Below the pieces are notes generated by a model. The model was not told where the DNA came from. It did not search any database and was given only the letters and a program-made list of their open reading frames with translations. This document shows, piece by piece, positions 1 through 64,000 of a stretch of 64,000 nt of DNA. Origin of the DNA: Strigamia acuminata (taxonomy: Eukaryota > Arthropoda > Chilopoda > Geophilomorpha > Linotaeniidae). Both the position numbers and the translations under genes were made by a program. The DNA lies in the NCBI GenBank assembly GCA_949358305.1, contig OX442314.1:28877118-28941117 (forward strand), written 5' to 3'. Position 1 is the first letter of the stretch, and every line of letters starts with the position of its first letter.

Positions 1-270
1 GTCGGTACGCACTTGTGCGCTGCTGACCGAGTTCATTCCGTTCGGCAAACGATTATTTTCAAGTGTTCTTTTAATAAATAGTGCTTTTGTTGTAGGAAAT
101 TACATTTCCTAATGTTATTTTATTCAATACAGTGTGTATTCTTGATTTTATTCTTGTGTTGAAATTCAAATGTCGTGTTTTGCCGCTCTAGCGGATTTGA
201 AGTGGGCGCCATGCTGGATTTCCCCGCTAATTTCTTTATTTATCCATTTCATTTGTCTTTTTGAAAATGA

Positions 271-290
271 ATAAACGCCCCGGCGTTTAT
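271..290. repeat. Dispersed palindromic box ATAAACGCCCCGGCGTTTAT
   Basis: A 9-bp inverted repeat (ATAAACGCC / GGCGTTTAT) around CC, usually followed by TCGAGGCAAG. Further copies are at 1251-1270, 1957-1976 (one change), 10105-10124 and 10204-10223, with decayed ones near 628, 10351 and 10516; copy-2 equivalents are 11747-11766, 12727-12746 and 13433-13452. The surroundings also match (CTCGCCTCAC...CTTGAAAATTA before, GATTAGGGTTACTTCC after), so the box is part of a longer dispersed element. Confidence 0.75.
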
Positions 291-660
291 GCGAGGCAAG
301 CCATAGTTTTTGTAGGTTCTTTCCTGATTAGGGTTACTTGTGACGTGCACGCGCGAGCTCGCCCGAGGACGCCAAAAAAAGCTCAAAAACGCCCCAAAAC
401 GCCTGAAAATCGCGCAACTCGAAGCAAAAAATTACAGTTTGAATTCAAATCAAAACTAACCACAAATACATGCTACAATTAGGTAAATTTTCAAATTTTT
501 TATCAATAAATGATGACTTTCAAGAAGTATGACAACATTTGACAAAATTTAGACCAGTTGCATTTAAAAACTAAAATATTTTGTGTTTTACTTCAATTTT
601 AAACCAAAAATGACGTCATTTTTTGTTTAAACCGGCGTTTATTTGAGGCAAACACGCCGC

Positions 661-1055
661 TGAGAACGCCAAAAAATGCTCAAAAACACTCCAAAAGGCC
701 TGAAAATCGCGCAACTTGAGGCAAAAAATTAATTTTTCATCTTTGTTTCAACTTTTGTGACGTTTAAAATTGTGTTTTCAAGTTTTATGCCTCAAGTTGC
801 ATTGTCATCTGGCGTTTTGGGGCGTTTTGGGGCGTTCGCAGGCGTTTGCACGCGTTTTTTGGCATTGTCACTCACTCAAGTGGCCATTTTTAGCCAATTT
901 TCGAAGTAAAAATGGCCTTTTTTTATTAAAATGGCCATTTTCAGCCATTTGTCATAGTAAAAATGGCCATTTTCAGCCATTTTTTATAGTAAAAGTGGCC
1001 ATTTTTCATCCAAAATGGCCGTTTTTCATCCAAAATGACCATTTTTATCATTGAC
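661..1055. repeat. Foldback element with TGGCCATTTTT tract
   Basis: The left arm (about 661-735) is made of degenerate AAAACGCC-type units ending GCAACTTGAGGC. The right arm (about 788-869) is its inverted counterpart: GCCTCAAGTTGC followed by GGCGTTTTGGGG units and TTTTTTGGC. A loop of about 50 bp separates them. A tract of TGGCCATTTTT units follows at 880-1055, each with the palindrome AATGGCCATT. No coding potential. Confidence 0.75.
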
Positions 1056-1375
1056 ACGCTATAAAAATGTAACGTTTCAATGGCGTTTTGACGAAACCGG
1101 TAAGTTTTGAAATTTCCCGTGTCCCGTTATTGTGACTCCTCGTCCGGTTTCTCAGAACCGAAACCCTAATACAGGTGAATTAGTGACGCCTAATTTGTTT
1201 CAACAAATAAAGCAAACAACATCTCGCCTCACTTCCAGTCTTGAAAATTAGTAAACGCCCCGGCGTTTATTCGAGGCAAGCCGTTGTTTTTACAGTAATT
1301 TCCTGGTTAGGGTTATTTTTTTTTTAACTCTTGAAGAAATAAGTTTGTTTTTTTCTCGCCTGCACGCGCGAGCTC

Positions 1376-1591
1376 GCATGAGAATGCTAAAAAATAAGCA
1401 AAAACGTTCTAAAACGCCCCAAAACGCTTCAAAATGCTCCAAAAAGCCTGAAAATCGTGCCACTCAAAGCAAAAAATTATGTTTGCATGTTTTTTGCCTC
1501 AAGTTGCACGGTTATCTGGCGTTTTGGTGCGTTCTTGGGGCGTTTTGGTGCGTTCTTGGGGCGTTTTCGGGCGTTTTTTTGGCGTTGTCAC
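1376..1591. repeat. Foldback element, same family
   Basis: Same design as 661-869: an AAAACGCC-rich left arm from about 1376, a short loop with TTTTTGCCTCAAGTTGC, and a GGCGTTTTGG-rich right arm ending TTTTTTTGGCGTTGTC near 1591. Only the left arm of another member is present at about 368-450. Confidence 0.7.
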
Positions 1592-3276
1592 TCACTCCCG
1601 CACTTTGCTGTCTTGTTTATTACAATTTGGTTTAGCTGTTGTATTTATTTTTATTTGTTTTATGGTTATTTAATGTGTTTTTGTAGCATTCAAAATGTTT
1701 TGTTGCCTAATTTCTCGTTTTGGCGCCAACTGTTTGTTTGACAACGCCGTGTCAGAATTTAGGGATGATTCTGCTTTGGTTTCTAATTAAAAAAAAAATG
1801 TTGTTTTAATTTCAATTGTAACTGCTTATTATAACGTTATTATTAGTATTTTGTAAAGGTTCATTTTTTTTCCATGTTAATAAAAAATGAAGTAACTTTC
1901 GGTGAAAAAAAAAACAGTTAAATGCGGATCAAAATTAAACACACACGAGAAGTTTAATAAACGTCCCGGCGTTTATTCGAGGCAATACGGTACATTTGTG
2001 AAACCCAACTTGGAACCCGAAAATAACGTGGGGCCGTCTGAACACCTGGATTTGAATTTTCGTCTACGCGCGCGCCGACGCATGGGGAATGCGGGGTGGG
2101 GTTCCTTCCCAGTGTTCCGAACGAGTCAATTTCACCCCGAAAATATCCCGAAATTGCTGATACATGCATTTCGAGCCAGAAATATTGATCTTCATGTAAA
2201 TTTTGATTGTTTAGCTTTTTTTTGAAATTTTACAAATTTTTCTCATCTCCTGCCTTCCTCGCTCATTTAACACCAAAATGGCCTGCATTGAGGATTTTTC
2301 CCATAATCCTTTTCACACGTATGGAGCGCAAACAGTCGCAATAAATGAAATCAGCGGAATTCGGCCTTGAGTTTGCGACGCCATCTTGAATACGAGTAAC
2401 AGCACAGTATGGTGTCAATTATTCGAACTGATCGTAAGGCATGGGACAAAAATTGATTAAAAACGAACAAACATGATTAAAAATCAACAAAAATCGACTG
2501 AAATCGGACAATAATCAATTCAGAATGACAAATAACGATTAAAATTGGCAAAAATTGTCACAAATAGAGAAAAACCGATTAAAAATCAGCAAGAAACCAA
2601 TAGAAATTGATAAAATCAAATAAAAATTAACAAATATCCATTTTGTTTGCTTTTAAACAAATTAAGAACTTTGAAAACACACGACAATTTTAAACAGTAA
2701 ACACCGGGGTCAAATAAGCGCCGCTACTCGTTTAAACACCGGGGAGGTGTTAGTGAAGTGCCTCGAGTGGAGAAATTAATAAACGCTCGAGGCACCACGG
2801 TAGGCTTATTAAACACAAAATATGAAACGCTCGATCTTCAACAGGCGCACACGCCCGAGAACACCTCGGCATGCCTCAGCACTCTCCAAGAAACGAGAAA
2901 AACCAAGGCAAAAAAAAAAAAATACACCAAAATTAGGACTAAAATCAAACACACATGGGGCCCGGAAGATTGATAACATCCCGGCATATATTCAAGGCAG
3001 TACGCCATGTTTTTTCCACCATTTTGTAAGTTTATTTCAATATTCATAAAGTTTATTGCTTTTTGTATCATTAGTAGTATTCCCTTGTGTGATGTGGTTT
3101 TATAAATATCACACACAACTGCTTCTGCTGTTTTCTTCACGTTTATGCTTCGTGTATGCACGTGAAGCCCTCGCACATCTTTTGAGCACCTGTACACATT
3201 TGGACACGCTCAAGGTGCTACATCGCGCGCTCAAACGCACTAGATCGCGCGCGCAAACGCGCTACATCACGCATAT
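1592..3276. other. No gene seen; AT-rich with short degenerate repeats
   Basis: No supported gene. From about 2450 to 2640 there are degenerate units of about 24 bp resembling CGATTAAAAATCAACAAAAAT (again at about 13926-14116). A perfect hairpin with 10-bp arms GTGCCTCGAG / CTCGAGGCAC lies at about 2757-2794. The CGCCATCTT motif at 2379-2387 is the reverse complement of the YY1-type sequence found in the LTRs further right. Confidence 0.6.
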
Positions 3277-3668
3277 TAGGGATAAGAACGGACCGGGATA
3301 GGGACTGGACTGGTAATGTTTGCCCTATGCGGATACGGGACGGGACGGGATTACAGTTGCTAAATTCGTACTGCGAGGCGGAGACAATTTTCTAATTCCA
3401 GTTGTTATTTATCACTATTAAGCCTAATATTGAGCCTGATAATGCTAAAATAAAGTAAATAAACAACAACAACAAACTCATTATTAAAAGTAAATTACAC
3501 TGTATGACCAAAATATTGTTGTTTCTTTACTTTATTTTAGCATTATTAGGCCTAATATTAGGCTTAATACTGATTTATTTCAATTATGCAATCATACGCG
3601 CGTATTACGCTAACGTAATGGACCCGGGACGGGTCGGGACCCGAAAATTGGTCCCGTTCTCATCCCTA
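3277..3668. mobile_element. hAT-like MITE with 8-bp target duplication
   Basis: Terminal inverted repeats TAGGGATAAGAACGG and TAGGGATGAGAACGG (right end read on the minus strand) are flanked by identical 8-bp direct repeats ACGCATAT at 3269-3276 and 3669-3676. Inside, a second inverted repeat of nearly 50 bp (about 3421-3468 against 3515-3565, with TAAAATAAAGTAAA and its complement) lets the element fold on itself. It has no coding capacity. An 8-bp TSD and T/CAGGG-type ends are typical of hAT elements, so it is probably mobilised in trans by a hAT transposase. Confidence 0.8.
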
Positions 3669-3676
3669 ACGCATAT

Positions 3677-4432
3677 ATATCGCAGACATATCGCGCCCAC
3701 GACAAAGCACAAACCCATGGCAGTCACCAAAGAATATTTACGCCGCTTCCACGCACGTTTTATTTTCTCACAGGCCTCTACACATTTAACTTGCGCGCGC
3801 ACTTGCTACGTGCTCGTGTGGTCACAATAAATACCTAATTTTCATTAAAATAACGAATGAACGAAATCACTTCAACCACACTTGCTACGGTCGACGCATC
3901 GACGGCGATTCGCATGCGTTACCCCAAATACCGATCAAAAATCGCAGAAAACACTAATCCCGACCCAAAAACCGCCAAAATTACCCTCAACACACCCCAA
4001 CAACCTTCCACCACTTAAATTACACCGGAAAAAAAACAATTTCAAACCGAAAAATCAACAAAAAAGGCCAAAAAAATATTGCAAACAAAGAGAAAAGATC
4101 AATTATCGAGGCAAATCCCCACCACAAAACAACGCATCGCCGGTAAACACTTAAGCGTACAGTGCACAACACTACTGTTTATTTTCAATGATCCAATAAA
4201 TAAAATTTGAAACAAAGTTGAGTGGAATTGTACGTTTCTTGTATATTAAAGTTTTTATTTTGTTTGTTTACACTTAATTTTTTTTTTCCATCATAGAATG
4301 GCGACTCGATACTTTTGTAGCTCGAATTCACTTCGTAAACGTAATCGGTGTTCATCACGCGTCAATGCGCTCGTGCAATAGTATAGGCGCGCATACGATT
4401 TGATGCGCGCAAAACTTGCAAAACTTGCACGG
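3677..4432. other. No gene seen
   Basis: Low-complexity sequence. The frame at 3882-4154 encodes a Lys/Pro/Asn-rich peptide without recognisable domains, and I do not call it a gene. Confidence 0.5.
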
Positions 4433-4910
4433 AATTTGGGCAATTTTTGACAATTTTCAGCAGATTTTTGCCTGTATTTGACAAATTTCAGAAGATTTTT
4501 GCCTATATTTGACAAATTTCAGAAGATTTCCTCAATCCTCAAACATTTGCTGAAATTTCTCATAAAATTTCTAAAATTAATTGAAATTTGTCTGAAATTT
4601 GTCTGCAATTTGTCAAATATTGTCAAAAATCCGTGGAAATTTGTCAAATACTGGCAAAAATCCATGTAAATTTGTCAAAAATTGCCATAATTCGGTGCAA
4701 ATTGTGTTAGACATTGGAAAAATTTATTTTAACGCTTCCAACGCGCCAGTAAATCGCGCGTGCACACGCGTGGATTTTTCGTCATAGTTGGATGCGCGCA
4801 AACCTCACGTAACTTGCGCCAAAATTTGGCAATTTTTGACAAATTTCAGCAGATTTTTGCCAGTATTTGACAAATTTCCACTGATTTTTGACAATATTTG
4901 ACCCAACAAC
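4433..4910. repeat. Foldback repeats built on TTTGACAAATTT units
   Basis: Units of about 30 bp (GATTTTTGCCTGTATTTGACAAATTTCAG-like; here only their core TTTGACAAATTTC is certain) run in one orientation at about 4440-4520 and in the inverted orientation (AAATTTGTCAAATA...GGCAAAAATCC) at about 4585-4690. A second member starts near 4788 with GATGCGCGCAAA, the same lead-in as near 4401. Together they can form long imperfect hairpins. The block recurs at about 15909-16384. Confidence 0.6.
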
Positions 4911-5555
4911 TGCGCCACGTTCCAGGCGCCGGTTTAGGCATTTTAGACCCGTTTTAGACCGTTTTAGATGGCGAAAACGTTCTCTCCATCATTTTCTACC
5001 CCTGGGTGAGGTTTTCAGCGTTCATGATTGATGAAAAAGCTGTTTTCTAACTAGCTGTCCCATTGCTAGTTTTGGCGTCAGGTTTTAGCAACCTTCCGAT
5101 CCGACTCTGTCGTCTGCACGACCTCCAAGACCGTTTTAGGGTTAATTTGAGTCAAATAATTCATTCTGGGATTGTTTTGGGTTTTTTACAAGTGTGTTTT
5201 TGTAGTTTTTATTGGTTTCAAACATTGTCAATTCTTTATACAAGTGTAACTTTCATTTCTCTGTATTTTGAGAACTTTGCATTGCAGCAAAGTTCATTTC
5301 TTGCCCCTTAATTATTGTGTAATTGTTGGTTTTCAAGCCCGTTTTTTAACAATAACTTTATTTGAAGTGCCTATTGTTTCAGGCACGTGCTTCCACGTGC
5401 CTTTTATTGTTGAGCAATTTCTTGGGCAGTTGCGCTCCTGTTGCTAGCATTACCGCGCGTTCTCCGCGCGCGTACTCGCGCGTTTCGCATCACACACATT
5501 CGGGTTCAATGGCCTATCGCGGCGGCACATTGTGTGGCATAGCGCGGCACGTTGC
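4911..5555. other. No gene seen; short hairpin at 5381-5402
   Basis: No supported gene. A compact hairpin, GGCACGTG / CACGTGCC around CTTC, lies at about 5382-5401. From about 5450 on the sequence becomes CpG-rich. Confidence 0.5.
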
Positions 5556-5640
5556 AATTACGTGACGTGGCACGTTGCTGTTACGTGACGCAATAGCCAG
5601 TATTTAAGCAGGGGATTCCATCATCGTTTACACAAATGCG
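5556..5640 (+). promoter_or_regulatory. Promoter-like stretch before the palindromic array
   Basis: Two closely spaced ACGTGAC-type boxes (ATTACGTGACGTGG near 5557 and GTTACGTGACGC near 5579), which resemble bZIP/E-box sites, are followed by CAATAGCC and TATTTAAG near 5599, some 30 bp before CATCATCG. The order and spacing look like a core promoter directed into the palindromic array. This is inference from motifs only. The same sequence is at about 17032-17116. Confidence 0.35.
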
Positions 5641-5678
5641 CATTGCAACGTGGAGGCGCATTCGAGTCCTTTTCCCAA

Positions 5679-7845
5679 GCGTTGAAAAAGGACAAAACTC
5701 GTATTCGATTCGAAAGCGAATCGAATACGATTTTTGTCCTTTTTCAACGCAAAATTGTATTCGATTCGCTTTCGAATCGAATACGAGTTTTGCCCTTCTT
5801 CAACGCGAAATCGTATTCGACTCGTTTTCGAGTCGAATGCGAATTTTGCCCTTCTTCAACGCGAAATCGTATTCGACTCGCTTTCGAATCGAATACGAGT
5901 TTTGCCCTTCTTCAACGCGAAATCGTATTCGACTCGTTTTCGAGTCGAGTACGAATTTTGCCCTTCTTCAACGCGAAATCGTATTCGATTCGCTTTCGAA
6001 TCGTATACGAGATGGTCGATTTTTGTTTCCCGGACTTTGATTCGTATTCGAGTTGTTACGAGTTCGTATTTTGATCGTATTCGTATTCGAATCGAATTCG
6101 AATCGTATTCGAATCGAATACGAATCGAATTCGAGTCGTATTCGAGATGGTCGATGATTTCCACTCGCTCGTATACGCGTTGTATACGAGCTCGTATTTT
6201 GATCGTAATCGTAAACGAATCGTTTACAAGTCGTATACAAGTTGTATACGACGTGTATACACCTCGTATACGAACGAAGTTTGTGAAAACACAATTTCCA
6301 AATAAGACGTATGTGACTACTATGTGTTTTCATGTCGTAGTAAGTATCCGGTGGATTTTCCAAACTTCGTTCGTATACGAGGTGTATACACGTCGTATAC
6401 AACTTGTATACGACTTGTAAACGATTCGTTTACGATTACGATCAAAATACGAGCTCGTATACAACGCGTATACGAGCAAGTGGAAATCATCGACCATCTC
6501 GAATGCGACTCGAATACGATTCGAATACATCTCGAATACATCTCGAATACGAGTCGTACGAGTCAAAGTCCGGGAACGGGTCATCGACTATCTCGTATTC
6601 GAGTTGTTACGAGTTCGTATTTTGATCGTATTCGTATTCGAATCGAATTCGAATCGTATTCGAATCGAATACGAATCGAATTCGAGTCGTATTCGAGATG
6701 GTCGATGATTTCCACTCGCTCGTATACGCGTTGTATACGAGCTCGTATTTTGATCGTAATCGTAAACGAATCGTTTACAAGTCGTATACAAGTCGTATAC
6801 GACGTGTATACACCTCGTATACGAACGAAGTTTGGAAAATCCACCGGACACTTACTACGACATGAAAACACATAGTAGTCACATACGTCTTATTTGGAAA
6901 TTGTGTTTTCACAAACTTCGTTCGTATACGAGGTGTATACACGTCGTATACGACTTGTATACGACTTGTAAACGATTCGTTTACGATTACGATCAAAATA
7001 CGAGCTCGTATACAACGCGTATACGAGCGAGTGGAAATCATCGACCATCTCGAATACGACTCGAATTCGATTCGTATTCGATTCGAATACGATTCGAATT
7101 CGATTCGAATACGAATACGATCAAAATACGAACTCGTAACAACTCGAATACAAATCAAAGTCCGGGAAACAAAAATCGACCATCTCGTATACGATTCGAA
7201 AGCGAATCGAATACGATTTCGCGTTGAAGAAGGGCAAAATTCGCATTCGACTCGAAAACGAGTCGAATACGAATTCGCATTCGACTCGAAAACGAGTCGA
7301 ATACGATTTCGCGTTGAAGAAGGGCAAAATTCGCATTCGACTCGAAAACGAGTCGAATACGATTTCGCGTTGAAGAAGGGCAAAACTCGCATTCGACTCG
7401 AAAACGAGTCGAATACGATTTCGCGTTGAGAAAGGGCAAAATTCGCATTCGACTCGAAAACGAGTCGAATACGATTTCGCGTTGAAGAAGGGCAAAACTC
7501 GCATTCGACTCGAAAACGAGTCGAATACGATTTCGCATTCGACTCGAAAACGAGTCGAATACGATTTCGCGTCGAAGAAGGGCAAAATTCGCATTCGACT
7601 CGAAAACGAGTCGAATACGATTTCGCGTTGAAGAAGGGCAAAACTCGCATTCGACTCGAAAACGAGTCGAATACGATTTCGCGTTGAGAAAGGGCAAAAT
7701 TCGCATTCGACTCGAAAACGAGTCGAATACGATTTCGCGTTGAAGAAGGGCAAAACTCGCATTCGACTCGAAAACGAGTCGAATACGATTTCGCGTCAAA
7801 GAAGGGCAAAATTTGCATTCGACTCGAAAACGAGTCGAATACGAG
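5679..7845. repeat. Nested palindromic satellite-like array, copy 1
   Basis: Two kinds of unit are seen. The outer parts are 56-bp units, each with a hairpin of 13-bp arms (CGTATTCGACTCG / CGAGTCGAATACG around TTTT) plus the spacer TTTTGCCCTTCTTCAACGCG. They run in one orientation at 5751-6020 and in the opposite orientation at 7195-7845. The inner part (6020-7190) is made of longer inverted modules rich in CGTATACGA and CGTATTCGA. The whole has a dyad centre near 6597/6598, and nested palindrome centres near 6322 and 6873, 551 bp apart. The first unit (5679-5750) is a near-perfect 72-bp palindrome. TCG/CGA content removes stop codons in several frames, which explains open frames of up to 383 codons on both strands; I do not regard those as genes. 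Confidence 0.85.
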
Positions 7846-9655
7846 ATCATTTTTTGATCTGGGTCGTGAATGCGTCCGTATGTCACGCGAACGCGTGTTG
7901 GAGTCGATTCCGAGTTCGTATTCCATCTTGAACGCGCATTGGAGACGTAAACCAGTTTATTTTACCCACTCTCGCTCGATCCCGCTTCATCGCTCCTTGT
8001 CGCTCCTGTGAAAAAAAATACATGAGAATGTGCAGAAATGAACCTTCCAATACTCACATGAAAATTGACAACCTTGACACAAAACAGTCTATTGACACTC
8101 CCAACACCACCCCGGACGTTTTCCGGAAGAGTTTGGTCCACCCGGAATCCCCAGAATAGTCGCCCCCGAAATGCGGATTTCACGGAAGCCAATCCGCGAA
8201 AAGGATATGTTTTTAGCGGCGCGCCGACGCGTGCGACACACGCTTCTGGAGAGCTTAACCTTATGGCGCGCATGCGGATTTCTCGGAGTGCGAAAGGGAC
8301 CCTATTTTTAACATTACGGCGGCCTATACCTTGACCCCCTGTTCGCAGTCTCATGGCTGATTTTGCGGATTTCACTTATTTGTATATTCCGCACGATCGC
8401 GCGCGTTTTATCAACCTTGGGAAAGCCGCTTTCTCAAATTTGCAAATTCCACATTGTGTGAACATGCTACAACGCTTCTGTGCGCGTCAATAAAAAAAAA
8501 AACCGATTAGAAATGAAATTCAGGGTTTTGTTAAAATAAAAATTATACAATATAATCAGTCTATAATGCTTCTATAATGCTGTTGGTTTAATCAGCACAT
8601 TGTAATCGTGTGAAAACACGCGCGCTCGCAATAATACATTACCCAATGTACTTGCACTGGCATGGACCCATCAGTGCGCACTTTCCCGTGCGTGCTGCTT
8701 GCACTATTTACATCAATTGTTGCTCCACAGGTTGCGCGACCTGCCGGGCAGTTAAGACGTACTAGAATAACCTCAGGATTTGATAAAACCTGATTTTTGG
8801 ATGACACTAAGTAAATGGCAGTGAATGTGAGATGTGAGATACACGATGAATTTAATAAAATTTATATTTCCTAATCATGGGATTGGTTTCACGTTTCATA
8901 ATCCAACAATTAAGTAGAATATCATTATTGCAATTGATTAAAACAAATTTTTTTTACAAATTCTTTGGTTTTACATTTTAAATTTATTTTCCAATAGTTG
9001 GCACCATCGCAATTGCTGCGAGTTTAAAACACTGCATTCAGCAGAATTTACTGCACTTTCAAATCAAGGCCAGGCATACCTACTGCAAAGTAATGTATAA
9101 ACCATAAAGAAGCCTTTGATTCGGAATTGCCTGTAGGTAATTCTGCGCTGGTCTCCAATGGAAATGTCCGCGCCGGTCTTCCGTGCACGGAAAGTCCACA
9201 GAAAGTCCGTGCATTCCGTGCGCTGGGAGTCCGTGCGTCGTACCGCGTGATCTTGCATTGTTTTTTGTGGGCTTTTCCTGATTAGGATTACTTCCTTTTT
9301 AACTCTTGAAGAATTAAGTTTGTTTTTTTTGCTCCAAAACGTCCCAAAACGCCTGAAAATCGCGCAACTCGAGGCAAAACATTACAGTGTGTATTCAAAT
9401 CAAAACTAGCTACAAATACATGCTGAAATTAGCTAAATTTTCAAATTTTTTGGCTTTCAAGAAGTAATGGAAACATTTGACATAACGTGGATCAGTTGCA
9501 TTCAAAAACTAAAATATTTTGTGTTTTACTTCAATTTTAAACTAAAAATGATGTCATTTCCTGTTTAAACCCCTGTTAAAGCTTGAAATACATTTTAACT
9601 AAAAGAAATAAGTTTGTTTTTTTCTTCGGCAGTGACGTGTACACACGAGCACGCC
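7846..9655. other. No gene seen; right edge of duplication, then single-copy sequence
   Basis: 7846-8204 is still shared with the second copy (to 20231). From 8205 to 11476 the sequence occurs once in this window. I find no gene. At about 9160-9240 several GTCCGTGC-type direct repeats are clustered. An incomplete foldback arm of the 661-869 family lies near 9331-9385. Confidence 0.5.
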
Positions 9656-10030
9656 TGAGAACGCCAAAAAATGCTAAAAAACGCTCAAAAACGCCTGAAA
9701 ATCGCGCAACTCGAGGCAAAACATTAATTTTTCATCTTTATTTCAACTTTTGTGACGTTTAAAATTGTGTTCTCATGTTTTTTGCCTCAAGTTGCATTGT
9801 CATCTGGCGTTTTGGAGTGTTTTTATGTGTTCGCAGGCGTTCGCAGGCGTTTTTTGGCGTTGTCACTCACTCAAGTGGCCATTTTTAGCATTTTCCGTAG
9901 TAAAAATGGCCGTTTTTCGTCAAAATGGCCATTTTTAGCCATTTTTCAGAGTAAAAATGTTTTTTTTTCACCGTTTTTATAGTAAAATGGCCATTTTTAG
10001 TCGTTTTTTTAATCAAAAATGGCCGTTTTT
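9656..10030. repeat. Foldback element, same family as 661-1055
   Basis: Left arm GAGAACGCCAAAAAATGC from 9656, right arm ending TTTTTTGGCGTTGTC near 9864, then a TGGCCATTTTT tract to about 10030. It is followed by two closely spaced palindromic boxes (10105-10124 and 10204-10223). Confidence 0.7.
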
Positions 10031-10647
10031 ATCGTTGAAACGTTATTAAAATGTAACGTTTCAATGGCGTTTTGATCTCGCCTCATTTCCGGTTTTGAAA
10101 ATTAATAAACGCCCCGGCGTTTATTCGAGGCAATACCCAACTTGGGCTTTTATTCGCGTCGCACCGCATCATCATCTCACCTTGCCTCCCGTCTTGAAAA
10201 TTTATAAACGCCCCGGCGTTTATTCAAGGCAAACCATTGTTTATGTAAGTTTTTCCTGATTAGGGTTACTTCCTTTAGAAGAAACACGTTTATTTCTTCT
10301 CGTTTAATCTTGAGTCGTGATCTCGCCTCGTTTCTGGTCTTAAAAATTAATAAACACCCCGGCTTTTATTCAAGGCAATACGGTACGTTTATGAAACCCA
10401 ACTTGGGCTTTCATTTTAAAAAAAGCGCGTGTTCTTACGTCGAACTAAGAGATACAGGTGAATTAGCAACGCCTAATTTGATTTAATAAATAAAGCAAAC
10501 AACATCTCGCCTCACTTCTGGCGTTTGTTCGAGGCAAGCCATTGTTTTTGCATTTTTTTTCCTGATTAGGGTTACTTCCTTTTTAACTCTTGAAGAAATA
10601 AGTATGTTTTTTTTACTCGGCAGTGACGTGTACGCGCGAGTACGCCT

Positions 10648-10985
10648 GAGAACGCCAAAAAATACTCCAAAACGCCTGAAAATCGTGCAACTCGAGGCAA
10701 AACATTAATTGTTTATTTTTGTTTCAACTTTTGTAACGTTTACAATTGTGTTCTCATGTTTTTTGCCTCAAGTTGCATTGTCATTTTGCGTTTTGGGGCG
10801 TTTTTAGGCATTTTTAGGCATTTGCGGGCGTTCTTGGGCGTTTTTTGGCGTTGTCATTCAATCAAATGGCCATTTTTAGCCATTTTTAGCCATTTTTCAT
10901 AGAAAAATGGTCATTTTTAGCCGTTTTTCATCCAAAATGGCCGTTTTTCATCCAAAAGGGCCGTTTTTCATCCAAAATGGAATAA
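10648..10985. repeat. Foldback element, same family
   Basis: Left arm from 10648 (GAGAACGCCAAAAAATAC), right arm ending TTTTTTGGCGTTGTC near 10855, then TGGCCATTTTT and GGCCGTTTTTCATCCAAAA units to about 10980. The remaining stretch to 11476 is AT-rich and has no gene that I can see. Confidence 0.7.
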
Positions 10986-12136
10986 TTGTTGTGTCCGGAT
11001 TTTATGTCATTTATTGTCTTAATTAAAGTTAACAAAGTGTCTTTAATTTTTGCTTTTCTTGAATTTCAGCTTTTTAGATATTTTTACATATTAAACTTTC
11101 ATTTTTTGTGATTTATTAAAAGTTACAGTGTTTTCATGAATTTTAGTGTCTATGATATTGATATTATCTTTATTCATTGCTATTTAAAGTTTTATTACTT
11201 CTCTGTGTCTTATTTCTTTAATTCTTGCTCATTTTGTGTGATTTTGGATGATTTTTAGTGCATTCGTCGATTTACAGATCACTTGCGTAAGACGCGTGAC
11301 GTCATATTTCTTAATCTAGTTCGGTTGTGTTCAAACTTCTAACCTTTTGTTTGGACCTTATTCTTGTGTTATGGATAGGTTTTAGAATTGATTTAGACTA
11401 ATTTGGGGGTGATCTGTCGATTGGTTTGCTTTATTTTTGTCCCGGAACGGTCGTTTTGTCGTTTCGAGCGTTCGTTGTCGGTACGCACTTGTGCGCTGCT
11501 GACCGAGTTCATTCCGTTCGGCAAACGATTATTTTCAAGTGTTCTTTTAATAAATAGTGCTTTTGTTGTAGGAAATTACATTTCCTAATGTTATTTTATT
11601 CAATACAGTGTGTATTCTTGATTTTATTCTTGTGTTGAAATTCAAATGTCGTGTTTTGCCGCTCTAGCGGATTTGAAGTGGGCGCCATGCTGGATTTCCC
11701 CGCTAATTTCTTTATTTATCCATTTCATTTGTCTTTTTGAAAATGAATAAACGCCCCGGCGTTTATGCGAGGCAAGCCATAGTTTTTGTAGGTTCTTTCC
11801 TGATTAGGGTTACTTGTGACGTGCACGCGCGAGCTCGCCCGAGGACGCCAAAAAAAGCTCAAAAACGCCCCAAAACGCCTGAAAATCGCGCAACTCGAAG
11901 CAAAAAATTACAGTTTGAATTCAAATCAAAACTAACCACAAATACATGCTACAATTAGGTAAATTTTCAAATTTTTTATCAATAAATGATGACTTTCAAG
12001 AAGTATGACAACATTTGACAAAATTTAGACCAGTTGCATTTAAAAACTAAAATATTTTGTGTTTTACTTCAATTTTAAACCAAAAATGACGTCATTTTTT
12101 GTTTAAACCGGCGTTTATTTGAGGCAAACACGCCGC

Positions 12137-12531
12137 TGAGAACGCCAAAAAATGCTCAAAAACACTCCAAAAGGCCTGAAAATCGCGCAACTTGAGGCAA
12201 AAAATTAATTTTTCATCTTTGTTTCAACTTTTGTGACGTTTAAAATTGTGTTTTCAAGTTTTATGCCTCAAGTTGCATTGTCATCTGGCGTTTTGGGGCG
12301 TTTTGGGGCGTTCGCAGGCGTTTGCACGCGTTTTTTGGCATTGTCACTCACTCAAGTGGCCATTTTTAGCCAATTTTCGAAGTAAAAATGGCCTTTTTTT
12401 ATTAAAATGGCCATTTTCAGCCATTTGTCATAGTAAAAATGGCCATTTTCAGCCATTTTTTATAGTAAAAGTGGCCATTTTTCATCCAAAATGGCCGTTT
12501 TTCATCCAAAATGACCATTTTTATCATTGAC
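12137..12531. repeat. Foldback element in second duplication copy
   Basis: Copy-2 equivalent of 661-1055, without differences that I can see. Confidence 0.7.
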
Positions 12532-12851
12532 ACGCTATAAAAATGTAACGTTTCAATGGCGTTTTGACGAAACCGGTAAGTTTTGAAATTTCCCGTGTCC
12601 CGTTATTGTGACTCCTCGTCCGGTTTCTCAGAACCGAAACCCTAATACAGGTGAATTAGTGACGCCTAATTTGTTTCAACAAATAAAGCAAACAACATCT
12701 CGCCTCACTTCCAGTCTTGAAAATTAGTAAACGCCCCGGCGTTTATTCGAGGCAAGCCGTTGTTTTTACAGTAATTTCCTGGTTAGGGTTATTTTTTTTT
12801 TAACTCTTGAAGAAATAAGTTTGTTTTTTTCTCGCCTGCACGCGCGAGCTC

Positions 12852-13067
12852 GCATGAGAATGCTAAAAAATAAGCAAAAACGTTCTAAAACGCCCCAAAA
12901 CGCTTCAAAATGCTCCAAAAAGCCTGAAAATCGTGCCACTCAAAGCAAAAAATTATGTTTGCATGTTTTTTGCCTCAAGTTGCACGGTTATCTGGCGTTT
13001 TGGTGCGTTCTTGGGGCGTTTTGGTGCGTTCTTGGGGCGTTTTCGGGCGTTTTTTTGGCGTTGTCAC
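12852..13067. repeat. Foldback element in second duplication copy
   Basis: Copy-2 equivalent of 1376-1591, without differences that I can see. Confidence 0.7.
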
Positions 13068-14752
13068 TCACTCCCGCACTTTGCTGTCTTGTTTATTACA
13101 ATTTGGTTTAGCTGTTGTATTTATTTTTATTTGTTTTATGGTTATTTAATGTGTTTTTGTAGCATTCAAAATGTTTTGTTGCCTAATTTCTCGTTTTGGC
13201 GCCAACTGTTTGTTTGACAACGCCGTGTCAGAATTTAGGGATGATTCTGCTTTGGTTTCTAATTAAAAAAAAAATGTTGTTTTAATTTCAATTGTAACTG
13301 CTTATTATAACGTTATTATTAGTATTTTGTAAAGGTTCATTTTTTTTCCATGTTAATAAAAAATGAAGTAACTTTCGGTGAAAAAAAAAACAGTTAAATG
13401 CGGATCAAAATTAAACACACACGAGAAGTTTAATAAACGTCCCGGCGTTTATTCGAGGCAATACGGTACATTTGTGAAACCCAACTTGGAACCCGAAAAT
13501 AACGTGGGGCCGTCTGAACACCTGGATTTGAATTTTCGTCTACGCGCGCGCCGACGCATGGGGAATGCGGGGTGGGGTTCCTTCCCAGTGTTCCGAACGA
13601 GTCAATTTCACCCCGAAAATATCCCGAAATTGCTGATACATGCATTTCGAGCCAGAAATATTGATCTTCATGTAAATTTTGATTGTTTAGCTTTTTTTTG
13701 AAATTTTACAAATTTTTCTCATCTCCTGCCTTCCTCGCTCATTTAACACCAAAATGGCCTGCATTGAGGATTTTTCCCATAATCCTTTTCACACGTATGG
13801 AGCGCAAACAGTCGCAATAAATGAAATCAGCGGAATTCGGCCTTGAGTTTGCGACGCCATCTTGAATACGAGTAACAGCACAGTATGGTGTCAATTATTC
13901 GAACTGATCGTAAGGCATGGGACAAAAATTGATTAAAAACGAACAAACATGATTAAAAATCAACAAAAATCGACTGAAATCGGACAATAATCAATTCAGA
14001 ATGACAAATAACGATTAAAATTGGCAAAAATTGTCACAAATAGAGAAAAACCGATTAAAAATCAGCAAGAAACCAATAGAAATTGATAAAATCAAATAAA
14101 AATTAACAAATATCCATTTTGTTTGCTTTTAAACAAATTAAGAACTTTGAAAACACACGACAATTTTAAACAGTAAACACCGGGGTCAAATAAGCGCCGC
14201 TACTCGTTTAAACACCGGGGAGGTGTTAGTGAAGTGCCTCGAGTGGAGAAATTAATAAACGCTCGAGGCACCACGGTAGGCTTATTAAACACAAAATATG
14301 AAACGCTCGATCTTCAACAGGCGCACACGCCCGAGAACACCTCGGCATGCCTCAGCACTCTCCAAGAAACGAGAAAAACCAAGGCAAAAAAAAAAAAATA
14401 CACCAAAATTAGGACTAAAATCAAACACACATGGGGCCCGGAAGATTGATAACATCCCGGCATATATTCAAGGCAGTACGCCATGTTTTTTCCACCATTT
14501 TGTAAGTTTATTTCAATATTCATAAAGTTTATTGCTTTTTGTATCATTAGTAGTATTCCCTTGTGTGATGTGGTTTTATAAATATCACACACAACTGCTT
14601 CTGCTGTTTTCTTCACGTTTATGCTTCGTGTATGCACGTGAAGCCCTCGCACATCTTTTGAGCACCTGTACACATTTGGACACGCTCAAGGTGCTACATC
14701 GCGCGCTCAAACGCACTAGATCGCGCGCGCAAACGCGCTACATCACGCATAT

Positions 14753-15144
14753 TAGGGATAAGAACGGACCGGGATAGGGACTGGACTGGTAATGTTTGCC
14801 CTATGCGGATACGGGACGGGACGGGATTACAGTTGCTAAATTCGTACTGCGAGGCGGAGACAATTTTCTAATTCCAGTTGTTATTTATCACTATTAAGCC
14901 TAATATTGAGCCTGATAATGCTAAAATAAAGTAAATAAACAACAACAACAAACTCATTATTAAAAGTAAATTACACTGTATGACCAAAATATTGTTGTTT
15001 CTTTACTTTATTTTAGCATTATTAGGCCTAATATTAGGCTTAATACTGATTTATTTCAATTATGCAATCATACGCGCGTATTACGCTAACGTAATGGACC
15101 CGGGACGGGTCGGGACCCGAAAATTGGTCCCGTTCTCATCCCTA
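14753..15144. mobile_element. hAT-like MITE, copy in second duplication
   Basis: Identical to the MITE at 3277-3668, with the same ACGCATAT flanks. It was carried along by the large duplication rather than inserted separately. Confidence 0.8.
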
Positions 15145-17154
15145 ACGCATATATATCGCAGACATATCGCGCCCACGACAAAGCACAAACCCATGGCAGT
15201 CACCAAAGAATATTTACGCCGCTTCCACGCACGTTTTATTTTCTCACAGGCCTCTACACATTTAACTTGCGCGCGCACTTGCTACGTGCTCGTGTGGTCA
15301 CAATAAATACCTAATTTTCATTAAAATAACGAATGAACGAAATCACTTCAACCACACTTGCTACGGTCGACGCATCGACGGCGATTCGCATGCGTTACCC
15401 CAAATACCGATCAAAAATCGCAGAAAACACTAATCCCGACCCAAAAACCGCCAAAATTACCCTCAACACACCCCAACAACCTTCCACCACTTAAATTACA
15501 CCGGAAAAAAAACAATTTCAAACCGAAAAATCAACAAAAAAGGCCAAAAAAATATTGCAAACAAAGAGAAAAGATCAATTATCGAGGCAAATCCCCACCA
15601 CAAAACAACGCATCGCCGGTAAACACTTAAGCGTACAGTGCACAACACTACTGTTTATTTTCAATGATCCAATAAATAAAATTTGAAACAAAGTTGAGTG
15701 GAATTGTACGTTTCTTGTATATTAAAGTTTTTATTTTGTTTGTTTACACTTAATTTTTTTTTTCCATCATAGAATGGCGACTCGATACTTTTGTAGCTCG
15801 AATTCACTTCGTAAACGTAATCGGTGTTCATCACGCGTCAATGCGCTCGTGCAATAGTATAGGCGCGCATACGATTTGATGCGCGCAAAACTTGCAAAAC
15901 TTGCACGGAATTTGGGCAATTTTTGACAATTTTCAGCAGATTTTTGCCTGTATTTGACAAATTTCAGAAGATTTTTGCCTATATTTGACAAATTTCAGAA
16001 GATTTCCTCAATCCTCAAACATTTGCTGAAATTTCTCATAAAATTTCTAAAATTAATTGAAATTTGTCTGAAATTTGTCTGCAATTTGTCAAATATTGTC
16101 AAAAATCCGTGGAAATTTGTCAAATACTGGCAAAAATCCATGTAAATTTGTCAAAAATTGCCATAATTCGGTGCAAATTGTGTTAGACATTGGAAAAATT
16201 TATTTTAACGCTTCCAACGCGCCAGTAAATCGCGCGTGCACACGCGTGGATTTTTCGTCATAGTTGGATGCGCGCAAACCTCACGTAACTTGCGCCAAAA
16301 TTTGGCAATTTTTGACAAATTTCAGCAGATTTTTGCCAGTATTTGACAAATTTCCACTGATTTTTGACAATATTTGACCCAACAACTGCGCCACGTTCCA
16401 GGCGCCGGTTTAGGCATTTTAGACCCGTTTTAGACCGTTTTAGATGGCGAAAACGTTCTCTCCATCATTTTCTACCCCTGGGTGAGGTTTTCAGCGTTCA
16501 TGATTGATGAAAAAGCTGTTTTCTAACTAGCTGTCCCATTGCTAGTTTTGGCGTCAGGTTTTAGCAACCTTCCGATCCGACTCTGTCGTCTGCACGACCT
16601 CCAAGACCGTTTTAGGGTTAATTTGAGTCAAATAATTCATTCTGGGATTGTTTTGGGTTTTTTACAAGTGTGTTTTTGTAGTTTTTATTGGTTTCAAACA
16701 TTGTCAATTCTTTATACAAGTGTAACTTTCATTTCTCTGTATTTTGAGAACTTTGCATTGCAGCAAAGTTCATTTCTTGCCCCTTAATTATTGTGTAATT
16801 GTTGGTTTTCAAGCCCGTTTTTTAACAATAACTTTATTTGAAGTGCCTATTGTTTCAGGCACGTGCTTCCACGTGCCTTTTATTGTTGAGCAATTTCTTG
16901 GGCAGTTGCGCTCCTGTTGCTAGCATTACCGCGCGTTCTCCGCGCGCGTACTCGCGCGTTTCGCATCACACACATTCGGGTTCAATGGCCTATCGCGGCG
17001 GCACATTGTGTGGCATAGCGCGGCACGTTGCAATTACGTGACGTGGCACGTTGCTGTTACGTGACGCAATAGCCAGTATTTAAGCAGGGGATTCCATCAT
17101 CGTTTACACAAATGCGCATTGCAACGTGGAGGCGCATTCGAGTCCTTTTCCCAA

Positions 17155-19872
17155 GCGTTGAAAAAGGACAAAACTCGTATTCGATTCGAAAGCGAATCGA
17201 ATACGATTTTTGTCCTTTTTCAACGCAAAATTGTATTCGATTCGCTTTCGAATCGAATACGAGTTTTGCCCTTCTTCAACGCGAAATCGTATTCGACTCG
17301 TTTTCGAGTCGAATGCGAATTTTGCCCTTCTTCAACGCGAAATCGTATTCGACTCGCTTTCGAATCGAATACGAGTTTTGCCCTTCTTCAACGCGAAATC
17401 GTATTCGACTCGTTTTCGAGTCGAGTACGAATTTTGCCCTTCTTCAACGCGAAATCGTATTCGATTCGCTTTCGAATCGTATACGAGATGGTCGATTTTT
17501 GTTTCCCGGACTTTGATTCGTATTCGAGTTGTTACGAGTTCGTATTTTGATCGTATTCGTATTCGAATCGAATTCGAATCGTATTCGAATCGAATACGAA
17601 TCGAATTCGAGTCGTATTCGAGATGGTCGATGATTTCCACTCGCTCGTATACGCGTTGTATACGAGCTCGTATTTTGATCGTAATCGTAAACGAATCGTT
17701 TACAAGTCGTATACAAGTTGTATACGACGTGTATACACCTCGTATACGAACGAAGTTTGTGAAAACACAATTTCCAAATAAGACGTATGTGACTACTATG
17801 TGTTTTCATGTCGTAGTAAGTATCCGGTGGATTTTCCAAACTTCGTTCGTATACGAGGTGTATACACGTCGTATACAACTTGTATACGACTTGTAAACGA
17901 TTCGTTTACGATTACGATCAAAATACGAGCTCGTATACAACGCGTATACGAGCAAGTGGAAATCATCGACCATCTCGAATGCGACTCGAATACGATTCGA
18001 ATACATCTCGAATACATCTCGAATACGAGTCGTACGAGTCAAAGTCCGGGAACGGGTCATCGACTATCTCGTATTCGAGTTGTTACGAGTTCGTATTTTG
18101 ATCGTATTCGTATTCGAATCGAATTCGAATCGTATTCGAATCGAATACGAATCGAATTCGAGTCGTATTCGAGATGGTCGATGATTTCCACTCGCTCGTA
18201 TACGCGTTGTATACGAGCTCGTATTTTGATCGTAATCGTAAACGAATCGTTTACAAGTCGTATACAAGTCGTATACGACGTGTATACACCTCGTATACGA
18301 ACGAAGTTTGGAAAATCCACCGGACACTTACTACGACATGAAAACACATAGTAGTCACATACGTCTTATTTGGAAATTGTGTTTTCACAAACTTCGTTCG
18401 TATACGAGGTGTATACACGTCGTATACGACTTGTATACGACTTGTAAACGATTCGTTTACGATTACGATCAAAATACGAGCTCGTATACAACGCGTATAC
18501 GAGCGAGTGGAAATCATCGACCATCTCGAATACGACTCGAATTCGATTAGTATTCGATTCGAATACGATTCGAATTCGATTCGAATACGAATACGATCAA
18601 AATACGAACTCGTAACAACTCGAATACGAGATAGTCGATGACCCGTTCCCGGACTTTGACTCGTACGACTCGTATTCGAGATGTATTCGAGATGTATTCG
18701 AATCGTATTCGAGTCGCATTCGAGATGGTCGATGATTTCCACTCGCTCGTATACGCGTTGTATACGAGCTCGTATTTTGATCGTAATCGTAAACGAATCG
18801 TTTACAAGTCGTATACAAGTCGTATACGACGTGTATACACCTCGTATACGAACGAAGTTTGGAAAATCCACCGGACACTTACTACGACATGAAAACACAT
18901 AGTAGTCACATACGTCTTATTTGGAAATTGTGTTTTCACAAACTTCGTTCGTATACGAGGTGTATACACGTCGTATACGACTTGTATACGACTTGTAAAC
19001 GATTCGTTTACGATTACGATCAAAATACGAGCTCGTATACAACGCGTATACGAGCGAGTGGAAATCATCGACCATCTCGAATACGACTCGAATTCGATTC
19101 GTATTCGATTCGAATACGATTCGAATTCGATTCGAATACGAATACGATCAAAATACGAACTCGTAACAACTCGAATACAAATCAAAGTCCGGGAAACAAA
19201 AATCGACCATCTCGTATACGATTCGAAAGCGAATCGAATACGATTTCGCGTTGAAGAAGGGCAAAATTCGCATTCGACTCGAAAACGAGTCGAATACGAA
19301 TTCGCATTCGACTCGAAAACGAGTCGAATACGATTTCGCGTTGAAGAAGGGCAAAATTCGCATTCGACTCGAAAACGAGTCGAATACGATTTCGCGTTGA
19401 AGAAGGGCAAAACTCGCATTCGACTCGAAAACGAGTCGAATACGATTTCGCGTTGAGAAAGGGCAAAATTCGCATTCGACTCGAAAACGAGTCGAATACG
19501 ATTTCGCGTTGAAGAAGGGCAAAACTCGCATTCGACTCGAAAACGAGTCGAATACGATTTCGCATTCGACTCGAAAACGAGTCGAATACGATTTCGCGTC
19601 GAAGAAGGGCAAAATTCGCATTCGACTCGAAAACGAGTCGAATACGATTTCGCGTTGAAGAAGGGCAAAACTCGCATTCGACTCGAAAACGAGTCGAATA
19701 CGATTTCGCGTTGAGAAAGGGCAAAATTCGCATTCGACTCGAAAACGAGTCGAATACGATTTCGCGTTGAAGAAGGGCAAAACTCGCATTCGACTCGAAA
19801 ACGAGTCGAATACGATTTCGCGTCAAAGAAGGGCAAAATTTGCATTCGACTCGAAAACGAGTCGAATACGAG
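17155..19872. repeat. Nested palindromic array, copy 2 (one extra 551-bp module)
   Basis: Same as 5679-7845, but with three palindrome centres (near 17798, 18349 and 18900) instead of two. The extra 551 bp equals exactly one centre-to-centre step, so the array changes length by whole inverted modules. Confidence 0.85.
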
Positions 19873-20231
19873 ATCATTTTTTGATCTGGGTCGTGAATGC
19901 GTCCGTATGTCACGCGAACGCGTGTTGGAGTCGATTCCGAGTTCGTATTCCATCTTGAACGCGCATTGGAGACGTAAACCAGTTTATTTTACCCACTCTC
20001 GCTCGATCCCGCTTCATCGCTCCTTGTCGCTCCTGTGAAAAAAAATACATGAGAATGTGCAGAAATGAACCTTCCAATACTCACATGAAAATTGACAACC
20101 TTGACACAAAACAGTCTATTGACACTCCCAACACCACCCCGGACGTTTTCCGGAAGAGTTTGGTCCACCCGGAATCCCCAGAATAGTCGCCCCCGAAATG
20201 CGGATTTCACGGAAGCCAATCCGCGAAAAGG

Positions 20232-20490
20232 TTAAAAGCGCACAGTGTATCCCCACAAATCACCATTGTTGAAGGTGCACACGCTCAACAATTGGTTGAT
20301 TCCGCTCAATTTGAAGCGGATGCAGAGAACGAGGCTCGACAAGCCATTCGCGAGAGACGGAGGAAGCTGGCGGAAAGAGAAGCGCAAGCTCTCGAGTACG
20401 GCAGAACCCAGCCCAATCCGACGACTCCCGAGGAGGTAGAAATAGTTGACCGAGCCCTGAGAGCACATCGATATGCTTTCCACTCGCAAC
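20232..20490 (+). pseudogene. Fragment of element A gag joined to the duplication edge
   Basis: These 259 bases are the reverse complement of 38590-38848, an internal part of the element A gag frame. On the plus strand they read in frame with that gag (…QFEADAENEARQAIRERRR…). One silent base difference is visible (ACG here, ACT there, near 20427). The fragment begins exactly where the duplication copy ends and stops exactly at the N gap, so it is either a truncated insertion continuing into the gap or a chimeric contig end. No start, stop or LTR is present. Confidence 0.85.
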
Positions 20491-20690
20491 NNNNNNNNNN
20501 NNNNNNNNNNNNNNNNNNNNNNNNNNNNNNNNNNNNNNNNNNNNNNNNNNNNNNNNNNNNNNNNNNNNNNNNNNNNNNNNNNNNNNNNNNNNNNNNNNNN
20601 NNNNNNNNNNNNNNNNNNNNNNNNNNNNNNNNNNNNNNNNNNNNNNNNNNNNNNNNNNNNNNNNNNNNNNNNNNNNNNNNNNNNNNNNNN
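20491..20690. other. Assembly gap of 200 N
   Basis: Exactly 200 unknown bases, a conventional placeholder length; the true size is unknown. It joins a gag fragment on the left to an unrelated LTR-like fragment on the right. Confidence 0.99.
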
Positions 20691-20790
20691 GCCACACCAA
20701 ACGGTTAATTAATGGACTCACCCCAGCCAAATTGGGGTGAATTATGCTAGGGGAGTTTTCCTCCCTTAATTATGTAACTTGGTTTGACCG
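20691..20790. mobile_element. LTR fragment related to the solo LTR at 25120-26488
   Basis: The stretch with CCAGCCAAATTGGGGTGAA, TAGGGGAGTTTTCCTCCC and TTATGTAACTTGGTTTG closely matches about 26305-26395 in the solo LTR. Its left end is lost in the gap. Confidence 0.65.
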
Positions 20791-21830
20791 TCTTGTTGAA
20801 ACACATATTGGCCACATCAATATCACCCAATTTCGGCAAATTCAAATATTGTCTTATTCCATAAATAACCCTATCCTATGCACTTTATGATTCAATAAAA
20901 AAATAACAGTCTAAAGACTAAAAATTTTTCTATTTAATTCAAATCTTGCATAATTTTGGGTATGGTTCAAAGTTATATTGCAATGGATTATAAAGTATTG
21001 TGAAATGTATTGGGTTTGACAAAGCACTTGAAAATGTATTTTTTAATACATTTTGTAAAATGTATGATGAAATGCATTCCATTACTATTTGTCAAATACG
21101 CATGCATTGTGAATATACATATTTACAAAATATGTTTTAAAATATATTTTAAAGTACTATTGTTAGAGAATTGTATTTGTAAATGCATTGTCAAAATATA
21201 TATTTTTTGATTGTATTATTCATGCATTAATTACTGCATGAATAATATACAGTATTTCAATTCCGCGAAAAGCAATATATTTTGGAATAGATCTTGAAAT
21301 GCATTTGGGAAGGCATTAATTGGGCAAATCCAAATGAAATATGAACCATATGCGATAATAAAACAGCAGTAACAAAGAAAATAAAAGAAAAAAGAAAAAA
21401 GCAGTTTCAGGCTGAAAAAAATGCCATTTTGAGCATGAAAAATGCCGATTTGAACATGAAAAATGCCGATTTGAAGCTGAAAAACGCTGAAAGGCAAAAA
21501 CAAAAAACAGACAGCAGACCAACAGTCAGTTGAACTAAAGAAGGAGAAGTCAATGGCTAAAAGCAGAAGCAAAGACGTTTGAAGAACAATCCTAAACCAT
21601 ACATTAATAAATTCCGTTGTATTTGTCATGTGATACATTAATGATTACAATGTACAGATTAGTTTAGTATACCTACAGTAACATGTTTAAGACAATTTTG
21701 CATCGTATCTTTGAATTTATTATTTGTTGACCCAAGCTTTAAGTCAAAAACTTATTTTCCATTCCTGAAAGTAGTTACCAGTATGCTTGCAACTAAAATG
21801 TTTTTATTATCGAAAACTATTTATTCGCAG
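20791..21830. other. No gene seen; AT-rich upstream region of the channel gene
   Basis: AT-rich. About 21421-21485 has three 21-bp units (ATGCCGATTTGAACATGAAAA-like, varying). From about 21580 the sequence resembles the region upstream of the second channel copy (ACAATCCTAAACCA, then AATAAATTTCGTTG-like, then GTCATGTGATACATTAATG). In the second copy a GTAAGT donor-like sequence follows CAAGCT (near 63666); here the same place reads TTAAGT (near 21738). Confidence 0.5.
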
Positions 21831-21837
21831 ATGCAAC

Positions 21838-23596
21838 ATGAGAAGACAAGTCAGACCCAGACGAGTCACATATGAAAAACAACCTATTAAAAAACTTCAA
21901 ACTGATTTTTTGGGATTGAATAAATTGTGTGATCATTCACACAGCGGATTTTTCAAACTGGTTTGGTTCCTACTTGTCGTGGCTTGCTTCACTGCTTGTT
22001 TGTTCCAAATTTACACGCGTGTGAGCGTTTACCTTGATGGGGCAATTACGCAGGAAGTAGAATTCCGACCCCAAAAATCTTTTTCATTTCCTTCGATCGC
22101 TATATGCAATATGCACATACATTATCTAATGAGTTATATAGGAAATCAACCAAACACAATAAATAAGAAGACACGTGACTTAATCAACAGCGATGTCGAC
22201 GAATTATGGACTACATTGGGTAGAATAAATCTCGACCACTTTTGCGCCGTAAGTAAAATTAAACTGCATTTTCATTTAACTAAGGTTTGGCATAAAAATC
22301 AGTAACAGTTTAATCTACTTGTAATTGTTTATATCCTCAGGGAACAGCATACTTTAGACGCATTTGTGGAAAAAAACTTTTTGAGAAAATGACAGCATAC
22401 TCCGTTAATACCGCAATTGGAAATTGTGTGATGCTTAACATGAGTAATATGTAGAATATATCAGATTATTGAAAACGTTATAGCGAAAAAGTTTCTACAG
22501 GCTTGCATTTTTCATATGTATTGCCATGAATAACCGCCACAGAGGTTACATCCACTCTTCAATAGGAATGCTGCCAAAAGGAAATCGTCCCAATTTCCTG
22601 TTTTCAGCCTATCTCTGGGCAACGATCAGTTTCCTGTAGAAACCTGTTTGCAATAACGTTTACAAACTATGTCAGAAATTCGATTGAATAGCAATTATAC
22701 AATTACAGATGAAAAAATGGTGTACAAAGGTCCATTCACTTTTTTAAATTTGGGCTGGAACACTGTCGAGGCTCCCTATGATGTACCAATTCTATTGGTA
22801 AGGTTATACATATGAGGAAAACAAGAAACGGAAAATGTGTATAAAATGGGACAGTTTCTTTCAGTTTTCTCTCCACAGTGATACTTTCCAGCATGTGTAT
22901 GACGGCCTTGTTGTATCTGAAGATCCCAATACCGATTTTTATACAGAGTACCGAATATTTGAAAAAGAGGTGCAGTAATACAATTATAAAAAGAAATGAA
23001 TGCTTTCCTATATCAATCCAAATTTTAGTTTAAGAATTTGAATTCACCTCGCAATCCCTGTGCACCGGCAGAAGAAGTTACAACTTGCATAACTAATTGC
23101 TTAGACAAATTACTAGAAAAAGAGTTAACTTGTAGGTAAGGTTCCAATGCATGTAGGTTACAACTGTTTCATCCGGATGTTTGTGTAATCTCTCACTTTG
23201 TTTGACAGATTACCATTTTTTAATTCCACGCTACCACGCTGCACCAGATTTAATGAAATTGAGAAAGGATTTTGGACTAGTTGGGAAGCAGCAATCGAAA
23301 TGGTCAAAAATGTTAAACCTTGTCACTGTAAACGTAAATGTAACGAGATCAAATACACATTGAATAAGGAAACGGAGGCAAATAATGATAGCTCAAACAG
23401 AACAGGGTTGAATTTCCTTTTTTCAGCTGAAACACACGAAACGATTATAGAGCGACAAATGTTCTCGCTTTCAGCTTTGTTCAGTGAAATCGGTGGAAGC
23501 CTCGGTTTATACCTTGGCATCAGCATTTTCACAATTGCTGATCTCACTAGCTTTCTTGCCCGACTTTCAATTTCCAAGTTTAAACGCTTTTTCTAA
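21838..23596 (+). CDS. DEG/ENaC-family sodium channel subunit, six exons
   Basis: Amiloride-sensitive/degenerin-type cation channel subunit of the plasma membrane; the family forms trimers. I assign exons 21838-22248, 22341-22443, 22709-22797, 22865-22969, 23029-23135 and 23209-23596, all with GT-AG introns and compatible phases, giving 400 residues. After a short cytoplasmic N-terminus, TM1 is at about residues 40-65 (FFKLVWFLLVVACF…), then the family signature FPSIAICN near 83-90, GNCVMLN near 164, a Cys-rich ectodomain and CRLPFF near 271. Before TM2 comes GGSLGLYLGIS, which carries the GxS selectivity-filter motif. A polyadenylation signal AATAAA (23600-23605) follows the TAA immediately. 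The protein is shorter than most family members (usually 500 or more), mainly in the ectodomain. The ATG is chosen because acceptor TTCGCAG lies just upstream (21830) and the start context matches the paralogue; a non-coding upstream exon is possible. Exon 4 could be read differently, but only acceptor 22864 keeps the frame. Confidence 0.85.
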
Positions 23597-23606
23597 AATA
23601 ATAAAT

Positions 23607-24295
23607 TCCGCTTCAGTTAAGATTTCAGTAAGCCAAATCAAATGTACCATACAATAAGTCAATTTCTGCACCTTTAGAAATGATAAAAAGAAATCCTCCA
23701 GCAGTGTTTAATAAATAATAAGGTTTGAATGAGGCGTATAAATGGGTTTGCTCTCGTTTAGAAAGACTCCCAAAGCACGTCCGTCGACGTCAATCGGTCA
23801 CAAAATTAACAACAACACACTACACCAACACTTTGCTCTGCCCACCTACCAAAATTATTCTACCAAGTCAAAAAAACAATCCATTATTTCTCATTGATCA
23901 GTCGCACATTACTGTTCGCTTTCTCACGTATTCTAATAAAGTCCCAAAAAGTATTTCACTTTATTGAAAGAGAGCACATTAGAACGTTTCAACTGTCAAT
24001 TAATGTAATTGTATTCTGTATAATTCATTATGTGCAAGTACGGTGAAGTAAAAAAAAAACTGTACCCTCACTTTATGCTGGCAATTGAAATTGTAAGTAA
24101 TTTTGTATTTTGCCACTAGGGAAAACACAAGACACAAAACATGTGTATATTACTTGTAATGCAGACTACTGAGGGTATACAAGTATTATCACCTGTTGAT
24201 GTCTGGTGTTTAAACTAGTGGAAAAACAGAAAATTACTCACAATTTCAATTGCTAGACTAGAGGGAGGGTCCAATTGTTTTAATACCCGACTGTA
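23607..24295. other. No gene seen downstream of the channel gene
   Basis: AT-rich 3' flank, with further AATAAA-like sequences near 23710. No supported feature. Confidence 0.5.
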
Positions 24296-24420
24296 TACAC
24301 ATTGAATAAGGAAACGGAGGCAAATAATGATAGCTCAAACAGAACAGGGTTGAATTTCCTTTTTTCAGCTGAAACACACGAAACGATTATAGAGCGACAA
24401 ATGTTCTCGCTTTCAGCTTT
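24296..24420 (+). pseudogene. Duplicated fragment of the channel gene's last exon
   Basis: These 125 bases are identical to 23354-23478, inside exon 6 (the segment encoding YTLNKETEANNDSSNRTG onward, up to just before TM2). Sequence on either side does not match, so this is a clean local duplication with no splice signals or stop of its own. No target duplication is visible. Confidence 0.85.
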
Positions 24421-25119
24421 AATCAATTTAATCAATTTTCTGAAACTGTAATTCACACGTCATTTTTCCGAATTTTTTCATAATTGGGCAGTTTAGTGAA
24501 TTTTGCTTAACTAATTCATTTTGGTGGATATCTGGATATCCACTCATACAAGAACCCTAACAATTTCTTAAACCCAATTTGAATAAATTTCCTACGGTAC
24601 GGCTAGTTAGACATTTGAAATTTTCTGCTTTTTTACTATCAACTTGTACTTTTCAGTTTGATATTCTCAAATTGTATCTCTTCGTCCATATGTTTATGCA
24701 CAAAAGAATGTAGGAAGTATAGTAATAAACAGTACTTAAATGCAGCAAATTAGTTGAAAACATTTCTGGATGCACATCAGACTATACGTATAAAAGAAAC
24801 ACACTTGTCAGAACAAACCGGGTTGAGGTTTGATTTTTGGCCATTGCATAGGTCGCTTTGCTGCACCCCAACTTCGGAGTTAGGACCAACCGCTTCTCGC
24901 GACTGTAAGCAAATATGGTGTTTGACCACAGCTGGCCCAATTTTGACTGTGCTGGGTTTTCAGGATTCTACAAACAAATTTAAATCAAATAAAGTTCCGG
25001 AACTTGGAACGTACGTATAGGTCATCTATCATAGAATTAGCCTCACAGTAAGGAGTAGGAGCGGTCTTCGATTCGCGTTGGGGCAGCAAACGGTCGATTT
25101 GCAGCCTTTCGTCAATAAG
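24421..25119. other. No gene seen
   Basis: AT-rich. The 88-codon frame at 24754-25020 has no recognisable feature, and I leave it uncalled. Confidence 0.5.
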
Positions 25120-26488
25120 AGTCGGTAAAGGAATTTATCTAAATAAATACTTACCTTTTATTTGGATAACTCACAATCGAGATGCCGTTAATAGGCCTTG
25201 AACTCTGTTGCCTGTAAAAAGTGTCTAGGGGTGTTTAAAAAACGAGAATACAGTTTTGGTTCAATAAAAATGACAAAATATCTTTATTGCTAGAAATTAC
25301 AATGCAATTAATGGGACATATGATAAATTATTTGACTAGAAATTAAGGCTAAATTAGAAAGAAATAGAAATGAAACGTAAGCGACAAAGCTCACGCGAAA
25401 CTAAGGAAGTTTTCGCGTTTGTTGCAAGCGAAATGGCGAAGCGGATTCGCCTAGAAAAATTGCGCTCGTTCGTGCGATGGCAAGGACTGCAAGCTCCGGA
25501 GGGACTCCGCGGTGGCTTGCAGACACTGGCGATGGTTCACGGCGAGTTCTTTGCTTGTGACAATGACGGCGTGCCCGGACAAGTTAATGGAGCACACAAT
25601 AATCGGCAGTGAGCTGTTATAATTACACTGTTCGTTTGATGGTGTAGACTGTAAACTCCGGAGGGACTCCGCGGTGGTTTACAGTCGTTCACGATGGTTC
25701 ACAAGCAGCGGTTTGCTCTGTCGGCGATGGTGAGTCTCTGACAAGTCAACGAGACTCAACGATGGTCGGCGATGAGCGAGTGTTTCTCGGGCGTTACTCG
25801 AAATTCGTATAGTGCTTGTAACAAACACGTTTGTTACACACGGGCGCAAAAGCAGGCTAATCTCACTGAGCTTTGTCAGTGAGAGCAGCAATGAATCTCT
25901 TATCACAAAACGTTAACACTATCAATACCTGATGTCATTTGAAGTAGTGACGGTTTTGTTCTTGTGTTTGTGATAATTTCTTGAGACTGACTCAAAACCG
26001 CCAAAATTTGGGGTTTTATGCAATCTCTGGCCCTGTGCACTAAATATGCGCAGAAAGCTAATTTTGATACAACAAAAGAATTTGTTGCGCCAAAACCGTT
26101 TATTTTGCACCATACCCTGGCTGAAAAGGCGGGTGAAGTGTGTCTAGGCACACTTCAGTTCTGAGCCTTAAATGTACGCCGTGAGCTTAATTTGGTGCAG
26201 AAGTATGGCAATCCTGCACCTGCAGGCCTGGCACACTTCGGATCCTGCTCAGTAAAGCTGCGCAATTAGCTTGGTTTGGTGCAACAAAGGATTTGTTGCA
26301 CCAAAACAGTTAATTAACGGCTTCACCCCAGCCAAATTGGGGTGAAAATGCTAGGGGAGTTTTCCTCCCCTAATTATGTAACTTGGTTTGGCTTGTGCCA
26401 AACTACAATAAAATAAAAATATACAATTTCTTAAGTGGTGACTTTTTTATTTATTGCAAAACATAAAAAATACTTCAGGGTCACTACA
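25120..26488 (-). mobile_element. Solo LTR of a family related to element B
   Basis: The right end GGGTCACTACA resembles the LTR ends of A and B (GGTCACCACA). Near the left end, ATCGAGATGCCGTTA…TGTCTAGGGG resembles B's LTR, and the 20-mer CTGCTCAGTAAAGCTGCGCA (about 26245) is shared exactly with B's LTR. There are no internal genes or second LTR here, so it is a solo LTR or a truncated element. The left boundary is approximate, and I could not find a target duplication. It contains many stem-loops: 25487-25522, 25649-25684, 25732-25757, 25818-25837, 25862-25883, about 26068-26101 and 26275-26305 (14-bp perfect arms). Confidence 0.65.
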
Positions 26489-26799
26489 AATGGTTATTCT
26501 GATAAATCTTTTCGGAAATCACTGGTCAGAACAATGCAGTTGCAGATCTATGACACTCGTGGTGAATTGGATGAAAGAATAACATAGACCAAAGAAATAA
26601 AATATTATTTCTCCAAAATTGGCTGAAAACGACCACCGCGAATGCTCGGTGTGCCTGGCATACGCCAAGCCTAGCAATGGTGCAGATTGGGTGGCAACAT
26701 CCTAATTAGTTGCAGCCAGGGGCGGATCTAGCTTTTCGGAAGAAAAATTTAAAAAAAATATATTTAAAAAAAAGCTACTAAGACTTTAGACCGGTTCGT
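26489..26799. other. No gene seen; hAT-end-like motif
   Basis: CAGGGGCGGATCTAGC near 26716 resembles ends of hAT-type elements, but no partner end or target duplication was found. The rest is unassigned. Confidence 0.4.
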
Positions 26800-26803
26800 G
26801 ACT

Positions 26804-27285
26804 TGCGGCGATCCGGGTTTTTACTTAATAAATCGAGGAGACTTATCAAGCAATCGTCGTAGAGATGCCGTACAGGACTTCTACTCTGTGGCCAAATGTT
26901 TGTCTAGGGGAATGATTTTACACAGAGTAAAGGAAAAATTAGATAGTTTTAATTAGTTCAAAAATATACAGGAGATATATGCAAAATAATAATGTTTGGG
27001 GTCGATCTGGCTTCTTCTTCACCAATATAAACTCACAGTTGACCGTTGGCTCCAAGATGGCGTCGACGGCGTCGTGTGAGCGCGGAATTTTAGCGGAGTA
27101 AACTCAACGCTAAAATACGCCTCTAAATATACTAAAATCCTCGCGGAGCAAGCTCAACACGAGAATACGTCTTGCACACAGCGATTCGATTATTACGGAG
27201 CAAGCTCGACGTAACAATCGGTCTTCACACAGATCGCTTTGTGGAGTTAAACTCGACACAAAGCCTTCAAATTGACAGAGCAAGC
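26804..27285 (-). repeat. Element B left LTR, first part
   Basis: Matches 61474-61955. It ends inside stem-loop 5 of the LTR, where element A is inserted. It includes stem-loops 1-4 at about 27087-27265 and a YY1-like AAGATGGCG at 27054-27062. Confidence 0.92.
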
Positions 27286-27286
27286 G

Positions 27287-28301
27287 TGTCGCGCTCAACT
27301 CTAACCGTCGCTAACTCGTGGGTTGATTACTTAATTCGACTAACTCACTACCGCTTTGTTCGAGCGGTTTACCCAAAGAAATGATTACACAGATATAAAA
27401 GGTAAAATATAATATAGATTTATTCTGTGGGACAATGTACAGATATATCTTATATATATATATGAAAGGTAAGTAAAAGGTAAATCGGAATAGGTGATGG
27501 GAAATGGAGAGGTAAAGGTAAGATGAAAGCTGGCTGGAATCGGCGAGGTCGTCTGTTGTCTCGTTCGTGTCCAAGATGGCGTCCTCGTTGTGGCAACGTG
27601 ATGTCGTCTTGGGCCGGCGTGGCAAGATGGCGTCCTCGACTCGTCTCTGGCTGGTCCTTCGGGCTCACGCTGGTCAAGCGCGAGTGAATGCTTAGTTAAA
27701 AGGCTTACTTCGGTCTGTTGTCTAGGTTTTTGTGTGGTGTCCGGCGATCACACAGCGGCGGACTCTTCTGGCTCCCGGCGGTCACACAGCGGCGGGAACG
27801 CTCGTCGTGGTTTAACTGCAGTTTAGGCTTGTGCGACCGTTTGTCTGCACAACTCGCTAAACTGGAGTGGTTTTTACTATTTCTAGCTGATGTGCTAAAA
27901 TAGTGTGGTAATCTTATCTCGCAGGTTACTCTGCGGAGTTTGACACTGACCAAACGTACTCACGGTAAATTGTCCTTTGTCCTTGGTCAATCCCAGTATA
28001 TTTACTTGGGCCTGATCTTGTAGGACGACGGGTTTACGTGTGTTTCTCGTTTGATGGTTGTGTTGGTTCTGCCCGCTCAGTGCAAGGCACATTCCTTTGC
28101 ACAAAGCGGGGTTGACAGGTGACCGGAATCACCCAATGGTGGGGTGGACGAGCCATCCCCACTCCCTCAGGGCAGACGCCTGTCCATTGACTAGATGTCA
28201 ATGCACTGAGGGAAGGGAGACGCGCTTGCGGCTCCCCTTACACCCGAAACGAGGTCACGAGAGAAACTCTTCGTTGACCCCGGTCCAGTCGGGTCACCAC
28301 A
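27287..28301 (-). repeat. Element A left (3') LTR
   Basis: Matches 39543-40557 at an offset of 12,256. The only differences I see are three transitions at 27794, 27795 and 27801 (G, G, C here; A, A, T at 40050, 40051 and 40057). Two AAGATGGCG motifs (27573-27581 and 27624-27632). The adjoining tract 28302-28311 (GAGGGGGAAG on the minus strand) is the likely polypurine tract. Confidence 0.92.
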
Positions 28302-28337
28302 CTTCCCCCTCCGAGCTCAGACCGTGGGGCTGAGCGA

Positions 28338-31300
28338 TCACTTCTTTTCTGGGGGACCCGACACTGAGTCCGTCACCTGGGCGTAACTCACTCCAGGGAC
28401 AGGCGGTTGAGTGCCGGGTGGCGCGAGTAGATCGCCTACTAGCGCCGAGGACCGATCGCGGGGGTCCTCATGCTCCGTAATGAAGCATAATGCATGGCCG
28501 TCAACTGGCTCATGCGGGGCACGCGTCCTCTCGTGTAACCAAACGCTCGGGATGTAGGCGGAGAAGCCGGTGTTCGTATGCCGGATGGCATTGGCTTCCG
28601 CTGGCGTCACTGGTGCACGGTGGGCTCTCAGCAACCTCTGGTGGAAGATGAGGTCCTTAGTCTTCCGGATCTGGTTGTGAAGCCAGATGAAGACCGATTT
28701 GCCTTTATCCCGTTGTGCGAGGATAAACCTCCTGGTCGCCGTTGTCATCGAGAGATGGGGAAACTCTTCGATGATTCGCCCGTAATAGTCTGGTGGAGGC
28801 GGTGCCGGCTTCGGCTTCTGGGTGGCCGCGGGAATCACGGCTTGCGTCGTTGTCGCCGCTCGGGCCGGTGAGGTCCCGGGCGGTGTCGGCTTCGTTTGCT
28901 CGACGGACCTGACGGGTGGCGTTCGGCACAGTAAGCGCTTTGGCTTACCCGCCACTTCGAACAGGGCGGGTCCCTGCGGGGATATCTCCGCAGGCATCGG
29001 TGGCGGAATCGGAACTCCGCTCGTCGGCGAGATCACCATGTCTACATCCTCTGCCGATTCTTCCGTCTGGATGGTCAAGGCGCGCAGTTGTTGGGTAGGC
29101 GCCGCTGTCCAGGTGGCGGAGGTGTAACGAAACGCCGTGCTTCGCAACTTGTACCCTTCAAATTCTGGGTTTACCACATCCCTGGTTAGCTCGTAGCGAG
29201 TCAACACAGGGTCGGGCAGAATGGAGCTCCACTCTGCGAGGAGTGCACGGGGAACCTGTACACCCTCTCTGTCCACGACAGACCATGCGGCCATCGCCTG
29301 ACGCCCTTCTCCGAAGAGTGCTGGGGTTAGCAGCTGCATCATGACCTTGGTCAATGATAGCTGTAGGCTGCGACGATTCACTGGATTCGATCGCTCCGAA
29401 TCCGCAGTGAAGGCACACGAGAGCTTACTCATCATCGCCGTTGCCCATTCGATGAAATATCGCTGGGCTTGATCCACACCTCGCAAGGCGGGTGCGGAGA
29501 CTCTTGGGTCTTCCATCACGAAGCGAAACGCTGAGAGCTCGGAGATAGTCGGGTTGGCGGCTTCTCTCGCGAGTCGCGCTTCTTCGTCTCGCCTCTCGAA
29601 GAACAGGGCCGAGGAACCGGGTCGGGGTCGGCTCGGCCTGTAAATGTCGGTCAAATTGGCTCGACATTCCTGCATAATGCTCTGTCCAACGGGGAGAGGG
29701 ACTGAGCGGTCGGTGGGTAAATCCGGCGGATCGCTCGAATTCAACAACGACGGTGGCGGCAGGTCCGGAGGCGGCTGCGTCTTGGTCGGCAGCGTTGGCG
29801 TCGGCAGCGGTGGTGTTGGCTGCGTCGGCGGTGGTGGCGTCTCCGTCGTCTGCACCCCAGTCATTGCGACTTGGGGCGCCGGGAGATGTTGTTCGGAGCT
29901 TGAGGGCTGCACGATGGCGGTTGGCATGCCATCGGGTCGTGGTCGCGAATTTATGTAGTCTGCGAGCCACCTTGCCACCTCGTGTGGGGTCACCATCCCG
30001 TCGGTGACAACACCCATCTTCCTGGCGTGTTTCATCGCGGGATCGAAACGTGTCAGTTTCGTCCGCTTCATCTGAGTCAGAATCTCGCGAAGGTCCCGCG
30101 TATCTGCCGCTGGGACGTTTCGCTCACCTGACTGGCTACCACTTCGTCGACCCGCTCTCTTGGAGATGTAGGCGGGTTCGGGGATGGGACGGCCCCGAGC
30201 TTCGCACCTCGCGAAGTATCGCTCCTTGCGATCTTTTTTCCGCTGCTCGCGATGAGTCAGCGGACGTCTAGAAGTGCTGGGACGAGAGACTCGCTCTTCG
30301 TCACCAGACATCCAAACCTCCTTGCACTCCTTACCGTCTTTAATCTGACGGTTTACGAAAATTCGCGGTCGGGAATACTGCGAAGGGTCACGCACCGTAC
30401 TAGTGGATGGCCCAGCTTCGTTGCCTTCAGTCGTGTTTGGAGTGACACGCTGCTTCTTGGTTGTCACCGGGGAACGCGACTGGCTGTTTCCGGCGCCTTT
30501 GGAGCGCTTGCGCTTCCGCGGGTAGCTGCTTTTGGGCCCCAAAATCCCCAGGTAGTGGAGCTGCCACATCTCGGCTTGGGACGTTAAAATTCCCATCCGA
30601 GGTCTCCACTGAGGCGTACTCTCCCCCAATCGCAGCCTCTCAAACCACAGATGAATATCATCCGCGGTCATCCCCTCGTTTTGGAGGATGCGCTCGGCCA
30701 CTGCCGCAGCGGTATCCACCAGCTGTTGTCTATAATGCTGATAGATGGCCTCACGGGCCTCTTCTGTCTCGGCTGCTCGCCACGCATGCAGCACGTGTTC
30801 CTCCGCCGGGTTGCCAGTGTACTGACTTGACAATCCGGGGTGGAAAATTGGCGATTTCGGGTCATCGTCATGAGCTAACTCTGTGGCGATGCCTTCGCGC
30901 ATTCCCTCCGGGAATGTGTCCAGGAGCGTGCAGTCTCGTACCCAACGTCGGGCGATGCATCGGGAATGTAGTATTCGCAGGCGCCAAGGGTCGGCGTCTT
31001 CGCCGAAACATCGTCGGTAAAAATCGGGCAGCGCGCCTCGAAATATCCCGCCACGAGTGATGCAAGCGGGGTCTAATGGTCCCCATGTTCTACGTAATGC
31101 CATCTGGAAGGGTGGAGAAATAAACAATTAATAAAAAGTTAACATTAAATACGTAGATAAATGGTTGGTTTCGAGGGACGTTGCCGATACGTGCAGCCGT
31201 CCGTCGAGACCGATTCCTGTCTATCGGTGCAAACGTAGGACGAATTGTCCCTCGTCGGATAGAAAAAGAGAAGTCATCACGTAAAAAATCTGTCTCATGT

Positions 31301-32036
31301 CCAAAACGCACAGCGAGACGGAATCGAGCCTTTAATCTGGATTCTTATCATCAGATTTTACTTCAAATTAATTCTAACATTAATTAGAACATTACTAATA
31401 ATTAAATTAATAATTAACAGTCATTCGTAAAAAGAATTCGTCGGGTGTAAATTATTACTAAAATTGCACAATAAATGTGCTTGTCGAAATTTTATTAAAT
31501 AAATAAACCTAATAAAGAATTATTCCGAAGTCGGACTTTGTCTAAATTTTTAAAAAGAAGTTAAAGTCAAATTAAATTTATCCAACACACCGAAAAATTC
31601 ATCGTACGAATGTTAAGTTGCATCAATTCGATCCGTCAAATTACTTGTGGAGAAAAATATTCTTTTACAGAATATTCTCCCCTTGTCATAAACTTTTTAT
31701 GGCTCGAGCCCATTGTCTCGCTCGTGACTCATGTCATGAGGAATTTTCGAGACGCGAGGCGACGTGAAGTCTACGATCGCATCCCGAAAACAAATTAACA
31801 AGAAAAAAATACGATCGTGTGAGCGATCGCGGTTAATAATCAATTATTCGCTATTTCGAGTGCAAAGCACTCATGTCAGGTATTAGTCAAACAAAATTTC
31901 TTCTTCAGCAGCACGGAACTAATTCTCATGTGCCGATGCCGACTTCTACCTGATCGGGTGGGACTTGGTTTACATCGTGGTCCCAATTCTCGTCCTCGTG
32001 CTCGATGGCCAGCACGTCCTTCTCTTCCTCGTCCAT
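28338..32036 (-). CDS. Element A ORF3, two exons, unknown function
   Basis: Predicted exons are 32036-31950 and 31103-28338, joining in phase 0 to 950 residues. Exon 1 encodes 29 residues, mostly acidic (begins MDEEEKDVLAIEHED), and ends CAG|GTAGAA; exon 2 follows TTTATTTCTCCACCCTTCCAG and starts at ATG. Block 1 (about 30-250): LRRTWGPLDP…FRGALP, Trp/Arg-rich, ending near QAEMWQLHYLG. A long disordered Pro/Ser/Arg/Thr region follows. Block 2 (about 590-730) contains VPRALLAEWSSILPDP. Block 3 (about 840-930): WLHNQIR…FHQRL…SVWLH…LCFITEHEDPRDRSS. All three match element B ORF3, while the linkers do not. It occupies the usual place of env, but I see no signal peptide, glycoprotein features or membrane segment. 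Unbroken in this copy. I do not recognise the family. Confidence 0.75.
31104..31949 (-). other. Intron of element A ORF3
   Basis: 846-bp GT-AG intron, AT-rich, with no internal gene that I support. Confidence 0.65.
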
Positions 32037-32164
32037 GGCGAGGAGCGCGCACAAGAAGCTCAATCACGATTGAAAAAAGGATGATAAAACTATCTCAAAA
32101 ACTCGGTAAAAACTCGGTAAAAATGTTAAAAACGAGGATCACGCACGAATGCAGCAATCAGCTG

Positions 32165-32524
32165 TGAAAAGCGGAAGTCCGTGTGAACACGAGGTAATCG
32201 CGATGGATTCTGGGTAATATACTCCAGAACCCGGGTGTTTGAGACTAGTGCGCACCTACCCGTGCGCATGTTACGCTACGGGTCTCCTTTGTTTTCACTC
32301 CCGTGCGCGATTGCTGCTACGGGGTCTTTTGCACGCGGTATCCGACCCGTGCCGATAATTTTGCTACGGGTCCCGCGCTTCCACGCCATCTTGTGACGCG
32401 AATTCGACCGATATCCGCTTTGTTGGACTTAGCGAAATTTTGTAGAGTCTCGGATTTTGATGGCTAGCGCTGCCGATCGGTCATTTTTTTGTTTTTCAGC
32501 GTCGCCATCGACTCGTAACGTTTT
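32165..32524 (-). promoter_or_regulatory. Element A spacer between pol and ORF3, three stem-loops
   Basis: Non-coding. Three short hairpins share CCCGT / ACGGG arms: ACCCGT 32258-32263 with ACGGGT 32278-32283; CCCGT 32300-32304 with ACGGG 32319-32323; GACCCGT 32344-32350 with ACGGGTC 32366-32372. CGCCATCTT (32384-32392) is a YY1-like site on the minus strand. An acceptor-like CTTTTCACAG on the minus strand ends near 32165, upstream of ORF3 exon 1, and could receive a leader splice. Confidence 0.45.
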
Positions 32525-35500
32525 CTACTCTTTTCCTACGACCTTTCCATCTTTTATAAATGGATTACTTCTACGAGGCCGCAGGTGATGAGTCGAGACA
32601 GGTACGACGTTTTTTGTTGTTTTTTTTGTCTGTACCTCCTCATTATTGCTTTCTTTTTTATCCGTGTTTTTTGTGTTTGTTTCAGGAGTTTCTCCTGTTT
32701 CCCCCCCGACCAAAATTGGATCCGGAACGGATTCAACTATCTCGTTTACCGGAGGTGAAGGGGCGTCGAAATACTCCTCGTTGTCACTTGGCGGTGCTTT
32801 TTCCGACTCGCCAGCGAACATATCGACGATTTGGCCGTCAGTTTTAGACTTGACTTGGCCCTTGGCCCACATTTCTTGCGGGAATTCCGGAATGTACGGA
32901 GTTAACTCTCGTACTTGTATCGACTTATGCTCGGTATTGTCTTCGAGCTTACGTAATTTATACGCGTTACCGCCATGCTTGCCGATGATCACATACGGAC
33001 CGTCTCTCTTGTCGGCCAAGCTGGCGGTGATTCCTCTCGCTGCATTTGAGAGGGTGTGTGCATCTTTCCACACCAAATCATTGATCTCGAAATTCACGAA
33101 TTTTCCACCGCTTTTATCTTGTAAAATGCGGTCGCGCATGTTAAAAATGTGCGCCATCATATGCTTGTATGTGTTCGAAATTGTTTGCTCCAATTTATAC
33201 AAATACTCATGTGGTTTCTCTGGGTCCACCACATTTACCGACTCTGCCACTCGTGGGTCCCAAGGCACTCGTAGCTCTCGGGCGAAGTTGAGGTAGGCCG
33301 GAGAAAAATCTCTCGTCCTCGAGACTGTTGTTCGTATGCTGAACGCGATCTCCCTCAAGTATTCATCCCACCTATTGTGGATGTCAGTGAATATACTTAA
33401 TGCATATTTGATGTCCCTGTTGAGTCGCTCAACGGGATTTGTTCTAGGATTGTAGGTCGAAGTATGTGACGCCACAATCCCGAATTTTTTACAAAACTTA
33501 CCCCAAATTTTCGAGATAAATTGGGGTCCGTTATCGGATATTATTTTACGTGGAAATCCGTAACGTAACGCCACGTCGTAGATACATTCAACGATTTTCT
33601 CTGCTGAAGGTCTAGCGACGGCGTACAACTCGGGCCAACGAGTCGCCACGTCCATTATTACGATAATGTACGCATTTTTATTTCCCGTAACGGGTTTTGG
33701 GCCCATCACATCGACACTTAAACAATCAAAAGGCGCGTAAGGCCCTAAGAAAATAGTTTCGAATGGTGATTTTCTCCTCGGCTTGCACGCTTGACATCGC
33801 TGACATTGGTGGACAAAAAGAGCAATATCTTTTTTCATCCCTGTCCAGTGAAAAAGCTGTGTAGCACGATAGAGTGTTCTGCTTACTCCCGCATGGCTCG
33901 CAAGCGGGTGCCCGTGTAACAACCACAGCACGCGACCGATTAAGGAAGCAGGTATTACTACCTTTACTGCGGTGTCCGATTCACTCAAGTCATCTTGGTG
34001 ATTTGGGTGATGTTTCACCAAAAGGCCGTCATCCAATAGGTAATCTATGGATTCGTGTGCATAACGACGCTTCTGCCTTCTGGTTAAGTTGGGCGGATAC
34101 TTTCCTGTCAGTACGAATCTAGCTCTGTCCTGACATTTTTTGTCTAATTTTTGTTGCACAATTATTTCCTCCCTTGTCGGGGGATTGCTTTGCATCTGCT
34201 TGCCGACATGAGCGTGGAAGGCGCTTAGAAGCGGGTCATTTATTCTCCGCTCTAGCTTAAATTCCTTCTTTGCATCTGAGTAATTGTCAGCAGCTGGTTG
34301 GTATAACCGCGTCCAGAATCCACAGAATTTTACATCTGCCGGAGACGCGGTAGGAATTTCATTCATTTTCCTTAAATCCCAACGGTGACAACTCGTAGGG
34401 CAATAAATGATGCGGGAGTCATCCTCGCCATCATCGTCAGCGTCGATTGGATCTGACACTGGTGCCCGTGACAGAGCGTCAGCCACGACGTTATATTTGC
34501 CGGGCTTGTATTGAATGGTCAAGTCGCATGCCATCAGTTCTAACTGCCATCTGGCTAGTCGACCGGCTGGCTCTTTTAATTTCATCAGCCATTGTAACGC
34601 TTGATGATCTGTGTGGACCACAAATTTGGTATATTCGAGATAATCTCTGAATTTCCTTATGGCCCACACAACGGCCAAACACTCCAACTCTGTGGCGTTG
34701 TAATTTTTTTCAGCGCCTTGGAGTTTGCGACTTATAAACATGCACGGCAGGTCTTGTTCGACTCCGTCGCGCACGTGTGTTTGAAGCAACGCGGCTCCCA
34801 ACCCAACTCTGCTGGCGTCCGTATGTAATATGAACGGCCGGTTTAGGTCGGGTAGAGGCATTACGCCGACTTCCGTCAGCATCCTCTTTATCGCATTAAA
34901 TGCGATGTTGCACTCATTTGACCATACAAATTCGTTTTCATTCTTCAGGAGGTCGGTAACTGGGGCTGCCACTTCAGCTAGACCTGGTAGTAACCTGCCG
35001 AAGAAGTTTATCATTCCCATAAACCGTTGGACACCTTTAACGTCCTCGGGTGGGGGGAAACGATTAATCGCATCGATTTTTTCGGGGCCAATAGCTAAAC
35101 CATTGACTCCAATGCGATAACCCAGGAAGGCAAGTTCCTTTCGACAGAACTTGCTCTTGCCCGGGTGAACGTGTAACCCAGCTTTTGCCAGCCGGGTGAG
35201 CACTTGGTCGATGTGCTCAATGTGCTCTTCGAATGTTTTGGAGGCAATAACTATGTCATCTAGGTATGCCCATACAAACTGATGCAGGATATCACCCAAT
35301 ACGCTTTCGATTAGTCTCTGAAAGGTACTGGGAGCGTTCACTAAACCAAATGGCATGACGTTGAACATCAACCGTCCAATTGGCGAGTAAAATGCTGTTT
35401 TTATCTTATCCTCTGGCCTCATCTCAACTTGCCAGTATCCCTTTGACAGATCCATCGTCGTAACCCAAGAAAAGGGGCTAAGCTCTCTCAAAATGGATTC

Positions 35501-36658
35501 GATAGACGGCATCTGTATGGGATCTATCTCTGTCACCGCGTTTAATGGGCGGTAATCAATGCATAGGCGTGGGTCCGAGCCCGGGCGCATCACGAGCACA
35601 ACTCGCGTCGCGTATTCTCCCTGGGCCTCGGAGACAATGCCACTGTCTAGCATTTCTTGGCACATTTTTTGCACTATTTCACGTTTTTGCGGGTTCATTC
35701 CCTTATACGCAACTCGTATAGGTTTATTATTCGTCAATTTAATTTCGTGAATTGCCCTATTCGTTCGGCCCGGTTTTTTCGACAGGATCCCCTCATATTT
35801 AATTAGGACCCTTCGTAGGGCTGCCGCTTCGTTTAATTCTAAAGCGGCGTCGGCGACAAGCGTTTCCACTACATTGTCCCGTTGCAATTCTGCTACGAAT
35901 GCTTTAAAATCGTAGTCTTGAACGAATTTCTTTAGGCCTTTCTCCCACTGTGTCTTGTCGGCCGCTTCTTTTACAAGAGCTGGTGGCACGACAATTGCGG
36001 GTCTTTCCTTATCATTTCTGATATAATTCCAAGATTTCGTTATTGGATTTGGTTGTATTTCCATTGACGCCATGAGGTCTAAGCCCAACAGAAAAATTCT
36101 GTCGCATGTGGGCAGGACCAGGAAAGGGTGCTGTTCTACCCCTCCGAGCCACTCCATGGTCAATAATATAACTCCTTTTGGACGCGCCATTCCGTTGGCG
36201 GTTTTTAGACGTATATTTTTATTAACGCCTTTTATCTTATCGGTGAGACCCAATGATGCTACTATGTCTTCGGAAACGAACGAGCGATCTGCTCCCGAGT
36301 CTAGCAGTCCCATAATTTTTTCACGTTCTATTGTCATGGGCAACATGCATAGGCGGTTGGTGTATTCGACCGCCACGTTGCACATGAAAACACGAAATTC
36401 TTCTGTGTCTTCGACTACTTGAGGTAATTCTTCAAGCAGTAGGTTCGGTTCTTCCGCCTCAGCCTCAGCGTTTGCGGTAATTACCTGCAAAGCGTTGTTG
36501 GCCCTGTCTTGAATTTGGGCGTTAGCTATGTCACTACCCATTTCTTTGACTGGTGGCGGCTTATCGAACCCTTTGTTGAACCCCTTTTTCTTCATGAATG
36601 GCGCAGACGGTCGAGAAGTTATTTCTTCGCCGCCTGCGCTGACTCGTTTTTTGACTCG
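32525..36658 (-). CDS. pol: Element A pol polyprotein (protease, RT, RNase H, integrase)
   Basis: Reverse transcribes and integrates the element. The frame is open from the frameshift site; the first ATG is at 36595, giving 1356 residues, but expression by frameshifting makes that ATG unlikely to be the start. Positions counted from it: protease GLLDSGADRSF (about 98), RT with YLDD (about 444), RNase H TDASRVGLGAALLQ (about 592), integrase HHCC finger (HPLASHAG…HQCQRCQACK, about 905-940), catalytic D at DVMGP (961), D at SDNGPQF (1020) and E at NPVERLNRDIK (1053). The C-terminal region is acidic, then basic. No stop or frameshift is visible and all catalytic motifs are present. Order and motifs place it in the Ty3/gypsy group. 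Confidence 0.93.
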   Translation of the reverse strand, partial: RVKKRVSAGGEEITSRPSAPFMKKKGFNKGFDKPPPVKEMGSDIANAQIQDRANNALQVITANAEAEAEEPNLLLEELPQVVEDTEEFRVFMCNVAVEYTNRLCMLPMTIEREKIMGLLDSGADRSFVSEDIVASLGLTDKIKGVNKNIRLKTANGMARPKGVILLTMEWLGGVEQHPFLVLPTCDRIFLLGLDLMASMEIQPNPITKSWNYIRNDKERPAIVVPPALVKEAADKTQWEKGLKKFVQDYDFKAFVAELQRDNVVETLVADAALELNEAAALRRVLIKYEGILSKKPGRTNRAIHEIKLTNNKPIRVAYKGMNPQKREIVQKMCQEMLDSGIVSEAQGEYATRVVLVMRPGSDPRLCIDYRPLNAVTEIDPIQMPSIESILRELSPFSWVTTMDLSKGYWQVEMRPEDKIKTAFYSPIGRLMFNVMPFGLVNAPSTFQRLIESVLGDILHQFVWAYLDDIVIASKTFEEHIEHIDQVLTRLAKAGLHVHPGKSKFCRKELAFLGYRIGVNGLAIGPEKIDAINRFPPPEDVKGVQRFMGMINFFGRLLPGLAEVAAPVTDLLKNENEFVWSNECNIAFNAIKRMLTEVGVMPLPDLNRPFILHTDASRVGLGAALLQTHVRDGVEQDLPCMFISRKLQGAEKNYNATELECLAVVWAIRKFRDYLEYTKFVVHTDHQALQWLMKLKEPAGRLARWQLELMACDLTIQYKPGKYNVVADALSRAPVSDPIDADDDGEDDSRIIYCPTSCHRWDLRKMNEIPTASPADVKFCGFWTRLYQPAADNYSDAKKEFKLERRINDPLLSAFHAHVGKQMQSNPPTREEIIVQQKLDKKCQDRARFVLTGKYPPNLTRRQKRRYAHESIDYLLDDGLLVKHHPNHQDDLSESDTAVKVVIPASLIGRVLWLLHGHPLASHAGVSRTLYRATQLFHWTGMKKDIALFVHQCQRCQACKPRRKSPFETIFLGPYAPFDCLSVDVMGPKPVTGNKNAYIIVIMDVATRWPELYAVARPSAEKIVECIYDVALRYGFPRKIISDNGPQFISKIWGKFCKKFGIVASHTSTYNPRTNPVERLNRDIKYALSIFTDIHNRWDEYLREIAFSIRTTVSRTRDFSPAYLNFARELRVPWDPRVAESVNVVDPEKPHEYLYKLEQTISNTYKHMMAHIFNMRDRILQDKSGGKFVNFEINDLVWKDAHTLSNAARGITASLADKRDGPYVIIGKHGGNAYKLRKLEDNTEHKSIQVRELTPYIPEFPQEMWAKGQVKSKTDGQIVDMFAGESEKAPPSDNEEYFDAPSPPVNEIVESVPDPILVGGETGETPETNTKNTDKKESNNEEVQTKKTTKNVVPVSTHHLRPRRSNPFIKDGKVVGKE

Positions 36659-36985
36659 TTTTTTGCCATGGCGAGTTTAATCTCTGCCATCTGCTTCATT
36701 ATCGCGTCAAACTTAGCGTCTTCTTTCGCTGTTCTTGGGCACTCATTGGAATAGTGACCCGGTTGGTTACACTTGAAACAACGAATATTTGATTTGTCTC
36801 TTGGGGCTTCAATCGATTTTTTCTTTTCAGGGTCTACTTTCGATGGTGGCGTGTAATTTTTCCGAAAATACTTCGGAATTCGGCCGGCATTTGGTTTTAA
36901 CCTGGCGCGAAATTCTTCTACCGCTCTATCTCGATGGATGAGATGTACTAGCGGTCCTTCTTCATCGCTTCTGCCAGCTCCATTA
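36619..36985 (-). pseudogene. gag: Element A gag C-terminal part (nucleocapsid), out of frame with gag
   Basis: This frame opens just before the gag stop and encodes a basic segment followed by the CCHC knuckle CFKCNQPGHYSNEC (36780-36737), ending at TAA 36621-36619. It carries two A AAA AAC heptamers close to its end, in the correct register for -1 frameshifting into pol. It is the nucleocapsid part of gag by position and motif. Confidence 0.75.
36646..36664 (-). promoter_or_regulatory. Tandem -1 frameshift heptamers, element A gag/pol
   Basis: Two identical slippery sequences A AAA AAC at 36664-36658 and 36652-36646, twelve bases apart (duplicated ACGAGTCAAAA unit), both in the register X|XXY|YYZ of the nucleocapsid frame. 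The -1 frame after either leads without a stop into pol. Confidence 0.75.
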
Positions 36986-39470
36986 TACCGCTAAGATATT
37001 CAGTAGGGCGCATAATCTTATCTGTCGCCCCATATCTTTCCGCACTCAACTTGAGACGTTTTGCGGTCGCTGCTTTCTCCGCTTCTGGTAAAGCGGAATA
37101 ATATCTCTTCTCGATATCTATCGTGTTCTCGAACAGGAAGGCGCTCATTTCTTCGTAGCTGCCTCCTGTCGGTGCCCTTTCTTCAAGTAGCACCCGTTGC
37201 GAGTATTCCGACAAACCGCCGAGAAAGAAAAGGTTGAATCCCGTGGCATGAAATTCCATCGGGGCCTTTTCGAACAACAATCTGGCGCGAATGTCGTAAT
37301 CCATTATGGTTTCACCAGGCATCTGGCGAAGACCTCGCATCTTTCGGCTCACCTCTTCGGGTGTCTCGCCGTAGCGCAGGTCGAATCTCATTAAAAAGTC
37401 GTCCCAATTGACGCCTTTCAATCCTTGGTACCACTCACGTGCCGAGCCTGTCATTAGCTTGACAATACCGTGGGTGAGCATGTCTCCTACGGTGGCTTTA
37501 GTGGCAGTCTTAATTCGAATTACTTCGTCAAGGAAGCGATCTCCCGCTTTCCATGACCCGTCGAAACGGTTCTGAATATAAAATTGCCACCTAATATTCC
37601 CGGTAACACTCATGGTGTCACGTCGGGAGACAGCGTATTTTTTCTTTACGCGGTCGCCAGTGCTACGATTACGATCGTTTCGTTTGCTCAGATCGATTCC
37701 CTCAGCTTTTAACGAGCCGAGTAGGGCTCTTCCAAGCTCTCCCATCGTATACTGCCGACCCGTCAAATCGGTAAACGCGCTTTGTCGGGGAAGGTCCTGA
37801 AACTCCTCCCGTCGGTGGTCTCTATTTTCCGATCGACGTCGTTTCTCTCTATCGCGCGGAGAGTTGGATCTCTTCCGGCGATTACTTGATTTATCATTTC
37901 GTCTGTCGTCGTTGGATGAGGGGTCGGAGCTGGGGTCGGGAGACGGTGAGCGGCGTGGCGGGTTGCGCCGTGAAGAGTTTGACTCTTTCCGGCCCCTACG
38001 ACGGTCGTCACGTTCCCTTTCCCTGCGTTCATCGCGTTCTCTTTCCCTTCGTCTTTCTCCGGAACCTCTCTCCGAATCGTGATGACTGGGTGCATTTGAC
38101 TCCAGTCCATCTGACGACGAATCACTATTTCCGTAGTGATAATATTTCGGTCTTTCATCGCGTTTGCCTTCTTCTCGCGAAGAGGTGCGATCATGCGATT
38201 GTCTCCTTGACGACTCGTCGTCTTTAAGGATGGGCACTGGTTGTTGCCACTCAGTCCTTTGCGGATTATCATGCTGTTGGCTTGTGAGAGCTTGCTCTTC
38301 ATTTCGCCTAGCATTATTAGCGTTGATTAATCGCGTTATCGCATTATTTGTGGCTGAATCGAGAGCTTGCATGCGGGGCCGAGTTTGTTGTTCTCTGGCC
38401 GACGCATCTCTCTTGCGCGGAGTAGCTGGTGTTGCCCTCTCCGGCTGGGGTTTGGGTTTGGCCTTCGGCGTGCGCTTTGGGTCTCCCTCTAGGCTCTCGT
38501 CGGACAGCTCGGATAAACTGACCTCTGGTTTGCGGACGGATTTCGGGTCATCTCGTCGCAATCTGGCCATAAATGCTCGCTCTGCTTCTTGTTGCGAGTG
38601 GAAAGCATATCGATGTGCTCTCAGGGCTCGGTCAACTATTTCTACCTCCTCGGGAGTAGTCGGATTGGGCTGGGTTCTGCCGTACTCGAGAGCTTGCGCT
38701 TCTCTTTCCGCCAGCTTCCTCCGTCTCTCGCGAATGGCTTGTCGAGCCTCGTTCTCTGCATCCGCTTCAAATTGAGCGGAATCAACCAATTGTTGAGCGT
38801 GTGCACCTTCAACAATGGTGATTTGTGGGGATACACTGTGCGCTTTTAAAGCTGCACGTACGATTTGTAACGTTTCGTACACTGTAATCTTTCCCGTCGG
38901 AAGGGTGTATCTCACTCCCTCCGCTTGTGCCAATTGCATCGCATCAATCAAGGTGCCCGAGACGCTGTAAGGCTGGCTCGAAACACGCTTGACAGAGGAC
39001 GAGTTGGACTTGTGCCCTTCAGACATTACCGAGGCTGGTCGACTGTGCGTAATTGGCGTGTTTAGCGCTGAATTCGCTGTCGTGTCGGACGCCGTCCTTT
39101 GTATCGAAGACGTCGCTCTCGGATCGCTCACTTCGGTATCGTGCGTTAGACGAGGCGATTGGTTACGGGATAAAACCTCGTTTCCGCTCGTCTCGCCGTC
39201 ACGATTGGGACGCGGCGGTTTGGGGTGGGACGGATCCTCACTCTGCTCCGTCTCGTCTAATCGCTGCCTCGTCTCGGCGTGAGACGGGTGCGATGCCTCC
39301 GAAGCGCTTCGTCGGTCTGGCTTGGCCTTGCGGCGTTTTTGCCTAGACTCGTGCGCTGAGGCTTTGGGCAAAGGACCTCCCGACCTCAAATGATAGTCGG
39401 TTCCTTTGCGACTACCGGCTCGTTTGTTAACGTCTGAGTCGGAGTCTGTTACTCGAGTATTATCTGCCAT
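36948..39470 (-). CDS. gag: Element A gag (capsid polyprotein)
   Basis: 840-residue frame. The N-terminal half is polar and low in complexity (Ser, Arg, Pro), with a helical Glu/Ala/Arg-rich stretch at about 200-310 that is the part duplicated at 20232-20490. About 440-580 is very rich in Arg/Asp/Ser dipeptides (RERERDERRERERDDRRRGR-like). A capsid-like Retrotrans_gag region lies at about 620-790 (GNIRWQFYIQNRFDGSWKAG… to …YSQRVLLEERAPTGGS), aligning with the same region of element B. The frame stops at 36948 without a zinc knuckle; the knuckle lies downstream in the -1 frame. In B both parts are in one frame, so a one-base indel near 36950-36985, or an assembly error there, is the simplest reading. 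Confidence 0.87.
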   Translation of the reverse strand: MADNTRVTDSDSDVNKRAGSRKGTDYHLRSGGPLPKASAHESRQKRRKAKPDRRSASEASHPSHAETRQRLDETEQSEDPSHPKPPRPNRDGETSGNEVLSRNQSPRLTHDTEVSDPRATSSIQRTASDTTANSALNTPITHSRPASVMSEGHKSNSSSVKRVSSQPYSVSGTLIDAMQLAQAEGVRYTLPTGKITVYETLQIVRAALKAHSVSPQITIVEGAHAQQLVDSAQFEADAENEARQAIRERRRKLAEREAQALEYGRTQPNPTTPEEVEIVDRALRAHRYAFHSQQEAERAFMARLRRDDPKSVRKPEVSLSELSDESLEGDPKRTPKAKPKPQPERATPATPRKRDASAREQQTRPRMQALDSATNNAITRLINANNARRNEEQALTSQQHDNPQRTEWQQPVPILKDDESSRRQSHDRTSSREEGKRDERPKYYHYGNSDSSSDGLESNAPSHHDSERGSGERRRERERDERRERERDDRRRGRKESNSSRRNPPRRSPSPDPSSDPSSNDDRRNDKSSNRRKRSNSPRDREKRRRSENRDHRREEFQDLPRQSAFTDLTGRQYTMGELGRALLGSLKAEGIDLSKRNDRNRSTGDRVKKKYAVSRRDTMSVTGNIRWQFYIQNRFDGSWKAGDRFLDEVIRIKTATKATVGDMLTHGIVKLMTGSAREWYQGLKGVNWDDFLMRFDLRYGETPEEVSRKMRGLRQMPGETIMDYDIRARLLFEKAPMEFHATGFNLFFLGGLSEYSQRVLLEERAPTGGSYEEMSAFLFENTIDIEKRYYSALPEAEKAATAKRLKLSAERYGATDKIMRPTEYLSGIMELAEAMKKDR

Positions 39471-39522
39471 TTCTTGCTTTGGGTATGAAGTAATCTCAGG
39501 TTAGAATCAGTTATTCAACTTG

Positions 39523-39540
39523 ATCCCGGACAGGCCCCCA
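39523..39540 (-). promoter_or_regulatory. Element A primer binding site, tRNA-Pro-like
   Basis: Minus strand TGGGGGCCTGTCCGGGAT, two bases inside the 5' LTR; 16 of 18 positions agree with the complement of the common animal tRNA-Pro 3' end. Confidence 0.75.
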
Positions 39541-39542
39541 CG

Positions 39543-40557
39543 TGTCGCGCTCAACTCTAACCGTCGCTAACTCGTGGGTTGATTACTTAATTCGACTAAC
39601 TCACTACCGCTTTGTTCGAGCGGTTTACCCAAAGAAATGATTACACAGATATAAAAGGTAAAATATAATATAGATTTATTCTGTGGGACAATGTACAGAT
39701 ATATCTTATATATATATATGAAAGGTAAGTAAAAGGTAAATCGGAATAGGTGATGGGAAATGGAGAGGTAAAGGTAAGATGAAAGCTGGCTGGAATCGGC
39801 GAGGTCGTCTGTTGTCTCGTTCGTGTCCAAGATGGCGTCCTCGTTGTGGCAACGTGATGTCGTCTTGGGCCGGCGTGGCAAGATGGCGTCCTCGACTCGT
39901 CTCTGGCTGGTCCTTCGGGCTCACGCTGGTCAAGCGCGAGTGAATGCTTAGTTAAAAGGCTTACTTCGGTCTGTTGTCTAGGTTTTTGTGTGGTGTCCGG
40001 CGATCACACAGCGGCGGACTCTTCTGGCTCCCGGCGGTCACACAGCGGCAAGAACGTTCGTCGTGGTTTAACTGCAGTTTAGGCTTGTGCGACCGTTTGT
40101 CTGCACAACTCGCTAAACTGGAGTGGTTTTTACTATTTCTAGCTGATGTGCTAAAATAGTGTGGTAATCTTATCTCGCAGGTTACTCTGCGGAGTTTGAC
40201 ACTGACCAAACGTACTCACGGTAAATTGTCCTTTGTCCTTGGTCAATCCCAGTATATTTACTTGGGCCTGATCTTGTAGGACGACGGGTTTACGTGTGTT
40301 TCTCGTTTGATGGTTGTGTTGGTTCTGCCCGCTCAGTGCAAGGCACATTCCTTTGCACAAAGCGGGGTTGACAGGTGACCGGAATCACCCAATGGTGGGG
40401 TGGACGAGCCATCCCCACTCCCTCAGGGCAGACGCCTGTCCATTGACTAGATGTCAATGCACTGAGGGAAGGGAGACGCGCTTGCGGCTCCCCTTACACC
40501 CGAAACGAGGTCACGAGAGAAACTCTTCGTTGACCCCGGTCCAGTCGGGTCACCACA
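39543..40557 (-). repeat. Element A right (5') LTR
   Basis: 1015 bp, starts TGTCGCGCTC and ends GGTCACCACA. See the left LTR for the differences. Confidence 0.92.
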
Positions 40558-41151
40558 AGCTCAATGTCAATTTACACACAGAAATGGCTTAAATTACGCG
40601 TAGTAATTCAAGCTAGAAAGTTGCTATTCCGTACAGTGGGTACAGACCAGCGATGAAACTCAATTCGTCCAAGAATCACAGATCACACTTTGCAGTTTTG
40701 GCAGAAGTTTGACACGGTTGTGAACAGTTTAGAGGTGGAATCAAGAGTGCGGGAAGAGTGGGCCAAAACCGTTTGGCTCACTCCAAAATCTGCTCAGTAA
40801 AGCTGCGCAGATGACGAGTTGCACAAAGATCACACACGGCCGCCTTCGGGTCGTGTGCAACAATTGAGCCGGGCACGCGCGAGGGGAAGGGATGCTCCGC
40901 CCAGGCACACGCCTAGCAGCATCATCAAAGCAATGCACGCTGCAGCATGATTGGTTGACGCTGTTGCCGGGCCAAAACTTGCTGCAAAACACAATATTAT
41001 TTGGGTAATATGGTGTCTTGTTTTATATTTGATTAAGATATATTTTATTTCAATTTACATTGAAACAAAACATATAAACTTGTTGAATATGTTTCTAAGA
41101 CAATTTGGAAATATGGTGCGCACTCAAATAGGAATATTTGAGGTCACCACA
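40557..41151 (-). repeat. Element B left LTR, second part
   Basis: Continues the LTR interrupted at 27285; 40557-40560 is the second copy of the AAGC target duplication. Matches 61952-62546. A purine-rich tract on the minus strand (41152-41165, complement of CTTCCCCCCCTTTT) adjoins it and is the likely plus-strand primer site of B. Confidence 0.92.
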
Positions 41152-41324
41152 CTTCCCCCCCTTTTAAGAAAGAATCTTATTCTTTTCCAGAAGAGACAGG
41201 TAAGCATGAGAATAAATACACAAGGTTTCAAAGTAAAATGGAACAGGATATATATTTATTCTTTTTTATTACAATATAAAAAATAAAAAAGGAATTATTT
41301 TTAATGGACGGGTATGTTCCCTAA

Positions 41325-44156
41325 TTATTTAGGCAACATGTCCGTCGAATGATCATTTGGATCCTTGTGCTCTGTGACGGTGCACAAAGATCGGCCGACG
41401 TTTGGTCCTGACTGGAAGCCAGGGTTGATGTGAAGCCACACTTGTTTTATGCGGTTCACACCATCCCTTCGTCCAAACCCCATTTCGAAGTACTCCTGCG
41501 GGTCCTTCGGCGTGATCCTGGCAAAAACGAGACGTTGATGGAGGAACCACAGCTGTTGTTCTTTGATGTGGTTCTCCAGCCACGCGAGGACTCGGTTGCA
41601 GAGATCCTCGTTGTTCTGGAGAATCGTCTTCGTTGCACTCGTTATGTAGCAAAATGCATACACCGAGCGCAAGCGTTGATAGGCGCTTAAGTATGTTGCC
41701 ATATTAAAGCCCCTCTCTCTTGGTGGCGAATCCTTTGGCGGTGGTGGTGGTGGCGGCGACTTTTTGCAGATCGAGAGCGATCAGGATATGCGCGAAGCCG
41801 GGGCGCGCGTCTTTGGTCTTGCACCGCTGGCCACAGGCACGACGAACTCGCGGTTGTCACTGTCGAGCCATTCCATTGGAGACGAGAGTTGGCAACTCGG
41901 TGCTTCGGTTGCTCGCATGACACCCGACGTTGCCGCTACGACAGTGTTGAGTGGAGCGGCTGATGATGGTGGAGCGCCAGCAGGACGGGCGGTAGCTCGT
42001 TCCGTTGCGCGTTGCTGTTTCAGCGTAGCCCATTCTTGCCGTAGTCGAATGGCGGACCCAGCTGGGGTTTCGCCAGTCGCCTCGGCTTGGTGCGTTAATT
42101 CGGCGAGCATGGTCGGAGGATCGGGGCGAACTGACTCCCAATCGTCCAGCAAGGCTCGAGGAAGCCCTAACGGCACGGTCCACAATCGAGTGGCGGCCGT
42201 CAGAGCCATTCGTAGGTCAGGAAAGACTCCTTGGAACAGGATTCTAAGAAGCCCCTCCGACAGTTTCCTGTGCATCTTCTGCAGCGTTCGTTGCAGTTGT
42301 TTGTCGGATTTGCACGACTCGATCTCTCGGGCAACCCATTGCCATCCTTTTTCACCTTCGCGGATCTGAGCGAGTTGGTATTCGTCCAGATGCGCGAGGT
42401 ACATTGTTTGGGCTGTCTCGGGAAACGATGAGAATCGCCTCCAGAGATCAGCGCACTCCTGTGCGGGAAATGGTTCCGGCGAGATGTGTGATCCCTCGAA
42501 ACGAATGACTGTCGTCACTTGTGGCTCGGGCACAGACGTATCGAGTCGCATGTCGCTGGTGACTGGACGGCAAGCGAACGGCAAAGAGGTGTTGACGTCT
42601 CCCTGACCGGCTTGCAATGCGGCGATGCGTCGATCTTCCTTCGCTATCTCGTCCGACCAGTCGATCTGGCCGGAGGAGGAAGCGCTAAGCTGTGAAGCGT
42701 TGGATTTTTCCTCACGCGACGAGAGTGAACTCCTCGGATTGGCGCGATTGCACTCGAGGTCGGCTTCGGGATGAGTGTCTTGAAACGGACTTCGAATGTC
42801 TTTTCGGTGGCGTTGACTCGCGTCGATGATGTGAGCGATGACGAGTCTTCTGGAGTGGAGGTAACCCTCCAATGGCGCCTTCCCCCGACGACTGTGTTGG
42901 GGAGGAGCGACGGCCACTGTAAGGCGACCTCGATGATCGTGACCTCGACGTGGAGCGCGGTGGCACCACGTGGATGGTGGATGCGATTGGTACCCGGGGC
43001 TCGGGCTCTGGGTACGGGTTCGGCACGAAGTTAGCGTGGAAACATCCGCCCATGGCTAGTTGATGCATCTCCGATTGGCATGTCGGCACCCAACGTCTCC
43101 TTCCGTCCGTGGTTGGCCGGAAAGATTCGTGGTAGAGGCGCACAACCTCGGCTTTGGTTTGGTCCAAGCGTTGGAAAATGTCCTCCAAAATCTGTCGACG
43201 CTCCCACGCAGGAGCGTTGAAGTAACGGCGATGGTCTCGCGTTTCTTGAGCGATCACTACGAAGGCGAAGTCTAGCAACACATTTCGTAGTGGTCCGTAG
43301 GTGTCGCGCTTCTGTGCCCACTCGAGGGCGTCGCGATGACCGAATCCATCGATTAATTAGGCAATCCGGAACTTTGTCCCCCATCGCTTGTTAAGGGCTT
43401 TGGAGAATTTGTGGCGGGCCGCCCAAAACGTCAGTCTTCCTTTAGACTTGATGATTTCCGGCGGCAAAGCGTGTCGCCAGACGCCGGGATCGGTCGGAAC
43501 ATCGGGATGCAGTTCGAGATGTGTTTCCCGAAGCTGGATGATCTGTAAAATATTCGAAGAAATAATTAAAATCCATTTTTTCGTCAAAATTAATCATTTC
43601 CGAATTTTAAGTGAATAAAATCACGGTGAGATTTCATTCGACAGTTTAGATTCGTTAAATTTTTCAAAATAATTGAAAAATCGTGAAAAACGTTGTTTCC
43701 GACGGCTATGTTTCAATGTTGGAGCGTTACCGTAGCAACGCCTCAAAAACGAGACACAGCGCCATCTGATGATAAAAATGGCGGCGCCTTCTTGCGAAGG
43801 CGTTACCAACGAACTTTTCGCTTTTTCCGAGTGAAAATGCACTTTTAATTACTTTTCATGACTGAAAGGTAATTTTATTTTAAATTATTTACCTGTTCGT
43901 GCCTCTGCGCACGTGTTTCGCCGTTTGGATCGGCGAATAGGCCTCCTCGTAGTCGGGGCTGGGGCGGCGTGACTGGCAAACGGGCAGCAGCGTCGGCCAG
44001 AGCGGCTTGAGCTTCGGCGGACGCTTCGGCGGACTCTTCGGTGACATCCACGAATGCATTCGAGGTGTTTGCGGAACCAAGCAGCGTCGAATTTGTTTCT
44101 AATTCGAGACTGTTGGCGCCGACTTTGCTTCCTTCTTTCGGTTCCTCTTCTTCCAT
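41325..44156 (-). pseudogene. Element B ORF3, spliced, degraded
   Basis: Third ORF after pol; function unknown. Exon 1 (44156-43893, 88 codons, starting MEEEEPKEGS) ends at a CAG|GTAAAT donor. An acceptor ending TTTTACAG precedes 43542, with phase 0 on both sides and an intron of 350 bp. Exon 2 runs toward 41325 but is damaged: in-frame stops at 43351-43353 and 41781-41783, and a frame change between about 42710 and 42917. Three blocks resemble element A ORF3: LRETHLELHPD…GVWRHALP near the exon 2 start with QSEMHQL further on; LPRALLDDWESVRPDPP; and QVWLH…LCTVTEHKDPNDHS at the C-terminus. I see no signal peptide or membrane segment. Confidence 0.7.
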
Positions 44157-44366
44157 TTGAACGACTAATCCAAATGGAAAAGAAAAACGAAAATTAATTT
44201 ATTAGCTTTTCCTTGGAAAATTCCAAAGAAAAAACTACTTACAATTGAAGAATCTCGTTGAAATAATCCGATTGTTTCGCTTTTGGTTCTTTGGAGATGA
44301 GCACTTAACACACGTGTGAGATCGAAGTGAACTCAGACGCGAAGTGATCAGTTCAAATACCGGAAG

Positions 44367-47300
44367 TTACGTTTGGGTAACGTCGTGGTTAGCGACGTCA
44401 TCCAATCTTATTATTTGATTGGTTTGCGTATGGCTTGGGGAATTGCTCCTTACGTCATACGGCTGATCCCTGGATCTCGAGGTTATCGAGGGGAGAAGAC
44501 ACATGTTGTTTTTTCCTCTCGGTTTACGAGTCCGAAGATTATATCTCTTTGTCGGCGAGGGATTTATTGTATTTAAATCGCCGTCTTCATTGTCATCGGA
44601 GACTGAGTCAGATGAGTCTTTTGTTTTAGATGTTTTTTGTTTCTTTTCTAAAAACACCTTTTTATTTAATTTTTTAGCAATTTCAAGCTTTTTGAAACTG
44701 TCTCGGAGCTCAACGTCGTTGTTTACAAAATCGGACTCCAGGGGGCGATTAGATGAATTATCGACTGGTATTTTCTTTAATTCATTGTCATCTAACGTAT
44801 TAATTATATTTTCAGTCTTTTGACCGACTTCTTCGCCTTCGAGCCATACTTCCTGATCAAAACTCGGGAAATACGGAGTTAATTCCGATGAATGGACAGC
44901 TGGAAATATTTCGTTATTTTCTAGCTTTCTCAATTCTACTGAACCTCCCTGTAATACTTTGGTTATTACATAAGGTCCTGTTCGTTTATCAGCGATGCCA
45001 GCTGCAATGCCGCGGGCAGCACTCGACAAAACATGAGAATCTCTCCAAACTAAATCGTTTAATTTAAAATTGGAGAACTTCTCACCTTCTTTTTTAATAT
45101 TCACTCGTCTACGTAAATCTAACACGTGTGACATCATGTGCTGATATGTTTCGGCGATAACTGCTTCTAATTTTTGCACGTATAAATGTGAGTTTTTTGG
45201 ATCTACGACCAAAATTCCTTCAGGTATTCTTGGATCCCAAGGTACTCTGAGTTCGCGAAAAAAGTTAAGAAATGCGGGAGAGAAGTCTCTTCCTCTCGTC
45301 ACCGTAGTTCTCAAACTAAATGCAAATTCACGCAAATATTCGTCCCATTTGGAATGAACAGATGAATAAATTGCAACAAGATATTTGATGTCACGGTTAA
45401 CTCTTTCAACCGGGTTAGCCTGCGGGTGATACGTTGAAGTTGGCGTTGGAACCATCTTGAACTTTTCACAAAATTTTTTAAAGACTTGGGCACGAAATTG
45501 CGGGCCGTTGTCAGAAATAATTTTACGAGGGAATCCCATGCTCATGGAAAGGTGATAAATGCAATTTGCTACTTTTCCAGCAGTGAGGTTACACATTGGA
45601 TACAATTCTGGCCAATGAGTTGCCACGTCAAGTATGACTAAAATATGTGTGTTGTTTTTGCGCGTCCGTGGTTTCGGGCCGGTCAAATCAACACTTAGGC
45701 AGTCAAATGGGCTGTAAGGACCCATTTGCGCTGCTTCAATTTGTCCTTTCGTTCGAGGCTTGCAAGCTTGACAGCGCTCGCAGTGTCGAATGAATCTCGT
45801 AATGTCCGATTTCATGCCTTTCCAGGTATAAATTCGGCGCGCTCGATAAAGAGTCCTAGCAATTCCTGGGTGGCCAGAAAGTGGGTGGCCATGCATCAGC
45901 CAAATAATTTTATACTTCAATGTCTGAGGTACAAATACTTTGAGTGCTCTCCCATCCTCCCCCAATTCATCAGACATTGTGGGATGAAATTGCATTAGTA
46001 AGTCATCTTCAATTAAGAAGGTTGTTGCGTGTTTTCTATATTGTTTCCTCTGAAGTCGCGTAGTGACGTCAGGCGGAAATTGATTACAATTTAAAAAATT
46101 ACGCATCAATTGACAAACTTTATCTTCTTTTTGGGCCTTAATTATGTCTTCCCTTGTGGGGGGTTCACAATCAAGACGCTCTACAATTTTGGCGACAAAT
46201 GCTTTTATTAAAACATTTGACGAAGGAATTTGGAATTTCCTTGAAATTTGTGCTCTTATGACGTCATCTGATTCTTCAGAGGGGTCATAAATTTTAGTCC
46301 AATAGTTGACGAATTCGTGATCTTCCTTCTCTTCCAATGTGGAGACAGGATGTTCATGAAATTTTCCCATTTTCCAATTTCGTTGTGGTGATGGACAATA
46401 AGATAATAACTCGTCATTATCTCCATCGTCTTCAGGATTTTCTGGTTTATCAATCGGTGATCTGGATAAAGCATCCGCTAAAACATTTAGTGGACCTTTA
46501 ATGTATTGTATTTCGAAAGAATAGCGCATCAGCTCTATTTGCCAACGTGCCAGCCTTCCGGCAGGTTCGTCTAACTGCATCAACCATTTTAATGCTTGAT
46601 GGTCAGTCCTTACTATGAATGTTGTAAATTCCAAATAATGTTGGAATTTACGTAATGCCCAGATTACTGCTAGGCATTCTAACTCTGTGGCGCTGTAATT
46701 TATTTCAGCAGGTTGTAAACTTCTGCTGGCATAAACGTAAGGCACTTCGATGTTTTGATCATCGATTTCTCTCATTTGCATAAGCGCGGCGCCTAGTCCT
46801 TTCCTGCTAGCGTCGGTATGTACAATAAATGGTTTTGTCAAATCAGGCATGGCCATTGTTTCTGCATTTGTTAAAGCGTCTTTTATTTGATCAAAAGCTT
46901 CTTGATGCATTTCTGACCAAATAAATTCTACATCTTTTTTGAGTAAAGGACGTAGAGGTTCTGTCATAACTGCTAGATTTTTAAGTAATCGGTGAAAAAA
47001 GTTCACCATTCCCAAAAATCTTTGCAACTCTTTCAAATTTGAAGGAGCTGTCATTTCCTTTATAGCGGCGACTTTTTTAGGGTCGACACTAACTCCTTGA
47101 ACACTTAACTTGTAACCAAGAAAAGTTAATTCTTTTCTGCCAAATTTTGATTTTTCTGGATGAACATGAAGATTTGCATTTTCAAGTTTACTCAGAATTT
47201 CTTCCAGATGAATCATGTGTTCTTCAAAATTTTTAGATATAATAATTATATCATCGAGGTATGCCCATGCAAATTTTCGATAGGCGTCCCCCAAAATTTT

Positions 47301-48741
47301 TTCTATCAACTTTTGAAAAGTTGACGGTGCATTTACGAGACCAAAGGGCATGACCCGAAATTGTAGTCGACCCAAAGGACTCCAAAACGCAGTTTTCGCA
47401 CGGTCGTTCGGATGAACCTCTATTTGCCAATACCCTTTTGACAAATCTATTGTTGTGACCCACTCAAATCTTCCGAGTTCTCGCAAGATTTCCTCAATGC
47501 TGGGCATTTGAGGTGGATCATATAATGTGTGTGCATTGAGTGGTCTAAAATCAATGCAGAGTCTCGGATCACAATCCGGACGCATCACTAGAACTATTCG
47601 CATTCCATAATCTCCAGTGGCTTGTTCAACGTACCCATTATCCAACATATCTTGACAGATTTGACGAATAATTTCACGTTTCTGTGGATTTACGCTTTTA
47701 AACGGAACTCTAATAGGAACTTTAGTGTCCAGTTTAATTTCATGCCTAACGAGGTGTGTTCTACCTGGTCGGCGTGACAAAATCTTTTCATGTTTCTTTA
47801 ATACTTTTTCAAGCATTAAATTATTTTCCATTGACAAATTAACGTCGCTAACAAGTCTTTGTACTACATTTTCTTCATTGGCAACTTTAGCTTGACATGC
47901 AGTGGCGGAACCAGCTTTCATGTGATTTGCTTTAATAAAGTCGCGTTTCATTATTTCTTCGGGTGGATCAAGGAACTCTTGATAACGATCAAGAATTGCT
48001 TGAGGAACAAAAGGTAAATCTTCTTTCAAAGTCTTAACAAAATTCCAAGACATGGTCTTAGGATTTGGTTGAATATTGAGTCGATTCATGAAATCACATC
48101 CTAATAAAACAATAGGATATTTATTTCTTAAAATTATGAATGGATGGCTTAACATCCCGTGTGTCCACGCAAAAGAAAGTAGGAGAGTTTCTTCAGGGAC
48201 TACATCTTCTGAAGCAGTCGTAACTCTCACGTCTGGTCCTATTGGTCGAATTTCATCTTCCAGTTTCAGCGAAATTACTACGGAGTAGGCCATGAAGCTT
48301 CGGTTAGCTCCAGAGTCTAACATCCCTGTTATCATACCGTTTGCCGTCTGTAATCGAATCGTCGGCAAATCATTGCTGTTTGGTATGTCCGCGTACTTGC
48401 ATTTAAAACGTCGCGGTGGTTTAATTTCTATCGGCGGATCCAATGGTAATTCGTCCAATAAATCATTAGTGACTAGCGTTGTAGCCATTAATTTTTCAAT
48501 GCATTCATCAAGACCAGGTAAATCAATTTTATCTGATCTTTCAATAATTTCATGTGTTGGCCTAGCTTTTTCATCTAGTAAAGTAACAGCATCTTTTATT
48601 TTAGATTCCCAATCAACTTTTATTTGTTAAACTTTTTCTTTAAAAAATTCTTCAGTGATGTTTTCATTTTGCAGCACAAGCCTTAAACTGGAAACATCAA
48701 TTTTCGGAAATTCTAAATTATTTTCAATCTCTAATTTAATC
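44367..48741 (-). pseudogene. pol: Element B pol polyprotein (protease, RT, RNase H, integrase)
   Basis: Retroelement polymerase polyprotein. From the first in-frame ATG (48488) it is open for 1373 codons. In order: protease with MLDSGANRSF (about 57), reverse transcriptase with YLDD (about 411), RNase H with TDASRKGLGAALMQ (about 557), integrase zinc finger (HPLSGHPG…HCERCQACK, about 865-905), and integrase catalytic core with D (DLTGP), D (SDNGPQF, about 990) and E (NPVERVNRDIK). The C-terminal tail is Lys/Asp-rich. Protease before RT and integrase last is the Ty3/gypsy order. Upstream of the ATG the same frame contains one stop codon (TAA complement, 48627-48629), and beyond 48741 it is interrupted by element C. 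All catalytic signatures remain, so the breaks look recent. Confidence 0.9.
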
Positions 48742-50644
48742 TGTGACGGTTTACAATGGCTATAAATGCCTATTTTCTTAGAAAGAAGCGCTGTTGCGCC
48801 ATTATCATGATATCTCGAAGATATTCTGTGTAAAACTGATAAATGTCTGGAATAAAGTTATTTATGATGTTTCAAATACAAAGATGTTCGTTTATTAAGA
48901 ATAAACACTCATTCCTACTTGATATCAAAGGATTCCGGCCGAATCACGAAGAGTCGTCTGCTAAAACCGCATTTGTCAATGCGCAATGTTGCCACAAGAT
49001 GGCGCGATTACGATTTAGCGGCAAATTCAAGATATGAATATAAAACATGTAAATAAATATAAAACTATATTTACTAGAATGAAACGAAGCTTTGTGAACA
49101 TTAATATAAAGATATATTAATGTCTTGTGATGTTAAATACAATGTAACTTCCATTTTCTGCGGGACAGGACATTTGGTGATCAATCGATCAACCAATAGA
49201 TCTGATTGGTGGATCCATTTCCGGTCCTGGGTATCCAGTTCCGGTTGTGGTGAGAATTAGCACATTGTTCCTCCGTATCCACTTCCGGTGATACGGGATT
49301 GGAGGGATTCGTGGAACCCATGTTCCAATTGGATAACTGGATTAATCCTTAATCCAGTCAGGTTATATAAACCCAAACAACCGGCCATTCTGCAGCTCTG
49401 TTTGATTATTTTCTGTTTGGTATTGTTACTTAAGAAATATGATTCGTTGTTCACGTAAAAAAACCTTTTGGTTCTTTGTTGATTTATTCACAAAGAACCG
49501 TTGCATGATTCTACAGAATCATGCCACCGCCGGCAATTGAAGTCGAAGTGCTGGGATTATTATGTTGCATAAATGTTACAGTCTACGGTTGCGACGCCGA
49601 AGGAGAACCCGCCGTTGTGCAATTCAGTATCCTCCGGACAGGACCAAGTTGTCTTTTTCGGTATGAACGTATTCCGTTACCACGAGTAGCATCGGTATTG
49701 TTGAGAATCGGTTCCTTCACCTGATGGTGCCAAAGCAGTCTGTTTTACAGTAACCACGAGTAGCACCAAGTGTTTGGCAAGCTGATTCTCATGGTATTCG
49801 ATGCCAAAGCAGTCGGTCTATTATTAGTACCGCGAGAGATAAAACTGCTGTGCGGAGCCGCGAGCTATCGACCCCTGTGTACGTGGTACCGTCAACCACT
49901 CGATGGACGACCGTGCTGCGACGCCGGGGACGCTTGATACCGTTCTGCATGGCAAGGCGTATATTCTAATCGATGGCAATTGTGTGTTGCGACGGGAAGC
50001 TTAATCTTCATTTTATTTATAACAGCAAAACTTAAACTCGACAACCAGTTGGACCAAAATCAAGTCAGAAGACTTAATCTCATATTGAACTCAATATAAC
50101 CGATAAGTTGACGACAACTTATTCCCGAAATATCTAAATAAGAATTCACAACGATATGAATTAAATATAATTCATAAGTGGAATATTGATAAGTAAATGA
50201 ATACATTTACTTACACCAATATCCTCCCAAAGTTGTGGCGGTGCAGACAAAGTCAACCGCAATGCTCAGATCATTCGATTTATCGACGTGCGATAGTTTA
50301 CACAGCGAACCAAGGAAACCAGCGAAGCCGTATCGGACTCCAGGACACAGCCATCCGGCTTAAGATGACATCTATAATCAGGTCGAGCGATGGGGAAACC
50401 GCTCCCATATTCCAGACCCGTAGTGATATTATTCTAGGGCCAGTTGGCCAATTCTTTGTATAGTTTAATAGCTGATTTAACTTGCCAAATGTCGGCATTA
50501 GTCCTATGTATAATTTAGCCTTGATATTATTGTTTACCAACAATAAACTGTCTTGTATTTATCTCGTATTGTATTCACTGTTTATTTATTGCGATCTCTT
50601 CCCGGTACCATTGTTAAATGGGAGTTGTGGTCGTCACCGTCACA
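48742..50644 (+). repeat. Element C left (5') LTR
   Basis: 1903 bp, identical as far as I can see to the right LTR at an offset of 7741. Contains AAGATGGCG at 48996-49004. Open frames inside (60-90 codons) are duplicated with the LTR and have no recognisable features. Confidence 0.92.
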
Positions 50645-51190
50645 CGTGGAGGTCCCACCGAGATTAGGTTGCAATTAAATTCGATTGAATTGCAACAGTG
50701 AATATTGGAGATAAATATTTAACTAAAAGATTTAAGTTAAAAATAGACAGATTAAATTTTCAGTTTATATTTCCATGTGAAGAAGTTAAACTGATGAAAT
50801 AGAAATACGTAGTAGATTTTCCTTCATTATTTTCGTTTGAAGATTTTAGGGATTTCAAAGACTACCACCTAATCTCACACGTGGAGGTCCCACCGAGATT
50901 AGGTTGCAATTAAATTCGATTGAATTGCAACAGTGAATATTGGAGATAAATATTTAACTAAAAGATTTAAGTTAAAAATAGACAGATTAAATTCTCAGTT
51001 TATATTTCCATGTGAAGAAGTTAAACTGATGAAATAGAAATACGTAGTAGATTTTCCTTCATTATTTTCGTTTGAAGATTTTAGGGATTTCAAAGACTAC
51101 CACCTAATCTCACACGTGGAGGTCCCACCGAGATTAGGTTGCAATTAAATTCGATAGAATTGTAAAAGTGAATTTTGAGATAAATATTTA
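50641..51190 (+). repeat. Element C leader: 235-bp tandem repeats including the primer site
   Basis: Units start CACACGTGGAGGTCCC at 50641, 50876 and 51111; the first two are nearly identical and the third diverges after about 70 bp. Each includes the last bases of the LTR (CACA) and the whole primer site. A more decayed unit starts near 51296 (CACACGATCACTGAAATAGG). Confidence 0.85.
50647..50664 (+). promoter_or_regulatory. Element C primer binding site, tRNA-Gln-like
   Basis: TGGAGGTCCCACCGAGAT, two bases after the 5' LTR. It agrees at 17 of 18 positions with the complement of a common animal tRNA-Gln 3' end as I know it. The same sequence recurs at 50882-50899 and 51117-51134. Confidence 0.6.
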
Positions 51191-54100
51191 ACTAAAAGAT
51201 TTAGTTAAAAAACAGACCAGTTTCAAACCATGTTTATTTTCTTGAGAAACACCAAAACTGTCCTTTAACTAGGAATTTCGGAAGTTATAGACCTATCACA
51301 CGATCACTGAAATAGGTTGCAAATTAATTCGATCGAATTGCAAAAGCGAATCTTGAATCCGATATTAACAAAAAAAATTTTAGTTAAAACAGACAAATAG
51401 ATTTTCAGTTTATATTTTCATGTGAAAAGTTAAACTGACGAAATGGAAACGTTTAGTGAACTCTCTTTACTATTTTCGTTCGACAATTTAAGGAATACGA
51501 AGTATTTTAAATAAGAAATCAAAAAAAAAGTTTCGAGTGAAATAAGAATACAGATATTTTTTTCGAAGTTTGTTTTATTTCGAAAAGCTAAAAACATACA
51601 AGTTTAGAAGGCGGACTTCTTACGAATTTATCTTTCCACCTGAAAAGTTAAAACGAAGAAAACACCGCAACTATTTGGAAATATTTACAAGAAATTAAGT
51701 TTCTTGTAACTGTACGTCGACACCGATAGCCAGCGACCACGCGCCATAGCAATACGCGTCGATCTCCGTATCAAACGCAGCAGGGAAGCTACTCAAACCT
51801 TCAACGCAAGGTGCGAACGAATGCTTGGAAATTATGGCGGACAACAGATAAAAGACAGCGGAGAAATGTTACAGAAGGTTCGTAGAGATTTATTTAAGTG
51901 TCGCGAACTAATTTTTCCACTGCCATCGGTACCAAAGATAATTTAGTTGTTGGAGAAAAACAACACACTCCATTTCGCAGAAAAGATTTGCAAATCGAAA
52001 TGAATATTACCTTTATTTGAAGGAATTAACTATTTTCACAAAAAGTACATTTTTTCCTTCGGGACAATGGAAATTAAGAAAATATAAAATGGCGGCGAAT
52101 GAAGTTGCCGACCACGTAGAATAGTATTTTTTACATTGAAAGTTACGAATCACGATAAACGCTTTCCCTCGGAAAAGTAAAAGGATTTCATTCAATCTTT
52201 CCTTTCGGAAATTTAACAGTGTTTTAAGTTTCCAACGATATTTGGGTCTCCCAAATTTTGAGAATTTCTAAATGAAATTTAGCTGTTTGAAAAACAACGA
52301 ATATTTTTAGTAATCTAATCGGACATTTTCCCACATGATTTCTTAAAACCGGAATAACAAATCCATTTGTGGCTATGAACTTTGCCACATGAAATATTTA
52401 CGGAGCGAATATTTTTTAATTGGATTGAAGCTTTAAAATCAGATAGCTGATTTAAACGAAGAAAATAAGTTTCAAAGTAATTATTTTTCTTTCGGAAAAA
52501 TCAAATAAATCACCGCTGATGAAAAGTTGTATTTTTCCATTCGAAAAAACTAAGAATTGCACAAGATTTATCTTCTATTTTGAACATAGATTTTATTCGG
52601 AAAAGGAAAGATTCTAGATACATTATTTTTCTCTAAAAATTAAGAATTTAGTCAATTTTCCTAAAGGTTAATGGAATGTCATCATATATTTCGTTCGTAA
52701 TTTACGTGTTAAAGTTTAATCAGAAAAACGATTGAATATGTTTTATTTGCGATAAGTAAAAGAAAGGTTCTTTAAAAATGGAATTTCGATGCAAATCCCA
52801 CAGTAAAGGGAATGTTATGTGTGAGCAATTAACGAAAAGTTGGAATAACTTCATTTTATTTCATTCAAAAGTAGTTGTGAAAAATCAATTTCAAATATTT
52901 TTCAAAGAAAAATTATTTTTATCGGAAAAAAGTAATTTACATGTCCTCGCGCGGACCGAGTAGTAAACTGCTTAATTGTGACATCGATACTGTTATTGTG
53001 TCACGTGTTATACGGAATTCCAAACCAGTGAATTACGAATTTTGGCGCGATAGGAATAGAAGTTTGACAGTGAAAGTTCTCCAGATTTGCCTTTTCATTT
53101 GAAAAGTTCAAATTGAGGAAATGCTGCAGCAGATGAAGGTATTTACGACAATTGAGATTTAAATATTCTTTCATTCAAAAGATAAAAGATCTCTGCAAAA
53201 ACATCTCGTTATTAGAGATAAGGGGGACGAAAATTATTAAAACGAATAATCAAAGACACGTCCTTCGTAAATATCGCAAAGGAATAACTAATTGTGAAAA
53301 CAATTGTCCGCTCAGGAAAAGTGGAATTTAGCTAGATATTTTCTTTCGAAAAATCAAAGCAATTGTCATCAAAAAAGAAAGATTTGATGAATAATTTTTA
53401 CCCAAAAGTCTAAAGGATTGTCGAATAGTTTTCTCCCGAAAAACAAGTACACATTTGTACCAATAACTTTATCGTTTAAAGTAAAATTTCGAATATTTTC
53501 TTTTGGAAGATTAGAGAATTAGATAATTTTTCTCGCAAAACAAATTTAAAGAATTTTAACGAATTTTTATTTGTTAAAAAAATTTGTTAAAAAAGGGGGA
53601 GATGGATGGTGAAAATTTATTTTTTCACACTCGAAAAATGGAATTTAAACCCGAAAAAGTAAAGACTTGGTCAAATTATTCTTCCTATTGGAAATGAATA
53701 CACAATGTTGGGAATCGAAAATAGATTTCAATTACAAAGGAATGATTATTTGAACGATAATTGAATAAGAATAAGAAAAATTGAGAGTTTGAGAAAACTT
53801 TATTAAAGTTGTGGTTGTAACGATATCACACACTAACGGAATAATTAAAAGAAAAATATTTTTTGAAGAAAAGTTATTTAATTATTTGGATTGGTAAAAA
53901 TCCCAAAGTTCAAGAAGATTGAAGTAAGTTTATTTTATTTTCATTTGAAAAATACAATATTTTACGAATGTCTTCCCGAAGGAATTTTATTTTATCGGTA
54001 AAATTGAATCTCGAAGGGAACGGACTTAGTAGAGAACTACTAAATAGATGTAACGTCCTTTATACCATTGGCCGACACTAACATCCGCCAATCAGAAGTT

Positions 54101-54406
54101 GGGAGATCTAGGGATCCCCAGCCCCCTGCTATTAAAGGAGGACCAGATCAGATACTGATCATTCGCATCCAGACCAGACCAGAAGACGTGTTCCAGAGTC
54201 ATCTTGACCACGCCGTCCCGATTTCAGTCACGATTCGAATTTTGTGTGCCGTGTAACCTGCAAAAGCTAACACGTGTCAAACAAACGCGAAGTTTAATTT
54301 TATTTTGTCAAAAGTAAAGTTTAGAAGTGTTTCTTGTTGAAAAGTGTATTATATTCGTCTTCTTTATAAATTAAAGAATTAAAATCGTCAGATTTTGAAT
54401 TTTTTT
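51191..54406 (+). other. Element C non-coding internal region
   Basis: About 3.2 kb of AT-rich sequence without a supported gene. Short motifs such as GAAAAGTTAAA, TTTTCNTTCGGAAAA and TTTATTTTCNTTTGAAAA recur throughout, giving an old degenerate repeat texture. There are two AAAAGGGGGA-type tracts (near 53221 and 53592). Confidence 0.55.
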
Positions 54407-55888
54407 ATGGCTCAAAAACCATTGAATATGATCGATCCAAAAGGAAATAATAAGCAGACAAACTTAAATTTAAGTTCTGTACCACTTGGCGATCAAACAG
54501 AAAAGATTCCCGATCATTTTACTCTGTATTGTAATCGTCATGGACTGGATAAAACCAAGTTTAAAAATATAATCGAAGCTTCAGACTATGTAAAAGCTAG
54601 GAACTGGCGAGATCGTACCCAATCTCAATCTTCACATCAAGATCCAGTACGGAATCCACAAACATACAGCCGAAACTTAGTGAATCAAGATTCTCATACT
54701 ATGTTTCAAACATCCAGTAGGGGATCTAAGTTAGAAAAGTTTAAACCACCTAATTCGGTAGATAAGGGGGAAGAGAATTATAAACCTAATAATTCTCGTC
54801 CAGAGAGTTCGTTAACTAACCAGTCGGTTGTTCAGAACAAATTAAAACTCGTTTACAATCGAGATCAGCTAATTTCAGTTCGATATGCTAATCCAGCTGA
54901 AGCACAACGATATGTGGCTAGCCTTAATCTGTCGATTAACCTACCGCTATCAAAAGAATTGGGAACCGTAAACAAAAGTTTTGGGCCACCAATATCAACG
55001 CAAAGGAAAGATATTCGGACTCCAAACAAACATTTGCAGTCAAATAACGTACAACAACGTGCCCGATCGCCGATCACAAACTCATGTTTGCGGACGTATG
55101 ATTTGTCTACCAAGAAGAGTCCCCAGCCAAGACAATTCTACCTAACGCCCATTTCAAATCGAAAAAAGGTCAAGCAAACTTTTCCCTTGAAAAAGTATTA
55201 CCAACACGATAATGAGAATGATTTTAAACCTAAAAAAGAAAGTTTTTTGACTAACCCACGGGAGATCCGGTATCAATTCGAACAGTATTGTAAACAATAC
55301 CAGTTAAATTCAGCTGAATTTAAAAATATAAACGAAGCGCAACAATTCGTATTTCGAAATCAATACCGTAACCAACGACTAAAACCCGTCCCAGTCGTCA
55401 ATCTGACGGAGATACAACAATTTGCGTCTGGAAAGCAACCCTGCAATATCCAGAATAATTCATCTCAACGAGAGGAATTAAGAACTTCAAAAAAGCGTTT
55501 TCGGTCACCAAGTCCAGCTGGTGATGAAGAAACTTCAAGTACAAACCAACATGTTCAAAAACTGACTGAAAACCCAGGTTTCCAATCATCAGTTCCACGA
55601 CTTAGAGTCAAATATAGATCCCCTCGTTTGTTGCGGGATTTCACAATTCCAAATATGGGTCCTTTCCACGTATGGTTTTCCAATGAGGGTCCCATTCATG
55701 TATGGTTTTCCAGAGATGACCTAAAACAAAAAGTTGGGTCGTCACGGTCATTTACACTGCCAAGTGAGTACACTGTGTGTAACTGCCCAAAGAAAAAACG
55801 TCGAAAGAAATCAGTACAGCAGGCTGAGAGATCTCGGAAATTTGCAAATATGCGAGCTCAATATTTAGCAAAGAATCATGTTGATTAA
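54407..55888 (+). CDS. Element C single ORF, unknown function
   Basis: 493 residues from ATG 54407 (after TTTTTTT), basic and polar (Asn, Gln, Lys, Ser, Arg), without membrane segments or a signal peptide. An internal motif recurs: residues of about 35-70 (FTLYCNRHGLDKTKFKNIIE then ASDYVKARNWR) and about 286-323 (FEQYCKQYQLNSAEFKNINE then AQQFVFRNQYR) are clear copies, and about 150-175 (RYANPAEAQRYVASLN) is weaker. Near 420-440 there is a short tandem duplication, GPFHVWFSNE / GPIHVWFSRD. The C-terminus has CNCPKKKRRKKS, a possible nuclear localisation or nucleic-acid-binding patch. By position it could be a gag-like RNA-binding protein, but no capsid or CCHC signature is visible. I do not recognise the family. 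Confidence 0.6.
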   Translation: MAQKPLNMIDPKGNNKQTNLNLSSVPLGDQTEKIPDHFTLYCNRHGLDKTKFKNIIEASDYVKARNWRDRTQSQSSHQDPVRNPQTYSRNLVNQDSHTMFQTSSRGSKLEKFKPPNSVDKGEENYKPNNSRPESSLTNQSVVQNKLKLVYNRDQLISVRYANPAEAQRYVASLNLSINLPLSKELGTVNKSFGPPISTQRKDIRTPNKHLQSNNVQQRARSPITNSCLRTYDLSTKKSPQPRQFYLTPISNRKKVKQTFPLKKYYQHDNENDFKPKKESFLTNPREIRYQFEQYCKQYQLNSAEFKNINEAQQFVFRNQYRNQRLKPVPVVNLTEIQQFASGKQPCNIQNNSSQREELRTSKKRFRSPSPAGDEETSSTNQHVQKLTENPGFQSSVPRLRVKYRSPRLLRDFTIPNMGPFHVWFSNEGPIHVWFSRDDLKQKVGSSRSFTLPSEYTVCNCPKKKRRKKSVQQAERSRKFANMRAQYLAKNHVD

Positions 55889-56482
55889 CATGATATGATA
55901 CACAAAGATTCCCCGATTATAGTGTAAACAGAAAATCCTCTTCTAAAAATCATGACCTCTCTTCTAAAGAAAAGGGGGACAAAATATAAAAGTTAGAATT
56001 AACAAAATTTTGAAAAGTAATGCTACATTATTAAGACAACTAGTTTAATTAAATTAGTCAATTGTACGAAGAATACCAAGTGACTCCGGTCATGACAATT
56101 AAGGGGGACAATTATGATTTCTTAATTGTCAACTCTTATCATCTAAAAGCTATTTATTGTATATTTATAGCGATACATCTGACTAGGCATATGAAATAAA
56201 TATTTTGTGATAACACAAATGATGATTTTATGTATGACGAAAGTTTCTTCAAAAAGAAGACTTGGAAATAAATTCTGGACTTGAATTTAGGCTATTAGAA
56301 AAGATTATTTCGGCAGAAAATCAGAACTTAGATAATTCAAGTTAGTTTATGTAAGCTCAAATTCGAAATTGGAAGTCACGGTATCTCCAAGATACATCAA
56401 GTCCGAAAATAGCATTTATGCTAATTAGGAGAATAACGAAAACTCTATAAAATTTTATATAATTGTGTTATTAAGGGGGATG
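55889..56482 (+). other. Element C region after the ORF, non-coding
   Basis: AT-rich sequence with purine tracts AAAAGGGGGAC (55972) and AAGGGGGAC (56101), then the tract adjoining the LTR. No gene seen. Confidence 0.55.
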
Positions 56483-58385
56483 TGTGACGGTTTACAATGG
56501 CTATAAATGCCTATTTTCTTAGAAAGAAGCGCTGTTGCGCCATTATCATGATATCTCGAAGATATTCTGTGTAAAACTGATAAATGTCTGGAATAAAGTT
56601 ATTTATGATGTTTCAAATACAAAGATGTTCGTTTATTAAGAATAAACACTCATTCCTACTTGATATCAAAGGATTCCGGCCGAATCACGAAGAGTCGTCT
56701 GCTAAAACCGCATTTGTCAATGCGCAATGTTGCCACAAGATGGCGCGATTACGATTTAGCGGCAAATTCAAGATATGAATATAAAACATGTAAATAAATA
56801 TAAAACTATATTTACTAGAATGAAACGAAGCTTTGTGAACATTAATATAAAGATATATTAATGTCTTGTGATGTTAAATACAATGTAACTTCCATTTTCT
56901 GCGGGACAGGACATTTGGTGATCAATCGATCAACCAATAGATCTGATTGGTGGATCCATTTCCGGTCCTGGGTATCCAGTTCCGGTTGTGGTGAGAATTA
57001 GCACATTGTTCCTCCGTATCCACTTCCGGTGATACGGGATTGGAGGGATTCGTGGAACCCATGTTCCAATTGGATAACTGGATTAATCCTTAATCCAGTC
57101 AGGTTATATAAACCCAAACAACCGGCCATTCTGCAGCTCTGTTTGATTATTTTCTGTTTGGTATTGTTACTTAAGAAATATGATTCGTTGTTCACGTAAA
57201 AAAACCTTTTGGTTCTTTGTTGATTTATTCACAAAGAACCGTTGCATGATTCTACAGAATCATGCCACCGCCGGCAATTGAAGTCGAAGTGCTGGGATTA
57301 TTATGTTGCATAAATGTTACAGTCTACGGTTGCGACGCCGAAGGAGAACCCGCCGTTGTGCAATTCAGTATCCTCCGGACAGGACCAAGTTGTCTTTTTC
57401 GGTATGAACGTATTCCGTTACCACGAGTAGCATCGGTATTGTTGAGAATCGGTTCCTTCACCTGATGGTGCCAAAGCAGTCTGTTTTACAGTAACCACGA
57501 GTAGCACCAAGTGTTTGGCAAGCTGATTCTCATGGTATTCGATGCCAAAGCAGTCGGTCTATTATTAGTACCGCGAGAGATAAAACTGCTGTGCGGAGCC
57601 GCGAGCTATCGACCCCTGTGTACGTGGTACCGTCAACCACTCGATGGACGACCGTGCTGCGACGCCGGGGACGCTTGATACCGTTCTGCATGGCAAGGCG
57701 TATATTCTAATCGATGGCAATTGTGTGTTGCGACGGGAAGCTTAATCTTCATTTTATTTATAACAGCAAAACTTAAACTCGACAACCAGTTGGACCAAAA
57801 TCAAGTCAGAAGACTTAATCTCATATTGAACTCAATATAACCGATAAGTTGACGACAACTTATTCCCGAAATATCTAAATAAGAATTCACAACGATATGA
57901 ATTAAATATAATTCATAAGTGGAATATTGATAAGTAAATGAATACATTTACTTACACCAATATCCTCCCAAAGTTGTGGCGGTGCAGACAAAGTCAACCG
58001 CAATGCTCAGATCATTCGATTTATCGACGTGCGATAGTTTACACAGCGAACCAAGGAAACCAGCGAAGCCGTATCGGACTCCAGGACACAGCCATCCGGC
58101 TTAAGATGACATCTATAATCAGGTCGAGCGATGGGGAAACCGCTCCCATATTCCAGACCCGTAGTGATATTATTCTAGGGCCAGTTGGCCAATTCTTTGT
58201 ATAGTTTAATAGCTGATTTAACTTGCCAAATGTCGGCATTAGTCCTATGTATAATTTAGCCTTGATATTATTGTTTACCAACAATAAACTGTCTTGTATT
58301 TATCTCGTATTGTATTCACTGTTTATTTATTGCGATCTCTTCCCGGTACCATTGTTAAATGGGAGTTGTGGTCGTCACCGTCACA
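56483..58385 (+). repeat. Element C right (3') LTR
   Basis: See the left LTR. It is preceded by TTAAGGGGGATG, the likely polypurine tract; similar AAGGGGGA tracts also occur near 53221, 53592, 55972 and 56101. Confidence 0.92.
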
Positions 58386-58490
58386 AATCTGAGTATTTAA
58401 AAATTTATCTAAAATTTGAGATGGTGTTAGTTTGTTTTCCGAGGCGGTAGGCGTCGCATCCACTAGACCGTCTGGATGCGCGCTTACAAG
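58386..58490 (-). pseudogene. pol: Element B pol, 5' piece cut off by element C
   Basis: Start of the pol frame after the frameshift site. It is separated from the rest of pol by the 9.6-kb insertion of C on the opposite strand. The frame on the other side (48741 downward) is in phase with it. Confidence 0.7.
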
Positions 58491-61381
58491 TTTTTTAGAA
58501 GTTCGCCGATTGATTTCATCGATTTCTCGAACTCTTCCAAAATCTTGTCTTTGCTCGATTTCCTATCAGGACATTCTTTAGCCCAATGTTCCAATTTTTT
58601 ACAAATGTTACACGGATCAGTAGCAGGCGATTTAGCGACTTTTGGCGAAGGCGAACTTGAACGTTTGGCTTCATCCTTTTTAGGGGTCGGCGACTTCAAT
58701 CTACTGAGTGCGTCTGTTTTTGGTGAACCAAAAGTAACGTTTTTAGGCGCCATCTTTGGTCCAAATTTTCTTGCTACTGCGTTATTACGGGCTAATAATG
58801 CAGCTGCAGCTTCACTTTCTGGCTCCGAGTCAGATTTCTCTGGTTCAGAAGCAGTTTCCATTTCAGTCACTTCGGCTAAGTGAGCTTTAGGGGTTGGATG
58901 TGGATTTTTTCCATCCGATCCCTTTTTCAATTCCTTAGCAGTTTCTGCCAAAAAATCTCCTCGTTTTGGGGGTTGTAAAAGAGGGGTATTAGCAAAACGT
59001 GTATCTTTAGCTAATTCCTTTCTCCTTTGCTGGCGCTTAGCGTACGCAACCTTTTCATCAGCTGGTAAGTAAGCTTTATAATTTTTGTCAATCCTTATCT
59101 GATTGGCTCGCATAAATTTGGCTAATTCAGCGAAACCACCCGGATAAGGTGCTCGTACAGAAAGTAGAACATTTTTCGAATAATCGGTCAATCCACGACG
59201 GAATTGACGATCAATGGCTGCGTCTCCCATCGTATAAGGGAGAGTTACCAATAAATCTTCAGTCCTTCTTAAATAAGAGCGAAGACTTTCGCCTTTATTT
59301 TGAGAAAGATTATCCCACATTTGTAATAAGTCTTCACTTGACTCTCCATACTCAGTCATGAATTCTTCTACAAAGTGGTTCCAATTTTGAAATTGTTTAG
59401 AATAAAACCATTTCTCAGCTCGGTCTATAAGAGCTTTTGGTACTACTCTTTTCAAAGCAGTGTGACAGGCAATGCCATTCAACCTTGAAATTCGCAAAAC
59501 TTCGTCTAAAAGAGTGGATCCAGCTTCCCATTCTCCATCGAATAAAGCGGGTTTAATGTGATCCCATCTAATAGTTCTTTCATCAACTAGATCGTGAGTC
59601 CAGTTGTTGGCAGTGTATTGTGCAATTTTCTGTCGTAATGCAATGTCAGCATTATCGGCAGTAGCGTCAGATCGATCAGCAGATCGTCGATCAGCTAATA
59701 ATCGATCAATTTCTTCAGCAGTGTAATAATGTGTATTACGCCGAGAAGAATGGCCTCGATGTCGACGTCGATGAGATCGATGTCGATTATCGCGTTCTTG
59801 TTGCGCATTCACGTCAGAATCCGACCTTGAATCAGATTGTGAATTTGAAGGCGTGTTGAAATGTGGTGTTTCAGGTGGGTCGGGTGGGTCGCCGTCACCA
59901 TTGTCTGGCGGTCGGCGTCCACCTCCAGGTGGTCCATCTCCATGTCCATCTGGATTTCCTCCATCTGTTGGATTTCTTCTATACTGACCCCCACCTGGCG
60001 GGCTTTCATGTCCGTCGGGCGGTTCGCGCGCTGGATTCGTGTCTCGTCGACTTCTTTTCGACGAATCTTGTTGTTGAACTAGTGGTATCGTTCGAGCAAC
60101 ATGAATACCAGTTTCATGTTGCCTATTTCGGTCGTCTACCATTCCCAACAGTCGGTCACTGTTGTGAAAGATAGGATTTCTATTACCAGGGAGCGGATTG
60201 TGATCAGCTCTCCTTTCTTCAGAATCTGAGGGACGTTTTCTTTTTGAGCGATGGCGACGACGCGAACGTTGGTCGTCATCACTCGACAATCCAGATTGGC
60301 TACTTAACTCTGAAACAACTGAAATTGTTATTGTTTCGGGAGTTAAAATAGGAATAGTTGGCGCAGCCATTTCTGGTTGCACCAATTGGTCAGTATAATT
60401 TCTTGCTTGCAGACGATCTTTCATTTCTGCAAGCTCTTCTTGTGCACGTAACAAATCAGCTCTGAGAATTTCATTCTCTCTTAGTTGATTGTCCGCTTCT
60501 ACAGGTGGTGATTGGTCAGTAGGGTAGCTTAACTTGACTTTTCCGCTCGTACTGGGTTGATCCAGCGAGTGGAAAATCTCGTCTTCGCGCCTTGCTATTC
60601 GACTTTCGCGAGTACGCTGTGTTTTAGCTCGTGTGTCTAATTCAGCAGCATATCTCACTAATTGATTGTGATTGCGTTGGTAGTGATCTGCCAAATCAAT
60701 CAATTCTTTGTTTTTCAGTTCCAACTTACTTTTGGTAAGTTCGAGCTGTTTTCGCGCCTCTTGGTGTGAGCGAATTGAAAGTTCATTTCTAACGTTCATT
60801 TTAGAAAGATCTTCCACTTCACTTTTTAGTCGGTATTCCCTAGCTTTTTGGGCTAGAAATTCTTCATTTTGTCGAGTGAGTTCCATGTGTTGGAGCTCAA
60901 CCTCTGCTTTTTGTTGTTGAAGGTCTGCTTCTTTCCGTTCCATTTCAAATTTTAAATTTGAAACAGCACGTTCAGTGTGTATTCGTATCATGGCGCGATG
61001 AATCTCTTCCACCGTCATGTCGTCCGTTATTTGGGCGCCATCCTGGCGTGCTTGATTTCTCAAAGCATCCAGCATGGTCATGCGAGGAGGTGATTCGTGA
61101 GACGATTCACTTTCCATTTCTCGTAATGTATTTTCCACTTCCTCCAGTGAAAGTGGCGGGAGTTCTTGGTCGTTGGAACTCGCACTCGACGCGCTCAGGG
61201 CTCGAGCAACTTCATTTTCAGCATCCTTAAGTTGTTTCGGATCTGGAACTGGTGTTATTTCCTCGCAAATAATTTTCTCCACAAGCCTTTCAGGCTCGAG
61301 AGCCGGCAAAACCGTCGCTGCTCGTTTCTGAGTGCTTGGTCGACCTCGCTGTCGTTTCACAATTTGCATTGGCGTCGCCAT
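58484..61381 (-). CDS. gag: Element B gag (capsid and nucleocapsid polyprotein)
   Basis: 965-residue structural polyprotein. Residues of about 100-280 look like a long coiled coil (heptad-rich, Lys/Glu/Gln). About 360-590 is low-complexity, rich in Arg, Ser, Pro and Gly. A capsid-like Retrotrans_gag region lies at about 630-790 (RTIRWDHIKPALFDGEWEAG… to …YSKNVLLSVRAPYPGGF). A CCHC zinc knuckle CNICKKLEHWAKEC (C-X2-C-X4-H-X4-C) is near residue 925. The ATG follows the primer site by about 70 bp. The stop comes two codons after the slippery heptamer A AAA AAC (58496-58490), so pol would be made by -1 frameshifting. The gag frame itself is intact. Confidence 0.88.
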   Translation of the reverse strand: MATPMQIVKRQRGRPSTQKRAATVLPALEPERLVEKIICEEITPVPDPKQLKDAENEVARALSASSASSNDQELPPLSLEEVENTLREMESESSHESPPRMTMLDALRNQARQDGAQITDDMTVEEIHRAMIRIHTERAVSNLKFEMERKEADLQQQKAEVELQHMELTRQNEEFLAQKAREYRLKSEVEDLSKMNVRNELSIRSHQEARKQLELTKSKLELKNKELIDLADHYQRNHNQLVRYAAELDTRAKTQRTRESRIARREDEIFHSLDQPSTSGKVKLSYPTDQSPPVEADNQLRENEILRADLLRAQEELAEMKDRLQARNYTDQLVQPEMAAPTIPILTPETITISVVSELSSQSGLSSDDDQRSRRRHRSKRKRPSDSEERRADHNPLPGNRNPIFHNSDRLLGMVDDRNRQHETGIHVARTIPLVQQQDSSKRSRRDTNPAREPPDGHESPPGGGQYRRNPTDGGNPDGHGDGPPGGGRRPPDNGDGDPPDPPETPHFNTPSNSQSDSRSDSDVNAQQERDNRHRSHRRRHRGHSSRRNTHYYTAEEIDRLLADRRSADRSDATADNADIALRQKIAQYTANNWTHDLVDERTIRWDHIKPALFDGEWEAGSTLLDEVLRISRLNGIACHTALKRVVPKALIDRAEKWFYSKQFQNWNHFVEEFMTEYGESSEDLLQMWDNLSQNKGESLRSYLRRTEDLLVTLPYTMGDAAIDRQFRRGLTDYSKNVLLSVRAPYPGGFAELAKFMRANQIRIDKNYKAYLPADEKVAYAKRQQRRKELAKDTRFANTPLLQPPKRGDFLAETAKELKKGSDGKNPHPTPKAHLAEVTEMETASEPEKSDSEPESEAAAALLARNNAVARKFGPKMAPKNVTFGSPKTDALSRLKSPTPKKDEAKRSSSPSPKVAKSPATDPCNICKKLEHWAKECPDRKSSKDKILEEFEKSMKSIGELLKNL
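58490..58496 (-). promoter_or_regulatory. -1 ribosomal frameshift heptamer of element B
   Basis: A AAA AAC on the minus strand, positioned X|XXY|YYZ relative to the gag frame, two codons before the gag stop. The -1 frame continues open past the gag stop to the edge of element C (58386) and resumes at 48741 once C and one copy of its target duplication are discounted. Confidence 0.75.
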
Positions 61382-61453
61382 TTTGTCAAATTGAGAAAGA
61401 ACAATGGAAATAAAGGATCTTTTTGCAAAAATCGGATTTTAACAATCAAAACT

Positions 61454-61471
61454 ATCCTGGACGGGCCCCCA
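61454..61471 (-). promoter_or_regulatory. Element B primer binding site, tRNA-Pro-like
   Basis: Two bases inside the 5' LTR the minus strand reads TGGGGGCCCGTCCAGGAT. This agrees at 16 of 18 positions with the complement of the common animal tRNA-Pro 3' end as I know it (TGGGGGCTCGTCCGGGAT). Confidence 0.75.
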
Positions 61472-61473
61472 AG

Positions 61474-62546
61474 TGCGGCAATCCGGGTTTTTACTTAATA
61501 AATCGAGAAGACTTATCAAGCAATCGTCGTAGAGATGCCGTACAGGACTTCTACTCTGTGGCCAAATGTTTGTCTAGGGGAATGATTTTACACAGAGTAA
61601 AGGAAAAATTAGATAGTTTTAATTAGTTCAAAAATATACAGGAGATATATGCAAAATAATAATGTTTGGGGTCGATCTGGCTTCTTCTTCACCAATATAA
61701 ACTCACAGTTGACCGTTGGCTCCAAGATGGCGTCGACGGCGTCGTGTGAGCGCGGAATTTTAGCGGAGTAAACTCAACGCTAAAATACGCCTCTAAATAT
61801 ACTAAAATCCTCGCGGAGCAAGCTCAACACGAGAATACGTCATGCACACAGCGGTTCGATTATTACGGAGCAAGCTCGACGTAACAATCGGTCTTCACAC
61901 AGATCGCTTTGTGAAGTTAAACTCGACACAAAGCCTTCAAATTGACAGAGCAAGCTCAATGTCAATTTACACACAGAAATGGCTTAAATTACGCGTAGTA
62001 ATTCAAGCTAGAAAGTTGCTATTCCGTACAGTGGGTACAGACCAGCGATGAAACTCAATTCGTCCAAGAATCACAGATCACACTTTGCAGTTTTGGCAGA
62101 AGTTTGACACGGTTGTGAACAGTTTGGAGGTGGAATCAAGAGTGCGGGAAGAGTGGGCCAAAACCGTTTGGCTCACTCCAAAATCTGCTCAGTAAAGCTG
62201 CGCAGATGACGAGTTGCACAAAGATCACACACGGCCGCCTTCGGGTCGTGTGCAACAATTGAGCCGGGCACGCGCGAGGGGAAGGGATGCTCCGCCCAGG
62301 CACACGCCTAGCAGCATCATCAAAGCAATGCACGCTGCAGCATGATTGGTTGACGCTGTTGCCGGGCCAAAACTTGCTGCAAAACACAATATTATTTGGG
62401 TAATATGGTGTCTTGTTTTATATTTGATTAAGATATATTTTATTTCAATTTACATTGAAACAAAACATATAAACTTGTTGAATATGTTTCTAAGACAATT
62501 TGGAAATATGGTGCGCACTCAAATAGGAATATTTGAGGTCACCACA
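61474..62546 (-). repeat. Element B right (5') LTR
   Basis: Intact 1073-bp LTR, TGCGGC…GTCACCACA. It carries five consecutive stem-loops at 61757-61786, about 61808-61836, 61857-61890, 61907-61934 and about 61939-61968, and AAGATGGCG at about 61724-61732. Confidence 0.92.
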
Positions 62547-62550
62547 GACT

Positions 62551-63381
62551 TTTAGCCAATAAGTAAGGGCTTCTATCTATCTCAATCAGGGTCGTTTTAT
62601 CCAATTCGACATCGTCATGCTTATCTCGACGCACAATCAATTTTACAAAGAAATAATAAAATATTTATTGAGTTTGTATCAGTACTTTCTTTCGCAGTAA
62701 ACAAACCGGAGAGAACATCAATATTCCACGTGTCTCTTCTGGTGAGGTATGTTCTTCGACTTTTATTCCTCGCTCTCTAAAATTTCACTTTCACAACTTT
62801 CCAACTTATTACCTATCTAGTTCAATGCCCGCTTTCAAATTTGAGAAGAATTTACGTTACCAGTAGCACGGTGTAAATATCAGTGATGATGGGCAACATT
62901 TGGAACTCTGTCCAAATCAGCAATGCACAAAGACCAGCGATGTAAGTAGCAACGCGAAATTAGCTGCCAATTGAATAACGACATAACAGAATAGCTGTTA
63001 AGTAAAATACCGAGTGGCCCATACAAAACAGACCCGACAATGCCGGTTTTATTAGAGCAACCCAGTGCATGGAGCCAGAGCTGGACTGGATAGAAATTTA
63101 GTACCGGGAAATCTGTCTGGGTCGGGCTACAGGGACAGGCAACGGTAAGCCAGGGACGGACGACCGTCACATTTGGAACTCTCCTAAACAATCCTAAACC
63201 ACATGATCCAGAACCAACAAAGTCTATTGAACCAACAACTCGATGACACAATGTGGCACACAATGTCCCCACTAGTACCTACTCGATTAGAAATCATGAT
63301 AAAATACATTATTAAAACCAGCTATTACTGTATACTGTATATTAATAAATTTCGTTGTATTTGTCATGTGATACATTAATG
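62551..63381. other. No gene seen; upstream flank of the second channel copy
   Basis: Right flank of element B. From about 63190 on it is related to the upstream region of the first channel gene (AACAATCCTAAACCA near 21586), with extra sequence here. No supported gene. Confidence 0.5.
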
Positions 63382-63389
63382 ATTACGAT

Positions 63390-63540
63390 CAGGGGTCTTT
63401 ATACTTTTCAGCACCCTGGGCTAATAAAACTCAGGCGCCCCTTGCCCAGCACTTTTCTGTGCCCGGCGTCCTTCTGTGCCCATTGAGCCCCTGTGCCCGG
63501 CGCCCCCCTGTGCCCGGCGCCCCTGGTAAAGGTGGGCCTG
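63390..63540. mobile_element. hAT-like MITE of 151 bp
   Basis: Begins CAGGGGTCTTTATAC and ends GGTGGGCCTG, flanked by the 8-bp duplication ATTACGAT (63382-63389 and 63541-63548). The paralogous region at about 21635 reads ATTACAATGTACAG without the insert, which serves as the empty site. Internally it has several CTGTGCCCGGCGCCCC repeats. Ends and TSD length fit hAT. Confidence 0.8.
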
Positions 63541-63765
63541 ATTACGATGTACAGATTAGTTCAGTATAACTACTGCACAGTAAAATGTTTGAGAAACATT
63601 TTATTGCACACGTTTGCTCTCAATTTCACATCTTACCTTTGAATTTATTATTTGTTGACACAAGCTGTAAGTCAAAAACTTATTTTCCATTCCTGAAAAT
63701 ATTTGCCAGTATGCTTGCAAGTAAAATGGATTCATTATCGAAAACTATTTATTCGCAGATGCTAC

Positions 63766-64000
63766 ATGAGAAGACAAGTCAGACCCAGACGAGTCAGATA
63801 TGAAAAACAACCTGTTAAAAAACTTCAAACTGATTTTTTGGGATTGAGCAAATTGTGTGATCAATCACACAGCGGATTTTTCAAATTGGTTTGGTTTCAA
63901 CTTGTCGTGGCTTGTTTCACTGGTTGTTTGTTCCAAATTTACACACGTGTGAGCGTTTACCTTGATGGGGCAATTACGCAGGAAGTAGAATTCCGACCAC
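63766..64000 (+). CDS. Second DEG/ENaC channel gene, exon 1, cut by the window edge
   Basis: Close paralogue of 21838-22248. The visible 78 codons (MRRQVRPRRVRYEKQPVKK…) match the first gene with only a few substitutions (for example K to Q and T to S types near TM1) and include TM1 (FFKLVWFQLVVACF…). The frame is open to the last base. An acceptor ATTCGCAG ends at 63758, and a good donor CAAGCT|GTAAGT lies near 63666, suggesting a non-coding first exon and a short intron. The rest of the gene is outside the window. Confidence 0.85.
   Translation, partial: MRRQVRPRRVRYEKQPVKKLQTDFLGLSKLCDQSHSGFFKLVWFQLVVACFTGCLFQIYTRVSVYLDGAITQEVEFRP

What the first reader, a model, noticed from the sequence alone, without database searches (positions are those of the whole stretch)
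28338..32036. A spliced third ORF (ORF3) after pol, shared by two divergent elements
Elements A and B both carry a large ORF in the env position. In both, a first exon with an acidic start (29 codons in A, 88 in B) ends at a CAG|GT donor, and the second exon starts with related sequence (LRRTWGPLDP…FRGALP against LRETHLELHPD…VWRHALP) in the same phase 0. Two more blocks are shared (VPRALLAEWSSILPDP / LPRALLDDWESVRPDP and WLH…LC.(I/V)TEH.DP.D.S), while the linkers are unrelated. Conserved blocks between diverged pol genes suggest selection on the protein. No membrane or signal features are visible, so it is not a typical envelope. I do not recognise the family.
Basis: partly seen in the sequence, partly recalled or inferred. 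Interest (0 to 1): 0.87.

Follow-up and report, generated by a model that had tools for sequence, protein, structure and literature searches.

The report
Spliced extra gene in centipede retrotransposons
Three old lineages of jumping genes in a centipede carry, after their copying enzymes, an extra two-exon gene of unknown kind that is kept by natural selection and is really spliced, as intron-free copies in the genome show; it is probably a regulator of the element's own RNA rather than a virus coat protein.

Summary
The window is Strigamia acuminata (centipede) chromosome 1. Elements A and B are Ty3/gypsy LTR elements; A sits inside a B LTR. Both have ORF3 after pol with the predicted splice sites. 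The genome holds at least three ORF3 lineages (A, B, D): pol 49-67%, ORF3 22-36% identical, hundreds of copies, dN/dS 0.09-0.26. Splicing is shown by genomic fossils: 14 copies (A 1, B 9, D 4; reversed-pattern controls 0) carry the exact exon1-exon2 junction, in phase, intron gone; pol is still attached in the five examined, so spliced RNA reaching into pol was reverse transcribed. Five of the 14 also lost a second, unpredicted 66-78-nt intron. 402 places keep the exon-intron border. ORF3 matches nothing in Pfam, the PDB or two fold libraries; no membrane segment. Best reading (0.4): a regulatory protein made only from spliced RNA that controls use of unspliced genomic RNA, working like CERV of nematode Cer1 or retroviral Rev; not shown, and not a CERV by the features tested. 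The window's own ORF3-B copy is broken. A pol-ORF3 deletion fusion has at least 15 copies.

The parts
31950..32036 (-). ORF3 exon 1 of element A (29 codons, acidic)
   Evidence: ATG kept in 28 and GT donor in 29 of 30 loci; pN/pS 0.26; joined in phase to exon 2 in genomic copy L071
31104..31949 (-). Main ORF3 intron of element A (846 nt, GT-AG)
   Evidence: precisely absent from L071 at C6:10318255; its exon-intron border is present in 260 places
28338..31103 (-). ORF3 exon 2 of element A (921 aa)
   Evidence: 46 of 49 scored genome copies without a stop (best-scoring rows, so biased to intact ones)
30519..31103 (-). N block of ORF3-A (about residues 1-195, my bounds)
   Evidence: alignment of A, B, D; weak by itself: A-B E=0.02, A-D E=0.001
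29109..29693 (-). M block of ORF3-A (about residues 471-665, my bounds), holds VPRALLAEWSSILPDP
   Evidence: low pN/pS (0.12) in D44/L047; the D block (L047 361-541) is helical in the model, with ten-residue means of mostly 65-84 in its better part
28434..28793 (-). C block of ORF3-A (about residues 771-890), best conserved part
   Evidence: A-D 33% over 117 aa, E=2e-16; B-D 49%, E=1e-33
32525..36676 (-). pol of element A (protease, RT, RNase H, integrase)
   Evidence: Pfam matches
36619..39500 (-). gag frames of element A (with CCHC knuckle at the end)
27286..28299 (-). 3' LTR of element A (about 1015 bp)
   Evidence: 99.7% identical to the other LTR
39542..40555 (-). 5' LTR of element A
   Evidence: 5-bp target duplication at 27281-27285 and 40556-40560 inferred from the split B LTR
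44165..44242 (-). leader mini-intron of ORF3-B (78 nt), between pol and exon 1
   Evidence: the same intron is precisely absent from L072 and L074 (B) and, in D, from L069, L081, L082
43893..44156 (-). ORF3 exon 1 of element B (88 codons)
   Evidence: an 88-codon exon 1 in phase in 9 of 9 intronless B copies
43543..43892 (-). Main ORF3 intron of element B (350 nt)
   Evidence: precisely absent from 9 B copies; its exon-intron border is present in 82 places
41325..43542 (-). ORF3 exon 2 of element B, broken in this copy (one stop, two frame changes)
   Evidence: related copies with one open frame exist (L039, L040)
44367..48626 (-). pol of element B
   Evidence: 50% identical to pol A over 1255 aa

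Best explanation
ORF3 is a two-exon accessory gene of one clade of Ty3/gypsy elements. Its protein can be read as a whole only from RNA from which the main ORF3 intron has been removed, while gag-pol and the inherited copy come mostly (about nine in ten or more) from RNA that keeps it. I think the protein is a trans-acting regulator of the element's own RNA, acting to get or keep intron-containing genomic RNA available (nuclear export, splicing balance or stability), so that spliced RNA is the early message and unspliced RNA the late one. Shown: gene structure, splicing at both introns, protein-level selection, co-inheritance with pol. Supported by hydropathy only: no membrane segment. Inferred: that it acts on RNA, in the nucleus, and on export.
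For: Spliced junction in 14 genomic copies of three lineages, none with the reversed patterns; in 14 of 14 exon 1 reads in phase into exon 2; pol is attached in the 5 of 14 examined on that side, so the main intron is spliced from RNA that reaches into pol. Exon-intron border kept in 260 A, 82 B and 60 D places against 1, 9 and 4 without the intron: unspliced RNA is the main template and must leave the nucleus with functional introns. dN/dS 0.09-0.26 over whole exons. GC3 of ORF3 0.59-0.64 in all three lineages against 0.33-0.49 in pol and 0.31-0.52 in gag of A and B. Conserved blocks joined by variable linkers, no membrane segment. Precedent: CERV of Cer1, a spliced non-envelope protein in the env position needed for gRNA export (PMC10309623: abstract, sections 9 and 15 and passages read).
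Against: No RNA-binding or export domain was recognised. NLS-like Lys/Arg clusters were found only in A (4), none in B or D by the same scan; linker 1 of D is not basic (net -3); Arg-Ser dipeptides in linker 1 are within what shuffles give. Intronless copies exist at separate places (9 in B, probably several events), and a deletion derivative without introns, exon 1 or the N block has at least 15 copies, so neither introns nor whole ORF3 are needed in cis. Unspliced RNA may simply leak out because splicing is poor. Both structure models are of low confidence (mean pLDDT 37 and 43).
Confidence: 0.4

Rival explanations
1. ORF3 is a particle or trafficking cofactor: a second structural protein that binds Gag or RNA in the cytoplasm and helps assembly or movement of particles.
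For: Large blocks modelled as mostly helical and proline-rich linkers, with a run of prolines before the C block in all three lineages; no export or RNA-binding motif; one of 12 members matched Retrotrans_gag at E=0.17.
Against: Profile comparison of ORF3 with the gag of A and B gives nothing (probability 0.2%, E 0.26; two gag sequences only). The 0.17 match is chance level.
Confidence: 0.2
2. ORF3 counters host silencing (piRNA or chromatin) of the element.
For: ORF3 has diverged more than pol in every lineage pair (22-36% against 49-67% identity), which fits contact with changing host proteins; the families are very successful (hundreds of copies).
Against: dN/dS is low, not raised, over whole exons in every comparison; no direct evidence.
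Confidence: 0.15
3. ORF3 is a degenerate or unconventional envelope or cell-to-cell transmission protein.
For: It lies in the env position and is spliced, as env is.
Against: No membrane segment (19-residue hydropathy at most 1.2); no Pfam env match in 12 members.
Confidence: 0.07
4. ORF3 is passive captured sequence that happens to stay open.
For: The frames are GC-rich, which makes stops rarer.
Against: dN/dS 0.09-0.26, conserved splice sites and phase in three lineages, C block 33-49% identical while linkers diverge.
Confidence: 0.02

Closest known systems
CERV of Cer1 (Caenorhabditis elegans, Ty3/gypsy; PMC10309623, abstract, sections 9 and 15, passages)
   Same: Non-envelope protein in the env position of a Ty3/gypsy element, from spliced RNA, fast-diverging, several conserved blocks separated by linkers, no known relatives outside its group.
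   Different: CERV exons 1-3 share the gag reading frame and it has a conserved Cys loop and a G-protein-like domain (paper); here exon 1 lies after pol with its own ATG, only one Cys is invariant across A, B, D, and the introns lie inside or just before the third gene.
Retroviral Rev/Rex/Tat-type regulators (recalled, not searched)
   Same: Multi-exon protein whose coding intron lies in the 3' part of the genome, so that it is made only from spliced RNA.
   Different: Much larger; no arginine-rich motif or export signal established.
ORF3 proteins of bdelloid rotifer LTR elements (PMC5408684, abstract and passages seen)
   Same: Non-envelope third ORFs after pol in animal LTR elements, said there to be expressed from spliced messages.
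   Different: Those are GDSL esterases, DEDDy exonucleases or coiled-coil and membrane ORFs; no GDSL or exonuclease Pfam match here.
Additional ORFs of plant LTR elements, with the nuclear gene23 product of maize Grande (PMC7264820, passages seen)
   Same: Extra ORF between pol and 3' LTR, function unknown, some with own promoter or splicing.
   Different: Plants; Grande's is antisense; no sequence comparison was made here.
BARE of barley (PMC3735527, passages seen)
   Same: LTR element whose RNA is partly spliced to separate roles of its RNAs.
   Different: [quoted passage not shown] here 14 integrated spliced copies were found.

Membership tests
Ty3/gypsy LTR retrotransposon (element A) | protease, RT, RNase H, integrase in that order in one pol | tested here: met
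Ty3/gypsy LTR retrotransposon (element A) | paired LTRs and short target duplication | tested here: met
   LTRs 99.7% identical, 5-bp duplication read from the interrupted B LTR
CERV (Cer1) | env-position gene of a Ty3/gypsy element read from spliced RNA | tested here: met
   (genomic copies of spliced RNA, no RNA reads)
CERV (Cer1) | N-terminal exons in the gag frame | tested here: not met
   exon 1 lies downstream of pol with its own ATG in A, B and D; a further upstream exon cannot be excluded without RNA data
CERV (Cer1) | cysteine-rich loop, invariant in CERV | tested here: not met
   only one Cys (C873 of A) is invariant in A, B, D
CERV (Cer1) | G-protein-like domain | tested here: inconclusive
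   no significant Foldseek match; only residues 376-540 of L047 were really tested; models of low confidence
CERV (Cer1) | needed for nuclear export of unspliced gRNA | not testable with these tools
   needs an experiment
CERV (Cer1) | sequence homology to CERV | not tested
Retroviral or errantiviral envelope | membrane-spanning segment | tested here: not met
   hydropathy only
Retroviral or errantiviral envelope | env-family profile match | tested here: not met
   no env family at E<=1 in 12 members
Bdelloid ORF3 enzymes (GDSL, DEDDy) | GDSL or DEDDy domain | tested here: not met
   no such Pfam match in 12 members at E<=1
Rev/Rex-type export regulator | coding exons joined only in spliced RNA, intron in the 3' part of the element | tested here: met
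Rev/Rex-type export regulator | nuclear localisation signal | tested here: inconclusive
   NLS-like clusters in A only
Rev/Rex-type export regulator | nuclear export signal | not tested
   not scanned

The most novel reading that the evidence does not exclude
A hitherto undescribed family of large retroelement regulators that evolved independently of Rev and of CERV, in a third animal group (myriapods): the element hides its regulator behind an intron so that splicing is the switch between an early, spliced, regulator-making RNA and a late, unspliced, gag-pol and genome RNA, with the two RNA classes kept apart also in base composition.
Probability: 0.33. Interest if true: 0.78.

Novelty: new variant of a known kind. 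Interest (0 to 1): 0.62.

Why it matters
Third ORFs of LTR elements are common and mostly of unknown function; CERV is a recent case with a shown role. This set gives three deeply diverged lineages with open copies in one sequenced animal, genomic proof of splicing, a measured ratio of spliced to unspliced templates, and natural derivatives without introns or without the N block, so the question whether such proteins control unspliced RNA becomes testable. If the regulator reading is right, control of unspliced RNA by an intron-dependent element protein has arisen more often than known.

Tried and rejected

How the ORF3 message gets its 5' end stays open. A motif scan for donors gave one moderate site in each stretch of LTR, leader and gag start, but its motif would also have missed the proven main donors of A, B and D, so it says little. 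Two perfect TGACGTCA sites in the pol-ORF3 gap of all three D copies looked at, none in the window A and B gaps, are a hint at an internal promoter, no more. In D, loss of the leader intron opens the frame to an ATG 59 codons before the junction in 3 of 3 such copies (30 otherwise); in B it stays at 88 in 2 of 2, so the leader exon of D may be partly coding.

Long open frames (1301-2041 aa) were examined as possible gag-ORF3 spliced copies: in the four A-type ones fetched, pol lies where exon 2 was expected to start, so deletions are likelier than subgenomic RNA, but their joints were not read; a fifth (1102 aa) was not fetched and the D-type one (L085) stayed unexplained. Other element families: none of 4 stretches fetched downstream of other RT hits holds ORF3, a weak test: positions were estimated and one stretch (L090) reads as gag and protease of another element.

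Full report
Host and setting. The window lies at G000:C1:28877118-28941117 of 237.5 Mb in 157 contigs. Ten contig lengths (66.99, 37.79, 16.99, 16.15, 14.71, 12.25, 10.36, 9.84, 9.63 and 10.34 Mb) match chromosome lengths of Strigamia acuminata qcStrAcum1.1, 237.5 Mb in 158 scaffolds (PMC10556566, passages with Tables 1 and 2 seen), so this is centipede chromosome 1. Element A has LTRs at about 27286-28299 and 39542-40555, 99.7% identical, and lies inside one LTR of element B (pieces 26804-27285 and 40556-41151 match 61474-62546 at 99.0 and 99.8%); a third repeat pair of 1.9 kb (48739-50644 and 56480-58385, 99.95%) lies inside B. pol A has protease, RT, RNase H and integrase.

The gene. ORF3-A: exon 1 32036-31950, intron 846 nt, exon 2 31103-28338, 29 + 921 codons. 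ORF3-B: exon 1 44156-43893, intron 350 nt, exon 2 from 43542. In this window the B copy is broken by one in-frame stop and two frame changes. Copies with one open exon 2 exist, such as L039 (741 aa from the acceptor, although its exon 1 carries a stop) and L040.

A third lineage. A search with the last piece of ORF3-B scored 150 of 1093 candidates: mostly B-type rows at 90-100% identity and a group at 45-48%, here called D, with single rows at 79, 74 and 62%. A search with the D piece filled all 150 scored of 1160 candidates with rows at 80-100%, one with the A piece filled 150 of 1164 with rows at 98-100%; 49 were scored of 2336 for whole ORF3-A, of which 46 have no stop. These are lower bounds and favour intact copies. 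D has an acidic exon 1 of 30 codons and the same phase.

Homology and co-inheritance. BLASTP: A-B 1e-18, A-D 2e-16, B-D 1e-33; local scores are about three to twelve times the best of 200 shuffles. pol identities A-B 50, A-D 49, B-D 67%; ORF3 24-25, 22-27 and 34-36%. The order is the same, so ORF3 has most likely travelled with pol since the common ancestor of the three, and has diverged faster. None of four stretches downstream of other RT hits holds ORF3, but one of them is not informative and positions were estimated.

Selection. B (L039/L040) 0.13; L039/L041 0.11 and 0.12 in two pieces, L040/L041 0.15; D within 0.14-0.20; D44 against L047, L049, L048 0.15-0.17, L047/L049 0.09; A, 30 loci, 435 pairs, uncorrected: exon 2 0.21, exon 1 0.26. 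A first count on the 9 of 30 A loci found by an exact motif gave 0.17. In D44/L047 the M and C blocks are tightest (0.12), linker 2 loosest (0.49). The intron of L039/L041 is 73% identical against 81% for the coding piece. In A, the intron diverges 2.4% and exon 2 1.7% per site; exon 1, only 87 nt, diverges 4.8%, more than the intron, which does not fit simple constraint on its bases, though its changes are mostly synonymous per site.

Splicing shown by intronless copies. Patterns made of the end of exon 1 and the start of exon 2, two mismatches allowed, found D 4, A 1, B 9 places; the reversed control patterns found none. Five of these loci were compared at length: each is continuous with about 1 kb of pol upstream, within the 1.5 kb held, and lacks exactly the predicted intron; whether the rest of pol, gag and the 5' LTR follow was not looked at. 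The other nine loci were checked over about 620 nt: nine of nine lack exactly the main intron. In 14 of 14 copies exon 1 (30 codons or more in D, 30 in the A copy, 88 in 9 of 9 B) reads in phase into exon 2, which stays open as far as held (38-505 codons) in 13 and for 358 of 504 codons in L070. Five of the 13 B and D copies (L072, L074; L069, L081, L082) also lack a second intron of 66-78 nt between pol and exon 1; the other eight kept it; no such intron is known in A. Seven of the nine B copies were compared pairwise: apart from L076/L077 (0 mismatches) and L074/L075 (5, but different mini-intron state) they differ at 18-35 of about 545-620 positions, so several independent events are likely. 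The donor patterns found 260 A, 82 B and 60 D places with the exon-intron border; these patterns lie partly in introns and so undercount diverged copies. Spliced RNA is thus integrated, but seldom: 1 in 261, 9 in 91 and 4 in 64.

Composition. GC3 of ORF3 is 0.64, 0.59 and 0.62 in A, B and D, that of pol 0.49, 0.33 and 0.34, of gag 0.52 (A) and 0.31 (B). ORF3 proteins of the lineages are so far apart that this contrast has probably been maintained rather than merely inherited; I read it, as an inference, as two RNA classes under different rules.

What it may do. Pfam, PDB sequences and two fold libraries give no match; models are poor except for part of the M block of L047 (helical). No membrane segment. 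The architecture says that the whole protein can come only from spliced RNA while inheritance runs mainly through unspliced RNA. [quoted passage not shown]). I commit to this reading at 0.4. Against it stand the lack of a recognised RNA-binding or export motif, NLS-like clusters in A only, and derivatives that have multiplied without introns or the N block. By membership it is not CERV: no gag-shared exons seen, no conserved Cys loop.

A natural derivative. Of 150 scored rows with the A C block, 15 lie in a frame of 1838 aa. L052 shows why: a deletion from 32577 to 29764 (window equivalents), with about 10 nt of near-matching sequence at the joint, fuses pol in frame to the M and C blocks and removes exon 1, the intron and the N block. 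The same joint is in 15 of 15 such loci; two other loci with frames of 2041 and 1536 aa lack it. One deletion was therefore copied to at least 15 places, presumably with help in trans.

Literature. The listings of searches (20 of 97, 15 of 187, 7 of 7, 8 of 257 and 8 of 53 papers) show no title or abstract start that describes such a gene in myriapods; of five papers I read passages, of one of them two sections in full. This is weak evidence of novelty. The shared protein database was switched off, so relatives in other arthropods could not be sought; how widely ORF3 occurs is unknown.

Noticed in passing
L052 (C1:58743700-58749850) and L053-L066: A single in-frame deletion fuses pol to the M and C blocks of ORF3-A (1838-aa frame); identical joint in 15 of 15 loci, so the derivative was amplified. 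Other pol-ORF3 fusions are likely from frame lengths and upstream pol (L083, L084, L086, L087) but their joints were not read.
   Followed up: partly
window 48739-58385: Element C nested in B: 1.9-kb terminal repeats 99.95% identical, interior holds a 501-aa frame (54383-55888) with two similar stretches and no pol seen in the ORF list; looks like a young non-autonomous LTR element.
   Followed up: no
window 1-7151 and 11477-18627: Two copies of a 7.15-kb stretch 99.99% identical, with complex inverted and tandem repeats at 5.7-8.2 kb; recent duplication or assembly effect.
   Followed up: no
L091, nt 636-2021 of the reverse strand (C8:9406000-9409100): A 462-aa frame with an acidic start and a Lys/Arg-rich stretch, not matched by ORF3, near the RT of another element family; possibly another extra ORF, or a gag.
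   Followed up: no
L044, L045, L046, gap between pol and ORF3: Two perfect TGACGTCA palindromes 56 nt apart in all three D copies looked at; possible internal promoter of ORF3.
   Followed up: partly
L069, L081, L082 (D copies without the leader intron): Without the leader intron the frame runs on to an ATG 59 codons before the junction, so the leader exon of D may be partly coding.
   Followed up: partly
L085 (C1:26204400-26206700): A D-type C block in a 1271-aa frame whose upstream part matches neither D pol nor D ORF3.
   Followed up: no
window 21642-22070 and 63539-63998: Two partly 93% identical pieces that read like part of a degenerin/ENaC-type channel gene (recalled resemblance, not searched).
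   Followed up: no
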